Positions 1-57,634 of a stretch of 57,634 bases of DNA are shown here, one piece after another. How positions within the stretch are numbered: the stretch's first letter is position 1; every line of letters begins with the position of its first letter. The notes beneath the pieces are model-generated. The model was not told the origin of the DNA. It ran no database searches and saw nothing but the letters and a program-made list of their open reading frames with translations. The position numbers and the translations under genes are program-made. The DNA is from a virus. Location: positions 1-57,634 of the IMG/VR virus record IMGVR_UViG_3300003323_000363. One strand, written 5' to 3'.

Positions 1-672
1 GAAATGGCAGAGTCGCTTAAAAGCGCAGTTGCAGAGATCGAAGGTGCGGAGTTGACCGAAGAGGCCATTAAGGGCTCGGATGTTTACAAGGCGTTGCAAT
101 CCGACAAAGTAAAGCTCGAACAGGGGTTTAACAAGGCGGTTGAAAAAGAGGTTAAGTCACAGCTTAAAACAGAGCGCGAAACGCTTCAAAAGGAACTGAA
201 AGCAGCCAAAAAGGGAAGTATCAAAACCGAACTGGAAGTGGTTGCTGAAAAGTGGCTCGAAGAAGAGGGCGCGTTACTATCAGACGATCCGGCGCGGCGC
301 AAGCGGCAGATTAAAGAGTTCGTCAATAAGCTGGATGCTTATGATATTGAAAAGGACGACGATGGGGAATATATGTTCACCAAAGACGGCAACGCGGTTA
401 ACAACGCGGAAGGCCACAATGCAAAGGTGACAGACATTTTCCGGGAAAACGATTACCTGTTCAATTTCAACAAAACCAAGCAACGCACAAGCACGGGGCT
501 CAGCACTTCGGGAGGGGGCACGCCAAAGGGTAAGTTTGAACATTTCAAAGGTACTTTACCTACTAATGAGGCCGAAATGGACGCGCTTCGATTGGATCGC
601 GTCAACAATAAGATTTCGAGGGAAGCATTCAAAGAAGCAGAAGCAGCATACGCCGAAACACAAGCAAAATAA
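1..672 (+). CDS. Head scaffold protein, C-terminal part (begins at 57398)
   Basis: This is the continuation of the frame opened at 57398. An ATG at base 4 lies inside the gene and should not be taken as the start. The segment begins with a long predicted coiled coil rich in K, E and Q (about 75 residues). A flexible stretch with STSGGGTPKG follows, then a short helical tail ending in AYAETQAK. That layout, helix, linker and basic or helical capsid-binding tail, is usual in scaffolds of siphoviruses. The stop TAA overlaps the ATG of the capsid gene by one base, so the two are translationally coupled. Confidence 0.75.
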   Translation, partial: EMAESLKSAVAEIEGAELTEEAIKGSDVYKALQSDKVKLEQGFNKAVEKEVKSQLKTERETLQKELKAAKKGSIKTELEVVAEKWLEEEGALLSDDPARRKRQIKEFVNKLDAYDIEKDDDGEYMFTKDGNAVNNAEGHNAKVTDIFRENDYLFNFNKTKQRTSTGLSTSGGGTPKGKFEHFKGTLPTNEAEMDALRLDRVNNKISREAFKEAEAAYAETQAK

Positions 673-1787
673 TGGCACTTGGCGATTTTTCACCATCCAA
701 TATGTGTAAGCTCATCCTGTCATTGGATGATGCGATGAATGACTCACGCGTACAGCAACGCCACCAGCTTTTGCCCCCTATCGGTATCCTTGACTGGATT
801 AAGACAGTGGAAACAGCAAACTGGAACTCTGTGCGCCCCGCTGATCGCTATTGCGAGGAATTTGATGTAACCTGGCTGCAAGAAAGCGACACCGCTGCGG
901 TTGTTCACACGAACCAGACGCACTTGCACCGCGCCCCATGCGCGATTTCCGGCGAAGAGCTCGAATCGCAAAAGAAAACCTACAAACTCGGCAAGTCGGT
1001 AGACTACACTTTGAAAGTGAAAGACGAGGATTGCGGGAATATCTTCTCATGGGAATCAAAGGTTTCTTTGGGGCTTTTGCAGGGCTACAAAAAGTTGCTT
1101 ACAGCGCTTGCACAGGCAATGCCTGGATACTTGCACGCAATGGCTGGTGATAACCTTGTGAACGACGTTGCGGACGGCGCTCTGCCTGGCAATATCGGAT
1201 CTGACAGCGGCGCGGGTTATACCGAATTGAACTTCGATAGCGGCACCATCGCGGCAAGCCAGCTTATTCCTTACCTGACCTATGTTTCTACGCTCAACAA
1301 GCTGCAAAATCCAATCATCCTGGATGGCGGCGCGTTCTTCCTGAACTATTGGGATGCGCAGGCGAAAAAAGGCACAGGTGCAGGTGATGTAGGCGATGCG
1401 AACTATTGGGCGGCGTTGTTCACAAACTATCGCCAGGATATTGTGAACATGCTTGCGGCTGGATATTCTGGATCGATGTTTATTGCTGACACCGGAAACC
1501 TTGCGATGCCATTGGTTTCTTATTTTCCTCGTATGGGAGACGGCAACCACGTTGTAGGTGACAAATACATCTACTCTGTGCCAATGCCAGGTGTAACAAT
1601 CGGCGGCCAGCAAGTGTATGTTGACATGACTTACACCAAAGCAGAGGAACAAATCGGCTCAACAGGTCGCTGCCAACTGGTTCACACCTTCCACATGGAG
1701 ATCAAGTGGGATATTTGGCAGGCACCAGCTTACACAACCGATCCTGTAACCGGCCTGATCGAGTTCCGTCTGGCACCAGCAGCATAA
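672..1787 (+). CDS. Major capsid protein
   Basis: A 371-residue protein directly after the scaffold and before the neck genes, the place of the major capsid protein in this kind of operon. It is rich in G, A, N and aromatic residues, has no signal peptide or membrane segment, and ends in a compact beta-rich tail (around FHMEIKWDIW). The size is normal for an HK97-fold capsid subunit, but I see no sequence motif that proves the fold. It would form the icosahedral shell around the packaged DNA. The gene starts on the last base of the scaffold stop and is followed after one base by the next gene. Confidence 0.75.
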   Translation: MALGDFSPSNMCKLILSLDDAMNDSRVQQRHQLLPPIGILDWIKTVETANWNSVRPADRYCEEFDVTWLQESDTAAVVHTNQTHLHRAPCAISGEELESQKKTYKLGKSVDYTLKVKDEDCGNIFSWESKVSLGLLQGYKKLLTALAQAMPGYLHAMAGDNLVNDVADGALPGNIGSDSGAGYTELNFDSGTIAASQLIPYLTYVSTLNKLQNPIILDGGAFFLNYWDAQAKKGTGAGDVGDANYWAALFTNYRQDIVNMLAAGYSGSMFIADTGNLAMPLVSYFPRMGDGNHVVGDKYIYSVPMPGVTIGGQQVYVDMTYTKAEEQIGSTGRCQLVHTFHMEIKWDIWQAPAYTTDPVTGLIEFRLAPAA

Positions 1788-1788
1788 T

Positions 1789-2085
1789 ATGGCTTCAAAC
1801 TGCTATAACCTTTGGGTAGAAAAGCAGAACACCAAAGGTCAAAAAAAATGGGTTAACACAGGTCCCGCATCTGACGGGACCTGTGCCGATTGCCCTGAAC
1901 CGCAATATCCGGCGGCGGGTACTTGGAATGGTTATTCTGCTGGTTGTAAAGACGGAGATATTGTTAAATTTGTAGCTGACGGGAGCGGCGGGTTGATGGA
2001 GAGCAACGAAATCCTTGTTGAGGATTCAAGTGTTTGCAGCGGCAGCCAGTTTCTCGGACCAGGACGAATTTCAGACTATTTCTAA
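1789..2085 (+). CDS. Small cysteine-containing protein after capsid gene, possible head decoration protein
   Basis: This 98-residue protein begins one base after the capsid stop. It holds several cysteines in short clusters (CADCP, and single C near residues 5, 53 and 85), many G, S and D, and aromatic residues, but no membrane segment. The position right behind the capsid gene is where decoration or cementing proteins are often found. I do not recognise a family, so the role is only a guess from context. Its stop overlaps the start of the oxygenase gene. Confidence 0.6.
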   Translation: MASNCYNLWVEKQNTKGQKKWVNTGPASDGTCADCPEPQYPAAGTWNGYSAGCKDGDIVKFVADGSGGLMESNEILVEDSSVCSGSQFLGPGRISDYF

Positions 2086-2705
2086 TGGCAGCAAACCTCA
2101 CCGAGCACTTATTGGCAAACAAGGTTATTCACATGAATAACTTTTTCAGTAGAGAGACAGCACAGCAGCTTTATGACGACATGAGCGCTAATGCTGTCTT
2201 TCTTTCTTCTGTGGTATCAGACCGGCGCGGCGAATTGAACGCAACAGAGGACACGGCGCATGGTCACATTTATACAGAAAGCCGGATAAGTGAAACCGCT
2301 TTTCATCACTCGTATTCTCAATTTTCGCGTGAACTGCTGGATGAATGCACAGAATCTATTGCCGACATTTTAGGAGTAGATACCGACAGATTTGAGCCCT
2401 GGCAATGCACTCGTTACGGCGTCGGCGGCAAGTTCGACTATCACGACGATTGCGGCAACTGGGCAAGCAATGAGCGGCTTTACACCGTCTTGTTCACTGT
2501 TCGGGGCGCGTATAAAGGCGGATCTACGCACTTTCAAAAGCTGGGCATAGAAATTCCAAGCGAAACGGGGAGCCTGATTATTTGGCGCAACCTTAACGAG
2601 GATTATCTTTGTGATGGAATGGCCTTGCATGCTGGACTTCCGGTGGAGCAAGGCGAGAAAATGATTCTTGTAACTTGGGTTAGACGATTTGCTTATAACG
2701 GTTAA
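2085..2705 (+). CDS. 2-oxoglutarate/Fe(II)-dependent oxygenase, prolyl 4-hydroxylase-like
   Basis: A 206-residue protein with the core of the P4H-type oxygenases (2OG-FeII_Oxy family). The iron ligands are visible as His120 and Asp122 (FDYHDDCGNW) and the distal His182 (ALHAGLPV). Lys192 (GEKMILVTW) sits where the co-substrate-binding basic residue is expected. The enzyme should use O2 and 2-oxoglutarate to hydroxylate a protein side chain or another substrate. I chose the ATG at 2085, which overlaps the previous stop, because a longer frame upstream would run through the preceding gene. Lying between the capsid and neck genes, it may modify a virion protein; this is inference. Confidence 0.88.
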   Translation: MAANLTEHLLANKVIHMNNFFSRETAQQLYDDMSANAVFLSSVVSDRRGELNATEDTAHGHIYTESRISETAFHHSYSQFSRELLDECTESIADILGVDTDRFEPWQCTRYGVGGKFDYHDDCGNWASNERLYTVLFTVRGAYKGGSTHFQKLGIEIPSETGSLIIWRNLNEDYLCDGMALHAGLPVEQGEKMILVTWVRRFAYNG

Positions 2706-2707
2706 TT

Positions 2708-2887
2708 ATGGATTCTGTAAGAAAGCATTACGTAAGCGAATGGAAAATGGAAGATTTAGGGTTTTCCAGAAGTCAGAATACGCTCGGAAGGGAGCGTAGA
2801 CAGTTGAAGAAGAGAGTCAAAAGGACTATTGCTCGAAATCACAAAAACGATGATGCCTGGAAAAATTACGCTGAACAACTTTCGTAA
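2708..2887 (+). CDS. Small basic hypothetical protein (59 aa)
   Basis: A short frame fills the gap between the oxygenase gene and the next structural gene, with 2-base spacing on both sides. The product is strongly basic and probably helical (RRQLKKRVKRTIARNHKN in the middle). That suits nucleic-acid or capsid-interior binding, but there is no known family. The tight fit between neighbours is the main reason to call it a gene. Confidence 0.65.
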   Translation: MDSVRKHYVSEWKMEDLGFSRSQNTLGRERRQLKKRVKRTIARNHKNDDAWKNYAEQLS

Positions 2888-2889
2888 CT

Positions 2890-3915
2890 ATGTACCCTGA
2901 CTGCCTGAAAGACCTTGTTGGACTTGTCCACTTTAAAAATGATTGCCTTGCCGGCACTGAAATATCCAATGTATCCACGTTGGATTTGTTCGTTTCACAG
3001 GATATTGCGTATGATAACTGCCGGTTAAAAGGCGGCGACACAATCTGCGAGCTTATTTCCCTGATGAACGAGTGCCGCGAAGAGGCTTTGAAGAAAATCA
3101 CGGTCGATTTGGGCGCGGTGCTTTCGGAAAAGATCAAGACGCGCAGAGCCGATAATTACTTCATAGGGCAAAACGAGTTTGGGCCTTACTACTCTCCATC
3201 ACTTGTCCCGGCGCAGCCTGAAATATCTATTTTCACGGAATACCAGCCAGGCGCATTTATTCGCATTGATAAGGTCGCCCTGATGATTTACCCAAAGCTG
3301 GGACCGATTGATGTCGATTTGAAGTTTTACAAGGTTTATGCAGATAACGACGTTGTAGAGGTCGCTTCGCGTACTATCCATTTGGAGCGCAACGACAGAA
3401 CACCTAATCCGATTATTTCAGTCACAATCCCATGCGACGGGTTCGAATACCGCGTGTCATACAACTACAATTCGGCTACTATGGACGTGCCGGATAGCAA
3501 TTATCACTGCGGATGTGGTGACAAGCTAAAATCGGCGCGCGGATTTATTAAAGAAAATCCATCAAAAACATATGGGATTAGCCTTTACACGACGCTTTTG
3601 TGCGCGTCAGGTCTTTCTGTGTGTGCTTTGTTGAATAATGACGACTACCGGCTTGTGATCGCGCACATGATCCGCAAGGTTACTATTCTGATGTTGCTGC
3701 AAAAGATTTATTACCGCCAGGAGGTCAATAGGTACACGCTACTTTCTTCCGAGGATGCGCAAAATCAGATTGTGACATACGATGCGGAGTATAACACGCG
3801 CCTCACCTGGTTTTCTGCGCAAAAAAACTTTGAACTAGACGGGTTTTGCCTCACTTGCAAAACCGGCGGTATGGGCGGTAGTAAACTCAACCTTTTAACG
3901 GGCCGCAAGGCTTAA
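2890..3915 (+). CDS. Structural protein, head-completion or connector candidate
   Basis: A 341-residue protein in the neck region, before an HK97 gp10-like gene. The first 100 residues are partly helical. The middle is beta-rich (FTEYQPGAF, VDLKFYKVY, FEYRVSYNYN). The last third is helical and has a CxC near residue 207 and further cysteines near its end. No enzyme motif is visible. By position it could be a head-tail connector or adaptor, but I do not recognise the family. Confidence 0.6.
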   Translation: MYPDCLKDLVGLVHFKNDCLAGTEISNVSTLDLFVSQDIAYDNCRLKGGDTICELISLMNECREEALKKITVDLGAVLSEKIKTRRADNYFIGQNEFGPYYSPSLVPAQPEISIFTEYQPGAFIRIDKVALMIYPKLGPIDVDLKFYKVYADNDVVEVASRTIHLERNDRTPNPIISVTIPCDGFEYRVSYNYNSATMDVPDSNYHCGCGDKLKSARGFIKENPSKTYGISLYTTLLCASGLSVCALLNNDDYRLVIAHMIRKVTILMLLQKIYYRQEVNRYTLLSSEDAQNQIVTYDAEYNTRLTWFSAQKNFELDGFCLTCKTGGMGGSKLNLLTGRKA

Positions 3916-3919
3916 CGCC

Positions 3920-4453
3920 ATGACCCCGCAAGAGTTTGCCGCCAGGCTGCGACGTGACCGTGAAATTATCGCCAATGCGGCGGAATCTATTTCGAAGGAC
4001 ATTGCCGAATCAGTGCTCACGCTGATTAAAGACCGTAGCATAAACGAGGGTATTTCTTTGGATGGCGTAGAGGGTAAAAAGGCGCAGTATTCAACGCGTC
4101 CTACCAAAACAGCAAAGTTCAAAGACAAGGAGTTGAATGCCGCCGGCTCGAAATACATTGCAGCCAACATAATGGGCACGTGGCACGAATTCCGAAAGGC
4201 CCAGGGCCTCCGTAGTGAGCCGGTAAACCTTTCCTATACTAATGATATGTGGAATGGCATACAGGTGACAAAAACGACTAAAACAGGCGATGGGAAGGCG
4301 ACCAGCGAGGTTGGCAGCTATGACAAAGAGGTGCAGGAAAAGATCGAGCAGAACTCATTTAGGTATGGCGACTTTTTAGACCCTCTTCCTGATGAGGTAC
4401 AGATGGCGCAAGAGGTGCAGCGCGAAAAAATCCTGAAAATATTGCGGTATTGA
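3920..4453 (+). CDS. HK97 gp10-like tail-completion / neck protein
   Basis: A 177-residue protein. An N-terminal helix bundle is followed by GTWHEFRKAQGL and MWNGIQV, a basic beta hairpin region, and a C-terminal YGDFLDPLPDE motif. That order resembles the HK97 gp10 / tail-completion group, which sits between the head-completion and tail-terminator genes. The protein would take part in closing the neck and joining the tail. The call rests on gene order and general pattern. Its stop overlaps the next ATG by one base. Confidence 0.55.
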   Translation: MTPQEFAARLRRDREIIANAAESISKDIAESVLTLIKDRSINEGISLDGVEGKKAQYSTRPTKTAKFKDKELNAAGSKYIAANIMGTWHEFRKAQGLRSEPVNLSYTNDMWNGIQVTKTTKTGDGKATSEVGSYDKEVQEKIEQNSFRYGDFLDPLPDEVQMAQEVQREKILKILRY

Positions 4454-4731
4454 TGTATGTCAAAATTAAAGATGTGGTCCACAAATGCACCGAAAGATCG
4501 GAAGGGGAGCGCGTCTTTAATGCTTTTGATACGTGCGTAACAGACTGCGGCTGTATCAGCCTGGACTTTTATGATATTGTTAATGTGACAGAGGATTTTA
4601 TCTTTGCATTATTAGGCAGCATTGCCAAACAGGACGCGCAAGCAATAACCAGGATACAGTATGTCAGAGTCCACGGCCACATTAAAACCAAATTCAAAAA
4701 GGCGGCTAAAATCGTTTTGGATGCAAGCTAA
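4453..4731 (+). CDS. STAS-like (DUF4325-type) small protein
   Basis: This 92-residue protein resembles the STAS-like DUF4325 family. It has ERSEGERVF in the first helix, the strand-loop CISLDFYDIVNVTEDF with a buried acidic turn, and later a strand followed by a basic helix. Members of that family occur in bacteria next to signalling or toxin-type genes; the molecular role is not settled. Here it lies between two neck genes, which is unusual for a virion operon. The start is the ATG that overlaps the previous stop; a TTG one codon earlier is possible. The family match is by eye. Confidence 0.5.
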   Translation: MYVKIKDVVHKCTERSEGERVFNAFDTCVTDCGCISLDFYDIVNVTEDFIFALLGSIAKQDAQAITRIQYVRVHGHIKTKFKKAAKIVLDAS

Positions 4732-4909
4732 GGCGTGGTCTTTGCTGGCGCTGTACGCTTTGTTGGTTTTGATAGCACGCGTTATAACAGCGCTGATCAT
4801 AATCGTAATGTGCCCGGTATTCGTGCTGTTTAACCTTATATGGGGAGGCAAAAAAACCGGGGTGTTCATGGAATACTTGGGCGACATGCTTAAAAAGAAA
4901 TCGTTATGA
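4721..4909 (+). CDS. Small membrane protein
   Basis: A 62-residue protein made almost wholly of hydrophobic stretches (LLALYALLVLIARV, then LIIIVMCPVFVLFNLIW), with a basic C-terminus ending in KKKSL. It probably spans the inner membrane once or twice. An in-frame ATG at 4661 would add 20 basic residues but would overlap the previous gene by 71 bases, so the shorter form is preferred. The last bases overlap the start of the next gene. Superinfection exclusion is one possible role for such a gene; nothing in the sequence proves it. Confidence 0.55.
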   Translation: MQAKAWSLLALYALLVLIARVITALIIIVMCPVFVLFNLIWGGKKTGVFMEYLGDMLKKKSL

Positions 4910-5511
4910 CGCGCGAGGTAGCACGTATTTTGGCTGAGTCGTTGATTCCTCTTTATAACAAAGAGGTCATCACTGTGTTGACGGGGCTTGTAAAAACTGT
5001 TTCCCAGGAGCGAAATAATAACACCATTCGGTTTCCAGTGCCGTATGACACCAACAGCGGAGCGGTTCAAATTGAAAATAGCGCATTGGTGCCCGATAAA
5101 ACGCAGCGTGCGATCATTTACTTCGAGGGATCTGATACCAGTATCACAGACTTCGATAAACGCAAAAGTCAAGCAAGTTCTGCGTTAAAGCTGGTGTGCT
5201 GGTATAACAGTTTGATGTTTAACCAGCCTGAAAATATTTCACTGCACGAGGTTTTGATTGGCAACGTGCTGAAATATATTGCTGAGGCGAGGCCGGAGCC
5301 GGATAGTGTTATCAAAACATTTGGAATCGACGTTACGCGCGTTTATGACAGCAATCCGGCACTTTTTTCGAAGTATTCATATCGTGAAGAACGCGGACAA
5401 TACTTGCAAACGCCTTATTTCTCATTCGCCATTGACATTACCGTAGAATATCAACTTAACCACGGATGCGATTATGAACTCATTCCTATCGATGCTGACC
5501 ATTGCTGTTAG
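4906..5511 (+). CDS. Tail terminator / neck protein candidate
   Basis: A 201-residue soluble protein. An N-terminal helix (VARILAESLIPLYNKEV) is followed by alternating strands and helices and a C-terminal strand FAIDITVEY. The place, after the gp10-like gene and before the tail chaperone, is that of the tail terminator, which caps the tail tube and docks to the head. I see no decisive motif. The 4-base ATGA overlap with the gene before suggests coupled translation. Confidence 0.5.
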   Translation: MTREVARILAESLIPLYNKEVITVLTGLVKTVSQERNNNTIRFPVPYDTNSGAVQIENSALVPDKTQRAIIYFEGSDTSITDFDKRKSQASSALKLVCWYNSLMFNQPENISLHEVLIGNVLKYIAEARPEPDSVIKTFGIDVTRVYDSNPALFSKYSYREERGQYLQTPYFSFAIDITVEYQLNHGCDYELIPIDADHCC

Positions 5512-5833
5512 CCTGGGCGTCGCAAGCGGGGTGATAGGCTCCGTTTACGTGCTCATCCTTACTCAGCCGGACCATATTTTATCGGAATGGTCAAAACTGC
5601 TTTATCGCGCGGCTGAATGGATAGTCGGCAAGACTACAAAAGAAGATTGGCTTATCACAAAGCGGCGCGATTACTGGCTTAAACCAATCCTGACCTGCGA
5701 ACTATGCGTATCAGGTCAAATAGCGCTCTGGACATACATTTTTACGCAACCATTTCACCTTTTCGGAATAATATTCTGTATATGTCAGTCGATACTAACA
5801 GCGTGGGCGATAGCCCGGTTAATGAAGTTGTAG
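5474..5833 (+). CDS. Phage membrane protein with CxxC-type segment
   Basis: A 119-residue protein with three hydrophobic segments: at the N-terminus (MLTIAVSLGVASGVIGSVYVLIL), around SGQIALWTYIF, and near the C-terminus. Just before the second is KPILTCELCVSGQ, a CxxC motif seen in small membrane proteins of Bacteroidota phages. It overlaps the gene before by 38 bases and the gene after by 52, so the region is read in two frames at both ends. Its function is unknown. Confidence 0.6.
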   Translation: MNSFLSMLTIAVSLGVASGVIGSVYVLILTQPDHILSEWSKLLYRAAEWIVGKTTKEDWLITKRRDYWLKPILTCELCVSGQIALWTYIFTQPFHLFGIIFCICQSILTAWAIARLMKL

Positions 5834-6324
5834 TTATACCCACTGGTGCCACAAAATTCGAGGCAAACGGCAAAACGTACTACCTGCAAACGACTCTTTC
5901 AATGGGTCGTTATCAGCATTTTAAGCGTATGGAAGTGGAAATGGGGTTTAACCTGAACTTTCGAACCATCGCAGACAAGTTGATAGGTGCGTACAATGCC
6001 GCGAATGACAGCCGGTTTGCCGATACAGTGGTAGCATTAAAACAGACGCTCGACGGCATAACGCTGTTTAACGAAAACAGGTATGGGATTGCGCAGTATG
6101 TGTCAACGCTATTCATTAACACGCTGGAAGAAGACAAATCCAAGTGGGACAAAGCATTGGCCGAAAGCAAGCTGAAAGACTGGGAAAACATAGATTCCGG
6201 TTTTTTTTTAAGTTTTGCGCTCGCGCAAGTGAGGAGCTTTCCAGAGAAGTTGGAAGAAATAACCCGGATGATTCAAAAGGCGGGGGACGTAAAAGTGAAA
6301 ATGGAAGAGTTTACAGAGGATTAG
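5782..6324 (+). CDS. Tail assembly chaperone (gpG-like, unshifted product)
   Basis: A 180-residue protein just upstream of the tape measure gene, the conserved place of the tail chaperone gene. I start it at the ATG 5782 (MSVDTNSVG); a longer upstream frame overlaps the membrane gene. It is mixed alpha/beta with a helical C-terminal part. A run of nine T at 6201-6209 lies in codons 140-143, and the -1 frame downstream is open to 6503. Tail chaperones bind the tape measure protein and keep it soluble while the tube forms around it. Confidence 0.75.
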   Translation: MSVDTNSVGDSPVNEVVVIPTGATKFEANGKTYYLQTTLSMGRYQHFKRMEVEMGFNLNFRTIADKLIGAYNAANDSRFADTVVALKQTLDGITLFNENRYGIAQYVSTLFINTLEEDKSKWDKALAESKLKDWENIDSGFFLSFALAQVRSFPEKLEEITRMIQKAGDVKVKMEEFTED

Positions 6325-6503
6325 CCTATCAGCGCGAAGAGCTTGCGAAATACTGGTCCGAGTTGCAGCACACCATGTTGGAAGTCGCTCCGCTCAAAGA
6401 TCAGCTCGAAATGGATATTTGCGAGTTCTTCCGGCAGAAAAATATTTGGGAACGACGCGCCAAGCAGCGTATCAAAGACCTGAAAACAAAAAATGGCAGA
6501 TAA
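5782..6503 (+). CDS. Tail assembly chaperone, frameshifted long form (gpGT-like)
   Basis: Predicted product of -1 slippage in the T run: about 142 residues from the zero frame, then 98 residues encoded from 6207 to 6503, 240 in all. The added part is basic and helical (KGGGRKSENGR, then YQREELAKYW and a KNIWERRAKQRIKDLK tail), as expected for the T domain, which contacts tail tube subunits. It ends 11 bases inside the tape measure gene. A sequencing error in the T run could also split one gene, but position and direction favour programmed slippage. Confidence 0.65.
6201..6209 (+). other. Slippery T run for programmed -1 frameshift
   Basis: Nine consecutive T read GGT TTT TTT TTA in the zero frame. 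A slip of one base back on T TTT TTT moves the ribosome into the frame that stays open to 6503. The site, the direction and the position before the tape measure gene match the lambda G / G-T arrangement. No start codon with a convincing context begins the second frame. Confidence 0.7.
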
Positions 6504-9500
6504 AGTTACCAGTGTTTATGATCTTGACGTTACAGGCATTCTTTCGGGCCTTGACAAGGTAGCTACACGTATAACAGAGGTTGATGCACAACTTGACAAA
6601 CTACCAAAAGACCCCTTTAAGGAGGCGGCAGCAGGGGCTAATAAGCTCGACACTGAAATTGCACAGGGCACGCAGAAGGTGGCACAACTGGAATCGGTTA
6701 TTACGTCACTCAGAGCAGAGATAGCGCAGCTCACTGCCGAGCAAACCAAAATGGCTAAGTCCATGAAAACGGCCTCCGACGCTGCAAAGTACGAGCAGAT
6801 AGAAAAAGAGGTTGTAGCGCTCCGCAATGAAATCAAGCGACTCAATAGTGAGCTGGACAAAACCACTCAAAAGAGTCAAAAGGCGGGGTCGATGCTTTCC
6901 AAAATCAAAGGCGGTTTTTTGGGTGCTTTTACTGGTTTTTCTACCGGTGGAGGCGCTGGTGTGCAAGCTGCCGCTGCCGCGCTTGGCACGATAAATCCTG
7001 TATTAGGAGTTACTGCCGGCATATTGGGTAGCGTCGCCGAAAAGGCGGCAAAAGCAACGTCTGAATGGCAGGGATATAATGCCGTGCTAAAAAACTCGCT
7101 CGGCAGCCAGGAATTGGCAACGCAAAACCTTTCAGTACTCGAAAAACTGGCCGCGCAACTTCCGTTTTCGCTCAACGAGGCCACCGAGTCGTTTACGCAG
7201 CTTGTAAACCGTGGGTTTAAACCTACCAAAGACGAAATTAACAACTTGTCCGGCTTTGCCGCGTCTCAAAACAAAACATTTGATCAGCTTATCCAAGCTA
7301 TTCTCGACGCGGAGAATGGCGAAGTAGAGCGATTGAAGGAGTTTGGTATCCAGGCATCGAATCAGGGCAACAAAGTGCGCATAACATTCCGAGGCATCAC
7401 CAAAGAATTCGAAAAAGGCGCTCTTGATTCCGCCTCTGCATTCGCAGCACTCGCCAAAGAATTGGGGAGTGACGCGCTGAATGCGGACAAAATGAAAACG
7501 CTTGAAGGTCGAATGTCAAATTTGAATGACACCGCCGACCGCATTTCTCGAAAATTCGGGCAGGTGTTACTCCCTGTGTTCGAGGCCTTCCTTTCGGTGG
7601 CAGATAAGCTTCTTAGCGTAATAGACGATTCAATCACTGGATTTACTGAATTTGACCGGCAATTGGAGAAAACTGGCGGCACGGCTGCGGTGGCTTACCC
7701 AATTTTAAACAAACTATTTGACTTATTCTCCACAAGTCGCCAAACCGACTCATGGAAAGACTGGTTCTTTAATTTGAATGCTGGGTTTGAAAGGCTTATA
7801 AACCTTGCGGAGTTATTCGCCGGCGTTATGTCAAACCTGACAAATCCTGCCGAACTAACAAAAGTATTGGCGAGGTTTGCCGCCAATGATTCTATCATAA
7901 GCCAAGCCGTAAATGCCTATTACCATCCAAGTATAGAGTCAAGACGCGCAAGGAGAAGAGGGAATACGGATGATTTTCAATATGGGCCAGGCTCTCCTAT
8001 GGCACCTCGCGAGTTGACGGATGCCGAAAAGGCGCTTTTGGCTCGTCGTGCGAATGAGTTGAAAGACCTGGAAAAGAAATTGGCCGATGAACTTTTACGC
8101 ATCCAAAACGAATACGGCAAAGAGCGGCTAGAATCGTTGCGCGACAATGAGCTGGTTTATATCGAAGAAAAGCGCAAATACGATCTGCAACGCGTCGATC
8201 AGGAGCAGCAAGCATTGCTGCGTATAAAGCAAATGATAGCTGGGGCTCAAAGGGGTAGATACGATGCTGCTGGCAAGATTATCCCTGACGCATCAGTCTC
8301 CCTTAATTCGACCGAGACGGCGGCATTTGACGCACGCAGGCAACTTATCAACTCGGGAGCGTATGCAGAGCAAGCCAAGTTTATCAACGATGCTGAGAAG
8401 CAAATCACAGAGGTTATTTCTAACGAATATCAGCGGCAACTACAAGCCGCCGAGTACAAGTATGAAAAACTCATTGAGTTGGCTAAAAAGACCAGCGTCG
8501 ATACTGTTAAAATCGAAAAAGAGAAAAACAAAGAGATTGACGCGATTAACAGGGAGCACGACCTTTCGTTGATCGAAAAGGATCAAAATAAATTTGTTGG
8601 AGGCTCGGAGTTGGACGTATTGCAGGCGCAGATTGACGGCCGGCTTGATTTGGAATTGGAGGCTCGCAAGAAGTCCTTGGAAATAGAGCGGCAATTCAAC
8701 GAGGAAAAGATTAAAATCCTGCAAAAGTACGGCGATGAGGAGTCGCTTGCCCGTATCCTGCCTATTCAGAAGGCCAATCTGGAAATCACCAAGCAGATTG
8801 GCGAGATAGACAAGCAGGCAAAGCAACTTCTAGTTGGCGCTGTCAAAACCGTCATTGATAGCCTACAAGAGGTAAATCAAGCCCAAGAAAGGCTTGTTCA
8901 GGCTCGCATTAGCCGGATCAATGATGAAATATCAAAGAAAGAAGAGCAAGTAAAAAAAGAACAGGAATTGAGCGAAGAGGGGGTTGCAAACAACCTGTCA
9001 TTGCGTCAAAAAGAGCTTGCAGACCTGAAAGCGGCACGTGAAAGAGCTTTGGAGGATCAAAAGCGCTTGCAACGAACACAGTTGATTGTTGATACTGCTT
9101 CGCAGGCAAGCTCGATGATAACAGCAGCGTCAAAAGTTTTTTCTGGGTTTGCTAGCATACCAATTGTCGGCGTAGGACTCGGTATTGCGGCGGTCGCATT
9201 GATGCTGGGCGCATTTGCGGCATCCAAAATAAAAGCATTCCAGCTGGTTAACCAGCAGACGCCAACATTTGGGGATGGTGGAGAGGTTGGCGGAAGGCTG
9301 CATAAGGATGGCGGAACTCTGATCGAGGCGGAGAAAGGGGAATACGTAGTTAACCGTCGCTCGACAGCAGAATACGGCGACCTGATCGAGGCTATCAACG
9401 AAAACCGTCGTGGCGACATTCTGGATTATCTGCTCGATGAGTTGCTTTCTGGCACCGGCGTTTCACTTTCAGAGGCACAGCGCCGGCGGGATATGAAAAC

Positions 9501-9717
9501 CATATCCGATTACCGTAAAGTTAATGGTCAGTCAGAAAATGAAATGCTGATTCGAGAGGTGAAGCGACTTGGCGAAGAGCTACGCCGCATTACAAATAAC
9601 ACCTCAAACATCCCCGACTCTCATCTTGTGCCGCTGGGTAACGGGAAAGTCATGCAAAAAGGGACTAAATCTGGAAATGTTAGCGTGACGGACTATTCTG
9701 AAATGCTTAAAAAATAA
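6493..9717 (+). CDS. Tail tape measure protein
   Basis: At 1074 residues this is one of the longest proteins of the tail block. It opens with a long coiled coil (residues about 20-130). A hydrophobic, glycine- and alanine-rich stretch follows (about 150-190, GVQAAAAALGTINPVLG), then helical repeats, a second long K/E/Q coiled coil (about 510-850), and another hydrophobic stretch near residue 900. This is the usual plan of a tape measure, which fixes tail length and is ejected with the DNA. It starts inside the chaperone long form. The tail would be roughly 150 nm long if the common 1.5 angstrom per residue rule holds. Confidence 0.93.
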   Translation: MADKVTSVYDLDVTGILSGLDKVATRITEVDAQLDKLPKDPFKEAAAGANKLDTEIAQGTQKVAQLESVITSLRAEIAQLTAEQTKMAKSMKTASDAAKYEQIEKEVVALRNEIKRLNSELDKTTQKSQKAGSMLSKIKGGFLGAFTGFSTGGGAGVQAAAAALGTINPVLGVTAGILGSVAEKAAKATSEWQGYNAVLKNSLGSQELATQNLSVLEKLAAQLPFSLNEATESFTQLVNRGFKPTKDEINNLSGFAASQNKTFDQLIQAILDAENGEVERLKEFGIQASNQGNKVRITFRGITKEFEKGALDSASAFAALAKELGSDALNADKMKTLEGRMSNLNDTADRISRKFGQVLLPVFEAFLSVADKLLSVIDDSITGFTEFDRQLEKTGGTAAVAYPILNKLFDLFSTSRQTDSWKDWFFNLNAGFERLINLAELFAGVMSNLTNPAELTKVLARFAANDSIISQAVNAYYHPSIESRRARRRGNTDDFQYGPGSPMAPRELTDAEKALLARRANELKDLEKKLADELLRIQNEYGKERLESLRDNELVYIEEKRKYDLQRVDQEQQALLRIKQMIAGAQRGRYDAAGKIIPDASVSLNSTETAAFDARRQLINSGAYAEQAKFINDAEKQITEVISNEYQRQLQAAEYKYEKLIELAKKTSVDTVKIEKEKNKEIDAINREHDLSLIEKDQNKFVGGSELDVLQAQIDGRLDLELEARKKSLEIERQFNEEKIKILQKYGDEESLARILPIQKANLEITKQIGEIDKQAKQLLVGAVKTVIDSLQEVNQAQERLVQARISRINDEISKKEEQVKKEQELSEEGVANNLSLRQKELADLKAARERALEDQKRLQRTQLIVDTASQASSMITAASKVFSGFASIPIVGVGLGIAAVALMLGAFAASKIKAFQLVNQQTPTFGDGGEVGGRLHKDGGTLIEAEKGEYVVNRRSTAEYGDLIEAINENRRGDILDYLLDELLSGTGVSLSEAQRRRDMKTISDYRKVNGQSENEMLIREVKRLGEELRRITNNTSNIPDSHLVPLGNGKVMQKGTKSGNVSVTDYSEMLKK

Positions 9718-9726
9718 ATTACCGTA

Positions 9727-11547
9727 ATGGCTTATACCTACACCATTGAATACGCAACCAGGTCACAATCAGTAACCCCCAAAACCATTGGCTCGGTTGT
9801 CGTAGCCAAAGAGGAAGGGGAGGCTTTTTTTCGTGAAAAATTGAGCGGTTCGGTGGTGTTAAACAACGAGGATTACAACTTCTTGCTGGATGCCGAAAAA
9901 TACGCGGTGCAGTGCTGCCAGGAAATCAGGTTTACAATCGTCAGAACTTGCGTAGCTGGGAGTGAAATATTTTGGAAGGGATATTTTACCTTGTACGATG
10001 TCGAGTGGGACCACGACAACCAGGAAGCTACGATCAAAAAAGTCAATGTCAAAGACGAGTATAACGTAGTATTCGCCAACTGGCATAAAGAAATTAACTG
10101 GTTTGGGGATATTCCAAAGCGTCGCCCGGCAGCCGCATATGCGCCAAATCACCCATTGCAACCATTTACGCAGACGATCATTACCAGCGAAGGGTACAAT
10201 CCGACAGGAAGCAATTATTTTCCTCGCGGATTTTACTTCAACTACGCCATTTTGTGGCTTGTGCAGCAAACCATGAAAGACACCGGATCTGAGGCTTACG
10301 CTGATATTACCGAGGCGCAGATGTCTTCTTTCCTTACAGCAGCTACCAACCCGGTAACAGGTAAGGCCAATTATTTGCCTGATGTGATCATGATGCACAT
10401 ATCTGATGCAAAGAGGCCAGGGGCATCTGATCCGGCATGGAAAGGGGTTGTAACTCTGCGCGATGTGTTAGCGAATTTGAAACAGCTTTACAATGCTTAT
10501 TGGTATATTGATGATTCTGGACATTTTAGAATTGAACACATAAGCTACTTCCGAAACTTTTCATACACTTCGCCAGGTGTTACGCTGGACCTTACGCAAG
10601 ATGCTTTTAAAAGCAAAATGGAAGGTAAACGCAAATTTTCGTGGAACGCAGAAGACCTAAAAGGCCGCGAAGGGGTTGAACAAACGATGGCTTTGGCTGG
10701 CCAAGAGGCTGATTCTACTATCTGGACACTGTTTGCTGGACCAAGTAGCCCAGAATTCGCTGCGGCTTACATGATTTACGAAGAAAATTGCGTTCCAAAA
10801 AACGATAAAGGGGAGTCTGGTGAGTCGTATCAGTCAATATCGCTGTTCACGACGGATTGGCTTACGGTGGTTAACAAACCGGATGTGACACCGGAAGAAG
10901 GATGGGTACTGGTTTATGTCCCTATCGTCAATGCAGAAAACGCGGTAGCCTACGGATGGTGTCCAATAGACGGCGAGCAGTGGATAAATGGGAACCTGTC
11001 TATGACCCGCCTTTTTTATGAGTTTGGAAGAACAGAGTTGTCGTTTTCTTACGGAAAAATGTCCTTTGAGAAAGAGACAGAGAAAAAGGATATAGACTCC
11101 GAGAACTCGTACATTTCCAGGCCAATGAGGGCGAAAAGCACAAAGCAGGTAAAGATTTTGGAGCCGATAGAGCTGGATATGTGCTGCGGCGATGAGTACA
11201 ATTTTTCCGGCATCATCAAGCACCCGCTCGCGGATGTTTCATCTGCTCAAAAGATCGAATATGATTTAAGCACAGAAGTGGTAACTTTGAGTTTAATAGC
11301 ATCAAATACTTGCGACGATATACCATTTCCCGAGTATGAAGAGCCGACGGAGCCAAATCCAGAATGCCCGGAAGAAGGGAAGTTGTTAAGATCAGACCTA
11401 ACAGATGTTTACCATGCAGATACGGCCATTAATTACGTCCGAATCGCGGTATATACAGATTATTATGCTGATGGTAATTGCGGGGAATATTCAACCATTA
11501 GAGAAGTGACAAGTACTACACCAAAAAGACAAAACGGCCCACGGTAA
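9727..11547 (+). CDS. Distal tail / baseplate protein
   Basis: A 606-residue protein directly after the tape measure, the position of distal tail proteins. The N-terminal 130 residues are beta-rich (GSVVLNNEDYNFLLD, FWKGYFTLYDVEWD) and suit a Dit-like or hub domain. Later parts hold strands with many aromatic residues. A short acidic proline-rich stretch (EEPTEPNPECPEE) comes near residue 540, and a basic tail ends in KRQNGPR. It probably links the tube to the adhesion proteins. Position and beta-rich make-up are the evidence; there is no catalytic motif. The stop overlaps the next ATG by one base. Confidence 0.6.
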   Translation: MAYTYTIEYATRSQSVTPKTIGSVVVAKEEGEAFFREKLSGSVVLNNEDYNFLLDAEKYAVQCCQEIRFTIVRTCVAGSEIFWKGYFTLYDVEWDHDNQEATIKKVNVKDEYNVVFANWHKEINWFGDIPKRRPAAAYAPNHPLQPFTQTIITSEGYNPTGSNYFPRGFYFNYAILWLVQQTMKDTGSEAYADITEAQMSSFLTAATNPVTGKANYLPDVIMMHISDAKRPGASDPAWKGVVTLRDVLANLKQLYNAYWYIDDSGHFRIEHISYFRNFSYTSPGVTLDLTQDAFKSKMEGKRKFSWNAEDLKGREGVEQTMALAGQEADSTIWTLFAGPSSPEFAAAYMIYEENCVPKNDKGESGESYQSISLFTTDWLTVVNKPDVTPEEGWVLVYVPIVNAENAVAYGWCPIDGEQWINGNLSMTRLFYEFGRTELSFSYGKMSFEKETEKKDIDSENSYISRPMRAKSTKQVKILEPIELDMCCGDEYNFSGIIKHPLADVSSAQKIEYDLSTEVVTLSLIASNTCDDIPFPEYEEPTEPNPECPEEGKLLRSDLTDVYHADTAINYVRIAVYTDYYADGNCGEYSTIREVTSTTPKRQNGPR

Positions 11548-14500
11548 TGTATAACTACCTTTCCAGCTTCCCATTTAACGCCGGGCAAGGCAACTCTTCG
11601 GATTGCGAGTGTTCAGGGCAAGCATTTGATCCGGCCAAATTCAAGCTTTATTCTGAGTCCGACCGGCTGCCTACCTTTTCTCTTCGTGTTTTAGCGATGG
11701 GCGAAAACCCTGATTTGACATATGCTAACGAGTGTGTCAGGGTGTTCACATGCGATGGCAAAGACATGGTGAAAAATATTACCATGGAAGAGGCTGGCAT
11801 AAGGTTGATGAAAGACACCGGAACTTACTTTATCATCTATGACGGCGGTAAGATAGCAGGCATGAAGCTGGACTGCGGCAAGTGCTACCGGTTGAAGATA
11901 ATGTCTTACTGGTCCGAGCCTTTCTGGATAACGGACACGCCGCAATCAAAAATTGTCATCGAGTTCAAGAACACTTCGAGTCAGGTAGGAGATGTGCCAT
12001 ACCAGGCTGAAAACTTTGTTCAACGCATCATGGTTGACGGAGAAATCTGCTCAATGGATGCGGAGATATTCGAAAACAAAAAGTCTGACGCTAACGGCAA
12101 TGAAACTGTCACGTTCCAGCGCATGACAATGCGCAAGGGATTGGCGATATTTAATGCGCCGGACTTCATCAATCAGCTAATTGGCTCCATCAAAATTATT
12201 GAATCCTACAAGGTCATTCACAAAGCCAGAACGTACGAGCCATTGGCAAAGAGAAGTACGCTGGAATCTACAAAAAACGGCTGCTGCGACTATGATATAA
12301 ACATTACAATGCCGCTCCGTGAAAGTTCTTTTTCGGGGGGCAAATGTCAAACGGACGCTGATGGCGTTTTAACAGAGGTTGAAATCCCTGACGATCTGCC
12401 TGACTCATGCGAAGAAGACGATGACTGGACCGAGACAGGGCAAACGCTATGCTTGGAATTTGGGAAAGTGCCAGAATTGCCACCGCCTACACTTCCTCCG
12501 GTTGGAACGCCTCCTGTTGGCGCTCCATGCCCTCCAAACGGCACCGTTGTTTCAAACACTACCGTTACGCAATCTTGCGATAACCCTTTCGAGTCAGAAG
12601 GTATCAAGTACAAGAAAAAAGTAACCAAGTTGATTGCCGACGGAGCTTGCGGTACGACTGAGCAAATCCAATATATTGAGCCTTGCGGGGCAGGCGGCGC
12701 TACCCACACCGTTTCAAACGTAAACTGCGGCGGAGGGGTTACGCCTACCCCGCCAGTCGGAACACCTCCTGTTGGGACGCCTCCGGTAGGTACTCCCCCC
12801 GTTGGTACTCCCCCGGTGGGAACACCACCAGTCGGCACGCCTCCTGTGGGAACTCCGCCGCCGTCAGGCAGCGCCAAATATGAGTTCATTATGGGCACCA
12901 CAGGCGGCGGATTTGACAGAAATGCGACTCACGGCATAGGGCAGGATTGGATTGACCGAATAGAGGCATTCAACTACTCGTGGGGATGGGGAATTACCGG
13001 CATTTCGCTTTGGATTCACTGGGACAACTACGAGCCCACTTCTGGTAATTTCCAAACGGCTGCACTGCAAAGGGCGATTTCGTACTGTAATGCCAGAAAT
13101 TTGGGATTGAGCGTATTCTGGCTTGGCACCAGGACTGAGGGTGATGGATTCATTAATGATGGGGAGAGGGTAAAAGGCTCGAATGGAACAATATACTTGG
13201 AGGGTGTGCCTGGATTTGGTAAAATCTACGCCGGATATGGCTGCGATAGGGTAAATGCGTTGATGGTGCCGGCGATACAGTCCGTTGCCAACACACTCAA
13301 AACATATTCCAAGGCTTTTGCTATGTTTTTGGGTGGGGGACATACGGGAGAGCTTATAAACCACATTATCGTCAAGGACGGCGTATGGGAATGTGGGGAC
13401 TTCTCAGACGATAACCTTTCGAGATTTAATGCATGGGTTGCGCCTCGTGGGCTGGCATCGCCTGGAACTCCACCAATGATACAGGGACCTGGTATCCCAT
13501 GGCCGCACCCGGACTTTGGTGATGCTCGTGGATTGGAATTCGCAAGGTTTACCACTTACAACATTGCCAAGTACTACAAAAACTTCTGCAATGCTGTAAA
13601 GGCGGTATCCAGCCTGCCGTGTATCTACGTGTATGCCGCTGCCGATAATTTGCAGCTCCGAAGCACTGCCAACGCGGCTATGGACTACATTGGTCAATAT
13701 GGAGACGGCATGTATGGGTCTGAGGGGGATGGATTATACGACCACATTGCTAAAATACGAGTCAACAGCGTAAACGTGGGTACATTCCCTAATGGCATAT
13801 CATGCGTAGAGTTTGACCCGGATGATTTGAGTGTTTACCGGTACAGCTACGGAACCACGCCGCCATACTGCCAGGCAAACCCGCAATATGGGCAGCTTAA
13901 AACAAGCGCCGAGTTCCTGTACAGTCGAGGCGTTCGCGTTATTCATACTGCAATGGCGTACTGTCCTTCCGAAATTGTACAGATGGGATCGGTATTGCAG
14001 CCTCTTTGGCAGACATACATAGGCAAACCGTTCGCGTCACCTCCTATCAACAGCGGCAACAGGATTCAGTGCGAAGTGACAGGGCCGTATCGTAATAGCG
14101 AGAATATTCTGGACCACTACGGAGTGAACCCCAATACGCAATATGCAAGGTATACGAGTGCTGATTACTGGGGCGGAGTTCCTCCCGAAGGAACGGGAGG
14201 TGGCACACCGCCGCCAAGCGGCACTAATCCGGCGATTGATAACTATCTAAACAGCAACCTGGCAGCATATCAAAGCAATATCCTTTTTGATGTTAAAAAG
14301 GCGACACAGACGCCATATAGCTATACGCAAGGGGCTTATACAAGAACATCTATGATGCCGGTAGCGTCGCTTTCGAAAGCAGTTTCGGCGGCGGTCCTTT
14401 TAACACTCATTGACGACGGGTTGCTTTCATTGAGCACTACGGTGGGTAGCCTGATTTCGTCATGGAATAGCGGAGCAAAGGCGGGAATCACCTTGAAGCA

Positions 14501-15131
14501 AATAATCAGCCACACAGCAGGTATTGCGCCTGACACCACAGAGGCATTAGATGGCAGTGCAACATTGGAAGCCTATGTAGACGCATATGCATCTTACGCG
14601 CTGGCAAATACGCCTGGAACTGTTTTCGCTTACAGTACGCACCCATATAATATCGCCGGAAGAATGGCCGAAGTTGTTACGGGGCAAACATGGAAACAGC
14701 TTTTTGAATCCCGTATACGTAACAAGTGCAGCATGGGTGATGCTATTTATAACCCGAAAGACCCATATCAACCTATTTCTGGTAATCCCAATCAGCCGAA
14801 TGTGGGTCATGGATTGTGGATTACTCAACAGGCGTATGCTAACTTTATGGGAATGATTAGAGATGGCGGGGTTTATAATGGGGTTCAGGTGATCAGCTCA
14901 ACAAACTTGCCACTTATCTGGACAGACATGACAACCGGACTAGGACCATGGGGATTTGGTATGATCATGAATGACTCAGGCAACGAACCTACGGCAGAAT
15001 CTGCAAAAGGTTGCTACGCATGGGTTAACAGGTCGAAACAATATGCAGGTGTATTATTCACTCAGGCAGAAAATGCAGCGACGATTGGCCCTAATAATGG
15101 ATTGAGAGACATTGTAAGAGCAAATTATTAA
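11547..15131 (+). CDS. Modular tail protein: glycosidase-like domain plus beta-lactamase-like domain
   Basis: A 1194-residue multi-domain tail protein. Residues 1-300 form a cysteine-containing virion domain. Proline hinges follow near 317 and at 403-437 (seven PVGTP units). Residues about 440-870 look like a TIM-barrel glycoside hydrolase of the GH42/GH35 kind (ISLWIHWDNYEPTSGNF, MFLGGGHTGEL). After a GGGTPPPSG hinge, residues about 895-1194 match the serine beta-lactamase/esterase family (PF00144). That domain has Ser941-x-x-Lys944 in ASLSKAVSA, Tyr1029-Ser-Thr at the second motif where many members have YxN, and the ISHTAGI block. It may degrade or bind host glycans and peptides at the cell surface. 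Which activities are retained cannot be told from sequence. Confidence 0.8.
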   Translation: MYNYLSSFPFNAGQGNSSDCECSGQAFDPAKFKLYSESDRLPTFSLRVLAMGENPDLTYANECVRVFTCDGKDMVKNITMEEAGIRLMKDTGTYFIIYDGGKIAGMKLDCGKCYRLKIMSYWSEPFWITDTPQSKIVIEFKNTSSQVGDVPYQAENFVQRIMVDGEICSMDAEIFENKKSDANGNETVTFQRMTMRKGLAIFNAPDFINQLIGSIKIIESYKVIHKARTYEPLAKRSTLESTKNGCCDYDINITMPLRESSFSGGKCQTDADGVLTEVEIPDDLPDSCEEDDDWTETGQTLCLEFGKVPELPPPTLPPVGTPPVGAPCPPNGTVVSNTTVTQSCDNPFESEGIKYKKKVTKLIADGACGTTEQIQYIEPCGAGGATHTVSNVNCGGGVTPTPPVGTPPVGTPPVGTPPVGTPPVGTPPVGTPPVGTPPPSGSAKYEFIMGTTGGGFDRNATHGIGQDWIDRIEAFNYSWGWGITGISLWIHWDNYEPTSGNFQTAALQRAISYCNARNLGLSVFWLGTRTEGDGFINDGERVKGSNGTIYLEGVPGFGKIYAGYGCDRVNALMVPAIQSVANTLKTYSKAFAMFLGGGHTGELINHIIVKDGVWECGDFSDDNLSRFNAWVAPRGLASPGTPPMIQGPGIPWPHPDFGDARGLEFARFTTYNIAKYYKNFCNAVKAVSSLPCIYVYAAADNLQLRSTANAAMDYIGQYGDGMYGSEGDGLYDHIAKIRVNSVNVGTFPNGISCVEFDPDDLSVYRYSYGTTPPYCQANPQYGQLKTSAEFLYSRGVRVIHTAMAYCPSEIVQMGSVLQPLWQTYIGKPFASPPINSGNRIQCEVTGPYRNSENILDHYGVNPNTQYARYTSADYWGGVPPEGTGGGTPPPSGTNPAIDNYLNSNLAAYQSNILFDVKKATQTPYSYTQGAYTRTSMMPVASLSKAVSAAVLLTLIDDGLLSLSTTVGSLISSWNSGAKAGITLKQIISHTAGIAPDTTEALDGSATLEAYVDAYASYALANTPGTVFAYSTHPYNIAGRMAEVVTGQTWKQLFESRIRNKCSMGDAIYNPKDPYQPISGNPNQPNVGHGLWITQQAYANFMGMIRDGGVYNGVQVISSTNLPLIWTDMTTGLGPWGFGMIMNDSGNEPTAESAKGCYAWVNRSKQYAGVLFTQAENAATIGPNNGLRDIVRANY
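12753..12857 (+). repeat. Seven tandem 15-base units encoding PVGTP
   Basis: Seven direct units of five codons (Pro-Val-Gly-Thr-Pro) lie back to back in the tail protein gene. The units differ at many third codon positions but encode the same peptide, so selection seems to act on the protein. The stretch is a stiff proline hinge between the virion-bound part and the glycosidase-like domain. A shorter copy lies near 12496. Confidence 0.9.
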
Positions 15132-15132
15132 T

Positions 15133-17697
15133 ATGGGAACATTAACTTTTTCACTACCCACAGCCCCTCTCAGACCAGAGCCATTGACTTTTAGCGTACT
15201 GCGAGAGGGAGACACAAGGGAGCGTTTTATTATTCGAAACGGATTTCAAATCCAGTTTGACGAAGATACTGGCGACAACTTGGTGTATACCCTTAAAATA
15301 ACGGACGCCAATGGATTGCCTTCCAGTCAAAAGTTCACGCTTGGGTGTGTCCGACCTCCTGACTGTGATCAGGGCCCCATATTGCTCAGCATAGTTTCAT
15401 TTTCGGCCACTGGCATCGTTTATACGTTCCATGGCTCGAATGTAAACCAGATCCGCCGGAACATCATACAAAATGGCGTAATCATAGACACGGCTGTGGA
15501 TGTGCCAACGAGCGCGACTGTTTCTTCAAACTTTTCGACCACACTTAGTAATGGGCAATACACATTACAGATAGAAGGGGAGTCTTGTTATAGCGAGACG
15601 CCGCAAGGACTCACTTTTTTGATTACAGATAGTGGATCAGAGTTAGATTGGTGGCCGAACTATCCTTTGGCAACATACAATGCCGATGAAGGCGCATTTA
15701 GGATCAACTTGGCGATCAACAGGGCGGGAGAATATCCATATTCCATCAAAGACTCTTCTGATGTGGTTCTTCACTCAGGCGTGTGGACATTCGCGCCTGG
15801 GGAGATATTCTGGATTGGCGGGTTTACGCCTGACGACTACGAGGTGTCGGTCGGTCCACTCACAGAGACAGTTTACATTGTTGATATTCCTGCTGAATGT
15901 GACGAAGGTCCCGAGCTACTGGAAGTAACAAGCATCAGTCCAACGCAAACGACATTTAGATTTCATGGTATCAACGTATTTGTAATTGAATGGTTTATCA
16001 GGAATACATCTGATGTAGTAGAGCATACTGGCACCGTAGAGCCGGGCGGCGCTGTTGTGACTATCAATCACCCGGCACTATCTGGCGGCACACACAACCT
16101 GCTGATTAAAGGAGCTAGCTGTACCTCTGAAACGGGAGTGGTCGACAATTTGGATTTTAGTGTGTCGGTGGGCTCTGTGTCTATCACATCTATTGTCGTG
16201 TCTCGCAGTGAAACAGACGGTAGATATAGGCTGAATATCAACTTTACAGGAGGTATACCGAATTATACTATTACTGTTCGCGGCACAGCTAACAATACGA
16301 TTGCCACGTTCCCTAACACAACCGGTAGCCCGGCTACCGTTCTTCTGCCGGCAGGCACTTTGCCACAGACGGTAAAGGTAATGGTCATGGATGTGCAAAA
16401 CTCATTCGATGAGGAAACGGCTGTTATACTGGCGGCTGGAACCCCTTCTCTGTTTTATGTACAATCAGATTCATTTGGAGGGCCAATTGCAAAAACACCA
16501 ATGTCTGCCGATGATTTAACTTTTTTCATCGGTAGCGCGACGAATTTTAATTGGGACATAGAATTTAACTTGCCGAATGGCGGACAGTGGGATTATATCG
16601 AAAAAAAGCTGAGAAAGTATGTGTCAGGCACTCCGCAGATAAGGGACATTGCGGCGGCCACACAGCAGCCAGCGAATTATTCCGTATCCGGGTCTTCGAA
16701 TGCAGAGCGCCTTTGGATGCCGCGCACGCCGAATGTAATTACTATCGACAGCCAAAACGTATTCAAGACGGCCAATAAATGGGAAGTGACATTTATTGCC
16801 AGGCGCGGCGGCGCAGCAGGCACTATTGTCGGTCAAATCACACGAACTTTTACGGTGAGCGCTCCGCCGACGGATTCGGGAATATATTTATACAACCGAA
16901 GCGGTGGCACGTTAGGCAGTTTGATCGGTCAATTGCACTCTACCGGCGACTCGCTGCCAAAGCCTACTCCACATTTTGATTTTGCATTTCAGGATATGAA
17001 CGGAACCGTTTTTTACGGAGCGGCAATCTATCTGAGACAAAAAGTAGGTAGTAGTTATACCACAAGGGCGTCTAATAACGAATATTGGGCAGGTGGGAAA
17101 ACGACCCTAACAACGTCTGATTTTACTCTATTTAAAGGGCAAGACCCGACAAACCCAGTTTTCGCGCCAATATTCGCACAGGAGCCTGGTTCTTGGCAGG
17201 TAGAAGTACAAGTTTGGAACGCAGCCAACACGCAGGTGCTAGGGACAAGGGTTGCTTATTTTGATTTTACTGTATCCACTACGAGTTTTTCAAACCCAGG
17301 GTTTCAAAGATCAACAGCTTCTGGCGTAGAGGGGATGCGAATTGATGGTATCGACTTTGGCGTAAAGCAACTGTCGTCCGGCAACTGGCAACTGTCGCAC
17401 CCTGCAAACAGAACATCTTTGAATGGGCAAAATACGTGTTATCCATGGGTTTATTTGAATCACGTTAGATTTGACGCAACAGAACTTGCAGCTTTTCGTA
17501 GCGGTTCTGGATTAGCGTTCCCACCAGGCAAGCATACCGTTTCAATCAAGTGGCATAGCAACGCAGTGCATAACTATGACGACGTGATAGATGGTGGAGA
17601 TGCAGGTAACGCATATTGGCTTGCTGGCGAGCAGCTTGATATTTCTGCTGGATATAGCAACATGGATGACTATTTCACATTTGTAGTTTTAGAATAA
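15133..17697 (+). CDS. Large tail-tip or fibre protein with repeated Ig-like domains
   Basis: An 854-residue, beta-rich protein with no signal peptide or enzyme motif. Two segments of about 90-110 residues are clear tandem relatives. One starts at CDQGPILLSIVSF and contains YTFHGSNV; the other starts at CDEGPELLEVTSI and contains FRFHGINV. They suggest Ig- or fibronectin-like modules from about residue 75 to 345. More beta domains follow, and the C-terminus is rich in W, Y and H. A role in host binding, as a side fibre or baseplate arm, is likely from the position among other adhesin-type genes. Confidence 0.65.
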   Translation: MGTLTFSLPTAPLRPEPLTFSVLREGDTRERFIIRNGFQIQFDEDTGDNLVYTLKITDANGLPSSQKFTLGCVRPPDCDQGPILLSIVSFSATGIVYTFHGSNVNQIRRNIIQNGVIIDTAVDVPTSATVSSNFSTTLSNGQYTLQIEGESCYSETPQGLTFLITDSGSELDWWPNYPLATYNADEGAFRINLAINRAGEYPYSIKDSSDVVLHSGVWTFAPGEIFWIGGFTPDDYEVSVGPLTETVYIVDIPAECDEGPELLEVTSISPTQTTFRFHGINVFVIEWFIRNTSDVVEHTGTVEPGGAVVTINHPALSGGTHNLLIKGASCTSETGVVDNLDFSVSVGSVSITSIVVSRSETDGRYRLNINFTGGIPNYTITVRGTANNTIATFPNTTGSPATVLLPAGTLPQTVKVMVMDVQNSFDEETAVILAAGTPSLFYVQSDSFGGPIAKTPMSADDLTFFIGSATNFNWDIEFNLPNGGQWDYIEKKLRKYVSGTPQIRDIAAATQQPANYSVSGSSNAERLWMPRTPNVITIDSQNVFKTANKWEVTFIARRGGAAGTIVGQITRTFTVSAPPTDSGIYLYNRSGGTLGSLIGQLHSTGDSLPKPTPHFDFAFQDMNGTVFYGAAIYLRQKVGSSYTTRASNNEYWAGGKTTLTTSDFTLFKGQDPTNPVFAPIFAQEPGSWQVEVQVWNAANTQVLGTRVAYFDFTVSTTSFSNPGFQRSTASGVEGMRIDGIDFGVKQLSSGNWQLSHPANRTSLNGQNTCYPWVYLNHVRFDATELAAFRSGSGLAFPPGKHTVSIKWHSNAVHNYDDVIDGGDAGNAYWLAGEQLDISAGYSNMDDYFTFVVLE

Positions 17698-17700
17698 GAT

Positions 17701-19200
17701 ATGGCAACAAAAATTGTATTGCCCAGGGTTTTTCAAGAGATTTCATTTGCTACGCCGGCAGAGACAATGCCGTCGATAACGATTGATTTGCCAAGCAAAT
17801 TGTTCGCGGTACATTCGTACGACTCGGCATCGTCGGCATCGAGAGCCTTGCAGCTTTATTCTCACACACAGTGGGGGATAAACGACGGAAGTCCGGCATC
17901 CACAAAATGGGACACCATCAGGTGGTATGCGGGGATGACCTCGCAAGACATCGCGAATTCTGTGCCTTCCGACCCTGCATTCATTTCCATGGCTGAGATC
18001 ATCGAAAACAGATTAAATGCTGGCGTTTCTGGCGATCACGTGGCGTTCAAAAATGACTGCTTTGCGAAAATACATGAGCGAACAGGCGTTTCTGATCCTG
18101 CCGATACCAATATCGTTGATGATTACTGGAATGGGGATAGCATTGGAAATATTGGGCTTGTAGCGCTATTGAATCTTGGGAATGCAACTTATTGGAATAA
18201 CTGGCGCACCAGGTTCTCATCAGAGACGGAGGCACGAAAGGACCGCGATGGAAATGTTGCGAACTTTTTCACTGATAACAAATATCTGCATCAAAACTGG
18301 CTGGTAGGAGGGTATCTGGACGGATGGCACCGCGTACCAGAGTATGTACACCCATATCTTTTGATTGCAGAGCTTGAACAAAAACACTTGGCGATAAGGA
18401 GAAAGACGTTCCAATTCAACTGGGATATAATGGATGGGGCGGAGTGGAAAATATACCGGTTCGGGTCGTTTCAGTCTATCAAGTTCGACCAGCCGTCAGG
18501 ACGTATTTTTAAGAGCACGCTTAACGGAGTGCCGCCTGAAATGATGTACCGAATGGGTATTATCAATAGCACCATCGGCGATGCTATGATACACTGGGGA
18601 GCGGCAGGGAGAACTACAAACGACATTTCACGGTGGGTTCGCTCTTACAATGGCGGATTTCAGGAGGATAAAACAAAGTGGCAGAGCATATTTGACTCGT
18701 TCGCGTCTACATACAACCCGAACAATCCGAGTCACCCAACAAAGTCGCCCGGCGACAACCCGAATAACTATACAGGCAATAACGTACAGATTATCCCGCC
18801 TACGTTTGGTGGTCCTACTCCGCACGGCATCCATGACGCCACAGCAGGAAGATATATGGCGCATCTTACGAGGGCTGATACTTCGAAATTGCGATGGGCT
18901 CCATTTACGACAAAGACAAATGGTGGTAGCGAGGTGGATGGGTATTTTGACGGCGATAGCCCAGTTTTGGGTACGCTGGGCGACGGGTCTTTTTCGACGC
19001 TCAATAATAGGAACTTTGGACAACACAATATCGTCAACCAGCTTCAATACAAAAAGGATATACTTCTTGTTAAGGATGATTACATTCACTACTGCCGTCC
19101 ATTTGCGAAAGTAACTGACGAAATAGAAGTGACGGTAGACGATGGTACAGTAAGCGTTTGCGAGGTGAAAGGCCCTGGCTGGCACACGTTTGCCCGTTAG
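17701..19200 (+). CDS. Tail-associated protein, possible receptor-binding protein
   Basis: A 499-residue protein rich in W, Y, N and D with many short helices and loops. Sequences such as WDTIRWYAGM, DDYWNGDSIG and YLDGWHRVPEYVHP resemble the aromatic-lined grooves of glycan-binding or glycan-cleaving proteins. I cannot assign a family or catalytic residues. It follows the Ig-like fibre gene after 3 bases and precedes a 63-base gap, so it seems to end a transcription or translation unit. Confidence 0.5.
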   Translation: MATKIVLPRVFQEISFATPAETMPSITIDLPSKLFAVHSYDSASSASRALQLYSHTQWGINDGSPASTKWDTIRWYAGMTSQDIANSVPSDPAFISMAEIIENRLNAGVSGDHVAFKNDCFAKIHERTGVSDPADTNIVDDYWNGDSIGNIGLVALLNLGNATYWNNWRTRFSSETEARKDRDGNVANFFTDNKYLHQNWLVGGYLDGWHRVPEYVHPYLLIAELEQKHLAIRRKTFQFNWDIMDGAEWKIYRFGSFQSIKFDQPSGRIFKSTLNGVPPEMMYRMGIINSTIGDAMIHWGAAGRTTNDISRWVRSYNGGFQEDKTKWQSIFDSFASTYNPNNPSHPTKSPGDNPNNYTGNNVQIIPPTFGGPTPHGIHDATAGRYMAHLTRADTSKLRWAPFTTKTNGGSEVDGYFDGDSPVLGTLGDGSFSTLNNRNFGQHNIVNQLQYKKDILLVKDDYIHYCRPFAKVTDEIEVTVDDGTVSVCEVKGPGWHTFAR

Positions 19201-19263
19201 TTTGGGCGTATGCGAAAAATTTATTTCATTTGGTTAAATCATAAACGATAAAATTTCAAAGAC

Positions 19264-19812
19264 ATGGCAAATGATTGGTGCGGTGCAAATTGCCCGATAG
19301 ACTGCGACGACAATCTTATTGTGGTGCCTGTTTTCGGGTGCGAGAGCCCGAACGACAATGCCATCACGGAGATTTTTATGTCGAACTCTCCTTTGGTGAG
19401 CGGAAACCTTACGGAGTGGAACGCGCGACTCAGCAACTCTTCAATGGATTCAGGAACTGCTATTCGCAGCCTTACCGGTTTCGATGCCAGTCTGCCGCGT
19501 GTTGATGCAGCATTTAAGACAACTCCGCAGGGTAGCGCGTTGCCTCAAAAAACCGACAAGGTTATCACGTTCCCTATTTACGATGACAAGGATTCGGCTT
19601 TTGACTACTACAAGCAGTTTCAGTGCGGAGCTAAAAAACTGTTCTGGTTCCGGTCAGGCGGCCATATTTACGGAGGGCTAGACGGCATCGAGGGCACAAT
19701 TGTGACTTCGTATGAAATCAACCCGGACGGGGACAACATGGCCCACAACTGGCAAGTTCAGGTTCGTTTCACATCTATCTGCTTCCCTGAACGTACTGCT
19801 GCCGTGATATGA
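19264..19812 (+). CDS. Structural protein, possible major tail tube protein
   Basis: A 182-residue soluble, beta-rich protein. No tail tube gene is evident in the usual place before the chaperone genes. This protein has the right size and a C-terminal half of strands (GLDGIEGTIVTSYEINPDGD, QVQVRFTSICF) that would suit a tube subunit. It is set apart by a 63-base AT-rich gap, which would allow separate, strong expression. The identity is a guess; a small baseplate protein is the main alternative. The stop overlaps the start of the lipoprotein gene by 4 bases. Confidence 0.45.
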   Translation: MANDWCGANCPIDCDDNLIVVPVFGCESPNDNAITEIFMSNSPLVSGNLTEWNARLSNSSMDSGTAIRSLTGFDASLPRVDAAFKTTPQGSALPQKTDKVITFPIYDDKDSAFDYYKQFQCGAKKLFWFRSGGHIYGGLDGIEGTIVTSYEINPDGDNMAHNWQVQVRFTSICFPERTAAVI

Positions 19813-20240
19813 TCCGCTGGTTGACATTGTCACTATTTTTCTGCCTTGTTTCTTGCCGGACTATCCAAAAGGCAAGTAGCAGGGCAGAAACTGCAAATAA
19901 GGACACGTCCAGCGTGAAGTACAACAGGGAGGTTATTACGGAATACGTAGTAAGGGATACCGCTACCGGCAAGCCGGTTATCGTAAATGTAATGCCTGGG
20001 CCAAATGGGCAGATTGTACCCCAAAATCCGGTAGTCATCACGCAAAAGGAGCCCTATATTATCCGTCAGACAATCCGAGAGTCTGGCGAACAGGCTAAAT
20101 CCAGCACCCAATCAACTCAAACCGAAACGAAAGAAAAAGAAGCAAGCATGCCTATGTTGCTGCAAATTGCGATTGCAGTAACGGCGATAAGCTTTGCAAT
20201 GATCGCGCTTGCTGCGCTGATTTTTTTGATAAAGAAGTAA
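19809..20240 (+). CDS. Unimolecular spanin candidate (lipoprotein with C-terminal TM helix)
   Basis: A 143-residue protein with a lipoprotein signal (hydrophobic TLSLFFCLVSC, lipobox cysteine at residue 16) and a strong transmembrane helix near the C-terminus (residues about 117-140, ending FLIKK). The middle is hydrophilic and rich in S, T and P. A lipid anchor at the outer membrane and a helix in the inner membrane, joined by a periplasmic linker, is the plan of u-spanins such as that of phage T1. These fuse the two membranes at the end of lysis. The endolysin gene two genes downstream supports this. Confidence 0.65.
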   Translation: MIRWLTLSLFFCLVSCRTIQKASSRAETANKDTSSVKYNREVITEYVVRDTATGKPVIVNVMPGPNGQIVPQNPVVITQKEPYIIRQTIRESGEQAKSSTQSTQTETKEKEASMPMLLQIAIAVTAISFAMIALAALIFLIKK

Positions 20241-20303
20241 CACCACTAAGTAAGTTTTTTTGCCTTCTGGCTTGAAAATTGCTTGTTTTCAGTAACCCAC
20301 ACA

Positions 20304-20732
20304 ATGAGCGAAGAAAAGAAAAACTTTTTAGCCGAGTTCTTCCGCTCATTGGAAGCGAAGGACTACGTAAGGACTCTAATTATTTCTGCCGCCATCGTGT
20401 CGGTAGTTCTATGGAATGCCTTTCGCGATGAAGGAGAAAGTAAGGAGCTAATGCGACGTGATTTTGATTTAAGAGAAGAAGCGATTAGGAGATATTACCA
20501 GCGTCGGGAGGACAGCATTGTAAACGCCAATAATATAGAAAAGTTGGCTATGCGAGAACAGATTGACGAATTCAAAGATGATCTGATCGCAAAAATGGAA
20601 GAAAAGCAGGCAAGGTCAGAAGTGATTGAACTGCAAAATAAAAGACTCGTTCGGCAGAATAAACGACAAATCGATGAAACAGGCAGTACAACCAAGCAGC
20701 TTGACTCCGCATCAAAAACACTATCGAATTAA
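20304..20732 (+). CDS. Membrane protein with coiled coil, holin candidate
   Basis: A 142-residue protein with one transmembrane helix (LIISAAIVSVVLWNAF, residues about 25-40). A long charged coiled coil follows (about 45-130, rich in R, E, K, Q). The ATG at 20304 (MSEEKKN) is preferred over one 7 codons upstream. In the lysis cluster it could be a holin or an inner-membrane spanin subunit. One TM helix plus a long soluble tail is more typical of the latter, but a separate spanin candidate lies upstream. Confidence 0.55.
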   Translation: MSEEKKNFLAEFFRSLEAKDYVRTLIISAAIVSVVLWNAFRDEGESKELMRRDFDLREEAIRRYYQRREDSIVNANNIEKLAMREQIDEFKDDLIAKMEEKQARSEVIELQNKRLVRQNKRQIDETGSTTKQLDSASKTLSN

Positions 20733-20733
20733 T

Positions 20734-21198
20734 GTGTCATGGAGGCGCTTTACAATAGTTATGGTACTATCATTGTTTTTTGTGAGCATGATGGGCGCAA
20801 CAACACGTCCGCAGTCTCCCGACACAAAGCAGGATGCCACAAAGCGTCAGTTCAACAGGAAGCACGTATCTGCCTCCGAAATGGAAGTAGCCATGAAGCA
20901 GGCCGGGGATGAGATAAACAAGCGGTTTGAACGCTTTGACTCGTTATTGGATGAGCGGGAATCTACTCTTAAAAACATTGAGAGCCAAAACGCGCAACTG
21001 GGAAGACTGAATAACAGGCTAAAAGCGATACTTTTACGATTCCCGAAAGATAGCGTAGCTAAGTACGAGCTTGAATATGTCGATCCAGAGGGCGTAAAGC
21101 CGGATACTTCAAAAAAAAAAATTGATTATCCCGAAGTAACCGTACCTGAACGAAGAAGGTCGTTTTTTGATAGACTGTTTAAACGGAATAGGCAATGA
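20734..21198 (+). CDS. Membrane-anchored coiled-coil protein of lysis cluster
   Basis: The frame reads MSWRRFTIVMVLSLFFVSMM at its start if the GTG at 20734 is used, giving an N-terminal signal or anchor. A coiled coil (MEVAMKQAGDEINKRFERFD, then LKNIESQNAQLGRLN) and a basic tail follow (ERRRSFFDRLFKRNRQ). The GTG lies directly behind the previous stop (TAATGTG). An ATG at 20674 would add 20 residues and overlap the previous gene by 59 bases. The protein has the size and layout of a second spanin-type or holin-accessory protein. It overlaps the endolysin start by 4 bases. Confidence 0.55.
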   Translation: MSWRRFTIVMVLSLFFVSMMGATTRPQSPDTKQDATKRQFNRKHVSASEMEVAMKQAGDEINKRFERFDSLLDERESTLKNIESQNAQLGRLNNRLKAILLRFPKDSVAKYELEYVDPEGVKPDTSKKKIDYPEVTVPERRRSFFDRLFKRNRQ

Positions 21199-21701
21199 CA
21201 TTCGACGAGGCAGTTGAGTTTGTTGGTGCAAAGGAGGGTGGCTTTACGTCAAATCCTGATGACCGGGGCAACTGGACTGGTGGCCGAATAGGTAGCGGAA
21301 TTCTAAAAGGCACAAAGTATGGGATTTCTGCCATGTCTTATCCTGATTTGGACATAAGGAGCCTAACGTGGCAACAGGCTAAGAGCATATACAAGACTGA
21401 CTTTTGGGATAAATACTCGGTAGAGTCGCTTCCTGAATCAATCAGGCTTTTTTTCTTTGATAGCTCAATTAATCACGGCGTAGGCGGCGCGATCAAAATA
21501 CTTCAAGATGCGGCCGGCGTTGCTGTCGATGGCAATATGGGGCCAAAAACAATGGCAGCAGCAAAGAAAGTCACTCCATGGGACTTTGCACGTGCCAGGT
21601 CCGATTACTTCATAGAGGCATCAAAAAAAGGCAATAATATTGCATTCCTCAAAGGGTGGCTCAGGCGTAATCTGTTTGTTCTTCAAAAGTCAATCACATA
21701 A
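21195..21701 (+). CDS. Endolysin, GH108 N-acetylmuramidase
   Basis: A 168-residue lysozyme of the GH108 family. The catalytic glutamate is Glu14 in AKEGGFTSNPDDRGNWTGG. Next comes TKYGISAMSYP and the conserved YKTDFWDKY segment. The C-terminal part (AIKILQDAAGVAVDGNMGPKT) is the peptidoglycan-binding domain usually fused to this family. It cleaves the glycan strand of murein. There is no signal peptide, so release needs a holin, probably one of the two membrane proteins upstream. A terminator hairpin follows the stop. Confidence 0.92.
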   Translation: MTFDEAVEFVGAKEGGFTSNPDDRGNWTGGRIGSGILKGTKYGISAMSYPDLDIRSLTWQQAKSIYKTDFWDKYSVESLPESIRLFFFDSSINHGVGGAIKILQDAAGVAVDGNMGPKTMAAAKKVTPWDFARARSDYFIEASKKGNNIAFLKGWLRRNLFVLQKSIT

Positions 21702-21712
21702 CACTACTTCCA

Positions 21713-21744
21713 GCGCGGCGAATCTTTGATTTCCCGCGTTTTTT
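21713..21744 (+). terminator. Rho-independent terminator after endolysin gene
   Basis: Stem CGCGG (21714-21718) with CCGCG (21734-21738), followed at once by six T. It separates the lysis cluster from the collagen-like fibre genes. Confidence 0.75.
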
Positions 21745-21771
21745 CGTTTGTTTTAAGCAAAACTCAAAGTT

Positions 21772-22086
21772 ATGCTACAAATAGGCGACAGCCCTGAGTG
21801 CTTAAAACTGCAACTCGTCAAAGGGGATGATTTCTACAAAATTATTGAGGCAAGGAATGAAGATGGCGACACATATGACGCGTCCGAATTTGCCTTTCAA
21901 TGGACCATTTCGAGTCCAACATCAGATTTGGTTGTAATAGATGGCATTATAGATGAGTCTGAAATAGAATTTTCGGCTCCTGCATCCAGCTTTTCGGCAA
22001 TAAAATATATTGGCGACTACACGCATACATTACGCGAAACAACTACTAATACGACAATCTGTAAGGGACCATTTAAGCTGATATAA
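21772..22086 (+). CDS. Small beta-sandwich protein, probable fibre adaptor
   Basis: This 104-residue protein opens with LKLQLVKGDDFYKIIEARNEDGD, a pattern like the virion-anchoring domain at the N-terminus of upper baseplate proteins (BppU-like). The rest is short strands ending in TTICKGPFKLI. It sits 1 base before the collagen-like fibre gene, and the pair probably works as anchor and fibre. Assignment is by pattern and context. Confidence 0.55.
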   Translation: MLQIGDSPECLKLQLVKGDDFYKIIEARNEDGDTYDASEFAFQWTISSPTSDLVVIDGIIDESEIEFSAPASSFSAIKYIGDYTHTLRETTTNTTICKGPFKLI

Positions 22087-22087
22087 A

Positions 22088-25000
22088 ATGATCGAAGCAA
22101 ATATTTCTGGCGAAAAGTTGACCCTTATTTTTAGGACTGGGAAAAAGGGAGATAAGGGTGACACCGGCGCGACTGGATCACAAGGGCCAAAAGGCGACAA
22201 AGGTGAAAAGGGGGACAAAGGTGATAAAGGCGACCAAGGACTACAAGGCGTGCAGGGAGCACAAGGGCCGAAGGGTCTTCAAGGCGACCAAGGAGAAAAG
22301 GGAGATACCGGAGAAAAAGGGGAAATTGGCAATACTGGACCACAAGGACCACAGGGAGCCCAAGGAATACAAGGAGTTAAAGGAGATACCGGGGCGAAAG
22401 GAGATACCGGGGCAAAGGGCGACAAAGGAGATACTGGCAATACTGGACCACAAGGACCACAGGGAGCCAAGGGCGATACCGGGGCGAAAGGAGACACAGG
22501 CGCACAGGGGCCTGCCGGCGCAAAAGGCGAGAAAGGCGATAAGGGTGATCGGGGAGATCAGGGTTTACAAGGTGTTGTAGGGCCAAAAGGAGAAAAGGGG
22601 GACAAGGGTGACCAGGGAGAGCCAGGGTTTGTTACGGCAGAGCTGGTTCAGCTCGCTGCACAGGTCAATCAAGATGCCGTGAATGTGTCCAGTAAGGCGG
22701 CCCAGGTTCAAACCCAGTCGCAGCAGGTCGAATTGAGTGCCTCGCAGGTTGCTGCTGATAAAATTTCAGCGGACCAGTCTGCATCAGATGCCAACGAGGC
22801 AAAATTAGCCGCACAGCAAGCGGCGGCTGGCGTAATGCCAGCAATAGGAACTTATGACGCAAGTATTAACCAAGGTAAAGTAAATGAGACAGGAGTCACT
22901 TTTACGCCTACTACTGTCGCATCATACCCAAACGGAGCATCGTTTAAAGTTATTGTAGAGGGGTCTCAGTCGATAACTGGGCAAACTCAAATATTCAAAG
23001 AAGGAGGTACGCTACAAAGTACTGGTACAAAATGGCTATATGTCCCGCCTGAAAAATCGGGTTATGATTTGGCAAATTCTATCCAGCAGCAACTATTTCA
23101 ATCTGAAATCATTGGCGACTCGTCGGTTCCTCAAACAACATCTACTTCAAATACGATATACCGCGTCAACATTAACCAGGATGAAATATTTACTGTATCA
23201 GGCAAGGCGACATTCTTAGCTATATATTTTATGGCAGGTGGAAACGCTAGATTGATTCATCTAAGGAAAAACCAATCACTTAATAAGTATACAGAAGTTG
23301 CCAGATACCAGGTAGCTGTTGTAAGCGGAATGAATAATATCGATTTACAATCGCTAAATATCCGGGTTAATGCAGGAGATACATTTGCGATACAGCAAAT
23401 TGAAAACTTGGTTAGGCCAGGTGCGAATGGTACAGGCAAGGGCATTTCGGCATATACAGCGGCAAGCTCTTCCGCTCTGGTTGAATTTACATCGGCTGCC
23501 GTAGAGACGCCCACCAACAATGGCGTCGTTGTTTACTCAGTAACGGTTGTAAGAAACCTTTTAACAGATAACACATCCGATTTATATCAGGCACAGGCTG
23601 ACATAGATGATCTGTATGGACAAACCGGCGATTTGTTAGCGTTTCAGGAAAATGTAGAACCAAAAATAACGGCAATACAGAATAGTATTTACCAAGACAA
23701 GGAGTTGCAGATTTACGATGTGCCTGCCGATAATCAGCCAAACTGGAATGCAAACACATTTTCTGGCTGGTTCTACGGGTATAAATCTGCTAGTCCAGAG
23801 AGACTGATTCGTATCCGTGGACGACTTAGCTTTGTGAATGTAAATCAAAAACTAACATTGCGCATTATCCGCCGGCCAGCATCCGAATCTACTTCGGCGG
23901 TGATTCCAGGCGTAGGCGCTAATGATGTGATTTTGCAAACAATTGATTATTTGACTACTCAATTTGAGGCCCACAATGCATTGCAATACGTCAATATGCC
24001 GTTCACGGAATTTACAACCGATGTAAACTTCCTGTACATTTTCCATGTACGTGGATATTTGACCGGAGGTGGAGTTGGAGATCTAGGCAGCGATAGAGCA
24101 ATTATTACTCCAAACGTACTGCCGCAATATCAAGTAGGGTGGTATAATGACAATAGCGGAGTGGCGCAAGTCCTGAGCACGACTATTACTGCCGGTAGGG
24201 CTACTTTCAGACTTTACGGACTTAGTCAATATGATAGAATATCTTCTAATTCTACTGCTGTTTCAGATTTGAAAGTTACAGCAAAGAGAAGGCCAATGGC
24301 CAAGGGGGTATTGCTTTATAGTAATGCTCTTACATCAATTCCATTGGACTGGACTTCGCTAAACTGGTCGGTTGTTTCTGGGGGCCTCTCGCCAAGTGCC
24401 ACCGGAATGGCAAATTGTCTGTCATTGAACAATCAATACAATCTAAGCAAAAGAAAGGCAGAGGTAAGGGTAAAATTTGGGGCCAACACTAGGTTCCTGC
24501 TTTTTACCAAGGCGTTGGAGACAAATGCAAATTTAGGAACAGTTGTAGAGTGCGATGTTTCCGCATCAAAAATTAGAATTTATGATGCATACACGAGTAA
24601 CAATGTGTTGCCATCAACGGTGAGAGCATCGTCTGACTACACGTTTGTTTCTGGTAGGGAATATATAGTACAAATTATCAAGAATGACTTTGATAATACA
24701 ATCAAAGTCATTGACACCCTTACCGGCTTATCTACAAGCTTAACTGAGTCTACAAACACATCTGGACGGCAGCACGACCAATATGCAATGTGCTGTTATT
24801 CAGGAGAATTTCCAATTGTGAGGGCATTTCGAGTTTCTACCCCATATCAATTGAATTGTCTGGCGATGGTAATGGGAGATAGCATTACCGAGGCTCGTTA
24901 CACTCCTCTTACTGTTGCTGATGGATATGCATTTAAGCTATTAGCTGCGCTTTCTGGCGACGGAGGGGTTTCTGGTCGCGGTAGCGGAACTATTACGGGC

Positions 25001-25393
25001 GTTTTGAGAAGAATAGATACAGAAATTGCTTTTATACGCCCAAGCTACGTTATTGTAACCATTGGTACTAATAGCGGTAATACAACAGATAACCTAAACG
25101 AGCTAGCAGATAAAGTTGCTTCATTGGGGTGTATTTTGATTTTGAATAACGTTCCATTCAGGGGAAATAATGATAACCTTATTACAAATCCGGTTATTCA
25201 ATCAGTAAGAACGAATAAGAATTTAACAGGGTGTCTATTCGATAATGCCACAGCGATAGGAAACGTCGTGGCAAACGGACAAGATCAAAGTTTGTTTATC
25301 AGTGACTCTGGAATATGGGTTCACCCAAACGTCGCCGGGCACCAAAAGATGTTTGAGAGGTTTTCGATAGATACACCTCAATTGTTTGATTAA
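22088..25393 (+). CDS. Collagen-like tail fibre with C-terminal SGNH hydrolase
   Basis: A 1101-residue fibre. Residues about 20-179 are G-X-Y repeats (GDKGDTGATG, GPQGPQGA), a collagen-like triple-helix shaft. A helical trimer segment and several beta domains come next. From about residue 925 the end is an SGNH/GDSL esterase: GDS with Ser932 in VMGDSITEA, a GRGSGT block, GTNSG, and HPN with His1079. The residue three before that histidine is Ile rather than Asp; the nearest Asp is 1073. It probably removes acyl groups from surface sugars during adsorption. It is the last gene of the plus-strand block. Confidence 0.88.
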   Translation: MIEANISGEKLTLIFRTGKKGDKGDTGATGSQGPKGDKGEKGDKGDKGDQGLQGVQGAQGPKGLQGDQGEKGDTGEKGEIGNTGPQGPQGAQGIQGVKGDTGAKGDTGAKGDKGDTGNTGPQGPQGAKGDTGAKGDTGAQGPAGAKGEKGDKGDRGDQGLQGVVGPKGEKGDKGDQGEPGFVTAELVQLAAQVNQDAVNVSSKAAQVQTQSQQVELSASQVAADKISADQSASDANEAKLAAQQAAAGVMPAIGTYDASINQGKVNETGVTFTPTTVASYPNGASFKVIVEGSQSITGQTQIFKEGGTLQSTGTKWLYVPPEKSGYDLANSIQQQLFQSEIIGDSSVPQTTSTSNTIYRVNINQDEIFTVSGKATFLAIYFMAGGNARLIHLRKNQSLNKYTEVARYQVAVVSGMNNIDLQSLNIRVNAGDTFAIQQIENLVRPGANGTGKGISAYTAASSSALVEFTSAAVETPTNNGVVVYSVTVVRNLLTDNTSDLYQAQADIDDLYGQTGDLLAFQENVEPKITAIQNSIYQDKELQIYDVPADNQPNWNANTFSGWFYGYKSASPERLIRIRGRLSFVNVNQKLTLRIIRRPASESTSAVIPGVGANDVILQTIDYLTTQFEAHNALQYVNMPFTEFTTDVNFLYIFHVRGYLTGGGVGDLGSDRAIITPNVLPQYQVGWYNDNSGVAQVLSTTITAGRATFRLYGLSQYDRISSNSTAVSDLKVTAKRRPMAKGVLLYSNALTSIPLDWTSLNWSVVSGGLSPSATGMANCLSLNNQYNLSKRKAEVRVKFGANTRFLLFTKALETNANLGTVVECDVSASKIRIYDAYTSNNVLPSTVRASSDYTFVSGREYIVQIIKNDFDNTIKVIDTLTGLSTSLTESTNTSGRQHDQYAMCCYSGEFPIVRAFRVSTPYQLNCLAMVMGDSITEARYTPLTVADGYAFKLLAALSGDGGVSGRGSGTITGVLRRIDTEIAFIRPSYVIVTIGTNSGNTTDNLNELADKVASLGCILILNNVPFRGNNDNLITNPVIQSVRTNKNLTGCLFDNATAIGNVVANGQDQSLFISDSGIWVHPNVAGHQKMFERFSIDTPQLFD
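22328..22468 (+). repeat. Exact 33-base duplication in the collagen-like shaft
   Basis: The same 33 bases, beginning GGCAATACTGGACCACAAGG, occur at 22328-22360 and at 22436-22468. They are 108 bases apart, which is 12 whole G-X-Y triplets. Shorter copies of GGAGATACCGGGGC lie between them. Unequal exchange between such copies would change shaft length without breaking the frame. Confidence 0.9.
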
Positions 25394-25460
25394 CACAGTT
25401 GTATAGAAATTATTTAAATTATCTGTACTTAACGACAATTTCTTGATTTAGTAAAATAAA

Positions 25461-25490
25461 AAATGCCGGAGTCAATCGATTCCGGCATTT
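25461..25490. terminator. Bidirectional terminator between converging halves
   Basis: Perfect 10-bp stem AAATGCCGGA (25461-25470) with TCCGGCATTT (25481-25490) and a 10-base loop. On the minus strand it is followed by a clear T-rich run; on the plus strand the T run is short. It lies between the end of the fibre gene and the end of the early block. Confidence 0.85.
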
Positions 25491-25525
25491 CTGCTCACTA
25501 CTCAACGTTACCATTTACTGTCAAT

Positions 25526-25735
25526 TCACTTATACTTCCAATGCGTAGGCTCTTGATAATACTTTTGCGTCCAATCCGGGAAGAACCAATTTTCTCCCTT
25601 GCGCCGTAACTCGATTTCGTTTCCTTTGTAGAACTGGTCGATCCTCGCTACAACAAGCCGCCTTTCTTCGGGGAGGTGGTTTTTTGTTTCTGTCCAGTCT
25701 GTTCCTATTTGTGGGTTATTGTTTGTGGATTTCAT
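25526..25735 (-). CDS. Small DUF551-like protein
   Basis: A 69-residue protein whose end (FFPDWTQKYYQEPTHWKYK) and middle (LPEERRLVVARIDQF) resemble DUF551, a phage and prophage family of unknown role in which a final HW lies in a conserved turn. It is the last gene of the early block and overlaps its upstream neighbour by 4 bases. Confidence 0.6.
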   Translation of the reverse strand: MKSTNNNPQIGTDWTETKNHLPEERRLVVARIDQFYKGNEIELRRKGENWFFPDWTQKYYQEPTHWKYK

Positions 25736-26061
25736 CGCTCAATATTCCTTCTGAGTCCCGACTTTGTCCATTTCAAATTTAGTTCATCCCAAACCGCTTT
25801 ACAATTCGGGATCATGTGCTTCTCTTTGCCTTCGTAATTGACGTTGATAAAAAGTCGCTGCGCTAATTCTTCTGGGATGGGCATATTACCTTCACTGTCA
25901 TGGTACCCTGGCTCGTATCCGTCATAAATTCCAGACAATTCCTTTGAGAAATGATAGCCTGCATCGTTCGGACCCCACAAGGTGATAAATTTGTCTGACT
26001 TCCCGGTATGCTTCATTGAAACAATCCTGTACTTTTTGTGCTGATTTACTAATGTGCTCAT
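25732..26061 (-). CDS. Hypothetical protein (109 aa)
   Basis: A soluble 109-residue protein with strands at the start (KYRIVSMKHTG, DKFITLWG) and a basic end (WTKSGLRRNIER). I do not recognise a family. It is linked to both neighbours by 4-base start/stop overlaps, so it is part of the same operon as the resolvase and methyltransferase. Confidence 0.6.
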   Translation of the reverse strand: MSTLVNQHKKYRIVSMKHTGKSDKFITLWGPNDAGYHFSKELSGIYDGYEPGYHDSEGNMPIPEELAQRLFINVNYEGKEKHMIPNCKAVWDELNLKWTKSGLRRNIER

Positions 26062-26240
26062 ACTTTCGATAGCCTAATTTGAAGGGTTGTTACTGCGGTC
26101 AACTTTTCGCGTAGTTCGCGTTCTTGTTCGCTCAACGTTGAGTTTAGCTGTACTTTCATTTCGACAATAATATCGACGGGATCAACGCCATGCGTTTCAG
26201 CGTCTTGTAAAGCGATTTGTGCAAATTCTTTTGCTGTCAT
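26058..26240 (-). CDS. Hypothetical small helical protein (60 aa)
   Basis: Sixty residues, mostly charged helix, with LSEQERELREKL as a short coiled-coil stretch. There is no family assignment. It overlaps the genes on both sides by 4 bases. Confidence 0.55.
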   Translation of the reverse strand: MTAKEFAQIALQDAETHGVDPVDIIVEMKVQLNSTLSEQERELREKLTAVTTLQIRLSKV

Positions 26241-26473
26241 GGCTGTTGAAAAATAATTGGCAACACAATTATTCCCGTTACGAAAATCACGGCAAGCATT
26301 ATGACGACTGCCGTGTCTAGCAGCATCTCTTTATGCTTTACGGCAAGCTCCCAAAGAATGCGAGGCAAAAATATTATCAATGTGATGATAGCGGCAATTC
26401 CGGCCGTTATACCAATCGCGATTCTAAGCACGCTTGAAACTATGCGTTCATTTCTGGTTAGAGCTGTTTTCAT
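26237..26473 (-). CDS. Small two-TM membrane protein
   Basis: A 78-residue protein with two hydrophobic helices (IAIGITAGIAAIITLIIFLP and TAVVIMLAVIFVTGIIVLP) joined by a short charged loop (AVKHKEMLLD). It probably sits in the host inner membrane. Its function is unknown. The start overlaps the end of the helix-turn-helix gene by 26 bases. Confidence 0.6.
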   Translation of the reverse strand: MKTALTRNERIVSSVLRIAIGITAGIAAIITLIIFLPRILWELAVKHKEMLLDTAVVIMLAVIFVTGIIVLPIIFQQP

Positions 26474-26684
26474 GTTCTGGATTATAGATTAAGTGATAGA
26501 TTTTTCTTCCATTAGGACCGGCAGACTCTTGTATTTCGCTTATGCCGCGCAGGTGCTTCATTTTTCGGTCACGCACGTGCCTATGAACCATGCTGCGGTC
26601 TTTGCCTATTTTTCGAGCGTATGCCGGGATGCTTAAAATTTCCATATCCAAAGGTATGTAAATATCTACAATTGTAGATGCCAT
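26448..26684 (-). CDS. Helix-turn-helix DNA-binding protein
   Basis: A 78-residue protein with a likely winged or excisionase-type helix-turn-helix: LSIPAYARKIGKDRS, then MVHRHVRDRKMKHL, followed by a hairpin (GRKIYHLIY). It probably acts as a regulator of early genes. An ATG 13 codons later (MEILSIPAY) is an alternative start. The first codons contain a perfect 16-base palindrome (26664-26679) that would then be upstream sequence. Confidence 0.65.
   Translation of the reverse strand: MASTIVDIYIPLDMEILSIPAYARKIGKDRSMVHRHVRDRKMKHLRGISEIQESAGPNGRKIYHLIYNPEHENSSNQK
26664..26679. promoter_or_regulatory. 16-base perfect palindrome, operator candidate
   Basis: ATCTACAATTGTAGAT is a perfect inverted repeat at the 5' end of the helix-turn-helix gene. 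A near copy (TCCACAATTGTGGA) lies before the methyltransferase gene at 27692-27705. The shared core CYACAATTGTRG suggests one binding protein, perhaps the product of this gene. Confidence 0.45.
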
Positions 26685-26693
26685 TTTGTGAAT

Positions 26694-27170
26694 TTATTTT
26701 ATCCTGAATGCCATTGCGATATAAACCGCATCCAATTCTTCGTCTTTTAACTTTCGAGATATTCCCGATTGCTCTGCTACGTACTTTTTCCCAACAGCAG
26801 TCCACCGACCATCTTTTTTGAGTAGCCCATTACCTTTCCCGAGCGGCGCTATATCATCCACAATCCACCCTGCTTTTTTAAGCATACGCGATAGTAACAT
26901 GCTTGTTGCGTGGTTCATGCCAACACGCATAGCTATCGACTCTGAAACGCTCGATTTGTGGCCTCTGCGAAAGTTCGCCTGTTTGTTCATGTATCCTGCT
27001 TCTAAATAGATTTTGGTAATTTCTCGCGGCTTGCCAGGCAAAAAGTGGTACACAATATCTTCCAACTCCATCAAGCCCACATGCAGCCACTTTCTTTCCT
27101 GGTTATCCCACATGGCTATACCGGATAGGTGTAGGTCAGCATCGATACCAATTATATATCTAAACCTCAT
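26694..27170 (-). CDS. RuvC-like Holliday junction resolvase
   Basis: A 158-residue protein with the RNase H-type fold signs of RuvC-like nucleases. Asp10 is in the first strand (YIIGIDADLHLSG), Glu57 in a later strand (KIYLEAGYM), and Asp143/Glu144 and Asp147 in the last helix (LKDEELDAVYIAM). It should cut branched DNA formed during phage recombination and before packaging. It overlaps the methyltransferase gene by 4 bases, so both are probably made from one message. Confidence 0.82.
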   Translation of the reverse strand: MRFRYIIGIDADLHLSGIAMWDNQERKWLHVGLMELEDIVYHFLPGKPREITKIYLEAGYMNKQANFRRGHKSSVSESIAMRVGMNHATSMLLSRMLKKAGWIVDDIAPLGKGNGLLKKDGRWTAVGKKYVAEQSGISRKLKDEELDAVYIAMAFRIK

Positions 27171-27646
27171 GTAAGTAAAATTCCAAGTCCATTCTCACTT
27201 GCTCGTAGCAGAGCCAACAACCCCTTTTGTCCGTAAGCAAAAAGCGTTGTTCCATTACTGGGGCTATTTGCTGTCCTTCCATCAGACTTAACAAACTTTA
27301 TCTTCCCATTGACGAATAGAATCGCTTTCGCTGGCTGCGCAGCTATCTGCCACCAAGGAGCAGATGTTCTATCTGGAGTCAATGCAATTCCATTATTATG
27401 ATCAATCATCTTGCTAACCCAAGGTGTAAGCCCATTTCTCCCTCCAAAAGGAGGATTCATCCATACAAATCCCATCCATTCTACTTCCAATGACCGTTCT
27501 GTTATGAAGGTATTGGCAGGTACGGAGCAAAATTGTCTGTCTACTGGCGACGCAACATCCATATCAAAATGGCATCCCATCGCATCGAATAAATATTTTG
27601 GAGTAAAGTACTCGTCAGATCTGCCGGGTGATTCCCAATATGACAT
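27167..27646 (-). CDS. DNA N6-adenine methyltransferase (phage Dam family)
   Basis: A 159-residue methyltransferase of the phage DNA N-6-adenine type (PF05869-like). SDEYFTPKYLFDAMG and FDMDVASPVDRQFC are followed by the catalytic NPPF motif in VWMNPPFGGRNG, then the TPDRTSAPWW block. It would methylate adenines in the phage DNA, likely to escape host restriction. I use the ATG at 27646. A TTG 14 codons upstream extends the frame but is a weaker start. Confidence 0.88.
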   Translation of the reverse strand: MSYWESPGRSDEYFTPKYLFDAMGCHFDMDVASPVDRQFCSVPANTFITERSLEVEWMGFVWMNPPFGGRNGLTPWVSKMIDHNNGIALTPDRTSAPWWQIAAQPAKAILFVNGKIKFVKSDGRTANSPSNGTTLFAYGQKGLLALLRASENGLGILLT

Positions 27647-27691
27647 AGATGTATTTATAAAAGCTTGTTTAATTGACGCAAGATACAAATA

Positions 27692-27705
27692 TCCACAATT
27701 GTGGA
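27692..27705. promoter_or_regulatory. 14-base palindrome upstream of methyltransferase, operator candidate
   Basis: TCCACAATTGTGGA is a perfect inverted repeat in the short gap between the methyltransferase start and the end of the gene at 27710. Its core matches the palindrome at 26664-26679, with one symmetric change per arm. Confidence 0.45.
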
Positions 27706-27709
27706 CAAA

Positions 27710-28594
27710 TTATTTAGCAATATTATTTTCACTCATGTAATGCTCCAACTTGCTTTTTGCTATTTCCAAGAACTCAATAACATTATCTTCTCCCTCGGAG
27801 CAAATTGATTTTATGCGTTCTGAAATGTGTTTCCTGCTTGCCACAGCAAATGCAGAGTCGTCAGAGGAACCAGATAAAACCTTCTGCAATACCGAAGATG
27901 CTTGGTTAATTTTACTCTTGTCGTTCTGATCCCTGGCGTTCGCCAGAATCCATTTTGCGGCTGCCTCTATTTCTGAACCCGTTTCTGATATGGGGGTTAT
28001 TAGCTCTATTTTAAGCAATAAATCATAGAGTATTCCTCCATAGTCTTGGTAGGGAATACCACTCTCAAATGAGCCTACCATAGCACTTACAAGTAACTTA
28101 TACCGGCTAATTAAAGAATCTCGCTCGCTTGGCGCTGGCGGTTCCTGTTCTTCCTTCCTGTGAACTTGTGATGTTTTTTTCATCACCGGCTTTTTTGTTT
28201 CTTCGATGTATGCGCGTACCCACTGAATCCAGTTTGAAGGGTTAAAAATTACTGGGTCGCCCTCCTTTTTTCGATACATTCCCTCCAGTCCATTATCAGT
28301 AGCGGCGTAAATCTCCTTTACAGTAAGATTTGGGAACTTCACGAATGAGTCAATGAGCGCTTTCGAAATAAGCACATATTCCTCGCCTTCTTTCTTCTTT
28401 TGACCCAGCATTACAGAGGCTTTAAGCATTATGCTGTCTGCCGCCTTTGCTGCCTGGGCCGAGTTGAAATCTTTGAGTTTTGGGTTTGAAAGGCTGGATA
28501 CGGTAGCCAATGCAACGCGCTGTTCGGTAGGATTCAGCAGCGACATAGCTGAATCGCCAAACGGATTTTCTGGTATTTTAGAAAGGTTCTTCAT
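27710..28594 (-). CDS. Replication-associated protein, possible helicase loader partner
   Basis: A 294-residue, mostly helical protein directly after the DUF4373-type initiator gene. The first 100 residues (NPTEQRVALATVSSL, NLTVKEIYAATDNGLEGMY, NWIQWVRAYI) resemble a helical protein-protein domain. A proline-rich charged linker (KEEQEPPAPSE) and a helical C-terminal half follow. There is no Walker motif, so it is not a loader of the DnaC/IstB ATPase type. A role in starting replication is inferred from the neighbour and the overlap of 17 bases. Confidence 0.5.
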   Translation of the reverse strand: MKNLSKIPENPFGDSAMSLLNPTEQRVALATVSSLSNPKLKDFNSAQAAKAADSIMLKASVMLGQKKKEGEEYVLISKALIDSFVKFPNLTVKEIYAATDNGLEGMYRKKEGDPVIFNPSNWIQWVRAYIEETKKPVMKKTSQVHRKEEQEPPAPSERDSLISRYKLLVSAMVGSFESGIPYQDYGGILYDLLLKIELITPISETGSEIEAAAKWILANARDQNDKSKINQASSVLQKVLSGSSDDSAFAVASRKHISERIKSICSEGEDNVIEFLEIAKSKLEHYMSENNIAK

Positions 28595-29495
28595 CTGGAT
28601 TGTTAATGTTGTTGATATATTGATCGTATGTTAAGACAAGGCCCTTGTCAAGTAGGCTTTGTGATGCTTGCCGTATGGCGATAGCCGAGTCCATAATTTT
28701 GCCGCGAGACCTGGGTTTTTGTATTTTTGCGGAAATTTCATTAAAAGCTCCATTTAACTTCGGTATTGTCCACGAGTCCCAGTATTCAGGAATGTGGTCG
28801 ATCATCTTTCGAATATACTTCAATGTTTCTTCATCGGTGGGCTCTCTTTGGAGCGTAGAAACACAAAGTCCACAAATTGCGTCCGCCAGCTCTTTGGCGC
28901 TTTTCCCGTCCGCGCCGTTCCATCGGTATCCCGGCGCAATTTCCATTACCGAGACTTTTATCTTGTGTACGATGGAATATTCATCTGGATTCTTTTTTCT
29001 TGACTTTCTGACTTTCGTCAAAGGTGGGTCGATAACGGAGCTTGCGACGTCAATAGATACGTTAGTATCTATATTATTAAGTTCTTGTTTAGTTATATTA
29101 TTGTTTATGTTGTTGTTGTGCAGGTCAGTAACCGTATTGTAACCGGTTACAATATTTTTATTCTTTTGATTTTCACGGAATTGTGAAACTTTTTCAGCCG
29201 TTTTTTTTCGCTTTTCGTTCAAACTTTCTGTATACTTTGATAGTTTTTTACTGAAAGTTTGCCCGTTTTCTGACGAAAGTATGCCCAATTCTTCCATGAA
29301 ACACCAGCATTTTTCTAGTTTTCGGCCCACGTCAAGTTGCGATTTTAGAACCTTTGTTCTGACTGGTTTTTCACTAGCAGCCAGCTTTTCGAGAACTGTA
29401 TAAAACAGGCCAAGCCCTTCGTACCCAAACTCCATGTAGAGAAGCTGTATTTTTTCGTCGTCAAAGGCACCGCAATAGTGAGGATAGAACTTCAT
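28578..29495 (-). CDS. Replication initiation protein with N-terminal DUF4373-type domain
   Basis: A 305-residue protein whose start matches the DUF4373 / Lin1244-type domain: KFYPHYCGAFDDEKIQLLYMEFGYEGLGLFY within the first 40 residues. Domains of this kind stand at the N-terminus of DnaD-like replication proteins in Bacteroidota phages and mobile elements. The middle is a variable N-rich linker, and the C-terminal third is a basic helical domain. It probably recruits host replication proteins to the phage origin. It overlaps the upstream gene by 4 bases. Confidence 0.78.
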   Translation of the reverse strand: MKFYPHYCGAFDDEKIQLLYMEFGYEGLGLFYTVLEKLAASEKPVRTKVLKSQLDVGRKLEKCWCFMEELGILSSENGQTFSKKLSKYTESLNEKRKKTAEKVSQFRENQKNKNIVTGYNTVTDLHNNNINNNITKQELNNIDTNVSIDVASSVIDPPLTKVRKSRKKNPDEYSIVHKIKVSVMEIAPGYRWNGADGKSAKELADAICGLCVSTLQREPTDEETLKYIRKMIDHIPEYWDSWTIPKLNGAFNEISAKIQKPRSRGKIMDSAIAIRQASQSLLDKGLVLTYDQYINNINNPDEEPF

Positions 29496-30034
29496 AATAC
29501 ATGCGCGAAATTTTCGCCGTAAAAAGTGAATAATTCTTTGACACGGCTAAATTGCGACTCTGGAAATTTAAACCACTCCCCTCGAACCTGAAAAGACTTA
29601 AACTTTTTCTGTAACCGGCGCTCATCCAGAATATTCCCTTCAAAGTGGCAGGCGATCTTCAAATTGGGCTTATCAACTCTAAGTGCTCCAATTCTTGATT
29701 CCAAAGAAGAAGATATACCTATCTTTCCAAACTCAGTAGACTCGTCATACATCAAGTAAACATACTTGGGGTAATTTATCTGCTTTACTTGCAAGCTATC
29801 ATAGTATTGCCTCGAATTGACGTTGTGAGATGTTACATCGATGTCATCATATATAGACTCTGTTGTGTCTATTAATTCCAAAAACTTTTCAGCTTTTTTC
29901 CTGAGAGATTTAAGTTCCTTCTTGCTCGGAATCTCTCCTGTAAAAGTCGTTAGAATTGGATCGCCGAACCCTTTGTAAATCCTCATATGGCCCACTAAGA
30001 TTGGCTTGTTGCTCATTTTTGAAAAATCTACCAT
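29492..30034 (-). CDS. T5orf172/MUG113-type GIY-YIG superfamily nuclease
   Basis: In this 180-residue protein the C-terminal half matches the T5orf172/MUG113 branch of GIY-YIG nucleases: YVYLMYDESTEFGKIGISSS, then LESRIGALR, LDERRLQKKFKSF and RGEWFKF. The N-terminal half has no recognised domain. Such proteins are common in phages, and their target DNA is mostly unknown. An alternative start 6 codons in (MSNKPIL) is possible. A 200-base gap with an RNA structure lies upstream. Confidence 0.75.
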   Translation of the reverse strand: MVDFSKMSNKPILVGHMRIYKGFGDPILTTFTGEIPSKKELKSLRKKAEKFLELIDTTESIYDDIDVTSHNVNSRQYYDSLQVKQINYPKYVYLMYDESTEFGKIGISSSLESRIGALRVDKPNLKIACHFEGNILDERRLQKKFKSFQVRGEWFKFPESQFSRVKELFTFYGENFAHVL

Positions 30035-30040
30035 AATTGT

Positions 30041-30125
30041 AAAAACAAAAAAATACCCGAAAGTGTAGGCGGCCGGGGAGCCATTACATCGCGGCTAGAA
30101 CAGCGATAACCTACCCTTTCGGGCT
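30041..30125 (-). ncRNA. Structured RNA or elaborate terminator (element 1)
   Basis: On the minus strand a 14-base arm CCCGAAAGGGTAGG (30123-30110) pairs with CCTACACTTTCGGG (30069-30056), broken only by one G-A mismatch. Inside lie a 5-bp hairpin (ATCGC/GCGAT) and a 3-bp hairpin (GGC/GCC with a 6-base loop). A T-rich run (30054-30048) follows the closing stem. The multi-branched inside is more than a simple terminator needs. A second element with the same layout lies at 46051-46120. Confidence 0.5.
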
Positions 30126-30189
30126 TAAAATGTCTTTAATCTAGCATATCATTGAGTTTCCCAGGCTCAACGGCACCGTTTGTGCAATA

Positions 30190-30197
30190 CAAATATA
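30190..30197 (-). promoter_or_regulatory. Possible -7 box (TATATTTG) before RNA element 1
   Basis: On the minus strand the sequence TATATTTG fits the Bacteroidota -7 motif TAnnTTTG. A matching -33 TTG at the right distance is not clear. It would start transcription about 60 bases before RNA element 1 and the downstream replication genes. Confidence 0.35.
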
Positions 30198-30236
30198 CAA
30201 AATTTAAGAAAAATTCCCGCCGAAGCAGGGATAAAA

Positions 30237-31376
30237 CTAAATACTCAACTGAACAACCGGAAACACCATGATTGCAATATCTTCATCGTCTTCCGCATCA
30301 GGTTTAATGACCGCTGGCTTGCTGGTTCCGTTCATGCACATAGTAAAGTCGCCTGAAACATTAGCCAGCGCGTCCAGTAGCCGTTTTGAGTTAAAGCTGA
30401 TCGATAGTGAGTCGATTTCGCTGGAAATCGCAATATCCTGATTACTCCGCGTGTTCTTTTCTTCAAAGCCAGACGAAATAAATAGGTTATTCCCCTTAAA
30501 ATCGAGCGAAACTTCCGGTTCTTTGAAGTTGGCGAATATATTTGCACGTTTTACGCACGCCTTCAATAGTTCAGAGTTGACGCTGGCCTCATACTCGAAA
30601 GATTCCGACACATGATCTCTTTTGCCTGGATAAACGCCTTCAACCAAAACAGAATACGCCTGCCAATCGCCGGAATGAACCTTAATCATTTTTCCTGAAA
30701 TGTCAATGGTCACGTTTTTCTCTGAATCGCCTATCGAGTCGGAAAGGAGCTTTGCGAACCGGGCTGGGATAATCAACTCCTTGTCCTTCGCATCTGTTTC
30801 GTGTTGGCGACTGTAATATGAGAAAGTGAATCCGTCTGTTGCAATAAACTCCAAACATCCGGGGAATACTCGCATACTTACGCCGCAAAGTTCTGGACGC
30901 AATACGTTTTCACTCACAAATCCCACAACCTGGTTGATGCCTCGTTGCAGCTTTTGCGCTGGCAGCACGAGAGACTCCCCGTCTTTCACTTCCGGCACTC
31001 TAAAATAAGCCGTCGGGTCCTCACAAGGAATAGTGAACAGATCCGATTCTACCGCCAATTCGAGGCTAAAATTCATCAAACCTTCTACTGTATACGTGAA
31101 CGTGGCGGAAGTATTTGGAAGCGCGGTAAGCGTTCGAATGAGCAAATCGGCCGGCGCAAGTATCGAAACCTCTTTTTCTTCCATTTCGAGCTCGCTGCAC
31201 TTTGACTTGATTCGCAGTGTTGCGTTCCCATCGCTGGCCGTCACGACCATTACTTTGTCGTTCCTGACGTAAATCAGCACACACTCGAAAACCGGTGCTA
31301 TTTTGTTATTCGGTAGTACTCGCGCCGCGAATTGCAGCGATTTTAAAAATTCTTTCGTATTAACGGTGAATTCCAT
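30237..31376 (-). CDS. dnaN: DNA polymerase III beta subunit, sliding clamp
   Basis: A 379-residue protein with the three-domain plan and length of bacterial beta clamps: MEFTVNTKEFLKSLQFAARVLPN at the start, AGINQVV-like and GVSMR segments in the middle (ELCGVSMRVFPGCLEFIATDGF), and a final MVFPVVQLSI. The typical clamp end binds partner proteins. The ATG at 31376 is chosen because the longer frame runs through the upstream gene. The clamp holds DNA polymerase on DNA. No phage polymerase is present, so it probably serves a host polymerase or phage repair proteins. Confidence 0.88.
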   Translation of the reverse strand: MEFTVNTKEFLKSLQFAARVLPNNKIAPVFECVLIYVRNDKVMVVTASDGNATLRIKSKCSELEMEEKEVSILAPADLLIRTLTALPNTSATFTYTVEGLMNFSLELAVESDLFTIPCEDPTAYFRVPEVKDGESLVLPAQKLQRGINQVVGFVSENVLRPELCGVSMRVFPGCLEFIATDGFTFSYYSRQHETDAKDKELIIPARFAKLLSDSIGDSEKNVTIDISGKMIKVHSGDWQAYSVLVEGVYPGKRDHVSESFEYEASVNSELLKACVKRANIFANFKEPEVSLDFKGNNLFISSGFEEKNTRSNQDIAISSEIDSLSISFNSKRLLDALANVSGDFTMCMNGTSKPAVIKPDAEDDEDIAIMVFPVVQLSI

Positions 31377-31380
31377 TTTG

Positions 31381-31683
31381 TTATAATTTTTCGATTGCTT
31401 CAATAAACTGGTTGAGACCGGCGAACTGCTTTGATTTTTCGGAGAGGCGCTCAAAGAAAAGCTGCGCCGCAATTGATGAGTTAGCGTAGCAAACATAGAT
31501 TCTCTCACCGCAAAATGAATATTCGTTGTATTGCGCGTCAATTACATCTTCCAATGCCTCTTTTTCCAGTTTAATAGCCGCGCACTCTTTTTCGAGCCTT
31601 TGGGTCGTCTCTTCTTTTTGGTCGAACTCCTCTTGCCATTCGATGAGTATTTTTCTCACTTCTTCAATCCGTGATTGTGCCAT
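31381..31683 (-). CDS. Hypothetical coiled-coil protein (100 aa)
   Basis: One hundred residues, with a coiled coil in the first half (EEFDQKEETTQRLEKECAAI) and a helical second half (LFFERLSEKSKQF). It ends 4 bases before the clamp gene and overlaps its upstream neighbour by 20 bases. The family is not known. Confidence 0.6.
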   Translation of the reverse strand: MAQSRIEEVRKILIEWQEEFDQKEETTQRLEKECAAIKLEKEALEDVIDAQYNEYSFCGERIYVCYANSSIAAQLFFERLSEKSKQFAGLNQFIEAIEKL

Positions 31684-31858
31684 TTTCTTTCGCTTTTTTG
31701 ATGATTAAATAAACCGTGCTCAGTGCGTAATCCATTCGGTCGGCCACCATAGCAACCGATAGCGACGTGCCGTGGCCTTTGTTCCTGAATTCCTGAAACA
31801 GATCCAGCGCCTTCTTTTGCCGCTTCATCCAGCCTTTTTGAGTGGGTTTTAGTGCCAT
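31664..31858 (-). CDS. Small helix-turn-helix-like protein (64 aa)
   Basis: A basic 64-residue protein. The second half (VAMVADRMDYALSTVYLIIKKAKENG) looks like a helix-turn-helix with STVYLIIKKAK as recognition helix. It may regulate nearby genes or assist DNA binding. It overlaps the metallohydrolase gene by 10 bases. Confidence 0.55.
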   Translation of the reverse strand: MALKPTQKGWMKRQKKALDLFQEFRNKGHGTSLSVAMVADRMDYALSTVYLIIKKAKENGTITD

Positions 31859-32532
31859 AATGTAAAGTCCAATGTTAAACCTGGTTTCGCCGCGTAGGTT
31901 GGCTTGCCCGTCACTTTTCTAATCCTGTCCACGAACTGTGATTCGTTCGAATTGCTATCTGATAAATGCAGAAGCGTTATAGACTCCGTTTTGCTGAGGT
32001 CCTGGTTTATTAAAACACGCTCGCACTGCTGTATGCTGAGGTGGTCCTTCAAAACACGCTCGTACAAAAACGTCGTTTCGCTTTTAAACGCCCGATCTTC
32101 CAGTATTGATTCGCAGTAGTTTGCCTCGATGAGCCAGTGGTTGACGCCCTCAAACTTATAAGGCACAAAGGATGTGTCAGTCATAAAGACGCATGTTCCG
32201 CATTCCTGGTGAGAAAAAATGAATCCGTGAGTTGGTACGTTATGCACAACAGGAAATGCCATTATTGTAAATTCCCCCATGCTGAATGGCTCCATTTCAT
32301 CGAATCTATACTTTATGCTGCACCCGTCTTTAATGGCTCCCTTCGCGCCTTTTCCGTGGTCTCCGTGGCCTATATGAGTAATAATGAAATGAACATTATT
32401 CAGGTCAAAATTAAGGAATCTCTTAATTTCATTCCATGAAAAGCCCATGTCTACGACGAGTCGGCATCCGGTGCTTGATGTAAAGATCCAGCAGTTACCG
32501 GAGCTGCCAGATCCAAAGCATTTTGCTACCAT
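31849..32532 (-). CDS. Metallo-beta-lactamase-fold protein, WalJ/YycJ-like nuclease candidate
   Basis: A 227-residue protein of the metallo-beta-lactamase fold. It begins MVAKCFGSGSSGNC and LVVDMGFSWNEIKRFL, as in the WalJ/YycJ group, which includes DNA exonucleases. The metal motif reads THIGHGDH (His53, His56, Asp58, His59), one residue longer than the usual HxHxDH. The later metal ligands are likely in VVHNVPTHGF and MTDTSF. Between recT and the clamp gene it may supply the 5' exonuclease needed for RecT annealing. I use the ATG at 32532, which overlaps the HNH gene by 7 bases. Confidence 0.75.
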   Translation of the reverse strand: MVAKCFGSGSSGNCWIFTSSTGCRLVVDMGFSWNEIKRFLNFDLNNVHFIITHIGHGDHGKGAKGAIKDGCSIKYRFDEMEPFSMGEFTIMAFPVVHNVPTHGFIFSHQECGTCVFMTDTSFVPYKFEGVNHWLIEANYCESILEDRAFKSETTFLYERVLKDHLSIQQCERVLINQDLSKTESITLLHLSDSNSNESQFVDRIRKVTGKPTYAAKPGLTLDFTLWH

Positions 32533-33140
32533 ATCCTTTTTGGTGTTGTCATTGCTAAATCGACCCCCATCTTTTTTATTCGTCGCTTCATAGACATATA
32601 GGTGATGCCAAATTCTCTCGACAAATCCAAAACTGTTCTCATTTGGCCTTGATAGACAGCATATGTTGTGGTTGTTTTGTTTTTGTTCTGCTCTGACTTC
32701 GGAACCCAACGGCAGTTAGATGGCTCATAATTACCGTTGACATTAATCCTATCTATCGTCAATCCTGGCTCATATCCGTTATCCATAGACCATTGATAAA
32801 AAGACATGGGATTTTCTGACCAATCTTTACATACCGATATTCCTCTGGCTCCATAATGTTTATAGCTTTTTATATTTGGATTATTACATCTCTGCTTCAT
32901 ATGGTTCAAAATATTTGCCATAGGGGTATGTGATAGCCCGTGCTTACGAAAATATACTTTACGTTCATTGTGCTTTCTACATCCACAACTTTTAGATCGG
33001 CCAGACACCAAATACCTGCACGAAACTTCTTTTTCAACTCCGCAAGTGCACCTACAAAAGACGCAGATTTCTTTCCCTATTTTTCCGCATTCGGCAATTA
33101 CAGTCCAACTGCCGAATGCGGCTCCAATTTCTAATTTCAT
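32526..33140 (-). CDS. HNH endonuclease with zinc-ribbon start (homing-type)
   Basis: A 204-residue protein. The first part has a zinc ribbon (CRCTCG, then SCGCRKH). The central part is the HNH pattern of phage homing-type nucleases (MKQRCNNPNIKSYKHYGARGISVCKDW, then LTIDRINVNGNYEPSNCRWV). The end holds a small helical DNA-binding motif. It lies as a tight insert between recT and the metallohydrolase gene, overlapping both by 4-7 bases. Such genes are often mobile, and its sequence looks more AT-rich than its neighbours. Confidence 0.85.
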   Translation of the reverse strand: MKLEIGAAFGSWTVIAECGKIGKEICVFCRCTCGVEKEVSCRYLVSGRSKSCGCRKHNERKVYFRKHGLSHTPMANILNHMKQRCNNPNIKSYKHYGARGISVCKDWSENPMSFYQWSMDNGYEPGLTIDRINVNGNYEPSNCRWVPKSEQNKNKTTTTYAVYQGQMRTVLDLSREFGITYMSMKRRIKKMGVDLAMTTPKRIW

Positions 33141-34039
33141 GGGAAGTCGTTTTCTTCTTCCTGTGATTGTTCCGGCTCTGCTGGTTTTTCGACTGTCTGC
33201 TTAACGCGCTCTTTTTGCTTTTCAACCGGAACCGTTTCGAGTTTCGCAGCCGGCGGTAGCGCGATTGTTTTCGCTTCGATAGATGGTCGGTCGTTTACAA
33301 CTTCGTGAGTTCGGTCCACAACTTCCGTTTCATCGTCCGTGGTGAAATCTTTCTGGTAAACGTTCGCGTCCTGCGAAGCGTTAATGATCGGCTTCAATGC
33401 CCGCTGAATAATGGTCCGCTTTGCGGCCTCCACGTCAAATTGCGTTTGCAGCTTATTTTTCTCACCCTTCGCGCGGGACATATTCCAGCTTTTTCGAATC
33501 TGCGCCATTGTCATTAAATCAACTGCCTTTTTACCATTCTGGAATGTGATGAACACATAAGCGCCAACAATCGGCTTGTCCAAGTTGGTAAACTCCTGTT
33601 CGTGGACAACCGAAACAATCTTGCCGCCTTCCAGGATGTGAGCGAATTTATCTCCTTCGTGGATTGTGTACGGGTCAACATCCACAACGCCGGCCACGCG
33701 ACGTGCAACCGCCTCCGATCCAAAATAGGACCTAATCATTGTGCAGTTATTGCCGTATGGGATAAAATAGCACTGGTTGCGAATAGCACTCAATCCAGCG
33801 GCGGCCATATTGAATAGAGCGTTTGCGACTGATTCAGCCGAACAAACCTCCATAATTGGTTTGCCATAGTCTCCTTCTCCCTGGCGCGGCTGCGTCAAAA
33901 TAAAATACGCCTGCCGAACCTCATTCTCAACAAGGTACCCTTCCGGGATGACAAACCCGCCTTGCGTAAGTTGATTGATCCGGCCAAGCACCTGGTCTAC
34001 CAATTCCTTTTTTACTTTTTCAACATTCTCATTAGCCAT
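33137..34039 (-). CDS. recT: RecT-family single-strand annealing protein
   Basis: A 300-residue RecT recombinase. Core segments are visible: GFVIPEGYLVENEVRQAYFIL, CSAESVANALFNMAAAGLS, CYFIPYGNN and the RKSWNMSRAKGEKNKL region. An acidic, proline-rich tail ends in EEENDFP, perhaps for contacts with single-strand binding or partner proteins. It anneals single strands during phage recombination. No lambda-type exonuclease is present; the metallohydrolase two genes down is a candidate partner. A promoter with an overlapping operator lies upstream at 34064-34085. Confidence 0.88.
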   Translation of the reverse strand: MANENVEKVKKELVDQVLGRINQLTQGGFVIPEGYLVENEVRQAYFILTQPRQGEGDYGKPIMEVCSAESVANALFNMAAAGLSAIRNQCYFIPYGNNCTMIRSYFGSEAVARRVAGVVDVDPYTIHEGDKFAHILEGGKIVSVVHEQEFTNLDKPIVGAYVFITFQNGKKAVDLMTMAQIRKSWNMSRAKGEKNKLQTQFDVEAAKRTIIQRALKPIINASQDANVYQKDFTTDDETEVVDRTHEVVNDRPSIEAKTIALPPAAKLETVPVEKQKERVKQTVEKPAEPEQSQEEENDFP

Positions 34040-34063
34040 AACTTTTCGTTTGTTTTGTTTCTA

Positions 34064-34085
34064 CAAATATACTCTAATATCAGAG
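34064..34085 (-). promoter_or_regulatory. Promoter with operator before recT
   Basis: On the minus strand TATATTTG (34071-34064) matches the Bacteroidota -7 motif. Directly upstream lies the inverted repeat CTCTGATATTAGAG (34085-34072). The -33 position reads TTTT rather than TTG. The operator touches the -7 box, so a bound protein should block transcription. A close copy stands before the gene at 36329. Confidence 0.6.
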
Positions 34086-34094
34086 CATTTAAAA

Positions 34095-36101
34095 CTATTG
34101 AACAGTTAATTTTTTCTTTGAAGGATCAACGACAAGATTAATCACCTGGCAATCCATTTCAGGGATAACCACCGTAGATTCCCGGTTATCAATCCATACT
34201 GGCAAATACATGTCGTAAAACTTGGATAGCGTCTTAATGCACTCCATTCCCGCGTAAATCTTGCCTCCTGTGTTGAGTGTTCCCCACGGCACGCCTTTGT
34301 ATGACATTTCGCATATGTCGTTTATTTCGCCGTTCATCTGTGTTTCGAATAGTTGGTAATGCAGTTCATCGGGAAACATGGCATTTACTCGGTCCTGCAC
34401 AATGGCGTTCCGGCTGCGGTTGTAGGTTTTAATGGCGTGCTCCATGCCTTGCTCGTCGGCGAGTTGCTGTCCCAAGCGCGACAGTTTAGATTTCAGGTCG
34501 GCGATTTCCTTCGTGGCTGTGTCGTAGTGAGCTTTCGTGGCGAGTTGTGCGCGGAGTTCGTTAAGTCTTGCCGTGATGGTTTCTTTTTTCGATTTAAGCT
34601 CGCTTAAAACGGCCTCGCGTTGTGAATCCTGCTCTGACTCATTCGAAAGTTGCTCCAAATCAAATTTTACGCCGGAAATCATAATCACAATATCCTGGTA
34701 TTGCTTTGACTTCGAAAGCTCTTCCAGCAAATCAGACTCCTTCCATTCTTTGGTTGACTGCAATTCAGAAAGCTCGCCCATCAGGAAAGCCTTTTTTTCT
34801 TTCAGCTTCTCCAAATGCTTCGTTTCGTTATCTACGGCAGCGCTTGCCTCAGTTAGATGCCTTTTAATCCGTGAACCGTGCTCCTTGATTGACAAAAGAT
34901 CGAGTCCATGAACGCTATTCCAATTCTCAAAATGCGCCTTCTCCGCTTCTGCAATAGAATCGCCCTCAAATGGCCGTTGGCAGGTTGGGCAAACGGTTTT
35001 ATCTTCCGGCAGCGCTGGCGCTGTTTCTTTTTGCTTTGCCTGGTATTGCTCCCAAAGCTGATTCTTTTCGAAGGTGTAGCGGTCAACGTCTTTTGAATGG
35101 TTTGCAATATCCGAAAGCGTCGAATTGATAGAGCGCGTTACGCCGGCAATTTCATGCTCTTTATCGGCAATTTTGCTGCGTCTGTCGGCGTTGGCCTCGC
35201 GGAACCGGTCTTTGATTGTCTGCTCGAAATTCTTTTGCCCAAACTCCAAATCCCGTATCTCGTTGCGCTTTTCCTGCTTGGCTTGCTCAACACCTTCGTC
35301 GCCTTTGGATGCTTCGAAAATGGCCGTATTTGCGAGTTCAAGACGAATTGATTCTTCGCTAATATCCATATCAATAGAATCCCAATCCAGCTTTTCAGGC
35401 ATCGTTCTTTCCTGGCTCTCAATGGCAGGCTGAATCGGCGCAATCTCCTTTTTAAGCGCTGCAATCCGGTCGTTAGTTTGCTTTTTAAGACTGTCGGTGT
35501 TGCCCCAGTCTAAAAGCGTTTTTTCGAGAATCTTGCGCCGTTCTTCGCTGATTTCAGACCCTTCAAAGATTTCGTCGTTAGAGATTTCACCGGACATTTG
35601 CACAAGGATTTCGCGGATATTGGTGTAATTCCAGCCTCCCTTGACCTCTGTGTTAAAAAACAATGGGTCGGTCAGCATCTTAAAAACCTTGTCGCTAAAA
35701 AACGCGCCAATAAAGTCCTGAAACTCGCCAACCTTTTTAGGCGAATCGTTTACCCAAAGGTTCGTTTCGTGTCCTTTCAGCTTCTTTTCAACACCCTTCA
35801 CCATTTGGCGGATTTCTTCGTAGGATCGCAACACCTTGTATTCGCGTTGGCCGAACTTAAAGCCTATTTCGACTTGGTGCGGGTGTTCGTTGAGCTCCCT
35901 GCGAACGGTGTTTTTTAGGTCGTAATCCTTTCTGTCTAGCGAATCCTTGCCTGTGAATCCCCAGCGGTACGAGTCGGCCACCGTTGATTTTCCGGTGCCG
36001 TTAGTGCCTGATATCGTCGTTTCGCCCTTGTTAAATTCGATCATTAGCGACTCAATGCCTTTCACATTGGTCAGCTTCATCCATAATAATTCGAGTTTCA
36101 T
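34095..36101 (-). CDS. Rad50/SbcC-like ATPase
   Basis: A 668-residue ATPase of the Rad50/SbcC type. Walker A is GTNGTGKST (residues 32-40). Long coiled coils fill the middle, with a zinc hook CPTC (371-374). The C-terminal half has the signature-like LNTGGKIYAGMECI, and Walker B with a following Glu lies in LPVWIDNRESTVV. Such proteins hold DNA ends and control a partner nuclease. No SbcD/Mre11-type gene is visible. The adjacent RecT and metallohydrolase suggest a recombination cassette. Confidence 0.85.
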   Translation of the reverse strand: MKLELLWMKLTNVKGIESLMIEFNKGETTISGTNGTGKSTVADSYRWGFTGKDSLDRKDYDLKNTVRRELNEHPHQVEIGFKFGQREYKVLRSYEEIRQMVKGVEKKLKGHETNLWVNDSPKKVGEFQDFIGAFFSDKVFKMLTDPLFFNTEVKGGWNYTNIREILVQMSGEISNDEIFEGSEISEERRKILEKTLLDWGNTDSLKKQTNDRIAALKKEIAPIQPAIESQERTMPEKLDWDSIDMDISEESIRLELANTAIFEASKGDEGVEQAKQEKRNEIRDLEFGQKNFEQTIKDRFREANADRRSKIADKEHEIAGVTRSINSTLSDIANHSKDVDRYTFEKNQLWEQYQAKQKETAPALPEDKTVCPTCQRPFEGDSIAEAEKAHFENWNSVHGLDLLSIKEHGSRIKRHLTEASAAVDNETKHLEKLKEKKAFLMGELSELQSTKEWKESDLLEELSKSKQYQDIVIMISGVKFDLEQLSNESEQDSQREAVLSELKSKKETITARLNELRAQLATKAHYDTATKEIADLKSKLSRLGQQLADEQGMEHAIKTYNRSRNAIVQDRVNAMFPDELHYQLFETQMNGEINDICEMSYKGVPWGTLNTGGKIYAGMECIKTLSKFYDMYLPVWIDNRESTVVIPEMDCQVINLVVDPSKKKLTVQ

Positions 36102-36113
36102 GCAGTGTATGAT

Positions 36114-36329
36114 TTAATATGATTTGAGCATTTCTTCAATAATTGTAGAAACATCGCCTGGACCCAAATGCCCATACTGGTAACAAGACGATTTATCTTC
36201 GCCTGACGCGTATATTACAATCCCCTTTGGCTCAAATGATGAATTGTCAAACATGCGATCAACCAATGCGTGAACAAATGCGCGATCAGGCATTTTCTCT
36301 TTCTCTGCGTACTCTTGAAAAATATCCAT
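36114..36329 (-). CDS. Hypothetical protein (71 aa)
   Basis: A 71-residue soluble protein with a helical start (IFQEYAEKEKMPDRAFVHALVDRMF) and a strand GIVIYASG. No family is recognised. It is the first gene after the operator-controlled promoter at 36355-36392 and is followed closely by the Rad50-like gene, so the two form one operon. Confidence 0.6.
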   Translation of the reverse strand: MDIFQEYAEKEKMPDRAFVHALVDRMFDNSSFEPKGIVIYASGEDKSSCYQYGHLGPGDVSTIIEEMLKSY

Positions 36330-36354
36330 TTGTGATATAAAGTTTAGTTCTCGA

Positions 36355-36392
36355 CAAATATAAGCACTTATTTATTAGCTCCAATATCGGAG
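36355..36392 (-). promoter_or_regulatory. Promoter with operator before Rad50-like operon
   Basis: On the minus strand there are TTG (36384-36382), a spacer of exactly 19 bases, and TATATTTG (36362-36355), a full Bacteroidota promoter. The -33 element lies inside the inverted repeat CTCCGATATTGGAG (36392-36379), which is nearly the same as the repeat before recT. A bound regulator would cover the -33 box. Confidence 0.65.
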
Positions 36393-36404
36393 TGATAATT
36401 TTAA

Positions 36405-36436
36405 CAAAAAAGCCTCCGACGAAACGCCGGGGCTTT
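36405..36436 (-). terminator. Rho-independent terminator after zinc-finger gene
   Basis: On the minus strand AAAGCC (36436-36431) pairs with GGCTTT, with partly paired inner bases and a TTTC loop, and is followed by a T run. It ends the unit of the 36466 gene just before the next promoter. Confidence 0.6.
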
Positions 36437-36465
36437 CGAGTAAACCCTCAATCTATAACCAATCT

Positions 36466-36879
36466 TTAAAATGGAGAATCATCAACACTACGCGGAGTGT
36501 ACTTTATTTGACTCCGGGTTTCGCTATAATATATATCCTCGTCAACCTCTTCCGGCGGATCTACATTATGGAATGGGCATCCTACAATTGGCTTTATCCA
36601 TCCGGTTTCGTGTTTTAAGGCATCTAAATTGTCCTCAATCAACCCCTCTCCATACGGATGCAGACACCCTCGCTCATGCCATTCTTCAACTGGACTTCCC
36701 GGCAGTTCATGGTGCGTTTCAAAGTGCTTTCTCGAAACCTGGTTTGAGCAGGAAAGGCATGTCTTTAACATTGGATTTTTCCAGCATGTCTTTTCATGCT
36801 TTATAACCGCCTCTTCGTTCGTGGTGTATCGGCGGCCACACTTAAAGGCGCATCCGAAAGTTTTGTGTTCTATTGGCAT
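36466..36879 (-). CDS. Zinc-finger protein (137 aa)
   Basis: A 137-residue protein with several possible zinc sites: FGCAFKCGRRY with a later HEKTC, then KTCLSCSNQVSRKHFETHHE. The end is acidic and D/E rich. It may bind nucleic acid or protein. There is no close family. It sits downstream of the KilA-N gene and ends at a terminator. Confidence 0.6.
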   Translation of the reverse strand: MPIEHKTFGCAFKCGRRYTTNEEAVIKHEKTCWKNPMLKTCLSCSNQVSRKHFETHHELPGSPVEEWHERGCLHPYGEGLIEDNLDALKHETGWIKPIVGCPFHNVDPPEEVDEDIYYSETRSQIKYTPRSVDDSPF

Positions 36880-36881
36880 GG

Positions 36882-37490
36882 TTAAAAAGGTATATGCTCC
36901 CTCACTCCTATGCGCACGCTTTCGCTTGGATCGCGCAGTACATTTGTAAGTGTTGTGATTGAGTTGTGAATTTTGTCTCGAAGTTCAAGTTGCTTTTCAT
37001 TAGCTCCCTGCCAGTCGGTCACGCCGCACTTTTCACGGATATATTCGGCCACCTTTTGGATAAAGCGTGGAAAGTCTCTTTTGTTGTCATACCTGGTCCA
37101 TAATGCCGACGACATTCTTCTATAAGAATCGCCAGAGTCATTTCGGTACTTAATAAGATTGTCGAACAGCCACTCGTAAACTTCCACTTTCAGCTTTGGG
37201 CTTATAGCGAGCGCTATATCGATGAACAGCAGCGGATGAACCCATGTGTTTCCGTTAGCACCTCTGGAAATTTCGATACACTTTCCGTACTTACCTTCAA
37301 GTTCAGCTATAAATTCGGCAGTGGATTTGTTTTTCAAGAATTGACTTAGGTTAAATTCGGTCATTCCCTGTTCCTGCCTCCACTTGTTCCCGGCCCTAGC
37401 TAAGTGGCTGGCAGAAAACATTTCCGACTTGCTTTTTTGCAGCACTTCTTCGCCGAATAGCTCTCGGCGCATAGTTACCTCTGTTTTCAT
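36882..37490 (-). CDS. KilA-N domain protein, antirepressor-like
   Basis: A 202-residue protein with a KilA-N domain: MFSASHLARAGNKWRQEQG, LSQFLKNKSTAEFIAELEGKYG and GNTWVHPLLFIDIALAISPKLKVEVYEWLFD. The C-terminal part is a helical variable domain. KilA-N proteins bind DNA and are common in phages as antirepressors or regulators. The ATG at 37490 (MKTEVTMRRE) is preferred over one 9 codons upstream. The gap upstream contains an AAGTTC...GAACTT repeat. Confidence 0.85.
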   Translation of the reverse strand: MKTEVTMRRELFGEEVLQKSKSEMFSASHLARAGNKWRQEQGMTEFNLSQFLKNKSTAEFIAELEGKYGKCIEISRGANGNTWVHPLLFIDIALAISPKLKVEVYEWLFDNLIKYRNDSGDSYRRMSSALWTRYDNKRDFPRFIQKVAEYIREKCGVTDWQGANEKQLELRDKIHNSITTLTNVLRDPSESVRIGVREHIPF

Positions 37491-37568
37491 ACATGAAATT
37501 ATAAAGTTCATGCACAAGATATGGAACTTTATTTACATATATAAACAAAGCGCCAAAAATATTTATAT

Positions 37569-38213
37569 TTATTTTGAGGCTAGTATTCCAATGGAAACTA
37601 CCGACAAGTACATCGACTCCAAAATGTAGGGCAGAATGACGAAAATGTGCATTTCGCGGTTCGCCGGCCACCGATCTAGGTAGAACGCCAGCGGCGATAT
37701 AACAACGCAGCACGCGAAATAAATGAGCAGTCCGCTGCATACCCAAAAGAACGGGTATGCGAGTAGGTCGGGGATTTTAGGGTGTTGAATTAGTTCGTAA
37801 AAATACATCAGACAGAAAAGCATGATGAATATACAAGAAAACATGCCAGTGTACCTGAACGTGTAGGACATGCCATCGCGCACAATATCGTAAGCCAGAA
37901 CGAGAAGGAATAGATATTCACAAACGTCCAATATCTTACGATTCGCCTTTAAATCGTACATCTCCAAGAACATGCGAGCGATTAGGAAAAAACCCGCAAT
38001 GGTCAGTATATTTCCCAAATATAGGTTATTAATGACCTTGCTTGCCATATAGAACATAATGAGCTCTATTACGAGCTTTGTCAATAGATAGGCAAAAAAA
38101 TACCGCAAAGCGGCTATATTGTACGCTTTGCGGTATACGAAAGACAATATAGCCGGAATTGTAGCAGCGGTCGCGAGTGACTCAATCCAATATGTTGTCA
38201 TCAGGTGCCACAT
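37569..38213 (-). CDS. Multi-span membrane protein (about seven TM helices)
   Basis: A protein of about 214 residues with seven strong hydrophobic segments spread over its length (for example NNLYLGNILTIAGFFLIARM, MFSCIFIMLFCLMYFY, FFWVCSGLLIYFACCVVISP). I start it at 38213; ATGs at 38243 and 38201 are also in frame. It resembles unassigned membrane proteins of Cytophagales chromosomes. Paired with the soluble 38219-38572 protein, it looks like cargo taken from a host. Its function is unknown. Confidence 0.65.
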   Translation of the reverse strand: MWHLMTTYWIESLATAATIPAILSFVYRKAYNIAALRYFFAYLLTKLVIELIMFYMASKVINNLYLGNILTIAGFFLIARMFLEMYDLKANRKILDVCEYLFLLVLAYDIVRDGMSYTFRYTGMFSCIFIMLFCLMYFYELIQHPKIPDLLAYPFFWVCSGLLIYFACCVVISPLAFYLDRWPANREMHIFVILPYILESMYLSVVSIGILASK

Positions 38214-38218
38214 AATTA

Positions 38219-38572
38219 CTAAGGCCCACAACTTACGGGACATTTCACGGGATTCGAATCACCGCCACCACGCGCCTGAATCTCTCCACCATCAGGTTGA
38301 TACTCAAAAGGCAGTTCATTCCCCAGCGAGTCTACTGGCACAAGTATAGGATAAAGCTGCTGCGTTTCGGTTTCCGCGTTCTCAATCAATCCAATCTTAA
38401 TTTTCAAGCCTTTGCATCCTGGCACTTTAAGCATCTGCTTTACCGGCTGTTTGCCGAAAATGATAAATTCGAGAAAGGAAGGATCTGACGAAAATGTGTT
38501 AGCGTAGTTTTGCTGCGCATCTGCGATTTCTGATTCTGATAAGTTTGCCCACAAATTCTTAGTGATAGTCAT
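38219..38572 (-). CDS. Hypothetical protein paired with membrane gene (117 aa)
   Basis: A 117-residue soluble protein. Segments such as GKQPVKQMLKVPGCKGLKIKIGL and LYPILVPVDSLGNEL resemble a family of short Bacteroidota proteins often coded next to a multi-span membrane protein. The C-terminal Cys-Pro-Val-Ser-Cys-Gly-Pro is notable. The role is unknown; the match is from memory of the family and should be checked by search. Confidence 0.55.
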   Translation of the reverse strand: MTITKNLWANLSESEIADAQQNYANTFSSDPSFLEFIIFGKQPVKQMLKVPGCKGLKIKIGLIENAETETQQLYPILVPVDSLGNELPFEYQPDGGEIQARGGGDSNPVKCPVSCGP

Positions 38573-38640
38573 TCTGGATGCTGTTTAAGTTCTCTCAAAT
38601 TTACCTCTGCCGGCGGCGAATGCAAAGCCGGAAAGTAAGA

Positions 38641-38892
38641 TTACTTTAAGTCGATAAAATCTTCGATCCTCACGGAAAGGCTCATGGGGCTGATGGGTTT
38701 GTTGAATGTGAGCAGAGATACGTATAATCGCCCAGTCTTTAAAAATTCATCACGCTCTTCTTCGCTCATTTCCCAGCAAGTAATAATTGTCCCATGCGGA
38801 TCGTTGTCAAATCGAAGCAGCGGAAGTGGCAAATAAACTTCACTATCCTTTTCTATAATATCGCTCTGGTATTCAAATTCTACTGCTTTCAT
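38641..38892 (-). CDS. Hypothetical acidic protein (83 aa)
   Basis: An 83-residue acidic protein with mixed strands and helices (YLPLPLLRFDNDP, CWEMSEEERDEFLKTGRLYVSLL). The last part resembles the small phage proteins that carry a short helix and strand pair. The ATG at 38892 overlaps the stop of the upstream gene. No family is assigned. Confidence 0.55.
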   Translation of the reverse strand: MKAVEFEYQSDIIEKDSEVYLPLPLLRFDNDPHGTIITCWEMSEEERDEFLKTGRLYVSLLTFNKPISPMSLSVRIEDFIDLK

Positions 38893-38893
38893 A

Positions 38894-39100
38894 TCATTTT
38901 GGCTCGTATCCGAGCGATTTAAGTGTTTCACTAACATGCATCATTGCATTAAGCACTGAAATGGTTTCGGGGTCGTGCAACCCATTTATAAACCCGTCAA
39001 GCGATTCCCTTGTTGGGTCTGGAAGATGAATATCAAACGCTTTATGCACTATTGATGCGTCGGCTAAATTGTTTGCCAAATCATTGAGATTCTTTGCCAT
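38894..39100 (-). CDS. Hypothetical small helical protein (68 aa)
   Basis: Sixty-eight residues, mostly helical (KNLNDLANNLADASIVHKAF, VLNAMMHVSETLKSLGY). I start at the ATG at 39100, 2 bases after the upstream stop, rather than at a longer frame that overlaps the neighbour. No family known. Confidence 0.5.
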   Translation of the reverse strand: MAKNLNDLANNLADASIVHKAFDIHLPDPTRESLDGFINGLHDPETISVLNAMMHVSETLKSLGYEPK

Positions 39101-39102
39101 AA

Positions 39103-39531
39103 TTAATATTGAATAATAGTGAGCGGCGATTTTTTGCCGGAAACATGCTTGCACCTGATTTGCGAGAAGTCAGAAGCGATGAGCGAAAGAACAGACGCTT
39201 CTTGCCAGGTTAAAAATCCATTGAGCGAAGTGAACGCCGTAGGGTCCGACATTCGGTAAAGTCCGAACGAAAAGGGCACCATCAGTACGCCGTCGCCGTC
39301 GGATTCTTTCAGCAGTAGCTCTTTTGCCTTATCTGCGCCGAACTGCTCTATCATTTTAGAAATGAAGCGCTCGCAGTCGTAAAAAGCGGACTTGCTGGAT
39401 GCCTGGTCAAATCTGGTTGATTCCTTTTCGTCATCAATGGTCGCCGAGCTGATAGCGAAAAGGTAGTTTGAATAAGCCCGGATTGTCAGCTTTAAATCGA
39501 CGGGCGTTTGGTTGAGGGTTTCTGTGGTCAT
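39103..39531 (-). CDS. Hypothetical protein (142 aa)
   Basis: A 142-residue soluble protein, helical with some strands (DGVLMVPFSFGLYRM, FLTWQEASVLSLIASDF). It overlaps the upstream gene by 4 bases. I do not recognise a family. It belongs to the long run of small early genes, whose products often act on host functions. Confidence 0.55.
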   Translation of the reverse strand: MTTETLNQTPVDLKLTIRAYSNYLFAISSATIDDEKESTRFDQASSKSAFYDCERFISKMIEQFGADKAKELLLKESDGDGVLMVPFSFGLYRMSDPTAFTSLNGFLTWQEASVLSLIASDFSQIRCKHVSGKKSPLTIIQY

Positions 39532-39725
39532 GTGTTAGTTTTTTTATACCAATTTTGTCTTTCAAATTTGATTCTTCGGCGCACTGTTTTGCCGGAATAA
39601 ATACCTGTCGCCCAATAGCTCTGTGCTGATTCTGATACCGTTTGAACAGTTAATATAGGTCGGCCCTTGACTCCTCTCACTGATAGTTGGGTGATAGTAT
39701 CACCGGGTTTAAATGTGGGTTGCAT
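39528..39725 (-). CDS. Small basic SH3-like protein (65 aa)
   Basis: Sixty-five residues with a beta-barrel-like pattern (FKPGDTITQLSVRGVKGRPILTV, ATGIYSGKTVRRR) and a basic end. This is the kind of small SH3-like fold seen in many early phage proteins. Upstream the frame stays open for 49 more codons but crosses the neighbour, so the ATG at 39725 is used. Confidence 0.5.
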   Translation of the reverse strand: MQPTFKPGDTITQLSVRGVKGRPILTVQTVSESAQSYWATGIYSGKTVRRRIKFERQNWYKKTNT

Positions 39726-39745
39726 AGTTGTATTCGGATGAATAG

Positions 39746-40159
39746 TCAGTAGATTGGTGGATTGGGTTCTTCGACTGGCTTCCAGTACTTGAAGCTCGGA
39801 TTCGCGTGCGGCCGAGTGATGGAAACTCCGAAGTATATTCCCATATAGCCGTCGCACCCCCATACATGACATTGGTGTGTGGCGTATTTGGAATCAAAAT
39901 CTTCGACAGGAATCCATCCGTTGTTCGTTTCAACACCTTCTAACGAGTATGGTCTCCATTTATAGTACCCATCGGGCGAGTGAGATATCCTTCTTATTTC
40001 GCTCAATTTGAACCCGTATTTTTCGGGCTCCATGTTATTGGTGATGCCATAAGAGATCACTTGTCTTTCTATAAAGCCATCAGGATCACAGTAGTCATTT
40101 ACCTTCTCCCAGGCAGAGCCATACGCCGACTTTATCGCGGCGAGTTTCTTTTCGTTCAT
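39746..40159 (-). CDS. Hypothetical protein (137 aa)
   Basis: A 137-residue protein rich in aromatic residues (YYKWRPYSLEGVETNNGW, CHVWGCDGYMGIYFGV, FKYWKPVEEP). A helical first third is followed by strands. It overlaps the upstream gene by 4 bases. No family is recognised. Confidence 0.55.
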   Translation of the reverse strand: MNEKKLAAIKSAYGSAWEKVNDYCDPDGFIERQVISYGITNNMEPEKYGFKLSEIRRISHSPDGYYKWRPYSLEGVETNNGWIPVEDFDSKYATHQCHVWGCDGYMGIYFGVSITRPHANPSFKYWKPVEEPNPPIY

Positions 40160-40410
40160 AAGAATGCGCTGGGGTCAGCTTTTAATTTGTCGTTGTGATG
40201 ACTGATAATCGCGCTGGCTGTCATGCCGATCAGGTAAAAATGCTCCGGTCTGTCGGCGGTTATCCGGTACCTGATTTCTCCTTCGTTGTTGTGTCCAATT
40301 GCGACAACATCGCAAAGAACATTGGCATTGGTCTTCATGCCGACCATGATGTTGTATTGTACGTCAACTGGACTTATTTCAGCCGGGAATGTTACTTCGA
40401 TTGAATCCAT
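40156..40410 (-). CDS. Hypothetical small protein (84 aa)
   Basis: Eighty-four residues of mixed strand and helix (EVTFPAEISPVDVQYNIMVG, IRYRITADRPEHFYLIGM). Possibly a small phage fold for protein binding; no family assigned. A 27-base gap separates it from the gene upstream. Confidence 0.5.
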   Translation of the reverse strand: MDSIEVTFPAEISPVDVQYNIMVGMKTNANVLCDVVAIGHNNEGEIRYRITADRPEHFYLIGMTASAIISHHNDKLKADPSAFL

Positions 40411-40437
40411 ATCTCCTTTCTGTTTTGTTTTGGTTGG

Positions 40438-40710
40438 TTAACTTGGGCTGTAACCCAATTCGCGGATGAGGTCAACGAGGGCAAATACATTTGGCTGTTT
40501 CAGTAGCTTTATCAGATTGACATTTCCGTTAAAATGCACTGTAACCCAACATTCGCCTGAAAATGCTCCGTCTGAATCGCGGCCCGATATGGACACGTAA
40601 TCCTTATAGTCGGAAACTCTGTGTTTAAATATGCGCAGGTGCTCGGCGATTCTCCTGCACGCCTCTTCGTCCTTCGCCAGCTCGCTTAGTGGCTTGTATT
40701 GCATTTTCAT
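40438..40710 (-). CDS. Hypothetical protein (90 aa)
   Basis: A 90-residue protein with a charged helix (ELAKDEEACRRIAEHLRIFKH), strands (GECWVTVHFNGNV) and a final helix. It overlaps the upstream gene by 4 bases. No family is assigned. Confidence 0.5.
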   Translation of the reverse strand: MKMQYKPLSELAKDEEACRRIAEHLRIFKHRVSDYKDYVSISGRDSDGAFSGECWVTVHFNGNVNLIKLLKQPNVFALVDLIRELGYSPS

Positions 40711-41000
40711 AACTCTTCAAATAAAAAAGAAGTGATCTCGAAGTTGTATTCAGGGTAGTGGGCCTCGCATACTGCCAATAATCTGTCGTGCATTCGACGC
40801 GCTCGGATTTCGCCGATTACCGTATAGATGTATCCCCAATTATCATGTGGAATATCATCCCGCAAGTGATCGATCGGCCTTGTATATCTTTCATCCCTTT
40901 GAAGAGTTGCCAAGAAATCGTGAAAAATATCATCGCAAATCATGTTTAACGCCTCCGGGCCGGTTATGGGTATTCGTCCTTTGTTATGAAGTGGCTTCAT
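40707..41000 (-). CDS. Hypothetical protein (97 aa)
   Basis: Ninety-seven residues, mostly helical (EALNMICDDIFHDFLATLQ, MHDRLLAVCEAHYP). The ATG at 41000 is chosen because an earlier one overlaps the neighbour. It may be a small inhibitor or adaptor protein. There is no recognised family. Confidence 0.5.
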   Translation of the reverse strand: MKPLHNKGRIPITGPEALNMICDDIFHDFLATLQRDERYTRPIDHLRDDIPHDNWGYIYTVIGEIRARRMHDRLLAVCEAHYPEYNFEITSFLFEEL

Positions 41001-41034
41001 CTCTCTTCTTTTTAGCCCCGGTTGTGGGGTGGGG

Positions 41035-41235
41035 TTATAGTGGATCTTGGCTATCAATAATCTTTTGCCCTATTTTCCAGGCTTCGTCGAGTGACGATAT
41101 GACCAAACTTGCTCTTTCCGTGCTTCTATCATTCAAAAAGTGATTTTTCGCCATGCCGATCGCTGTATGCATATCGTAAATTTCCCGAAGCAGCTTTTTG
41201 CTGATTTTAGCCATTTCCTTTTTCGTTAAGCCCAT
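41035..41235 (-). CDS. Hypothetical small helical protein (66 aa)
   Basis: Sixty-six residues in one or two basic helices (TKKEMAKISKKLLREIYDMH, SSLDEAWKIGQKI). Gaps of 8 and 34 bases separate it from its neighbours. No family known. Confidence 0.5.
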   Translation of the reverse strand: MGLTKKEMAKISKKLLREIYDMHTAIGMAKNHFLNDRSTERASLVISSLDEAWKIGQKIIDSQDPL

Positions 41236-41243
41236 CGGGCGGT

Positions 41244-41429
41244 TTATACTGTTACTTCGCGGACGATTGTGCCAGGCTCTACTTGGTATTTCTTCTCGAC
41301 AAATTCATTTATTCGAGAATTGTATTCCGTGGTTACGATAAATTCACGTCCGTCATCTTCTTTTAATGGCTTGCCATGAATCCACGCATTTGTTCCTATC
41401 CAGCGTCCTTTGTGTGTTGATATGCTCAT
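41244..41429 (-). CDS. Hypothetical small protein (61 aa)
   Basis: Sixty-one residues with strand pairs (GREFIVTTEYNSRI, YQVEPGTIVREVTV). It overlaps the upstream gene by 4 bases, which has a similar start (MSI) and a similar beta pattern. No family is assigned. Confidence 0.5.
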   Translation of the reverse strand: MSISTHKGRWIGTNAWIHGKPLKEDDGREFIVTTEYNSRINEFVEKKYQVEPGTIVREVTV

Positions 41430-41647
41430 AGCTTTGATTGTTTCACCTCGCGGACGAGGTCGAATCGCCTATCCTCGCCTCCATAGCTGCCGTTTCTCCT
41501 GAAACAGTTCCCATAGTTGCTGATCAATGGGAACCTGCCTTTATCCGTATCTTTTACAATGATTTCCTCGGTCTGGTATCCGAGTTGCCTTACATAATCA
41601 ACGTCTCTAACTTGATATGTGCGGCCAACTTCCAGTCTTATGCTCAT
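41426..41647 (-). CDS. Hypothetical small beta protein (73 aa)
   Basis: Seventy-three basic, beta-rich residues (LEVGRTYQVRDVDYV, EEIIVKDTDKGRFPLI, GGEDRRFDLVREV). It resembles small phage proteins with an SH3-like barrel. It overlaps the genes on both sides by 4 bases. No family name. Confidence 0.5.
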   Translation of the reverse strand: MSIRLEVGRTYQVRDVDYVRQLGYQTEEIIVKDTDKGRFPLISNYGNCFRRNGSYGGEDRRFDLVREVKQSKL

Positions 41648-41895
41648 AGCTGTTCGGGGTATGGGAGGGGGAGTTGTTTAACATGATCTATTCCGTCATC
41701 GGTAATGTCATACGAGCGAATCAGGTCAACTACTATCCCTTTCCTATCCTCCTTCACCGCCTCGTTGGCCCAGGATTGAGCCATTTTCGTAGCAACCTGC
41801 TCCCAGAATTCAAAGTTATTGGCAAGTTGTTTCCAGTCGTGGTGTCCGTTTTCCTTCGCCACCTGCTCCTTAGCTGTTTTAAAGTCGAGTTTCAT
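41644..41895 (-). CDS. Hypothetical protein (83 aa)
   Basis: An 83-residue, mostly helical protein (FKTAKEQVAKENG, NFEFWEQVATKMAQSWANEAV). The ATG at 41895 is 2 bases after the upstream stop. It ends with LPLPYPEQL. No family known. Confidence 0.5.
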   Translation of the reverse strand: MKLDFKTAKEQVAKENGHHDWKQLANNFEFWEQVATKMAQSWANEAVKEDRKGIVVDLIRSYDITDDGIDHVKQLPLPYPEQL

Positions 41896-41897
41896 GG

Positions 41898-42236
41898 TTA
41901 GCAAGAGTAAGGGATTTTGAACCATCTTCCATCTGGTATTCTCGCATAAGTAAAGCCAGAATAAGAATCTCCTTCAATGGACGTAGACCACTGGCGTACG
42001 TATACAGCGGAGAAAATTCCAAAATCCTCCTGCTGATTATCCCCATCTGGCGATTCAACAATCTCAATTTTGTCGGTTATGCTACAACAGTCCATCATAG
42101 CATCGAAATCTTCCTTCGCAGAGTCGCCCAATGATTCAATAAGATTTTGATTGTGATCAAAAACATCGTTCTCCCATGCGGCAAGCTCCGCGTAAGCTCT
42201 ATCTATACTTTCTTGCTCTTCTTTCGTGAATTCCAT
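41898..42236 (-). CDS. Hypothetical acidic protein (112 aa)
   Basis: A 112-residue protein with an acidic helical first half (TKEEQESIDRAYAELAAWEND) and a beta second half (FGIFSAVYVRQWSTS). Small acidic early proteins are often DNA mimics or inhibitors, but that is only a thought here. No family is recognised. Confidence 0.5.
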   Translation of the reverse strand: MEFTKEEQESIDRAYAELAAWENDVFDHNQNLIESLGDSAKEDFDAMMDCCSITDKIEIVESPDGDNQQEDFGIFSAVYVRQWSTSIEGDSYSGFTYARIPDGRWFKIPYSC

Positions 42237-42287
42237 CTTTCCAGTGTTTGTTTGATTATTGATTGATGCGGATGAAGCCAGTTGCTA

Positions 42288-42500
42288 CTAATAGTTTGGT
42301 TTTTCGGCCTCCAAATTATTTACGATTCTCGCTCCGAGTTTAGCCACAAAATTTGTCAAGGCATTAAATTGCGCCTCTTGTATGTGACTCATTGTATCTT
42401 GACCGCCCGAAAAGTCGATGCCTTCTTCTTGGCATATTTTCATAAAATGCATGTCAATCGTGTTCAGAATAACTTTGCGCTTTTTGTTAGATATTTTCAT
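42288..42500 (-). CDS. Hypothetical small helical protein (70 aa)
   Basis: Seventy residues with a basic start (KISNKKRKVILNTIDMHFMK) and a helix (EAQFNALTNFVAKLGARIV). The start overlaps the upstream stop by 4 bases. No family known. Confidence 0.5.
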   Translation of the reverse strand: MKISNKKRKVILNTIDMHFMKICQEEGIDFSGGQDTMSHIQEAQFNALTNFVAKLGARIVNNLEAEKPNY

Positions 42501-43000
42501 GGTTTCTCTATTGCTAAATTTTGATCGATAAGATTGAACACATCGAAGTGATTTTCGCACAAGTAGGCGAACAGGGATACAGGACAGTATTTTAGGATGT
42601 CGGCTGCATCACTCAGATTCCGGTCGTCCAGGCACTCCACAAACTCCTGTTCGGCGGTCGTCTCGCAGCGGGAATAAAGGGCGGCAATACCTTCTTCCGT
42701 TTTGAGCTGCGATAGTGGGCGAAGGATTGGTTTGAAGTGAAGGCTTTTCTCGTAGAACACCTTGCTCTTTCGATTTCCAACATGAACAACTGCGTGATCC
42801 TTCCATACGGTTATTTTTCGAAGAGTCCCCGTCTTTTCGCCATAAACTTCTGTTGGTCGGACTCCAATGAAGTCCCCAAACGGATCAGAATTACTTTCGC
42901 GCTCCCATAAGCCAATCTCGACACCATTAACAATACCAATATATTGGCATCTCAAACGGTAAGGCAAGTACGCAGCCAAGTGTTTTATTTCAAGTTTCAT
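42497..43000 (-). CDS. Hypothetical phage protein (167 aa)
   Basis: A 167-residue protein. The first half is beta-rich (AYLPYRLRCQYIGIVNGVEIG) and contains KPILRPLSQL in the middle. The second half is helical with several cysteines. It resembles a hypothetical group seen in Bacteroidota phages and prophages, but its function is not known. Confidence 0.55.
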   Translation of the reverse strand: MKLEIKHLAAYLPYRLRCQYIGIVNGVEIGLWERESNSDPFGDFIGVRPTEVYGEKTGTLRKITVWKDHAVVHVGNRKSKVFYEKSLHFKPILRPLSQLKTEEGIAALYSRCETTAEQEFVECLDDRNLSDAADILKYCPVSLFAYLCENHFDVFNLIDQNLAIEKP

Positions 43001-43003
43001 CGT

Positions 43004-43270
43004 TTATGCTTCGATAATGATGTCTCCTTTTTCAATTTCCACCGTGAATGAATCCACATCTTCCATGTCATACCCATCTTCCAAGAATGCATTTCTGGAT
43101 TTCAATTCGCTTGGATCATCTTCCCCATCCCACAGGAGATTGAAAGGGGCTTTTTTGATTTTTTTGACAGGAATGGACAGGCTGAATTCTTTGGAAATCA
43201 GAAATACCTCCTTGTTAAGGTCTTGTTTTGACAATTTGTCAAGGAATTTTTTAAGGTCTTTTGCTTTCAT
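43004..43270 (-). CDS. Hypothetical acidic protein (88 aa)
   Basis: Eighty-eight residues. A basic N-terminal helix (KAKDLKKFLDKLSKQDLNK) is followed by strands and a very acidic end (EDGYDMEDVDSFTVEIEKGD). No family is assigned. It lies 3 bases from the gene downstream and overlaps the one upstream by 4. Confidence 0.5.
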   Translation of the reverse strand: MKAKDLKKFLDKLSKQDLNKEVFLISKEFSLSIPVKKIKKAPFNLLWDGEDDPSELKSRNAFLEDGYDMEDVDSFTVEIEKGDIIIEA

Positions 43271-43449
43271 ATTTTCTTCGCTTTAAAAGTGATTTCCACC
43301 GGCTCGATCTCCGGGGAGAACCTGATTAACCCCTGTCCCGATAGCATCATCAGGGCGATTTGCTTTTGCTCATGCGTGGCGAGTACTTGGTGCGCCTTCC
43401 CGTCGTCGGTTTCTACCAGGATCAGGATTTTCTTTACGTTGGGGATCAT
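43267..43449 (-). CDS. Hypothetical small protein (60 aa)
   Basis: Sixty residues with strands at both ends (VKKILILVETDDGKAH, PVEITFKAKKI). It overlaps by 4 bases with the small zinc-ribbon gene upstream. No family known. Confidence 0.5.
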   Translation of the reverse strand: MIPNVKKILILVETDDGKAHQVLATHEQKQIALMMLSGQGLIRFSPEIEPVEITFKAKKI

Positions 43450-43622
43450 GGCTCGATACCAGACATATATTTTTTAAAATCTACCGCGTATGGCAGGTTT
43501 TTAATGTGAGTAGGCACAAAGAACTTCCGGCCGCATTTACACACTTTCGGCTCAACAGCCCAAATCAGCTTGCAGTGTTCGCACATTCTAAGTGCGGTTT
43601 CTGATGCATGGTTTGTCATCAT
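43446..43622 (-). CDS. Small zinc-ribbon protein (58 aa)
   Basis: A short frame that fills the gap between 43449 and 43619 with ATGA overlaps at both ends. It encodes CEHCKLIWAVEPKVCKCGRKF, a CxxC...CxC zinc-ribbon-like motif, then a basic helical tail. It would bind metal and perhaps nucleic acid or a host protein. Its position in the coupled run makes it very likely a gene. Confidence 0.7.
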   Translation of the reverse strand: MMTNHASETALRMCEHCKLIWAVEPKVCKCGRKFFVPTHIKNLPYAVDFKKYMSGIEP

Positions 43623-43840
43623 GGCAATTCAATTGGAGTGTCAAGGATAGATTGTTTGTCAACCGTTGTCAAATGGGGCGTTCTGCATTTCGCATTCTCC
43701 GCGCACCGCTGCAGAAGGTCTTCGCAGCACTGACGGGCGTAGGCTTGCATGTGACTGACAATTACATCTTCAAACTCTTCGTTAAGGGCTGTCTCCCACT
43801 CATTATGGGCATCTCTCCATGTTTGCAAGGCTGTTTTCAT
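43619..43840 (-). CDS. Hypothetical cysteine-containing helical protein (73 aa)
   Basis: Seventy-three residues, helical, with three Cys in CCEDLLQRC. The ATG at 43840 overlaps the stop of the YopX-like gene by 4 bases. An earlier ATG overlaps that gene more. No family known. Confidence 0.5.
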   Translation of the reverse strand: MKTALQTWRDAHNEWETALNEEFEDVIVSHMQAYARQCCEDLLQRCAENAKCRTPHLTTVDKQSILDTPIELP

Positions 43841-44238
43841 TTCAGTAAATCGGGGTTGTCGAACACGTTTCCTACAACAGTCAGCGAAGTGCATGCATAG
43901 CTTGGATCAATCGTTTCATACTCGTGACCTTTAAGAAGCTCAGCAGCTTTTTTGCTGACAGGTTTCAACCCGAAGTTTCCGTAATCAGTAAAGACAACTT
44001 GGAATATGTCTCCCATGACATACTCTTCCACGAGATCATCTTCGTATACCTCATTTCCTTCTCGATCTGTTAATCCGGTGAATTGTCCGACGGTTTCGAG
44101 GATTACATTCTGATCTTCTTCGTCTTCGTCATAAAGTGGTGACGGGATAATTAACGCCTGTTCGTTGTGTAGCCATAGGCATCCGAATTTCCACTCGCCG
44201 GAAGTGCTTGACTTCCCCCTGAATCTTATTGTTCTCAT
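43837..44238 (-). CDS. YopX-family protein
   Basis: A 133-residue protein of the YopX type: a start of the form MRTIRFRGKS, then EWKFGCLWL, ETVGQFTGLTDREGNEVYEDDLV and a final VVGNVFDNPDLL. YopX proteins are frequent in phages and prophages of many bacteria, and no biochemical role is established. It is one of the few recognisable members of the small-gene block. Confidence 0.85.
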   Translation of the reverse strand: MRTIRFRGKSSTSGEWKFGCLWLHNEQALIIPSPLYDEDEEDQNVILETVGQFTGLTDREGNEVYEDDLVEEYVMGDIFQVVFTDYGNFGLKPVSKKAAELLKGHEYETIDPSYACTSLTVVGNVFDNPDLLK

Positions 44239-44239
44239 A

Positions 44240-44476
44240 TCACTCTTCGGTTTTATTTGCGTTTAGGGAGGCGATAAGGGCGTCGGCCATTTTAACTGCC
44301 CTCTTCGCTATATCTCCTGAATGGTACACTCCTGACGACGGGGTTAGGGCCTGCATTGCCATCGCCGCGAAATATTCGCGCTTCGTGAGACCCGGCAAAT
44401 ACTTCGATTTAATTCCGTCTTCTGTTAATATTTGAGCAGATCCCATTGAAATAGGATCATTCGGGTTTGTTTTCAT
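44240..44476 (-). CDS. Small phage protein with TKREYFAAMAMQ motif (78 aa)
   Basis: A 78-residue protein with GLTKREYFAAMAMQALTPS in the middle and AVKMADALIASLNANK at the end. This combination is common in small phage and prophage proteins of unknown function. It lies one base from the YopX-like gene. Confidence 0.6.
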   Translation of the reverse strand: MKTNPNDPISMGSAQILTEDGIKSKYLPGLTKREYFAAMAMQALTPSSGVYHSGDIAKRAVKMADALIASLNANKTEE

Positions 44477-44498
44477 CGTCTTTCGGGTGAGGGGTTAA

Positions 44499-44732
44499 TT
44501 AATCCAAATCTCTGTTTTGAGTGATCAATGTAAGCGCCTCTTTCAGGTCGTGAGCAGCCCGGCGCATAGCTCCGTGTTTGCGGGTGCCAGTTTGCTCGTA
44601 GGCGTATCCACCTGCCTTCTTGGCTTCAAGAACGCGCCTTACATTCTCTTGTTCAATTTCTTTCACCGCTTGGATTCGCTCCAAAAAACGATGCGCCTCT
44701 TTTTCTACGTGTTCAAGTGTTGCGAGTTTCAT
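44499..44732 (-). CDS. Hypothetical coiled-coil protein (77 aa)
   Basis: Seventy-seven residues, a long charged helix (EHVEKEAHRFLERIQAVK, EQENVRRVLEAKK), then a basic stretch (GTRKHGAMRR). The ATG at 44732 is used because a longer frame runs under the neighbouring gene. No family known. Confidence 0.5.
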   Translation of the reverse strand: MKLATLEHVEKEAHRFLERIQAVKEIEQENVRRVLEAKKAGGYAYEQTGTRKHGAMRRAAHDLKEALTLITQNRDLD

Positions 44733-44764
44733 GTTACAGATATTTTGGGTTGTTAAAAAACGGA

Positions 44765-45037
44765 TTAGGCTGCCTTCTTTCCGGTCCTCCACTTCTTTTT
44801 GTCGTACATGTGGTGGTATGGCGTTGCGTAATACCAATACTGCTCGCCTATTTTCACTTCCTCATCCTGGCTACCCCATACAATGTCAGCATCATCCAGA
44901 GCCTTCCGTAAATCAAAATCCCAAAGCAACGATATGATGAAAATCAAGGCGCATAACGAAAAATGAGCAGCACAAAGAAGTAAGCAGATTACCGGCTTTA
45001 ATGCGAACAGCCAAATAGCAGTGAATAGGTATTTCAT
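44765..45037 (-). CDS. Small membrane protein (90 aa)
   Basis: A 90-residue protein. The first 40 residues form two hydrophobic helices (YLFTAIWLFALKPVICLLLCAAHF, LCALIFIISLLW). The rest is soluble, with aromatic residues and a basic end (KKKWRTGKKAA). It overlaps the HNH gene by 4 bases. Its function is unknown. Confidence 0.55.
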   Translation of the reverse strand: MKYLFTAIWLFALKPVICLLLCAAHFSLCALIFIISLLWDFDLRKALDDADIVWGSQDEEVKIGEQYWYYATPYHHMYDKKKWRTGKKAA

Positions 45038-45672
45038 GTTAAGTATTGGTTAACTTTTGATGGTATTTCAATTCCGGGATTTGATTTTCGAAATGATTTT
45101 GTTGACCTATGCCTTACTATGATTGACCTACCATTGTGACTTATAAGTGGAGACTGACAATTTTTTACAGCATATGATACTGCATCGAACGATGCGTCGA
45201 TTTCGTAGAAAACATATCCGGTTCCGTCGTCAAAAGAATTCTTAGATTTTAGGCACAATCCGACTATTGACTCGTCAGATGTGCATTTTAAAAGAAATGA
45301 TAGGCATTTTATCAGCGATTCGGCTTTGCTGATAGATCCTGAAAATGACATAGAAAGGAACTTTTTTATTTCTTCCTGTTCCTTTTCTTCTTTGTGGTGA
45401 AGTCTATGACATCTTCCACAAAGCAATTCCATTTCATCGTCCCTATAAAGCCATGGCAAAACTCTTCTTTTGCCTATCTTTCTATATGACTTATGATGTA
45501 CTTGTAAAAAATCAGTTGACGCGCATCTTTCACATTTCCCGCCGCGAGAGTCTATTATTTCTAATCTTCTCTTTTTCCATTCAGGCATTTCAAGTATTTC
45601 TGAATAAAAATACCCAGTAAATGTACCTTCCTCTAAGTATATCTTAGGAATTAACTTTATAACATTACCCAT
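45034..45672 (-). CDS. HNH endonuclease
   Basis: A 212-residue protein with a classic HNH: CERCASTDFLQVHHKSYRKIG, then ELLCGRCHRLHH, giving two CxxC-type metal sites and the catalytic His pair. The C-terminal half is a beta and helix region of unknown fold. It starts right beside a 500-base stretch with no good gene and a tRNA-like fragment. This suits a mobile endonuclease gene that inserted near a tRNA-like or RNA region. Confidence 0.82.
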   Translation of the reverse strand: MGNVIKLIPKIYLEEGTFTGYFYSEILEMPEWKKRRLEIIDSRGGKCERCASTDFLQVHHKSYRKIGKRRVLPWLYRDDEMELLCGRCHRLHHKEEKEQEEIKKFLSMSFSGSISKAESLIKCLSFLLKCTSDESIVGLCLKSKNSFDDGTGYVFYEIDASFDAVSYAVKNCQSPLISHNGRSIIVRHRSTKSFRKSNPGIEIPSKVNQYLT

Positions 45673-46050
45673 TTTATTAAGAAGTTTATTGCCTGTCAGG
45701 CTCTAACCACTCGGCTAAGACACAATCCGTCCAACACGCGCGAGAAAACCCGTGCGAGCTGGGGGCGGTGCTTAAAGCCTTTACGAGGTCTGAACCCTTT
45801 GGAAAGCACATCACACAACACCACTCTGTGTGAATTTGGGGCGTCTTACAACGGCTATTGTGGTGCCGCCAACCTTACTACGCAATCCCCTTACCCTTGC
45901 GCTGATCCTGAGGTTTCGCTGTTGATCATTTTCGGAGAGCGGCCAGCCGTGATAAACTTACCCGTACAACCTTTAAGCGGCTTCCACCGCACTTCCTATT
46001 TCATTTTAAAAACCATTTCGACCCGCAGCCTATTTTGATTTTTGGGCATG
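45673..46050 (-). other. Gene-free stretch with structure, possible RNA or origin
   Basis: No convincing gene lies here, although the flanking early genes are packed with almost no gaps. It holds short inverted repeats, such as TCACACA (45811-45817) with TGTGTGA (45827-45833), and many G/C-rich arms. A plus-strand frame of 79 codons (45799-46038) goes against the direction of the block and looks spurious. The stretch could be a non-coding RNA, an origin of replication, or the remains of lost genes. Confidence 0.4.
45683..45728 (-). pseudogene. tRNA-like fragment
   Basis: On the minus strand the bases GTGTCTTAGCCGAGTGGTTA look like a tRNA acceptor strand and D arm, continued by GAGCCTGACAGGC. 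There is no proper anticodon stem, T arm or 3' acceptor strand before the HNH gene starts. It may be a relic of a tRNA gene broken by insertion, or a chance likeness. Confidence 0.3.
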
Positions 46051-46120
46051 AAAAAACCCTGATAGGTTCGGTGGTTGGTTTACCTGAGCGGCACTACGCG
46101 CTCCCGACCCTATCAGGGTA
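46051..46120 (-). ncRNA. Structured RNA or elaborate terminator (element 2)
   Basis: On the minus strand a 15-base arm CCCTGATAGGGTCGG pairs with CCGAACCTATCAGGG, broken only by one G-A mismatch. It encloses two small hairpins, one of 4 bp (AGCG/CGCT) and one of 3 bp (GGT/ACC with a 6-base loop). A run of six T follows (46056-46051). The layout is the same as in element 1 at 30041-30125, although the sequences differ. Confidence 0.5.
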
Positions 46121-46189
46121 AAAATATCTTTGTAGTGCTTATTACGTCACAGTCACCAACTAAGACGGCCCTCTTTCGGACATTCAAAA

Positions 46190-46531
46190 CTACCTAACCC
46201 TCACGTAAAATTCAAACAAATCGCCAACTTTTTTTACGACAAGTTTGTCTTTTTGGATTGTGAGCGTGTCTTGGCGGTCGGGGAAGGTTAGAATGATCTT
46301 GTCGCTTATGCGCTCGTACTGGCCTTTGAGCATCATGGATGTGCCGCCGCGTTCCATTCTATACTCTGCGCCACGGGTTGAAAACTTAATCCAGTGGTCG
46401 CTCGGTTCGCCATTCATGCCCCGGTTAAATTCGAACCAGTGCCATTCGGTGCCAGAGAGGTCTATTGGAACCAGGCCAGGCTGTTCGCAGCCCGCCAGCA
46501 GTGCAATGAGGATTAGGAGTTTTGGTTTCAT
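46190..46531 (-). CDS. Lipoprotein (113 aa)
   Basis: A 113-residue protein with a lipoprotein signal: a short basic start, ILIALLAGC lipobox with Cys near residue 15, then a beta-rich domain (TEWHWFEFNRG, GQYERISDKIILTFPD). It resembles lipocalin-like small lipoproteins of Bacteroidota. A phage-made surface lipoprotein may block superinfection or receptors; this is inference. It overlaps the short gene upstream by 4 bases. Confidence 0.65.
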   Translation of the reverse strand: MKPKLLILIALLAGCEQPGLVPIDLSGTEWHWFEFNRGMNGEPSDHWIKFSTRGAEYRMERGGTSMMLKGQYERISDKIILTFPDRQDTLTIQKDKLVVKKVGDLFEFYVRVR

Positions 46532-46677
46532 GCTGAATGCGTTAAAATTATCCTACGTGTATAAATTGGCACTCCAAATAGCCTCCAAATCGTAATCAAC
46601 TCAGTGGAGGTGTAAGGCGCGAAGCCAACATATGAGCGACGGCCTTTCCAAATGTATTGGCGGGATTCGAGGATCAT
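46528..46677 (-). CDS. Small hypothetical protein (49 aa)
   Basis: A frame that fills the gap between the lipoprotein gene and the gene at 46674 with ATGA overlaps on both sides. The product is basic with an aromatic start (RQYIWKGRRSYVGFAPY) and ends RRIILTHSA. It is too short for family assignment. The coupled overlaps are the reason to accept it. Confidence 0.6.
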   Translation of the reverse strand: MILESRQYIWKGRRSYVGFAPYTSTELITIWRLFGVPIYTRRIILTHSA

Positions 46678-47003
46678 GGCTCTTTTAAAGCTTTGGTAAC
46701 GGCCTCTTTTAATTTCCTGAACGAATCAGATTGATTGAGGTCGCTATTACCCTGAATGCTCTCAATAACTTCAATGGCGGATTTTAATAGTTCCGGCGCA
46801 GCGGCAATTAGTGATGTATTCCGTCGCTCTACGCTTTCTGCGATCAAATAACCACCATAATACTCAACTTCCGCGTGCCCTGAATCAGATATCGGAATGT
46901 CATTAGGGAAGTTCTCTGCAATTATTTCCGATGTATGCCTGCCTACTTTCCATGGACCAGGAACTCCTTTGAATTTCGTTTCGATTGGTGTTTGATTATT
47001 CAT
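46674..47003 (-). CDS. Phage protein with GPW and LIAAAPELL motifs (109 aa)
   Basis: A 109-residue protein with PGPWKVGRHTSEIIAEN near the start and TSLIAAAPELLKSAIEVIESI further on. This pair of motifs marks a very common phage and prophage family of unknown role. It is part of the coupled small-gene run. Confidence 0.65.
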   Translation of the reverse strand: MNNQTPIETKFKGVPGPWKVGRHTSEIIAENFPNDIPISDSGHAEVEYYGGYLIAESVERRNTSLIAAAPELLKSAIEVIESIQGNSDLNQSDSFRKLKEAVTKALKEP

Positions 47004-47008
47004 AATTC

Positions 47009-47179
47009 CTATCTAAAAATATTCCCAATAAAGTCAATAACAGCGTAAACAATAAGCGTGAGAAACAGTATCACGCCAACGAAGGCAAGCCCAGCGCCGA
47101 TAAAGTTGTTGCCTGCCAGCATAGACAAAAGCAGGCATACGACGCAGGCGATAGTGAGGGTGCGGGCGGTGCGGGTCAT
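47009..47179 (-). CDS. Small two-TM membrane protein (56 aa)
   Basis: A 56-residue frame with two hydrophobic helices (LTIACVVCLLLSMLAG and GAGLAFVGVILFLTLIVYAV). The ATG overlaps the stop of the upstream gene by 4 bases and the stop lies 6 bases before the next start. It is probably an inner-membrane protein of unknown function. Confidence 0.65.
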   Translation of the reverse strand: MTRTARTLTIACVVCLLLSMLAGNNFIGAGLAFVGVILFLTLIVYAVIDFIGNIFR

Positions 47180-48144
47180 TCGGCGATTTTAATTAACCCT
47201 GTTGGCACATTGTATGCTTTCGCAAAATATTTTACAATATCCTCTTTTGGAACCTCAACAGGTGCATCAATCTTGGCCCAATTCTGCCATTCGTGGACTT
47301 GAAAGTTTGACCATGTGGCGTATGTCTCTTCGAATGCAAAAACTGTTTCCTCAGAAAAGAACGCGAATAGCATTTTGTGGCGAATTTTGTCAGAACCATT
47401 GTTCCAGACCCAAATAGGCTCAAATGGCTGCGGCACACAATCATCAGTCAGCGCCTTCGATATCTTTATTTTGTCCGCGAACGCCTCCGCTTTCTTCAAA
47501 ACATCATCAGCGTGGTCTGATATTTCTGTAAGCTCATTCACCATCTTGTCAACCTTTTCGGATAGCGGCACGTCTGGCGTGTCTGTCTCGCCTGATATTT
47601 GGTCGAAGAAGGATTTTTCAACCGACACTTTGCCAATTACCGAATCAACTTGTACTCGCTCCTCTTTTGAAAAGTGGGCGATTATTTCTTCGGCCGTTGC
47701 TTTGCGGAAGTTTGGTTCCTTGGCGCCTTCTGTCGGATACAGGTACATCCAGTTGGGGGCGCCATATTCGTCAGTGCTCCAAAGTCTTCCCCATTCATCA
47801 ACTCCCGTTACTTTATAAAGCTTTTCCTCGTGGAAACGAGATGACCCTTTCCACAAACAAACCACACATTCCCCAGGCCAAAACTCATCACCCTCTGACA
47901 TGGCCGCCAGCGCAAGGAAGAGTTTGGGGTTGTAAGGAATAAGGTGACGCGCATCAATTCCTGCATCACACTGGTTTATTAAGGCAATCTTGAATGTTCC
48001 GTTCCAAACATTAGAAATGAGATCCCGCGAAAAAAACTGGGCGTCAACCTTATAGCCCAGTTCGCGCAGTCGCCCTTTGAGCTCGAACTGAAACTGTTCA
48101 TCATTGCATGGCATGGCGACTGGATAAATAAATTTCCTTTCCAT
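47176..48144 (-). CDS. Hypothetical protein (322 aa), largest of the small-gene block
   Basis: A 322-residue soluble protein. The first 100 residues (MERKFIYPVAMPCNDEQFQFELKGRLRELGY) have mixed strands and helices. A middle part is rich in W and Y, and residues about 190-235 form a coiled coil (SEKVDKMVNELTEISDHADDVLKKAE). A last domain has many aromatic residues (WSNFQVHEWQNW). It is unusually long for this block. I do not recognise a family. Confidence 0.55.
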   Translation of the reverse strand: MERKFIYPVAMPCNDEQFQFELKGRLRELGYKVDAQFFSRDLISNVWNGTFKIALINQCDAGIDARHLIPYNPKLFLALAAMSEGDEFWPGECVVCLWKGSSRFHEEKLYKVTGVDEWGRLWSTDEYGAPNWMYLYPTEGAKEPNFRKATAEEIIAHFSKEERVQVDSVIGKVSVEKSFFDQISGETDTPDVPLSEKVDKMVNELTEISDHADDVLKKAEAFADKIKISKALTDDCVPQPFEPIWVWNNGSDKIRHKMLFAFFSEETVFAFEETYATWSNFQVHEWQNWAKIDAPVEVPKEDIVKYFAKAYNVPTGLIKIAE

Positions 48145-48151
48145 CTTTTCG

Positions 48152-48313
48152 TTATTTTCTGTTTAAAAGTTTCAAAAGTCGCTCGTTTTGCTCGTGAAGA
48201 GCTTTGATGTTTTTGTCAAGCTGATTATGTGCGTCTATGTTGAGCCAGAAAAGGTAGACGATTCCAGCGGCGCATAGGGAGAAAAAGGAGATTATGAGGG
48301 GCATAGTTGTCAT
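48152..48313 (-). CDS. Small single-TM protein (53 aa)
   Basis: A short frame with one transmembrane helix (PLIISFFSLCAAGIVYLFWL) and a charged coiled-coil tail (QLDKNIKALHEQNERLLKLL). It fills the gap between the genes at 47176-48144 and 48317-48658. The ATG at 48313 is 3 bases after the upstream stop. A small membrane protein of unknown role. Confidence 0.6.
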   Translation of the reverse strand: MTTMPLIISFFSLCAAGIVYLFWLNIDAHNQLDKNIKALHEQNERLLKLLNRK

Positions 48314-48316
48314 TGT

Positions 48317-48658
48317 TTAATATCCCGCTGCGATCATGTTATCGAGAAGAGCCATTACACGCTGTTTCGGGGTGGGTTGGTGGTAGTTATGGCTTGTTTC
48401 GTTGTTCACATCGGCAATGTCAGTCCATTCGTACCCACGCTCTGTGAAATAGACTCTCGACTGCTCCCTCAAAGCGCTACTAATAGCGTCGCTGCAATTT
48501 TCAAAAGAAAAGTTGTTGGGGCTGCCGGACTTTAATCGCTCATAGTGTCCTATCACACAACACTTGCAGCGATAGTCAGTAAAGTCATTAATCATCCACT
48601 GATCCTCTGGTATCGGCTCTAACAGCCGTTTCGCCTCTTGTGCTATTGTTTCCATCAT
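48317..48658 (-). CDS. Hypothetical protein with Cys cluster (113 aa)
   Basis: A 113-residue protein with CKCCVIGHYERL, a possible metal site, near residue 34 and a helical rest (SALREQSRVYFTERGY, KQRVMALLDNMIAAGY). It overlaps the RHH-like gene by 4 bases. No family known. Confidence 0.55.
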   Translation of the reverse strand: MMETIAQEAKRLLEPIPEDQWMINDFTDYRCKCCVIGHYERLKSGSPNNFSFENCSDAISSALREQSRVYFTERGYEWTDIADVNNETSHNYHQPTPKQRVMALLDNMIAAGY

Positions 48659-48831
48659 TTCTCCTCTTTAAAATTGATGATTGCTTTGTTAAGTTTTGCG
48701 GACTTGTTGCCGGTCCAGGATCTGTAAACTTGCAGCGCCTCCTCTGTTGGCCTGAAATCGATTTTCTTCCCTTCGGCGTTGTTCTTCTGCCTGCCGCCGG
48801 TCTTTGGGCGCTTTGGTTTGTTTTCTGACAT
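48655..48831 (-). CDS. Small ribbon-helix-helix-like protein (58 aa)
   Basis: A 58-residue basic protein. After a charged start (KPKRPKTGGRQKNNAEGKK) comes a pattern like CopG/Arc repressors: IDFRPTEEALQVYRSW, then GNKSAKLNKAIINF. It may bind DNA as a dimer. Second in the early operon, it is placed well to regulate the early promoter. The call is by pattern, and an unrelated small basic protein is possible. Confidence 0.6.
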   Translation of the reverse strand: MSENKPKRPKTGGRQKNNAEGKKIDFRPTEEALQVYRSWTGNKSAKLNKAIINFKEEK

Positions 48832-48868
48832 AAAATGTAGGTTGTGGGGCCGAAACCCCTCTGGTTGA

Positions 48869-49036
48869 TTAACTATTAATGTAGACTTGAAAATCCGTCA
48901 GTCTTTCTATTTTATCAACATCAATGTAATTCACTTCTAACTGAACCCCGAGCAAGGATGTAAATGATATTCCAGATTCATTAAATCGAATTAATACGGC
49001 AGTATATACCGATCCGTCTTTCTTATATACTCTCAT
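48869..49036 (-). CDS. First early gene, hypothetical (55 aa)
   Basis: A 55-residue frame starting at ATG 49036, 26 bases below a strong promoter -7 box. The product is mixed strand and helix (YTAVLIRFNESGISFTSLLG, NYIDVDKIERLTDF). It is probably the first gene expressed on infection. No family known. Confidence 0.6.
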   Translation of the reverse strand: MRVYKKDGSVYTAVLIRFNESGISFTSLLGVQLEVNYIDVDKIERLTDFQVYINS

Positions 49037-49061
49037 TTTTGCTCTTGTTTTAAGTACATAT

Positions 49062-49091
49062 CAAAGGTACAAGAATATTCTCTATTGTCAA
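49062..49091 (-). promoter_or_regulatory. Early promoter, Bacteroidota type
   Basis: On the minus strand TTG (49091-49089), a 19-base spacer and TACCTTTG (49069-49062) match the Bacteroidota consensus exactly. It lies in the divergent gap and points into the early block. It is the best promoter match in the window. Confidence 0.75.
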
Positions 49092-49168
49092 TACATTAGA
49101 AAGAAAATTTGAAAATATTTTTCCAATTCGCGTTATTCACACAAAAAACAGACAAAAGATATTCAGAC

Positions 49169-49609
49169 ATGAAGAACTTCATCCTTTCGCTTTGCCTGGT
49201 TCTTATCGCCGTAGCTGGCTTACAGGCGCAATCAGCATCAAAAGGCTTTAAGCTGCTTTCGGACGTTCCGGGCAAAACAGCAGCGCAGGCACAAAAAGAC
49301 ACAGCTGTTAACACAACAGCAAAAAGCCAATCGGCAAAACTGCCAGGCTATTACGCCATTTTCTCCGTTCAGGTCCAGCTTGACAAGATTTCAGGCACTA
49401 CCGCCGGGAAGGCATACTTTGAAGGTTCATTGACCGGCACAACAAACGGATGGGAAAAAGTTGATTCGTTAACGCTGGTAAACGTAGCTTCACAAACAAA
49501 GGTGTTCGCCTCCGCGCCGAGTAAATACGTCTACTACCGAATACGGGTTGTTCCCACCGGCACGCAGTCAACGGCCTTTTTTAGTTATGGCGTAGCCCGT
49601 AAAAATTAG
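49169..49609 (+). CDS. Secreted or exported protein
   Basis: A 146-residue protein with a clean Sec signal peptide (KNFILSLCLVLIAVAGLQAQS, cut probably after AQA). The mature part is a beta-sandwich (YYAIFSVQVQLDKISGTTAG, YVYYRIRVVPTG). It is the first gene on the plus side of the divergent gap. It may act in the periplasm or at the surface, or join the virion as a decorated protein. The family is not recognised. The ATG at 49169 is used because it gives the signal peptide. Confidence 0.65.
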   Translation: MKNFILSLCLVLIAVAGLQAQSASKGFKLLSDVPGKTAAQAQKDTAVNTTAKSQSAKLPGYYAIFSVQVQLDKISGTTAGKAYFEGSLTGTTNGWEKVDSLTLVNVASQTKVFASAPSKYVYYRIRVVPTGTQSTAFFSYGVARKN

Positions 49610-49641
49610 CATTCTTTTCGTTAAAGGTGAGTTTCATGCAC

Positions 49642-49670
49642 AAACCAGTTGTTTATTAACGGCTGGTTTT
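49642..49670 (+). terminator. Terminator hairpin after secreted-protein gene
   Basis: AAACCAG (49642-49648) pairs with CTGGTTT (49663-49669), followed by a T and a short T-rich stretch. It overlaps the likely -33 region of the next promoter. Confidence 0.5.
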
Positions 49671-49680
49671 GTTATATTTG
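49649..49680 (+). promoter_or_regulatory. Promoter of the leader ORF and tRNA cluster
   Basis: TTG (49649-49651), a 21-base spacer and TATATTTG (49673-49680) fit the Bacteroidota promoter. Transcription would start just before the ATG of the leader ORF at 49685. Confidence 0.55.
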
Positions 49681-49684
49681 CACT

Positions 49685-49741
49685 ATGAAAAACATGAACA
49701 ACATACATCAGCCGCAACGCCAACGACTTAATAGCCGGTGA
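49685..49741 (+). CDS. Leader peptide candidate upstream of tRNA cluster (18 aa)
   Basis: The ORF reads MKNMNNIHQPQRQRLNSR. Of its 18 codons, 10 are for Met, His, Gln, Pro or Arg (2, 1, 3, 1, 3). These are exactly the amino acids of the five tRNA genes downstream. Behind it lies a terminator, and the last codons contain GCCGG (49734-49738), which can pair with CCGGC (49774-49778) of the terminator's left arm. This looks like attenuation: ribosome position on the leader could decide between terminator and antiterminator. It is an inference, not shown. Confidence 0.45.
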   Translation: MKNMNNIHQPQRQRLNSR

Positions 49742-49770
49742 TTGTGCTTTGTATATAAATATAGCATTTG

Positions 49771-49796
49771 GCCCCGGCAATAGTCGGGGCTTTTTT
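49771..49796 (+). terminator. Terminator before the tRNA genes, attenuator candidate
   Basis: GCCCCG (49771-49776) pairs with CGGGGC (49785-49790), followed by six T. It lies between the leader ORF and the first tRNA. GCCGG at 49734-49738 can form an alternative stem with CCGGC at 49774-49778, which would break it. Confidence 0.75.
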
Positions 49797-49798
49797 AT

Positions 49799-49870
49799 TT
49801 CCCAATCGTTCAATGGATAGGATTCCCGGCTTCGAACCGGGCGATGAGAGTTCAAATCTTTCTTGGGAAA
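49799..49870 (+). tRNA. tRNA-Arg (anticodon TCG)
   Basis: Acceptor TTCCCAA/TTGGGAA, a D arm, anticodon stem CCCGG/CCGGG with loop CTTCGAA, and T arm loop TTCAAAT. All stems pair, with some G-T pairs. It reads CGN Arg codons, mainly CGA. Confidence 0.9.
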
Positions 49871-49875
49871 CAAAC

Positions 49876-49948
49876 TTTGCGATAGCTCAATCGGTAGAGC
49901 GTCTGACTTTGATTCAGAAGGTTTCAGGTTCGACCCCTGATCGCAAAA
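49876..49948 (+). tRNA. tRNA-Gln (anticodon TTG)
   Basis: Acceptor TTTGCGA/TCGCAAA, D arm GCTC/GAGC, anticodon stem TCTGA/TCAGA with loop CTTTGAT, T arm TCAGG/CCTGA with loop TTCGACC. It reads CAA and CAG. Confidence 0.92.
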
Positions 49949-49989
49949 CGAAACGAGGTGATCGCATACCTACCGTAGCCGGAAAAATT

Positions 49990-50024
49990 GGTGTCGTGTA
50001 CAGGCGGGGAAAGACCCGCACACC
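49990..50024 (+). other. Hairpin between tRNA-Gln and tRNA-Pro
   Basis: GGTGT (49990) pairs with ACACC (50020), and GCGGG (50004-50008) with CCCGC (50015-50019), around a GAAAGA loop with a 9-base bulge on one side. It may be a processing signal or a worn tRNA. The 75-base gap it lies in is much longer than the other tRNA gaps. Confidence 0.45.
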
Positions 50025-50099
50025 TGGTAGTAGAGGAGTCAGGTTTATCTCATCGGACTTGGAATCCGAGGCACGCAGGTTCGAATCCTGCCTACCAGA
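50024..50099 (+). tRNA. tRNA-Pro (anticodon TGG)
   Basis: Acceptor CTGGTAG/CTACCAG, a short D arm, anticodon stem TCGGA/TCCGA with loop CTTGGAA, and T arm GCAGG/CCTGC with loop TTCGAAT. It reads CCA and CCG. Confidence 0.9.
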
Positions 50100-50105
50100 C
50101 AAAAT

Positions 50106-50177
50106 GCAAGAAATAGTTTAACGGTAGAACACCTGCTTGTGACGCAGGCGGTCAGGGTTCGATTCCCGTTTCTTGCC
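50106..50177 (+). tRNA. tRNA-His (anticodon GTG)
   Basis: Acceptor GCAAGAA/TTCTTGC, anticodon stem CCTGC/GCAGG with loop TTGTGAC, and T loop TTCGATT. The T stem has only three clean pairs (GGG/CCC), so it may be weak. It reads CAC and CAT. Confidence 0.8.
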
Positions 50178-50181
50178 AATT

Positions 50182-50255
50182 GCGCCCGTAGCTCAGAAGG
50201 TTAGAGCAGATGACTCATAATCATCAGGTCAGCGGTTCGACTCCGTTCCGGCGCA
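50182..50255 (+). tRNA. tRNA-Met (anticodon CAT)
   Basis: Acceptor GCGCCCG/CCGGCGC with one mismatch, D arm GCTC/GAGC, anticodon stem GATGA/TCATC with loop CTCATAA, and T arm AGCGG/CCGTT with loop TTCGACT. A CAT anticodon can also be tRNA-Ile2 after modification. Confidence 0.85.
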
Positions 50256-50293
50256 CAATTTTGTTTCTTAATTTTTGTTTTGTTATTTAGCGG

Positions 50294-50373
50294 TAAACCA
50301 GTTGATGGAAGATAGGTCGGATAGGATTTGTTCCGCCTGTGACCCGATAACGAGGCTCGAATTGGCTGGTTTA
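50294..50373 (+). repeat. Inverted repeat arms before the ParB-like gene
   Basis: TAAACCAG (50294-50301) and CTGGTTTA (50366-50373) are exact inverted copies with 64 bases between. The inner bases contain a further TCGG/CCGA pair. The stretch lies in the untranslated leader of the packaging operon. It could be an RNA structure controlling it; function unknown. Confidence 0.4.
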
Positions 50374-50385
50374 AATTTTTATATC

Positions 50386-50913
50386 ATGTACCAACTTCGC
50401 CCACTGTCAGAGTTAAAGAAGTACGAGTCAAATCCCCGGACAATTACCGAGCGGGATATGGCAAAGCTGATTCAGTCGTTGCGGGATAACCCAAAGCACT
50501 TTACAGCCAGGCCACTGATACTTTCTGATAGAACCGGCGAACTCGTTATATTGTCCGGCAATCAACGATACGAGGCAGCGAAGTTTCTAGGAATGGATAA
50601 AGTGCCGACGTTCCTTTTGCAAGGGCTAACAGAGGCGCAGGAGCGCGAAATTCTCGTGAGAGAAAATGTTTCGAACGGCGAGTGGAACTACGAAGAATTG
50701 TACAACAGCTTTAATTTGAGCGAGTTGTCGGATTGGGGGCTTGACCTATCTTTCCCCGAAGAAGCCGCCGAGGCTCCCGAACAAAACGACATAGTTAGTA
50801 CAACAATAAAACTCGAATACACGCTCGAAGATTACGAGCGCGTAAAGAACTACCTCGCGTTAATTAACAGCAGCCCAGAACAGGCTGTTTGGAAGTTGTG
50901 CGGGTTTAATTAG
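50386..50913 (+). CDS. ParB-like nuclease-domain protein
   Basis: A 175-residue protein with a ParB/Srx-type N-terminal domain: LSELKKYESNPRTITERDMAKLIQSLRD, FTARPLILSDRTG and GNQRYEAAKFLGMDKVPTF. The C-terminal part is acidic. In many phages such a protein stands just before the terminase genes, perhaps as a nuclease or DNA-binding helper in packaging. The ATG at 50386 is chosen; upstream the frame is open but not plausible as coding. Confidence 0.75.
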   Translation: MYQLRPLSELKKYESNPRTITERDMAKLIQSLRDNPKHFTARPLILSDRTGELVILSGNQRYEAAKFLGMDKVPTFLLQGLTEAQEREILVRENVSNGEWNYEELYNSFNLSELSDWGLDLSFPEEAAEAPEQNDIVSTTIKLEYTLEDYERVKNYLALINSSPEQAVWKLCGFN

Positions 50914-50997
50914 ATTGCGAATACCTTGGACGCGATACCGTCCGTAAAAACTATCTTGGACCGGTATATTCCGTAATATGCCAAAAATGTGAGAGTA

Positions 50998-51384
50998 ATG
51001 GCTAATCCACAGAACATCACCCATATACAGCCGGGTGAAGTGAGGAATCCCAAAGGACGCGGCAAGGGTGTGCCAAATAGGGCTACTTTATTTAAGAAGT
51101 GGCTGTCTGCAAAAGAGGATTTTAAGAATCCTATCACGCGCGAAATACAGCGCCTATCACAAGAAGACATTGTTATTTTGGCGATACTTGCCAAAGCCCG
51201 AAAAGGCGACCTCAAATGCGCCGAGTTCCTGCTTGATGGGAAGTACGGGCCAATCTTGCGTCTTAATGGCGTTCTCAATCCAAAGGATGTACAGGAGTTG
51301 CCGCAAGACTTTTCTCCTTTCCAGGTTGTTGACCCGGTTGTTGAGGATGCGGTTATAGAAATCGAAATCGGTGCAGCTGAGTAG
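50998..51384 (+). CDS. terS: Terminase small subunit (DUF5681-like)
   Basis: A 128-residue protein just before the large terminase. It begins with HIQPGEVRNPKGRGKGVPNRATLFKKW, a glycine-, arginine- and proline-rich DNA-binding start like the DUF5681 group. A helical part (LSQEDIVILAILAKARKGDLKCAEFLLDGKYG) and an acidic end follow. It should recognise phage DNA and start packaging. The ATG at 50998 is three codons after an ATG at 50989. It overlaps the large subunit start by 14 bases. Confidence 0.75.
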   Translation: MANPQNITHIQPGEVRNPKGRGKGVPNRATLFKKWLSAKEDFKNPITREIQRLSQEDIVILAILAKARKGDLKCAEFLLDGKYGPILRLNGVLNPKDVQELPQDFSPFQVVDPVVEDAVIEIEIGAAE

Positions 51385-52756
51385 ACGCCAATGGGAAGCT
51401 ACGCAAGAGCTCGCCAACCCGAACGTAAACGCACTGCTTTACGGCGGCGCGATTCGAGGGGCTAAGACAGCGTGGCTCGCCATTACCAACTTCCAGCTTG
51501 CAATGTCTTTCCCGAATAGCCGGTGGGCTATAATGAGGGCGACGCGGCCAATGATTACGACGAACTTGCTGCCGTCGGTCAATCACTTCTATTCTCAGCC
51601 TGAAATACATCGGCACATTTCATCAATCAACAAGTCGGACCTGACTTATACCTTTAAAAACGGGTCCATTGTTCAACTTCTCGCAGAGCAGTACAACCAG
51701 GACAAGGATTTGTCCCGGTTTCATGGTATGGAGTTTAACGGGTTTTCCTTTGACGAAATATCCGAGTTCCAACAAAAAACATTTGACAAGGCTTTTGAGC
51801 GTGCCGGTGCATGGCAGAACGCAAAGCCAAATAAGTGGGGACGAAAGCCGCGCCCGTTGATCCTTGCCTCGTGCAACCCTACAAAGAACTGGGTAAAAGA
51901 GCTTTGGTATGATCCGTGGGTTGAAGGCACATTAAAGCCCGAATGGCGATACATTCCGGCAAAGATTACCGATAACCCATTCATTGATAAATCGTATCTC
52001 AAATCGCTTAAAGCGAACATGACTCCGATCAATTACAATCGGTTCGTCAATGGCGACTGGGATTACCAAGAGGCAATTGGTAACGAATGGCTTTACAAGT
52101 TCAACTACTCGCACCACGTAAGCGACAAGGTTGAACACAATCCGAACCTGCCGACGTATTTGACTTACGATTTTAACGTGCTGCCTTATATGACGTTGCT
52201 CGCGTTTCAGATAGAGGAAATCGACGGAGCGTTTTATGTCCGGTTTTACGATGAGTTTTGTTTGTCTCACCCGCAAAACTCGGCGCGCGAGGTTACGAAA
52301 GAATGGGTGAAGAAATACCGGACCGGATTACATAACCACGCGCCCGTTTACTATTGCGGTGATGCCGCCGGAGAATCCCGCGTGCCTGGCTTCGGAGATG
52401 TTAAGGCATTCAATGAGGTCCGCAAAGAGCTACAAGGTTACGTTCATAACGAGTCTGATAAAATATTCAAGCACCAGTTCTTTAATGAGTACGCGCGGAC
52501 GTTCTTAAACGACATTCTGGACCAGCGTATTCCTATCATTGTACAAATCAATGAAAAGCGGTGCCCTAAACTCATACGCGATATTCAGGAAAGCCGGGAA
52601 GACGCGACAGGAGGCCTTTTGAAGGAGAAAATACGCCATCCAGTCACTGGGCAGATGTATGAAAAGAACGGCCACTGTACCGACGCTTTCAAGTATGCTT
52701 TTCTTTCTGCTTTTCCCAAAGTATATTTGGACAAATATCACAGGAAACAGTATTGA
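51371..52756 (+). CDS. terL: Terminase large subunit
   Basis: A 461-residue packaging motor. The ATPase site reads YGGAIRGAKT (residues 24-33), with Ala where the usual P-loop has Gly before Lys. Walker B with the catalytic Glu is FSFDEI (Asp128, Glu129), and ASCNPTKN is the coupling motif. The nuclease part has Asp267 (TYDFNV), Asp331 (CGDAAGES) and Asp438 (HCTDAFKYA). It pumps DNA into the head and cuts the concatemer. The start codon is GTG at 51371, inside the small subunit gene. Confidence 0.93.
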   Translation: MQLSRRQWEATQELANPNVNALLYGGAIRGAKTAWLAITNFQLAMSFPNSRWAIMRATRPMITTNLLPSVNHFYSQPEIHRHISSINKSDLTYTFKNGSIVQLLAEQYNQDKDLSRFHGMEFNGFSFDEISEFQQKTFDKAFERAGAWQNAKPNKWGRKPRPLILASCNPTKNWVKELWYDPWVEGTLKPEWRYIPAKITDNPFIDKSYLKSLKANMTPINYNRFVNGDWDYQEAIGNEWLYKFNYSHHVSDKVEHNPNLPTYLTYDFNVLPYMTLLAFQIEEIDGAFYVRFYDEFCLSHPQNSAREVTKEWVKKYRTGLHNHAPVYYCGDAAGESRVPGFGDVKAFNEVRKELQGYVHNESDKIFKHQFFNEYARTFLNDILDQRIPIIVQINEKRCPKLIRDIQESREDATGGLLKEKIRHPVTGQMYEKNGHCTDAFKYAFLSAFPKVYLDKYHRKQY

Positions 52757-52757
52757 T

Positions 52758-53060
52758 ATGTGGTTACGCAAAGTTCTCAGGCTATTAGGCATCTATCCCG
52801 ATGATTGGCGCGCAGTATGGACCGAAAGGGCTTCTATACACTGGACAGATGTAAATGTGAAAGATAATTTCTTTTACACCATTCAGTTTTCTGAGTCTAG
52901 GGATAAATTCAGACTTTTGTGCGAAGGGAAGAGCCTTGGCATGCGAGCAAGCGAGCATAAATATTATTTGGTCGCCATGCAGAAGTTGGCACAATACAAT
53001 AACGAACTTCTGTCAATAAGGTTTAAGTCAAAAGCTAAGACTACGCAAAACGAAAAATGA
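52758..53060 (+). CDS. Hypothetical protein between terminase and portal (100 aa)
   Basis: A 100-residue protein, basic at both ends, with strands in the middle (ASIHWTDVNVKDNFFYTIQFSE). It starts one base after the terminase stop and overlaps the portal start by 4 bases. No family is recognised. Its tight packing suggests a real structural-region gene. Confidence 0.6.
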   Translation: MWLRKVLRLLGIYPDDWRAVWTERASIHWTDVNVKDNFFYTIQFSESRDKFRLLCEGKSLGMRASEHKYYLVAMQKLAQYNNELLSIRFKSKAKTTQNEK

Positions 53061-54862
53061 TAACCATAGAGCAGGGCCTACAAATCATGCGTCCGCGTAT
53101 CGAGGGACGGAGTTTTCACCCTTACTACGAACGGACGGTTGACCGAAAAAAGCTGTACAAGGCGATGATGACAGGCGAATGCTTGTCTGACTACCTGCAT
53201 ACGTTTACCGGGCGTGAAGACGCGGATCAGTTCGCCATTCGCAAGGAAATCACACAGGAATGCGTTACGCCGGCGGTTAACGAGGCGGCGGCGAAGTTCT
53301 ACAAGACGAATCGCTACCCGAACATTGAGAAAGACCTGTATTACGAAAACAAAACGGGGAATATAGACAAACTCAAAGAGGCGCTATCTAAGTTCTGCTT
53401 TGAGGGTGATGTTCAGGCGTACATGGCAACTGAATACGACCGGCGCTCGTTGATCGATCCTAATGCATTTCTGGTGATTGACTTCGGAGAGTTCGACATA
53501 CTTCAAAACCAGCGCGCGGAAACTTACGGCGTGTTCATTCCATGCGAAAACGTGGTAGACTTCGAATACTTGCCGAATGACGTGCTTAACTACCTGGTCA
53601 TTTCGCAATGCTTTTCATTCTACGATGCTGACGGCGTTCAGCAGAACCTCACGGATTACATCGGATACTTGGGCGACGACATTTTGGTTTTCGCTGAGTA
53701 TCACGAAGAGCGCAAATCACCAAGCGACAATGCTACGGTTGAGGAAATCGGGACTGGCTCGTATTACGTCTACGCGTTGAGCCCGAAAGCAGGCCAGGTT
53801 CAGGCGTTCAGGCTTGGTTATATCAAAGATCCAATAGCCAACTATAAAACCTGCATTTCTCCGCTTGATGCCGCCGAAACGGTGGTAATGGACCTGATCA
53901 ACGACAAGTCAGAATACGACCAGACAAAGCGGTTCCATGTGTTTCCGCAAAAACTGCAATTCGTAGACGACTGCCCAGGCGAAAGTCAATACAAAACCTG
54001 TGATCGCGGCAGAACACCAGACGGCTCAACGTGCGGTAAATGCGGAGGTTCTGGCAAAGTTCCAATTCACACCAGTTCTGCCGACGTGCTCACATTCTCA
54101 GTACCCAAAGACAAGGATGACTTTTACATCCCATTGTCAGAAATGGTGCATTACGCAAAGCCGGACATTGAAATTATTCAGCATTTGCGCGAGGACGTAG
54201 AAAAGTCGCAATACAAGATTCTCCGCGCCATATTTGCCAGTGAAAGCGTTGTTAAAACAGATGGCGCAACCGAGATACAGAAGACGGCCACCGAATTCAT
54301 TCTCAAAGATGACGACTTGAACAATATCCTTACGCCGTTTTGCGAGCAAAAGGTGAAGTTTTACAAGTTCATCGTTCGCCAGGTTGCCGAGTTCAACGAT
54401 CTTGCCGAGAAGCTGGTTATTATCTTCAAATATCCCGAATCAAAGCGCATCCAGTCGGTTGAAGAGTTGCAGGACAAGCTCGCAGTCATGGTTTCGCAAG
54501 GCGCTCCGACTCCGCTACTCAATGCGGTAGAAAACGAAATTGCTTCCAAACGCTATATAGATGACCCTGACGGCCTGAACGAGTACGAGATCATCAACTC
54601 GCACAGGCCATTCAGGAACCGCAAAGAGTCAGACGTTCAGTTTGCAATCGGCGCGGGTATTGTGCCGAAGTGGATTGAGGTGCTTTGGGCAAACTTTGAG
54701 GTTATTATGGAGGAAATCATTCAGGATGAAACCTTCTTCGATAAGAAATATCCAGAACGCGCAGTGATCGTAAAAGCAGCGGCAGATAAATTGAAAGCGG
54801 ATCTGGAACCGGCAGAGCCTACTACGCTTTTAGGTAGTAGCGCATCACCGCAACAGCAGTAG
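53057..54862 (+). CDS. Portal protein with zinc-knuckle insert
   Basis: A 601-residue portal, right after the terminase genes. The C-terminal half has the long helices of the portal stem and crown (IIQHLREDVEKSQYKILRAIF, KTATEFILKDDDLNNILTPF, VKFYKFIVRQVAEF). An unusual insert with Cys306, Cys315, Cys326 and Cys329 (ending CGKCGGSGK, like a DnaJ zinc repeat) lies just before that. Twelve copies would form the DNA gate at one head vertex. Confidence 0.85.
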   Translation: MITIEQGLQIMRPRIEGRSFHPYYERTVDRKKLYKAMMTGECLSDYLHTFTGREDADQFAIRKEITQECVTPAVNEAAAKFYKTNRYPNIEKDLYYENKTGNIDKLKEALSKFCFEGDVQAYMATEYDRRSLIDPNAFLVIDFGEFDILQNQRAETYGVFIPCENVVDFEYLPNDVLNYLVISQCFSFYDADGVQQNLTDYIGYLGDDILVFAEYHEERKSPSDNATVEEIGTGSYYVYALSPKAGQVQAFRLGYIKDPIANYKTCISPLDAAETVVMDLINDKSEYDQTKRFHVFPQKLQFVDDCPGESQYKTCDRGRTPDGSTCGKCGGSGKVPIHTSSADVLTFSVPKDKDDFYIPLSEMVHYAKPDIEIIQHLREDVEKSQYKILRAIFASESVVKTDGATEIQKTATEFILKDDDLNNILTPFCEQKVKFYKFIVRQVAEFNDLAEKLVIIFKYPESKRIQSVEELQDKLAVMVSQGAPTPLLNAVENEIASKRYIDDPDGLNEYEIINSHRPFRNRKESDVQFAIGAGIVPKWIEVLWANFEVIMEEIIQDETFFDKKYPERAVIVKAAADKLKADLEPAEPTTLLGSSASPQQQ

Positions 54863-54913
54863 AATAATTTAACACAATAACCTTTTGGTGTCAAGGCGAA
54901 CCATAACAACACA

Positions 54914-55537
54914 ATGAGCAGCGACAAGTCAAACACTTACCACCACGCAAAGGCAGAATTGGAAATACTTTCACTATATAGCACGGAACCCGATAACCGG
55001 CCAATTATCGAGCCATTCAGGGAAGAGATACTAGCGCTTTGTGAAAAATTTGGACGCAGTGGACAGAGCGGAGGAAGTGCACCGATTACTGCCACGGTGT
55101 TGGCTAATTCTATTAAAAAATTATTGCTACAAGAGCCGATCAGCCCTATCACTGGTATAGACGAGGAATGGATATTGGTCAGCGAGGAAGATGGTGGGCT
55201 TTACCAAAATATCCGCTGCTCGGCTTTATTTAAGCAAGGTAAAAATGGCCGCGCGTGGTACCTGGACGCCATTGTCAAAAAGACTCAAAATGGACATACA
55301 TTTCACGGTCCATTCTGGCTACGGAAAGAAGATTTTCTGACACAGAACTTGGAAAATAAGTTTCATTGCGCTCACTACGTAAAATCATTCCCTTTCACGC
55401 CGAAGACATTTTACATTGATGTAATAGAGGAAGAGGTGGGGCGAGACAATTGGGAGATGCACACGAAAGAGCCAAAACAGCTTGAAAAAGTTTGGCGGTA
55501 TTATGACAAAAAAACAACTAAATATGTACACATTTGA
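54914..55537 (+). CDS. Phage protein of unknown function (HAKxEL ... SGxSA ... PITGIDEEW type)
   Basis: A 207-residue protein of a widespread phage family. HHAKAELEILSLY, LCEKFGRSGQSGGSAPI, LLQEPISPITGIDEEWILV and GGLYQNIRCSALFK are the conserved segments. Its biochemical role is not known. It usually lies outside the virion genes, but here it lies between portal and minor head protein. It has no signal or membrane segment. Confidence 0.7.
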   Translation: MSSDKSNTYHHAKAELEILSLYSTEPDNRPIIEPFREEILALCEKFGRSGQSGGSAPITATVLANSIKKLLLQEPISPITGIDEEWILVSEEDGGLYQNIRCSALFKQGKNGRAWYLDAIVKKTQNGHTFHGPFWLRKEDFLTQNLENKFHCAHYVKSFPFTPKTFYIDVIEEEVGRDNWEMHTKEPKQLEKVWRYYDKKTTKYVHI

Positions 55538-55796
55538 CGAAGAGAAGCCGATTGCCGAAGCGCTTGAAGGCGTTTTCGCTGCGATTGAAAAAGAAAAGAG
55601 CAGAGGATTTTTAATAGTAAGCTCGCCATCCGAAGAAAAGCGCGAGCAATTCGTTCGCGAGTTTATGCGTGCTGGATACCATGTTTCTCAGCCCATATCA
55701 ACCGGCAAGACGGCCATCGTTTGGGACGACTCCCTTGTTGACGGATTCTTGAAGTCGGGATTTAGTTTTGAGCAGGCGGTTAATCCTGAACAATGA
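55503..55796 (+). CDS. Hypothetical protein (97 aa)
   Basis: A 97-residue soluble protein of strands and helices (RGFLIVSSPSEEKREQFVREF, TAIVWDDSLVDGFLKSG). It overlaps the previous gene by 35 bases and the next by 4. A later ATG at 55524 would reduce the first overlap. No family known. Confidence 0.55.
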   Translation: MTKKQLNMYTFDEEKPIAEALEGVFAAIEKEKSRGFLIVSSPSEEKREQFVREFMRAGYHVSQPISTGKTAIVWDDSLVDGFLKSGFSFEQAVNPEQ

Positions 55797-56674
55797 CCGA
55801 AAAAGACATAGACAAGCGGGTTAACGCTATTCTTCGCCTTCAAGATGCGTTCACAGGGCGCGTAAAAGAGGCGCAGGCGAGTCTATACGAATATGTCCTT
55901 GAATCGTGGGATTCGTTGAGGAAATCGACATTACCCACCTTCAAACGTGTTTGGGGTAAGTTCTTTGAAACGGATTACGAGCCGCTTATTGAGTCGTTCG
56001 CTTCCGACATGCGCGAGGTTGTTAAATTGAACGAAGTTTATTTCGATGCAAAAGTGCCCACTGAACAGCTTTTTGAGCAGTTGGGGATAAGCGAGACCGG
56101 GGCAATCGCGAAAGAGGGCTACGTTTCAACCATTTTGCAGGATCAGACAATAAAGCGCGAGGTTCAGATTGCCATTTCACGCACAAAGCAGCTTAAATTT
56201 GATCAGAAGGTTAAGGAGGACATTAAAGCGCTGATCAAAGGCACTCCGAAAACGGAAGCTGCGGCAGCTAGACAGGGAGTGGTTGAAAGGTTCACAGAGC
56301 AAAGCGTAACGCCTACATACAACGAAGCCGACCGGATCATTCAAAACGACATGGCTATTGTCAGCTACATGGATGCCGGAATGTACACCGGCGGCTTGAT
56401 CGACACATCCAGGCCATTCTGCGTTGAGCGCAACCGAAAAATATTCCTGCGCAGCGAGATTGCAAAGTTCGGCACCAGTGAGGACAAATGGGGCGGATAT
56501 ACGGATAAATCAACCGGAACGTTCAGCGGGAAGCCAAAAACAGGCTACGACCCATTTACTATGCTGGGCGGCTACAAGTGCCGGCATCACCTTTCATGGC
56601 TCGCGGATGAGTTCGCAGTCCGCAAAGACCCTACGTTAGAGATTGTTGACGGGAAACTGGTTCGTAAGGCATGA
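55793..56674 (+). CDS. Minor head protein, Mu gpF / head morphogenesis-like
   Basis: A 293-residue protein. The first 160 residues are helical. The C-terminal domain has the gpF-type motif set: GGLIDTSRPFCVERNRKIF, GYDPFTMLGGYKCRHHLSWL. Such proteins bind the portal and are packed inside the head or act in head assembly. The position after the portal supports the call. Its stop is followed by a 47-base gap before the next gene. Confidence 0.82.
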   Translation: MTEKDIDKRVNAILRLQDAFTGRVKEAQASLYEYVLESWDSLRKSTLPTFKRVWGKFFETDYEPLIESFASDMREVVKLNEVYFDAKVPTEQLFEQLGISETGAIAKEGYVSTILQDQTIKREVQIAISRTKQLKFDQKVKEDIKALIKGTPKTEAAAARQGVVERFTEQSVTPTYNEADRIIQNDMAIVSYMDAGMYTGGLIDTSRPFCVERNRKIFLRSEIAKFGTSEDKWGGYTDKSTGTFSGKPKTGYDPFTMLGGYKCRHHLSWLADEFAVRKDPTLEIVDGKLVRKA

Positions 56675-56721
56675 ATTTTTCAAGTTTTGTTTGTTATTAA
56701 TAATTTATTTTCTTTGGAAAT

Positions 56722-57048
56722 ATGAACAAGGTTGTAACAGCGAAAAAAGACGGCAAGATTCGGAAGTTCCCGTTAATCGGCCTCGAAAAAATGGGCAAAG
56801 ACCCGAATGGCGAAACCTACGACGGGTGGCAGATCATTGACGACATCGAAGATCCTGCCGAGCTGAAAGAGGCCAAAGCCAAACGCGCAGCCGCAAAGCC
56901 GAAAGCTGATGGACCGAAGAAGCCAGGTAGGCCGAAAGCTGAGAAAGAACCAGAAGAATCTCAAACCGTAAATTCAGAGGAAAATGGAAATCCAAAAACA
57001 GACGAAAGGTCCAGCGCCGGTTCAGATGATTCCGGTAGCGAAGGGTAG
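56722..57048 (+). CDS. Basic-acidic low-complexity protein (108 aa)
   Basis: A 108-residue protein. The first 45 residues are folded (KFPLIGLEKMGKDPNGETYDGWQII). The rest is a low-complexity tail: a lysine- and proline-rich part with KKPGRPKAEK, like an AT-hook, then an acidic, serine-rich end (SAGSDDSGSEG). It may bind packaged DNA or act in head assembly. No family is assigned. A second small frame overlaps its end. Confidence 0.6.
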   Translation: MNKVVTAKKDGKIRKFPLIGLEKMGKDPNGETYDGWQIIDDIEDPAELKEAKAKRAAAKPKADGPKKPGRPKAEKEPEESQTVNSEENGNPKTDERSSAGSDDSGSEG

Positions 57049-57121
57049 CATCCCGCACATGGTTGCCACCGGCACCAAAAAACAACCTGATTACATTCAA
57101 AAGGTTATCAAAAATGGCTAA
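56984..57121 (+). CDS. Small hypothetical protein (45 aa)
   Basis: A short frame from ATG 56984 to TAA 57121 that overlaps the end of the gene before it (65 bases) and the start of the gene after it (8 bases, ATGGCTAA). The product contains PVQMIPVAKGSIPHMVATG. The start/stop overlap with the next gene supports translation, but the long overlap upstream makes it uncertain. Confidence 0.5.
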   Translation: MEIQKQTKGPAPVQMIPVAKGSIPHMVATGTKKQPDYIQKVIKNG

Positions 57122-57278
57122 GACGAAAATCCTGGTTCTTGAACACAAGGACTCATTAGTTCGCCAAGAAGTAAGCGAAGAAGAATACGATACTTGGCAG
57201 CAGCGCATTAAAGACAAGTACAAATTGAAATCAACGAAGGAGGTGGAAACGCCTGCGGAACTTGAAAAGAAAAAATAG
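57114..57278 (+). CDS. Small hypothetical protein (54 aa)
   Basis: A 54-residue charged protein (KTKILVLEHKDSLVRQEVSEEEY, then DTWQQRIKDKYKLK). The ATG at 57114 follows from the 8-base overlap with the frame before. It lies 119 bases ahead of the scaffold gene. No family known. Confidence 0.55.
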   Translation: MAKTKILVLEHKDSLVRQEVSEEEYDTWQQRIKDKYKLKSTKEVETPAELEKKK

Positions 57279-57397
57279 GTAGTCCCACCAAACGGGAATA
57301 ATGCTTGGCCGCCGGGCTCGAAACGGACCGAAAAACATTTTTCAACCTGGGCAGAAGTGCTTTAAACTTTTAGGGTGAATCCCGTATCTTCATTAGT

Positions 57398-57634
57398 ATG
57401 GAAAAAGAACAACTTATCCAATTATTTGCGGCGACGCTCAACATCAAACCGGAGAAATTCGCGGAGATCGCAGAGGCAGAAGACGCAGAGGCACAAATCA
57501 AAGAATTGAGCAAGGCGGCTCTAACCAAAAAGTTCAATGAAGGCCACGGTAAAGGACTTTCCAAAGGCACAAAGGAGCTTGTAGATGCCATTAAGAGCGA
57601 GTTGGGCGTGGATTTTTCAGGCACAACAGGGCAG
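57398..57634 (+). CDS. Head scaffold protein, N-terminal part (continues at base 1)
   Basis: The ATG at 57398 opens a frame of exactly 79 codons that has no stop before the window ends and continues in phase at base 1. The joined protein is about 302 residues. This part is mostly charged helix (EKEQLIQLF, KFAEIAEAEDAEAQIKEL). Its place between minor head genes and the major capsid gene, and its helical, lysine- and glutamate-rich make-up, fit a scaffold that shapes the procapsid and is then removed. No protease gene is seen next to it. The role is inferred from position and composition, not from a motif. Confidence 0.75.
   Translation, partial: MEKEQLIQLFAATLNIKPEKFAEIAEAEDAEAQIKELSKAALTKKFNEGHGKGLSKGTKELVDAIKSELGVDFSGTTGQ

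Follow-up and report, generated by a model that had tools for sequence, protein, structure and literature searches.

Analysis of the tail region in a 57,634-nucleotide (57.6 kb) stretch of DNA from a virus record, called the window below, reveals an intact open reading frame (11547–15131, plus strand, ATG to stop) for a protein of 1194 residues, in which two predicted enzyme domains are strung behind a conserved tail domain. The order of its parts is N-terminal domain, PVGTPP linkers, a (β/α)8 barrel resembling glycosidases of families GH42 and GH35, a short Gly/Pro hinge and a serine-hydrolase domain of MEROPS family S12 (penicillin-binding/esterase type). We consider it reasonably probable that this protein is a modular tail-tip depolymerase, which cleaves the host surface polysaccharide and removes acyl or ester groups. 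The glycosidase half of this proposal is based on the fold and a conserved pair of glutamates, the acyl-hydrolase half on the fold and the Ser/Lys/Tyr residues; catalytic activity and the polysaccharide substrate are both inferred.

The gene follows, on its 5′ side, those of the tape measure protein (6493–9717, plus strand) and of a 606-residue tail hub/Dit-like protein (9727–11547, plus strand), whose role is assigned from its position and which is 63% identical in the sister phage L137; its start overlaps the stop of the latter gene. On the 3′ side lies the gene of an 854-residue protein with Ig-like repeats (15133–17697, plus strand), related to the Ig-like modules that precede the barrel in prophage homologues, and farther downstream a GH108 endolysin and a collagen-type fibre are encoded. 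The order tape measure gene, 606-residue protein gene, present gene or its counterpart is common to the window, L137 and the prophage L121. The N-terminal domain (residues 1–394, approximately 1–395; 11547–12728, plus strand) thus directly follows the tape measure and hub genes, and this synteny, found here and in two sister phages, agrees with the earlier note, which had placed a virion domain ahead of the enzymes. Gene order together with the conserved N-terminus suggests that the 1194-residue protein sits on the tail tip, the N-terminal domain docking it on the distal tail. The proline hinges described in the same note correspond to linkers rich in PVGTPP repeats at residues ~313–331, ~401–439 and ~881–895, which would hold both enzymes away from the tail. 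The sequence of the second, (PVGTPP)n (residues 401–440; 12747–12866, plus strand), contains a tandem repeat at 12759–12853 and recurs at the equivalent place in L121 and L137; the Gly/Pro-rich hinge between barrel and S12 domain (~882–895; 14190–14232, plus strand) is modelled with a pLDDT below 50. The relatives of the virus point to a host among the Spirosomataceae, the family of Dyadobacter.

Comparison with related tail loci shows what can follow the N-terminal domain. In L137 (57.5 kb), a phage whose tail genes are arranged as in the window and are ~42–71% identical, residues 1–395 are kept (62% identical) and are followed by an unrelated module of 620 residues (L137:11288–13165). This module had no match in Pfam or PHROG and no meaningful one in the PDB (E values, all above 0.4, were taken as chance), and the barrel HMM did not match it; it is probably another enzyme or a receptor-binding domain. 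In L121, a tail cluster from a genome of the Dyadobacter family, the gene is 56% identical (52–53% in the N-terminal domain) and ends after the barrel. Two more distant clusters carry the N-terminal domain alone (L155, 329 residues) or before Ig-like repeats (L154). As the N-terminus is kept while the modules behind it are swapped in these four loci, it looks like a core tail component and the enzymes like exchangeable cargo. L124 has a PF00756 esterase (E=5.5e-17) behind the barrel, in the place of the S12 domain. Nothing, Ig-like repeats, barrel, barrel plus S12 or another module, together with barrel plus esterase, thus form a natural swap series, in which the contribution of each module can be tested directly.

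The barrel (about residues 440–885; 12864–14202, plus strand) gave no significant single-sequence match in Pfam or PHROG: the GH42 model PF02449 did not match up to E 10, in a search where control genomes did match, and the GH35 model PF01301 matched nothing in the window and only the relative L123, at E=0.012, below the cut-off. A profile of nine barrel sequences searched against the PDB, on the other hand, retrieved β-galactosidases (best E=4e-4), with PslG also listed at E=0.14. The separate AlphaFold2 (AF2) model of the barrel, selected with a pLDDT of 82.3 and a pTM of 0.88 (the other four models reached 63–68, and the alignment of 8 sequences is thin), contains eight barrel strands, and similar strands are present in the larger model of residues 436–1194. 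Structure comparison with GH42, GH35 and GH164 enzymes gave VIA Z scores of 22–25 over 300–380 residues, the best being 24.8 for GH42 (5e9a), 23.9 for GH35 (6tbk) and 23.1 for GH164, so that the glycosidase-like domain announced in the earlier note is indeed predicted to have a GH42/GH35-like fold (Z 24–25). Glu602 is located after strand 4 and Glu755 within strand 7 of the predicted barrel, the sites of the acid/base and the nucleophile in clan GH-A enzymes, and both are invariant in the nine aligned sequences, down to 25% identity. The likeness to GH42/GH35 β-galactosidases (5e9a, 4d1i/6tbk, 8z43; Z 22–25) thus comprises the (β/α)8 barrel and both glutamates, whereas sequence identity is only 10–16%, the PF02449 and PF01301 models do not match and the putative acid/base has no Asn before it. 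This Asn typically precedes the acid/base Glu of clan GH-A; the nine-sequence alignment has Gly601-Glu602 in the window and Glu-Glu in other sequences.

Barrel relatives, up to 60% identical, were found in 32 of the 222 genomes searched from the family to which Dyadobacter sp. CY261 belongs, and samples of 390 genomes from the order and 395 from the class yielded no barrel match beyond genomes already seen in the family. With this barrel a glycosidase-like family is defined for which Pfam has no model and which was found here only in Spirosomataceae and in phages. One distant relative (L088:523–2790) is probably a host protein, with a signal peptide and a T9SS C-terminal sorting domain, which suggests that barrels of this family also work as secreted enzymes of cells. 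Genome G051 has six copies of the barrel gene over several contigs (e.g. L125:8857–10554 and L126:9436–11247), and L126 lies within a prophage-like tail locus.

For the C-terminal domain (residues 893–1194; 14223–15128, plus strand), the beta-lactamase-like assignment of the earlier note is confirmed by a PF00144 match over residues 930–1176 (E=1.1e-27, 97.6 bits against a curated cut-off of 27) and by the AF2 model of residues 436–1194 (26 sequences, mean pLDDT 84.9). The S12 part of this model aligns with 5tgf, also the best PDB match by sequence (E=6e-19), with a Z score of 36.2 over 297 residues, which corresponds to the serine beta-lactamase/PBP fold, and with the family VIII esterases EstG, 4ivi and Est-Y29 with Z 34. 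Such family VIII carboxylesterases and EstG- or 5tgf-type hydrolases share SxxK, the Tyr and the fold (Z 34–36) with the window domain; they differ in their ~20–25% identity and in that the window domain follows a glycosidase-like barrel in a phage tail protein. Alignment places the SxxK motif at Ser941-Leu-Ser-Lys944 and the second motif at Tyr1029-Ser-Thr, exactly where the note had read them, and the loss of Ser941 and Lys944 in all relatives, which was looked for, did not appear: Ser941, Lys944 and Tyr1029 are invariant in all aligned phage S12 domains. The third motif, HxG (the KTG equivalent), is replaced in the window by Ala1150-Glu-Ser, the register of the alignment being fixed by L170, which has HYG at this site before a common A-x-G-C. 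The YxN motif is likewise absent, reading Tyr-Ser-Thr in the window, Tyr-Ser-Thr/Ser in its clade and YGG or YGS in other relatives, and only its Tyr is invariant among the phage sequences. R61-type DD-peptidases carry both HxG and YxN, and S12 proteins as a whole range over peptides, esters and amides. By alignment, then, the Ser/Lys/Tyr machinery appears intact and the canonical peptidase and beta-lactamase signature does not.

The S12 domain could instead be a D,D-carboxypeptidase or endopeptidase that trims stem peptides of peptidoglycan at genome ejection, the barrel only clearing the outer polysaccharide. This is the main rival because mycobacteriophage tail proteins of the same fold, such as Omega gp39, are annotated in this way. 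Tail-tip S12 domains are indeed already known: Omega gp39 carries this motif and was detected in virions by mass spectrometry (PMC3706429), and minor tail proteins of mycobacteriophages (phrog_382; BFVD entries Zenon, MooMoo, Raela, TChen and SkiPole), for which the peptidase role has been proposed, resemble the window protein by HMM and by fold, ranking among the top viral fold matches. The S12 domain further matches phrog_382, "minor tail protein with lysin activity" (E=1.1e-14, residues 935–1079), over positions 129–273 of the 655-position profile and not over its full length, and the Streptomyces R61 DD-peptidase is among the PDB sequence matches. We nevertheless regard this alternative as rather unlikely. 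Ala-Glu-Ser and Tyr-Ser-Thr stand in the place of HxG and YxN, the nearest bacterial relatives are lipoprotein-like S12 enzymes, and in a diderm host the first barrier before an enzyme at the tail tip would be the outer membrane. The mycobacteriophage proteins differ from the window protein in their mycobacterial hosts, and no glycosidase barrel is reported for Omega gp39; the S12 domain of the window has its nearest relatives among Spirosomataceae enzymes.

The closest cellular relatives are Dyadobacter proteins (L007 and L008; 36–38% identity across nearly the whole domain); they are stand-alone enzymes with a lipoprotein-like signal, encoded outside phage loci, whereas the window domain is part of a phage tail protein. 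L006 is 22% identical, and among S12 matches in gut "phages" (H3–H5), H3 (L003) was left out as it is flanked by bacterial-type genes.

The earlier note had left the choice between trimming peptides, trimming esters and mere binding, and the comparison narrows it. Removal of ester or acyl groups from polysaccharide is favoured over peptidoglycan trimming by the lack of HxG/KTG and by the esterase joined to a sister barrel. An ester rather than a peptide target is thus inferred from the loss of HxG and YxN, from the single partner swap in L124, where the esterase takes the place of S12, and from the existence of tailspike deacetylases, documented as are tailspike glycosidases (PMC11126041). Those capsule-specific enzymes are likewise tail-borne and modular, with glycosidase or esterase activity, which for the window protein is a prediction; they are of pectate-lyase/GH28 or SGNH type with one activity per spike in the cases compared, whereas a single chain in the window unites an S12 domain with a GH42/35-like barrel. 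The third reading, in which one or both domains are catalytically dead modules that bind receptor glycans, would account for the missing Asn before the acid/base and for the degenerate third S12 motif, and modular swapping fits receptor recognition. Conservation of the catalytic residues argues against it and makes it improbable in our view: no aligned phage relative, across 37–60% identity and in both domain orders, has lost either glutamate of the barrel or the Ser, Lys or Tyr of S12.

In the depolymerase that we favour, the clan GH-A-like barrel would act as a retaining glycosidase (Glu602 acid/base, Glu755 nucleophile) that cuts the host surface polysaccharide, and the S12 acyl hydrolase (Ser941 nucleophile, Lys944/Tyr1029 base) would strip off esters or other acyl groups, thereby either exposing bonds to the barrel or changing the receptor. 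With both activities the phage could attach to the exopolysaccharide coat of its Spirosomataceae host, thin it and pass through it.

The pair of domains is not confined to the window. Barrel followed by S12 is present in four phages, namely the window, L129 (an IMG/VR contig identical at the pair gene to L122 of genome G062), the metagenomic phage L130 and L123. The trees of the two domains are congruent, (window,(L129,(L130,L123))), with support of 95/97 for the clade of S12-bearing barrels and 100/98 for that of the phage S12 domains. Because both trees give the same order, the pair has travelled as a unit between a signal-peptide/Ig context and a tail-anchored one, in one direction or the other. 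The reversed order (fn3 and S12 ahead of a barrel from this family; barrel HMM E=8.8e-39) is found in the prophage L171, where the gene lies between a phage-tail-repeat fibre and another tail protein on a contig also called viral by IMG/VR. Opposite domain orders imply that the pair was assembled at least twice. That S12 was captured independently for each order was considered: the tree separates them, but a single clade is not rejected (p-AU 0.33), and therefore only two fusion orders are claimed. L170 was also rejected as a second reversed pair, its C-terminal part being weakly barrel-like (2.5 bits) and cut by the contig end. It is nearly as likely as not, although here we are more hesitant than for the window protein itself, that Spirosomataceae phages assembled, at least twice and in opposite order, a two-enzyme tool from a new GH42/35-related barrel and an S12 hydrolase, which cooperatively dismantles acylated surface polysaccharide at the tail tip or after export.

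Export is at the centre of a further alternative, according to which the cassette is mainly secreted by infected or lysogenic cells, either to free progeny from the matrix or to exclude superinfecting phages; the fusion to a tail protein would then be a derived form. Seven proteins (L129, L123, L125, L126, L131, L132 and L136) have an N-terminal segment that resembles a signal peptide by eye, and several such carriers lie near tail genes; pair homologues of this kind in some prophages may be secreted and not virion-borne. We hold this to be very unlikely, since the window protein lacks a segment of this kind and has the N-terminus of sister-phage tail proteins, and other tail-region genes of Cytophagales prophages also begin with such segments. 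Many tail-region proteins of these prophages, although encoded near virion genes, have a Sec signal-peptide-like segment at their start, for example MKNLLIAVLLAFCQVVSAQ. Signal-peptide-like starts were noted at L129:9467–12256, L131:9488–11275, L132:1–1782, L136:9455–11269, L123:8074–10914 and L154:1814–4162.

When the full protein or its separate domains served directly as queries, phage tblastn, a plasmid search, and viral and genome pattern scans retrieved nothing, which the later family-wide genome searches attribute to divergence. A limited literature search found no tail fusion of S12 with a glycosidase, which is weak evidence of absence. Notable are the two-enzyme chain, an addition to the architectures of phage tail enzymes, the recurrence of the pair in either order and the clear swap series; the phage-tail S12 fold has so far been "lysin-like" by annotation, and this set of proteins allows peptide to be asked against ester.

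Elsewhere in the window, the collagen-repeat tail fibre encoded at 22088–25393 has in its C-terminus (residues 927–1092) a very weak GDSL lipase match (E=0.4) and might be a second surface esterase. A DNA polymerase III beta clamp, matched by all three Pfam domains, is encoded at 30237–31541, near a RecT gene (33137–34039) and an SbcC-like gene (34095–36101), and five tRNA genes (Arg, Gln, Pro, His and Met) are clustered at 49799–50256, upstream of the packaging genes.

Follow-up and report, generated by a model that had tools for sequence, protein, structure and literature searches.

The tRNA genes of several of the Bacteroidota phages compared here are very probably controlled by ribosome-mediated transcription attenuators, each with a leader ORF carrying codons for the tRNAs of its own block. 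A preliminary description of the window (the whole stretch of DNA analyzed, which is 57,634 bases long and comes from an IMG/VR virus record) had proposed that the speed of translation of such codons sets the tRNA output. At the sequence level this reading is supported by the following observations: (i) the codons of the leaders track the sets of downstream tRNAs, and (ii) an antiterminator segment is present in all ten distinct leaders. Promoter firing, translation of the ORF, and read-through driven by stalling are what we infer.

The terminase and the promoters of the window point to a Bacteroidota phage as its source. Early genes lie on the minus strand. The plus strand carries packaging and tail genes in two stretches, one running from about 49.1 kb to the last base and the other covering 1 to 25.4 kb. 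Near the head of this plus-strand block, a gene related to capsid cement proteins is followed by its terminator (49642-49669), a promoter, the leader ORF, and another terminator; behind these come the five tRNA genes and then the ParB-like, DUF5681, and terminase genes, in this order. Elsewhere in the window, the protein encoded at 54914-55537 strongly matches the Pfam family Tad3, an inhibitor of the type I Thoeris defence. The features at the head of the block are as follows:

49642-49669, plus strand: terminator of the upstream capsid-cement-like gene; a 12-pair hairpin (-14.4 kcal/mol, z -5.0) that overlaps the -33 element of the leader promoter
49649-49680, plus strand: predicted Bacteroidota sigma-A promoter; TTG 49649-49651, N21, TATATTTG 49673-49680; predicted +1 at 49685
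49685-49741, plus strand: leader peptide ORF MKNMNNIHQPQRQRLNSR, predicted to be leaderless from the spacing of box, 4 nt, and ATG
49703-49726, plus strand: regulatory codon run ATA CAT CAG CCG CAA CGC CAA CGA (I H Q P Q R Q R)
49719-49738, plus strand: 5' half of the antiterminator; GCC 49719-49721, CGACT 49724-49728, GCCGG 49734-49738 (region 2)
49744-49767, plus strand: inner hairpin of the antiterminator; GTGCT 49744-49748 with AGCAT 49763-49767
49770-49798, plus strand: intrinsic terminator; stem 49770-49791 and U-run, 9 pairs, -17.3 kcal/mol, its 5' arm being region 3
49799-49871, plus strand: tRNA-Arg(TCG)
49876-49949, plus strand: tRNA-Gln(TTG)
50024-50100, plus strand: tRNA-Pro(TGG)
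50106-50177, plus strand: tRNA-His(GTG)
50182-50256, plus strand: CAT-anticodon tRNA, probably Ile2, with C4:G69 and C5:G68
50386-52756, plus strand: genes for a ParB-like protein, a DUF5681 protein (by position the terminase small subunit), and the terminase large subunit

The ORF at 49685-49741, its 18 codons, and its peptide agree with the preliminary description, which had also placed a promoter in front of it. A predicted promoter does precede the ORF; the sigma-70 match by which it had been recognized was set aside, and the working promoter is more likely of the Bacteroidota type, TTG-N21-TATATTTG. In Flavobacterium psychrophilum the sigma-A box spans positions -12 to -5 (PMC9723704); with the box so placed, +1 is the A of the leader ATG, and the mRNA would thus be leaderless. 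The same spacing of box, 4 nt, and ATG was seen again in most of the leaders compared. Leaderless mRNAs account for about 5.5% in F. psychrophilum (PMC9723704), and a precedent of a leaderless leader-peptide ORF is trpL of Sinorhizobium meliloti (PMC7298713). The other promoters of the window phage mostly have 5' leaders of 18-21 nt, and thus a leaderless start is atypical for this phage. A second promoter that may lie within the terminator (TAGCATTTG, one base too long) is without support.

The five tRNAs had been described as Arg, Gln, Pro, His, and Met, the same set for which codons were found in the ORF. The match holds for Arg, Gln, Pro, and His; that for Met, with two codons counted, is weak, one of the two being the start codon. 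The pairs C4:G69 and C5:G68 of the CAT-anticodon tRNA are what we take to be marks of tRNA-Ile2, and this tRNA is probably Ile2, matching the codon ATA at 49703-49705. If so, eight consecutive codons of the leader use exactly the five downstream tRNAs. Two sequence elements around the tRNA genes were also observed. The spacer between tRNA-Gln and tRNA-Pro (49950-50023; 74 nt) contains GC-rich hairpins and is without any match. The arms of the upstream terminator (49642-49669), AAACCAGTTG...GGCTGGTTT, recur around a 78-nt stretch past the last tRNA (50295-50372), perhaps as a trace of the arrival of the tRNA cassette or as a decayed tRNA-like element.

The strong terminator that had been reported between the leader ORF and the first tRNA was recovered. 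Near-matches of the window to sRNA families of Rfam (anti-hemB and others) mainly reflect this terminator. The reported complementarity of GCCGG (49734-49738) and CCGGC (49774-49778) stands as well, and the predicted antiterminator extends further than first described, with the pairings GCC/GGC, CGACT/AGTCG, GCCGG/CCGGC, and GTGCT/AGCAT. Region 2 stops 3 nt short of the end of the stop codon. The folding energy of the full leader is -27.3 kcal/mol for the antiterminator versus -30.6 kcal/mol for the terminator form. With the RNA masked to 49705-49717, as by a ribosome, the antiterminator is ahead by 0.5-2.0 kcal/mol; for stalls in the middle of the codon run the terminator is ahead at equilibrium by 1-6 kcal/mol, and stalls late in the run (CGA and beyond) would cover region 2. 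Since equilibrium favours the terminator for mid-run stalls, the switch must depend on the order of folding. Nascent RNA extending to 49780, with its upstream part masked, folds into the antiterminator (-16.3 kcal/mol), and according to these models the antiterminator can form first during transcription, like in other attenuators. The window leader contains a hairpin that is a candidate 1:2 pause or protector structure (-12.9 kcal/mol, z -0.36).

The probability of such an arrangement arising by chance was estimated for the window. A run of at least seven codons from the set first described was obtained in 0.3% (6 of 2000) of shuffles of the intergenic region and in 1.5% of 189-nt segments of the window, and 0.9% of random five-residue sets match as well. 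The alternative fold of the window leader was equalled by 2 of 400 shuffles and by 16 of 400 random window segments. By itself the window is thus suggestive: its codon match and fold are not decisive, and the replicates decide.

Close relatives of the window phage (L002, L003, and L007, with terminase identities of 63%, 56%, and 62%, respectively) have neither tRNAs nor a leader, and therefore the copy in the window has no direct comparison; the relatives identified by ParB likewise lack tRNAs. The terminator after the cement-like gene is present in L002 and L003, and the sigma-A box at this site is also found in L002. Derivation of the leader ORF from a small gene of L002 was considered and dropped, the resemblance (MxN(I/L)H) being weak. 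A scan of IMG/VR with a tRNA-Arg pattern gave no matches. Because the near relatives lack tRNAs, replicates were sought in named Bacteroidota phages with tRNA arrays; L056 and L057 were left out of the comparison as GC-rich. The same layout was found before nine more distinct tRNA blocks: three in Cellulophaga phage phi4:1, one in phi10:1, three in Calle_1/phi38:1, and two in Tenacibaculum phage Gundel_1. In phi4:1, each of the three tRNA blocks has a short ORF and a terminator at its head. The leaders are as follows:

phi4:1, leader 1: MKIQRLHLQELEQPIISGGTGV; run QRLHLQELEQP; tRNAs Pro, Glu, Gln, His, Leu, Leu, Arg
phi4:1, leader 2: MQLTKTGITVIDKTKGARAYLGDTVIG; run TKTGITVIDKTKGARA; tRNAs Ala, Lys, Ile, Gly, Met, Asp, Thr, Val, Arg(TCT), Met
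phi4:1, leader 3: MKTNYCTYNNSNWSFSYDTGSVCTLGSDGLIG; run NYCTYNNSNWSFSY; tRNAs Tyr, Ser, Asn, Trp, Phe, and one with the GCA anticodon (Cys)
Calle_1/phi38:1, three leaders: MKTIMNIATDIRTKGVK..., MKTNMTYNNFSWYSNCSFSSYN..., and MNARLLHQEPLEQLRLP...; the three classes of phi4:1 in a changed order, with different leaders
phi10:1, leader: MLKKWSYSCFSYSFKNGEVIL; run WSYSCFSYSF; tRNAs Tyr, Phe, Ser(TGA)-like, Cys
Gundel_1, leader 1: MKTKLYSYSCFSSWFKNRAG; run YSYSCFSSWF; tRNAs Tyr, Trp, Phe, Ser, Cys, Ser
Gundel_1, leader 2: MKTNNLHIQQNNLPVFLEGFLYM; run NNLHIQQNNLP; tRNAs Pro, Gln, CAT-anticodon, Asn, Leu; the Ile codon is ATA

Some of these tRNAs were missed or left unnamed by ARAGORN, and their anticodons were read from the sequence: Ala and Tyr at the block heads of Calle_1/phi38:1, Tyr and Trp of Gundel_1, and Cys and Ser(TGA) of phi4:1 and phi10:1. 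The two block-first tRNAs of Calle_1, Ala (TGC) and Tyr (GTA) by this reading (L064:3018 and L064:4644; the same in L065), are absent from the record annotation as well. In phi4:1, leader peptide 2 corresponds to the 3' part of gp075 (L054:2346-2465), whose annotation reads hypothetical protein. In Gundel_1, an HNH endonuclease gene lies between the terminator of the second leader and the first tRNA, as if inserted (L066:3190-3790). In Polaribacter phage Danklef_5 (L251:482-596), a terminator is immediately followed by a tRNA-like gene of 58 nt without most of the anticodon arm, possibly a decayed member of the class.

The preliminary description had proposed a search of relatives for leaders whose codons track their tRNA set, and such tracking was found in the nine further distinct leaders, which belong to other phage groups. 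Runs of 7-16 codons for the tRNAs of the own block are present in 13 leaders from five phage lineages. Individual codons follow the tRNAs: the Arg codon of leader 2 of phi4:1 is AGA, and its block has Arg(TCT), while Asn codons accompany the Asn tRNA in the second leader and block of Gundel_1 and in the Tyr/Ser leader and block of Calle_1 and phi4:1. Minor mismatches concern the Trp of the phi10:1 leader and the His of leader 2 of Gundel_1, for which no corresponding tRNA was found. Among the three classes, the fraction of own-block codons is highest for the cognate block in every leader of phi4:1, Calle_1, and phi38:1. When leaders were assigned to blocks in two three-block phages, the right assignment scored 49 versus 30 for the next best in phi4:1, and 56 versus 33 in Calle_1. 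Each codon run has a background frequency of 1e-5 to 6e-4 among windows of the same length (six frames of the loci, leaders included), and among 1338 other short ORFs in the leader loci 0 to 3, depending on the set, contain an equally long run. The peptide sequence itself is not conserved between blocks, whereas the match to the tRNAs is.

In all ten distinct leaders, the best complement of the 5' arm of the terminator (region 2) starts 0-9 nt past the codon run and lies inside the ORF, without reaching the last base of the stop codon. Region 2 is separated from the end of the stop codon by 2-17 nt in eight leaders, and by 32 nt and 37 nt in the remaining ones; a ribosome positioned at the stop codon is thus predicted to cover region 2 in most leaders. 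In nine of the ten, the hairpin and U-run end 5-13 nt ahead of the first tRNA, the tenth (Gundel-b2) having the HNH gene in between. From the end of the ORF to the first tRNA there are 56-66 nt in 10 of 13 leaders; the exceptions are the Calle/phi38:1 bB pair (92 nt) and Gundel b2 with its HNH gene insert. With the RNA masked as by a mid-run ribosome, the antiterminator surpasses dinucleotide shuffles in every distinct leader (0-9 of 200 shuffles as good; combined Fisher p = 8e-10 for the ten). In phi4:1-b1, phi10:1, and Gundel-b1, the antiterminator of the stalled state is 4-5 kcal/mol weaker than the terminator form.

Based on these features, the following mechanism is proposed for the window. 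RNA polymerase would start at 49685, and the leaderless transcript would take up a ribosome at its 5'-terminal AUG. When charged Ile(AUA), His, Gln, Pro, and Arg tRNAs are plentiful, the ribosome would reach the stop codon and cover region 2 (GCCGG), the terminator at 49770-49798 would form, and the RNA would end just before the first tRNA. When any of these tRNAs is scarce, the ribosome would stall in the codon block and leave region 2 free to pair with the 5' arm of the terminator, so that no terminator forms and transcription reads through into the tRNAs and probably into the ParB-terminase genes. Neither a recognizable terminator nor a perfect sigma-A box was found between the tRNAs and these genes; thus, the packaging genes may share the attenuated transcript. 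The operon would be turned on by shortage of the tRNAs that it encodes.

A different kind of control at the head of the late operon would be factor-dependent antitermination of the lambda pR'-6S RNA-tR' type, in which a phage protein loads on the polymerase and the ORF is incidental. A promoter, a short RNA, and a strong terminator followed by terminase and structural genes on one strand fit this scheme; however, it leaves unexplained the codon-tRNA tracking in ten leaders and the antiterminator copies inside the ORFs, and the leaders of phi4:1 and Calle_1 head successive tRNA blocks within one array. We therefore regard it as improbable. Similarly low probability is given to a short terminated RNA or a peptide as the actual product, as for rnTrpL/peTrpL of S. 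meliloti, with the tRNAs served by leakage. The unit from promoter to terminator measures about 110 nt and the leaderless trpL offers a precedent (PMC7298713), but between blocks only the tRNA match, not the peptide, is conserved, and a role of the RNA or peptide in trans could add to attenuation rather than replace it. Slightly less probable still is an attenuator that responds to the overall state of translation (ribosome load or shut-off of initiation), with shared codon usage as the source of the codon match: any stall or failure to finish the ORF would presumably act alike, yet three leaders within one genome, with disjoint codon sets, each fit their own block. Finally, chance, with the ORF a stray one in C/A-rich sequence flanked by two terminators, is highly improbable: the window alone allows it (0.3-1.5% for a comparable codon run and 0.5-4% for the fold), but the nine other distinct leaders, in which the parts follow one another in the same way and the codons match the own block, contradict it.

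No such leader or terminator accompanies the tRNA arrays of crAss001, PAU, and pT24, and phi14:2, Colly_1, Ingeline_6, Harreka_1, Peternella_1, phiST, and ARB14 contain no tRNAs above the Rfam cut-off. Among 78 host tRNA units used as controls (from the Flavobacteriaceae Polaribacter, Winogradskyella, and Flavobacterium), four have a hairpin and a U-run just before a tRNA. Three of them begin with tRNA-Thr(TGT) and have the hairpin at the predicted +1, with no room for an ORF; in the fourth, the hairpin lies past the end of a long reading frame. The three Thr(TGT)-first units (L180, L205, and L226) come from three genera. Within this sample of phages and host units, the leader arrangement looks phage-specific.

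The proposed attenuators resemble those of the trp, his, ilv, and leu operons (Yanofsky type) in having a leader ORF with regulatory codons, a terminator, an overlapping antiterminator, and a region 2 that is covered by a ribosome at the stop codon. They differ from the trp/his type in several respects: (i) they are carried by phages and would control tRNA genes rather than biosynthesis, (ii) the leader is composite, each tRNA of the block being represented by codons, in place of a run for a single amino acid, and (iii) phages may have several leaders per genome with disjoint codon sets. Leaders of pheST and other aminoacyl-tRNA synthetase genes provide leader-peptide attenuation that acts on the capacity for tRNA charging; in contrast to the phage leaders, they regulate a synthetase via its single amino acid and not tRNAs. 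T-box riboswitches also couple tRNA charging to transcription termination, but the T-box RNA itself binds tRNA, without translation; no T-box was matched in the window with Rfam at the gathering or a relaxed threshold. The trpL leader RNA of S. meliloti, which has its 5' end at the AUG of a 14-aa leader ORF and its 3' end at the attenuator (PMC7298713), shares the start of the RNA at the ORF, whereas it is chromosomal and serves Trp biosynthesis through a single amino acid. The pR'-6S RNA-tR' unit of lambda similarly has a promoter-proximal terminator before late genes, but depends on Q and has no leader codons. To our knowledge, no leader-peptide attenuator controlling tRNA genes was known before. 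The literature search, with most subscription papers outside its scope, found no paper describing attenuation of phage tRNA genes. Leader-peptide attenuation is known, while the papers found do not describe phage tRNA genes controlled by leaders that consist of the codons of these tRNAs.

The purpose of phage tRNAs has been disputed for decades, the views being codon compensation and substitution for tRNAs that host defence has destroyed (PMC10264068). An attenuator that responds to the tRNAs encoded behind it would tell what the phage measures, that is, shortage of those tRNAs in infection. In nature the trigger may be host defence, host shut-off, or the demand of the phage itself. It is possible rather than probable that the leaders serve as a tRNA-loss alarm, by which the matching block is turned on when host defence (anticodon nucleases, retron effectors, or PARIS) or shut-off removes particular tRNAs; ribosomes would then stall on the matching leader, and replacement tRNAs would be made one codon class at a time. 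If the attenuator reading is true, these leaders would constitute a ready codon-specific sensor of tRNA supply in Bacteroidota.
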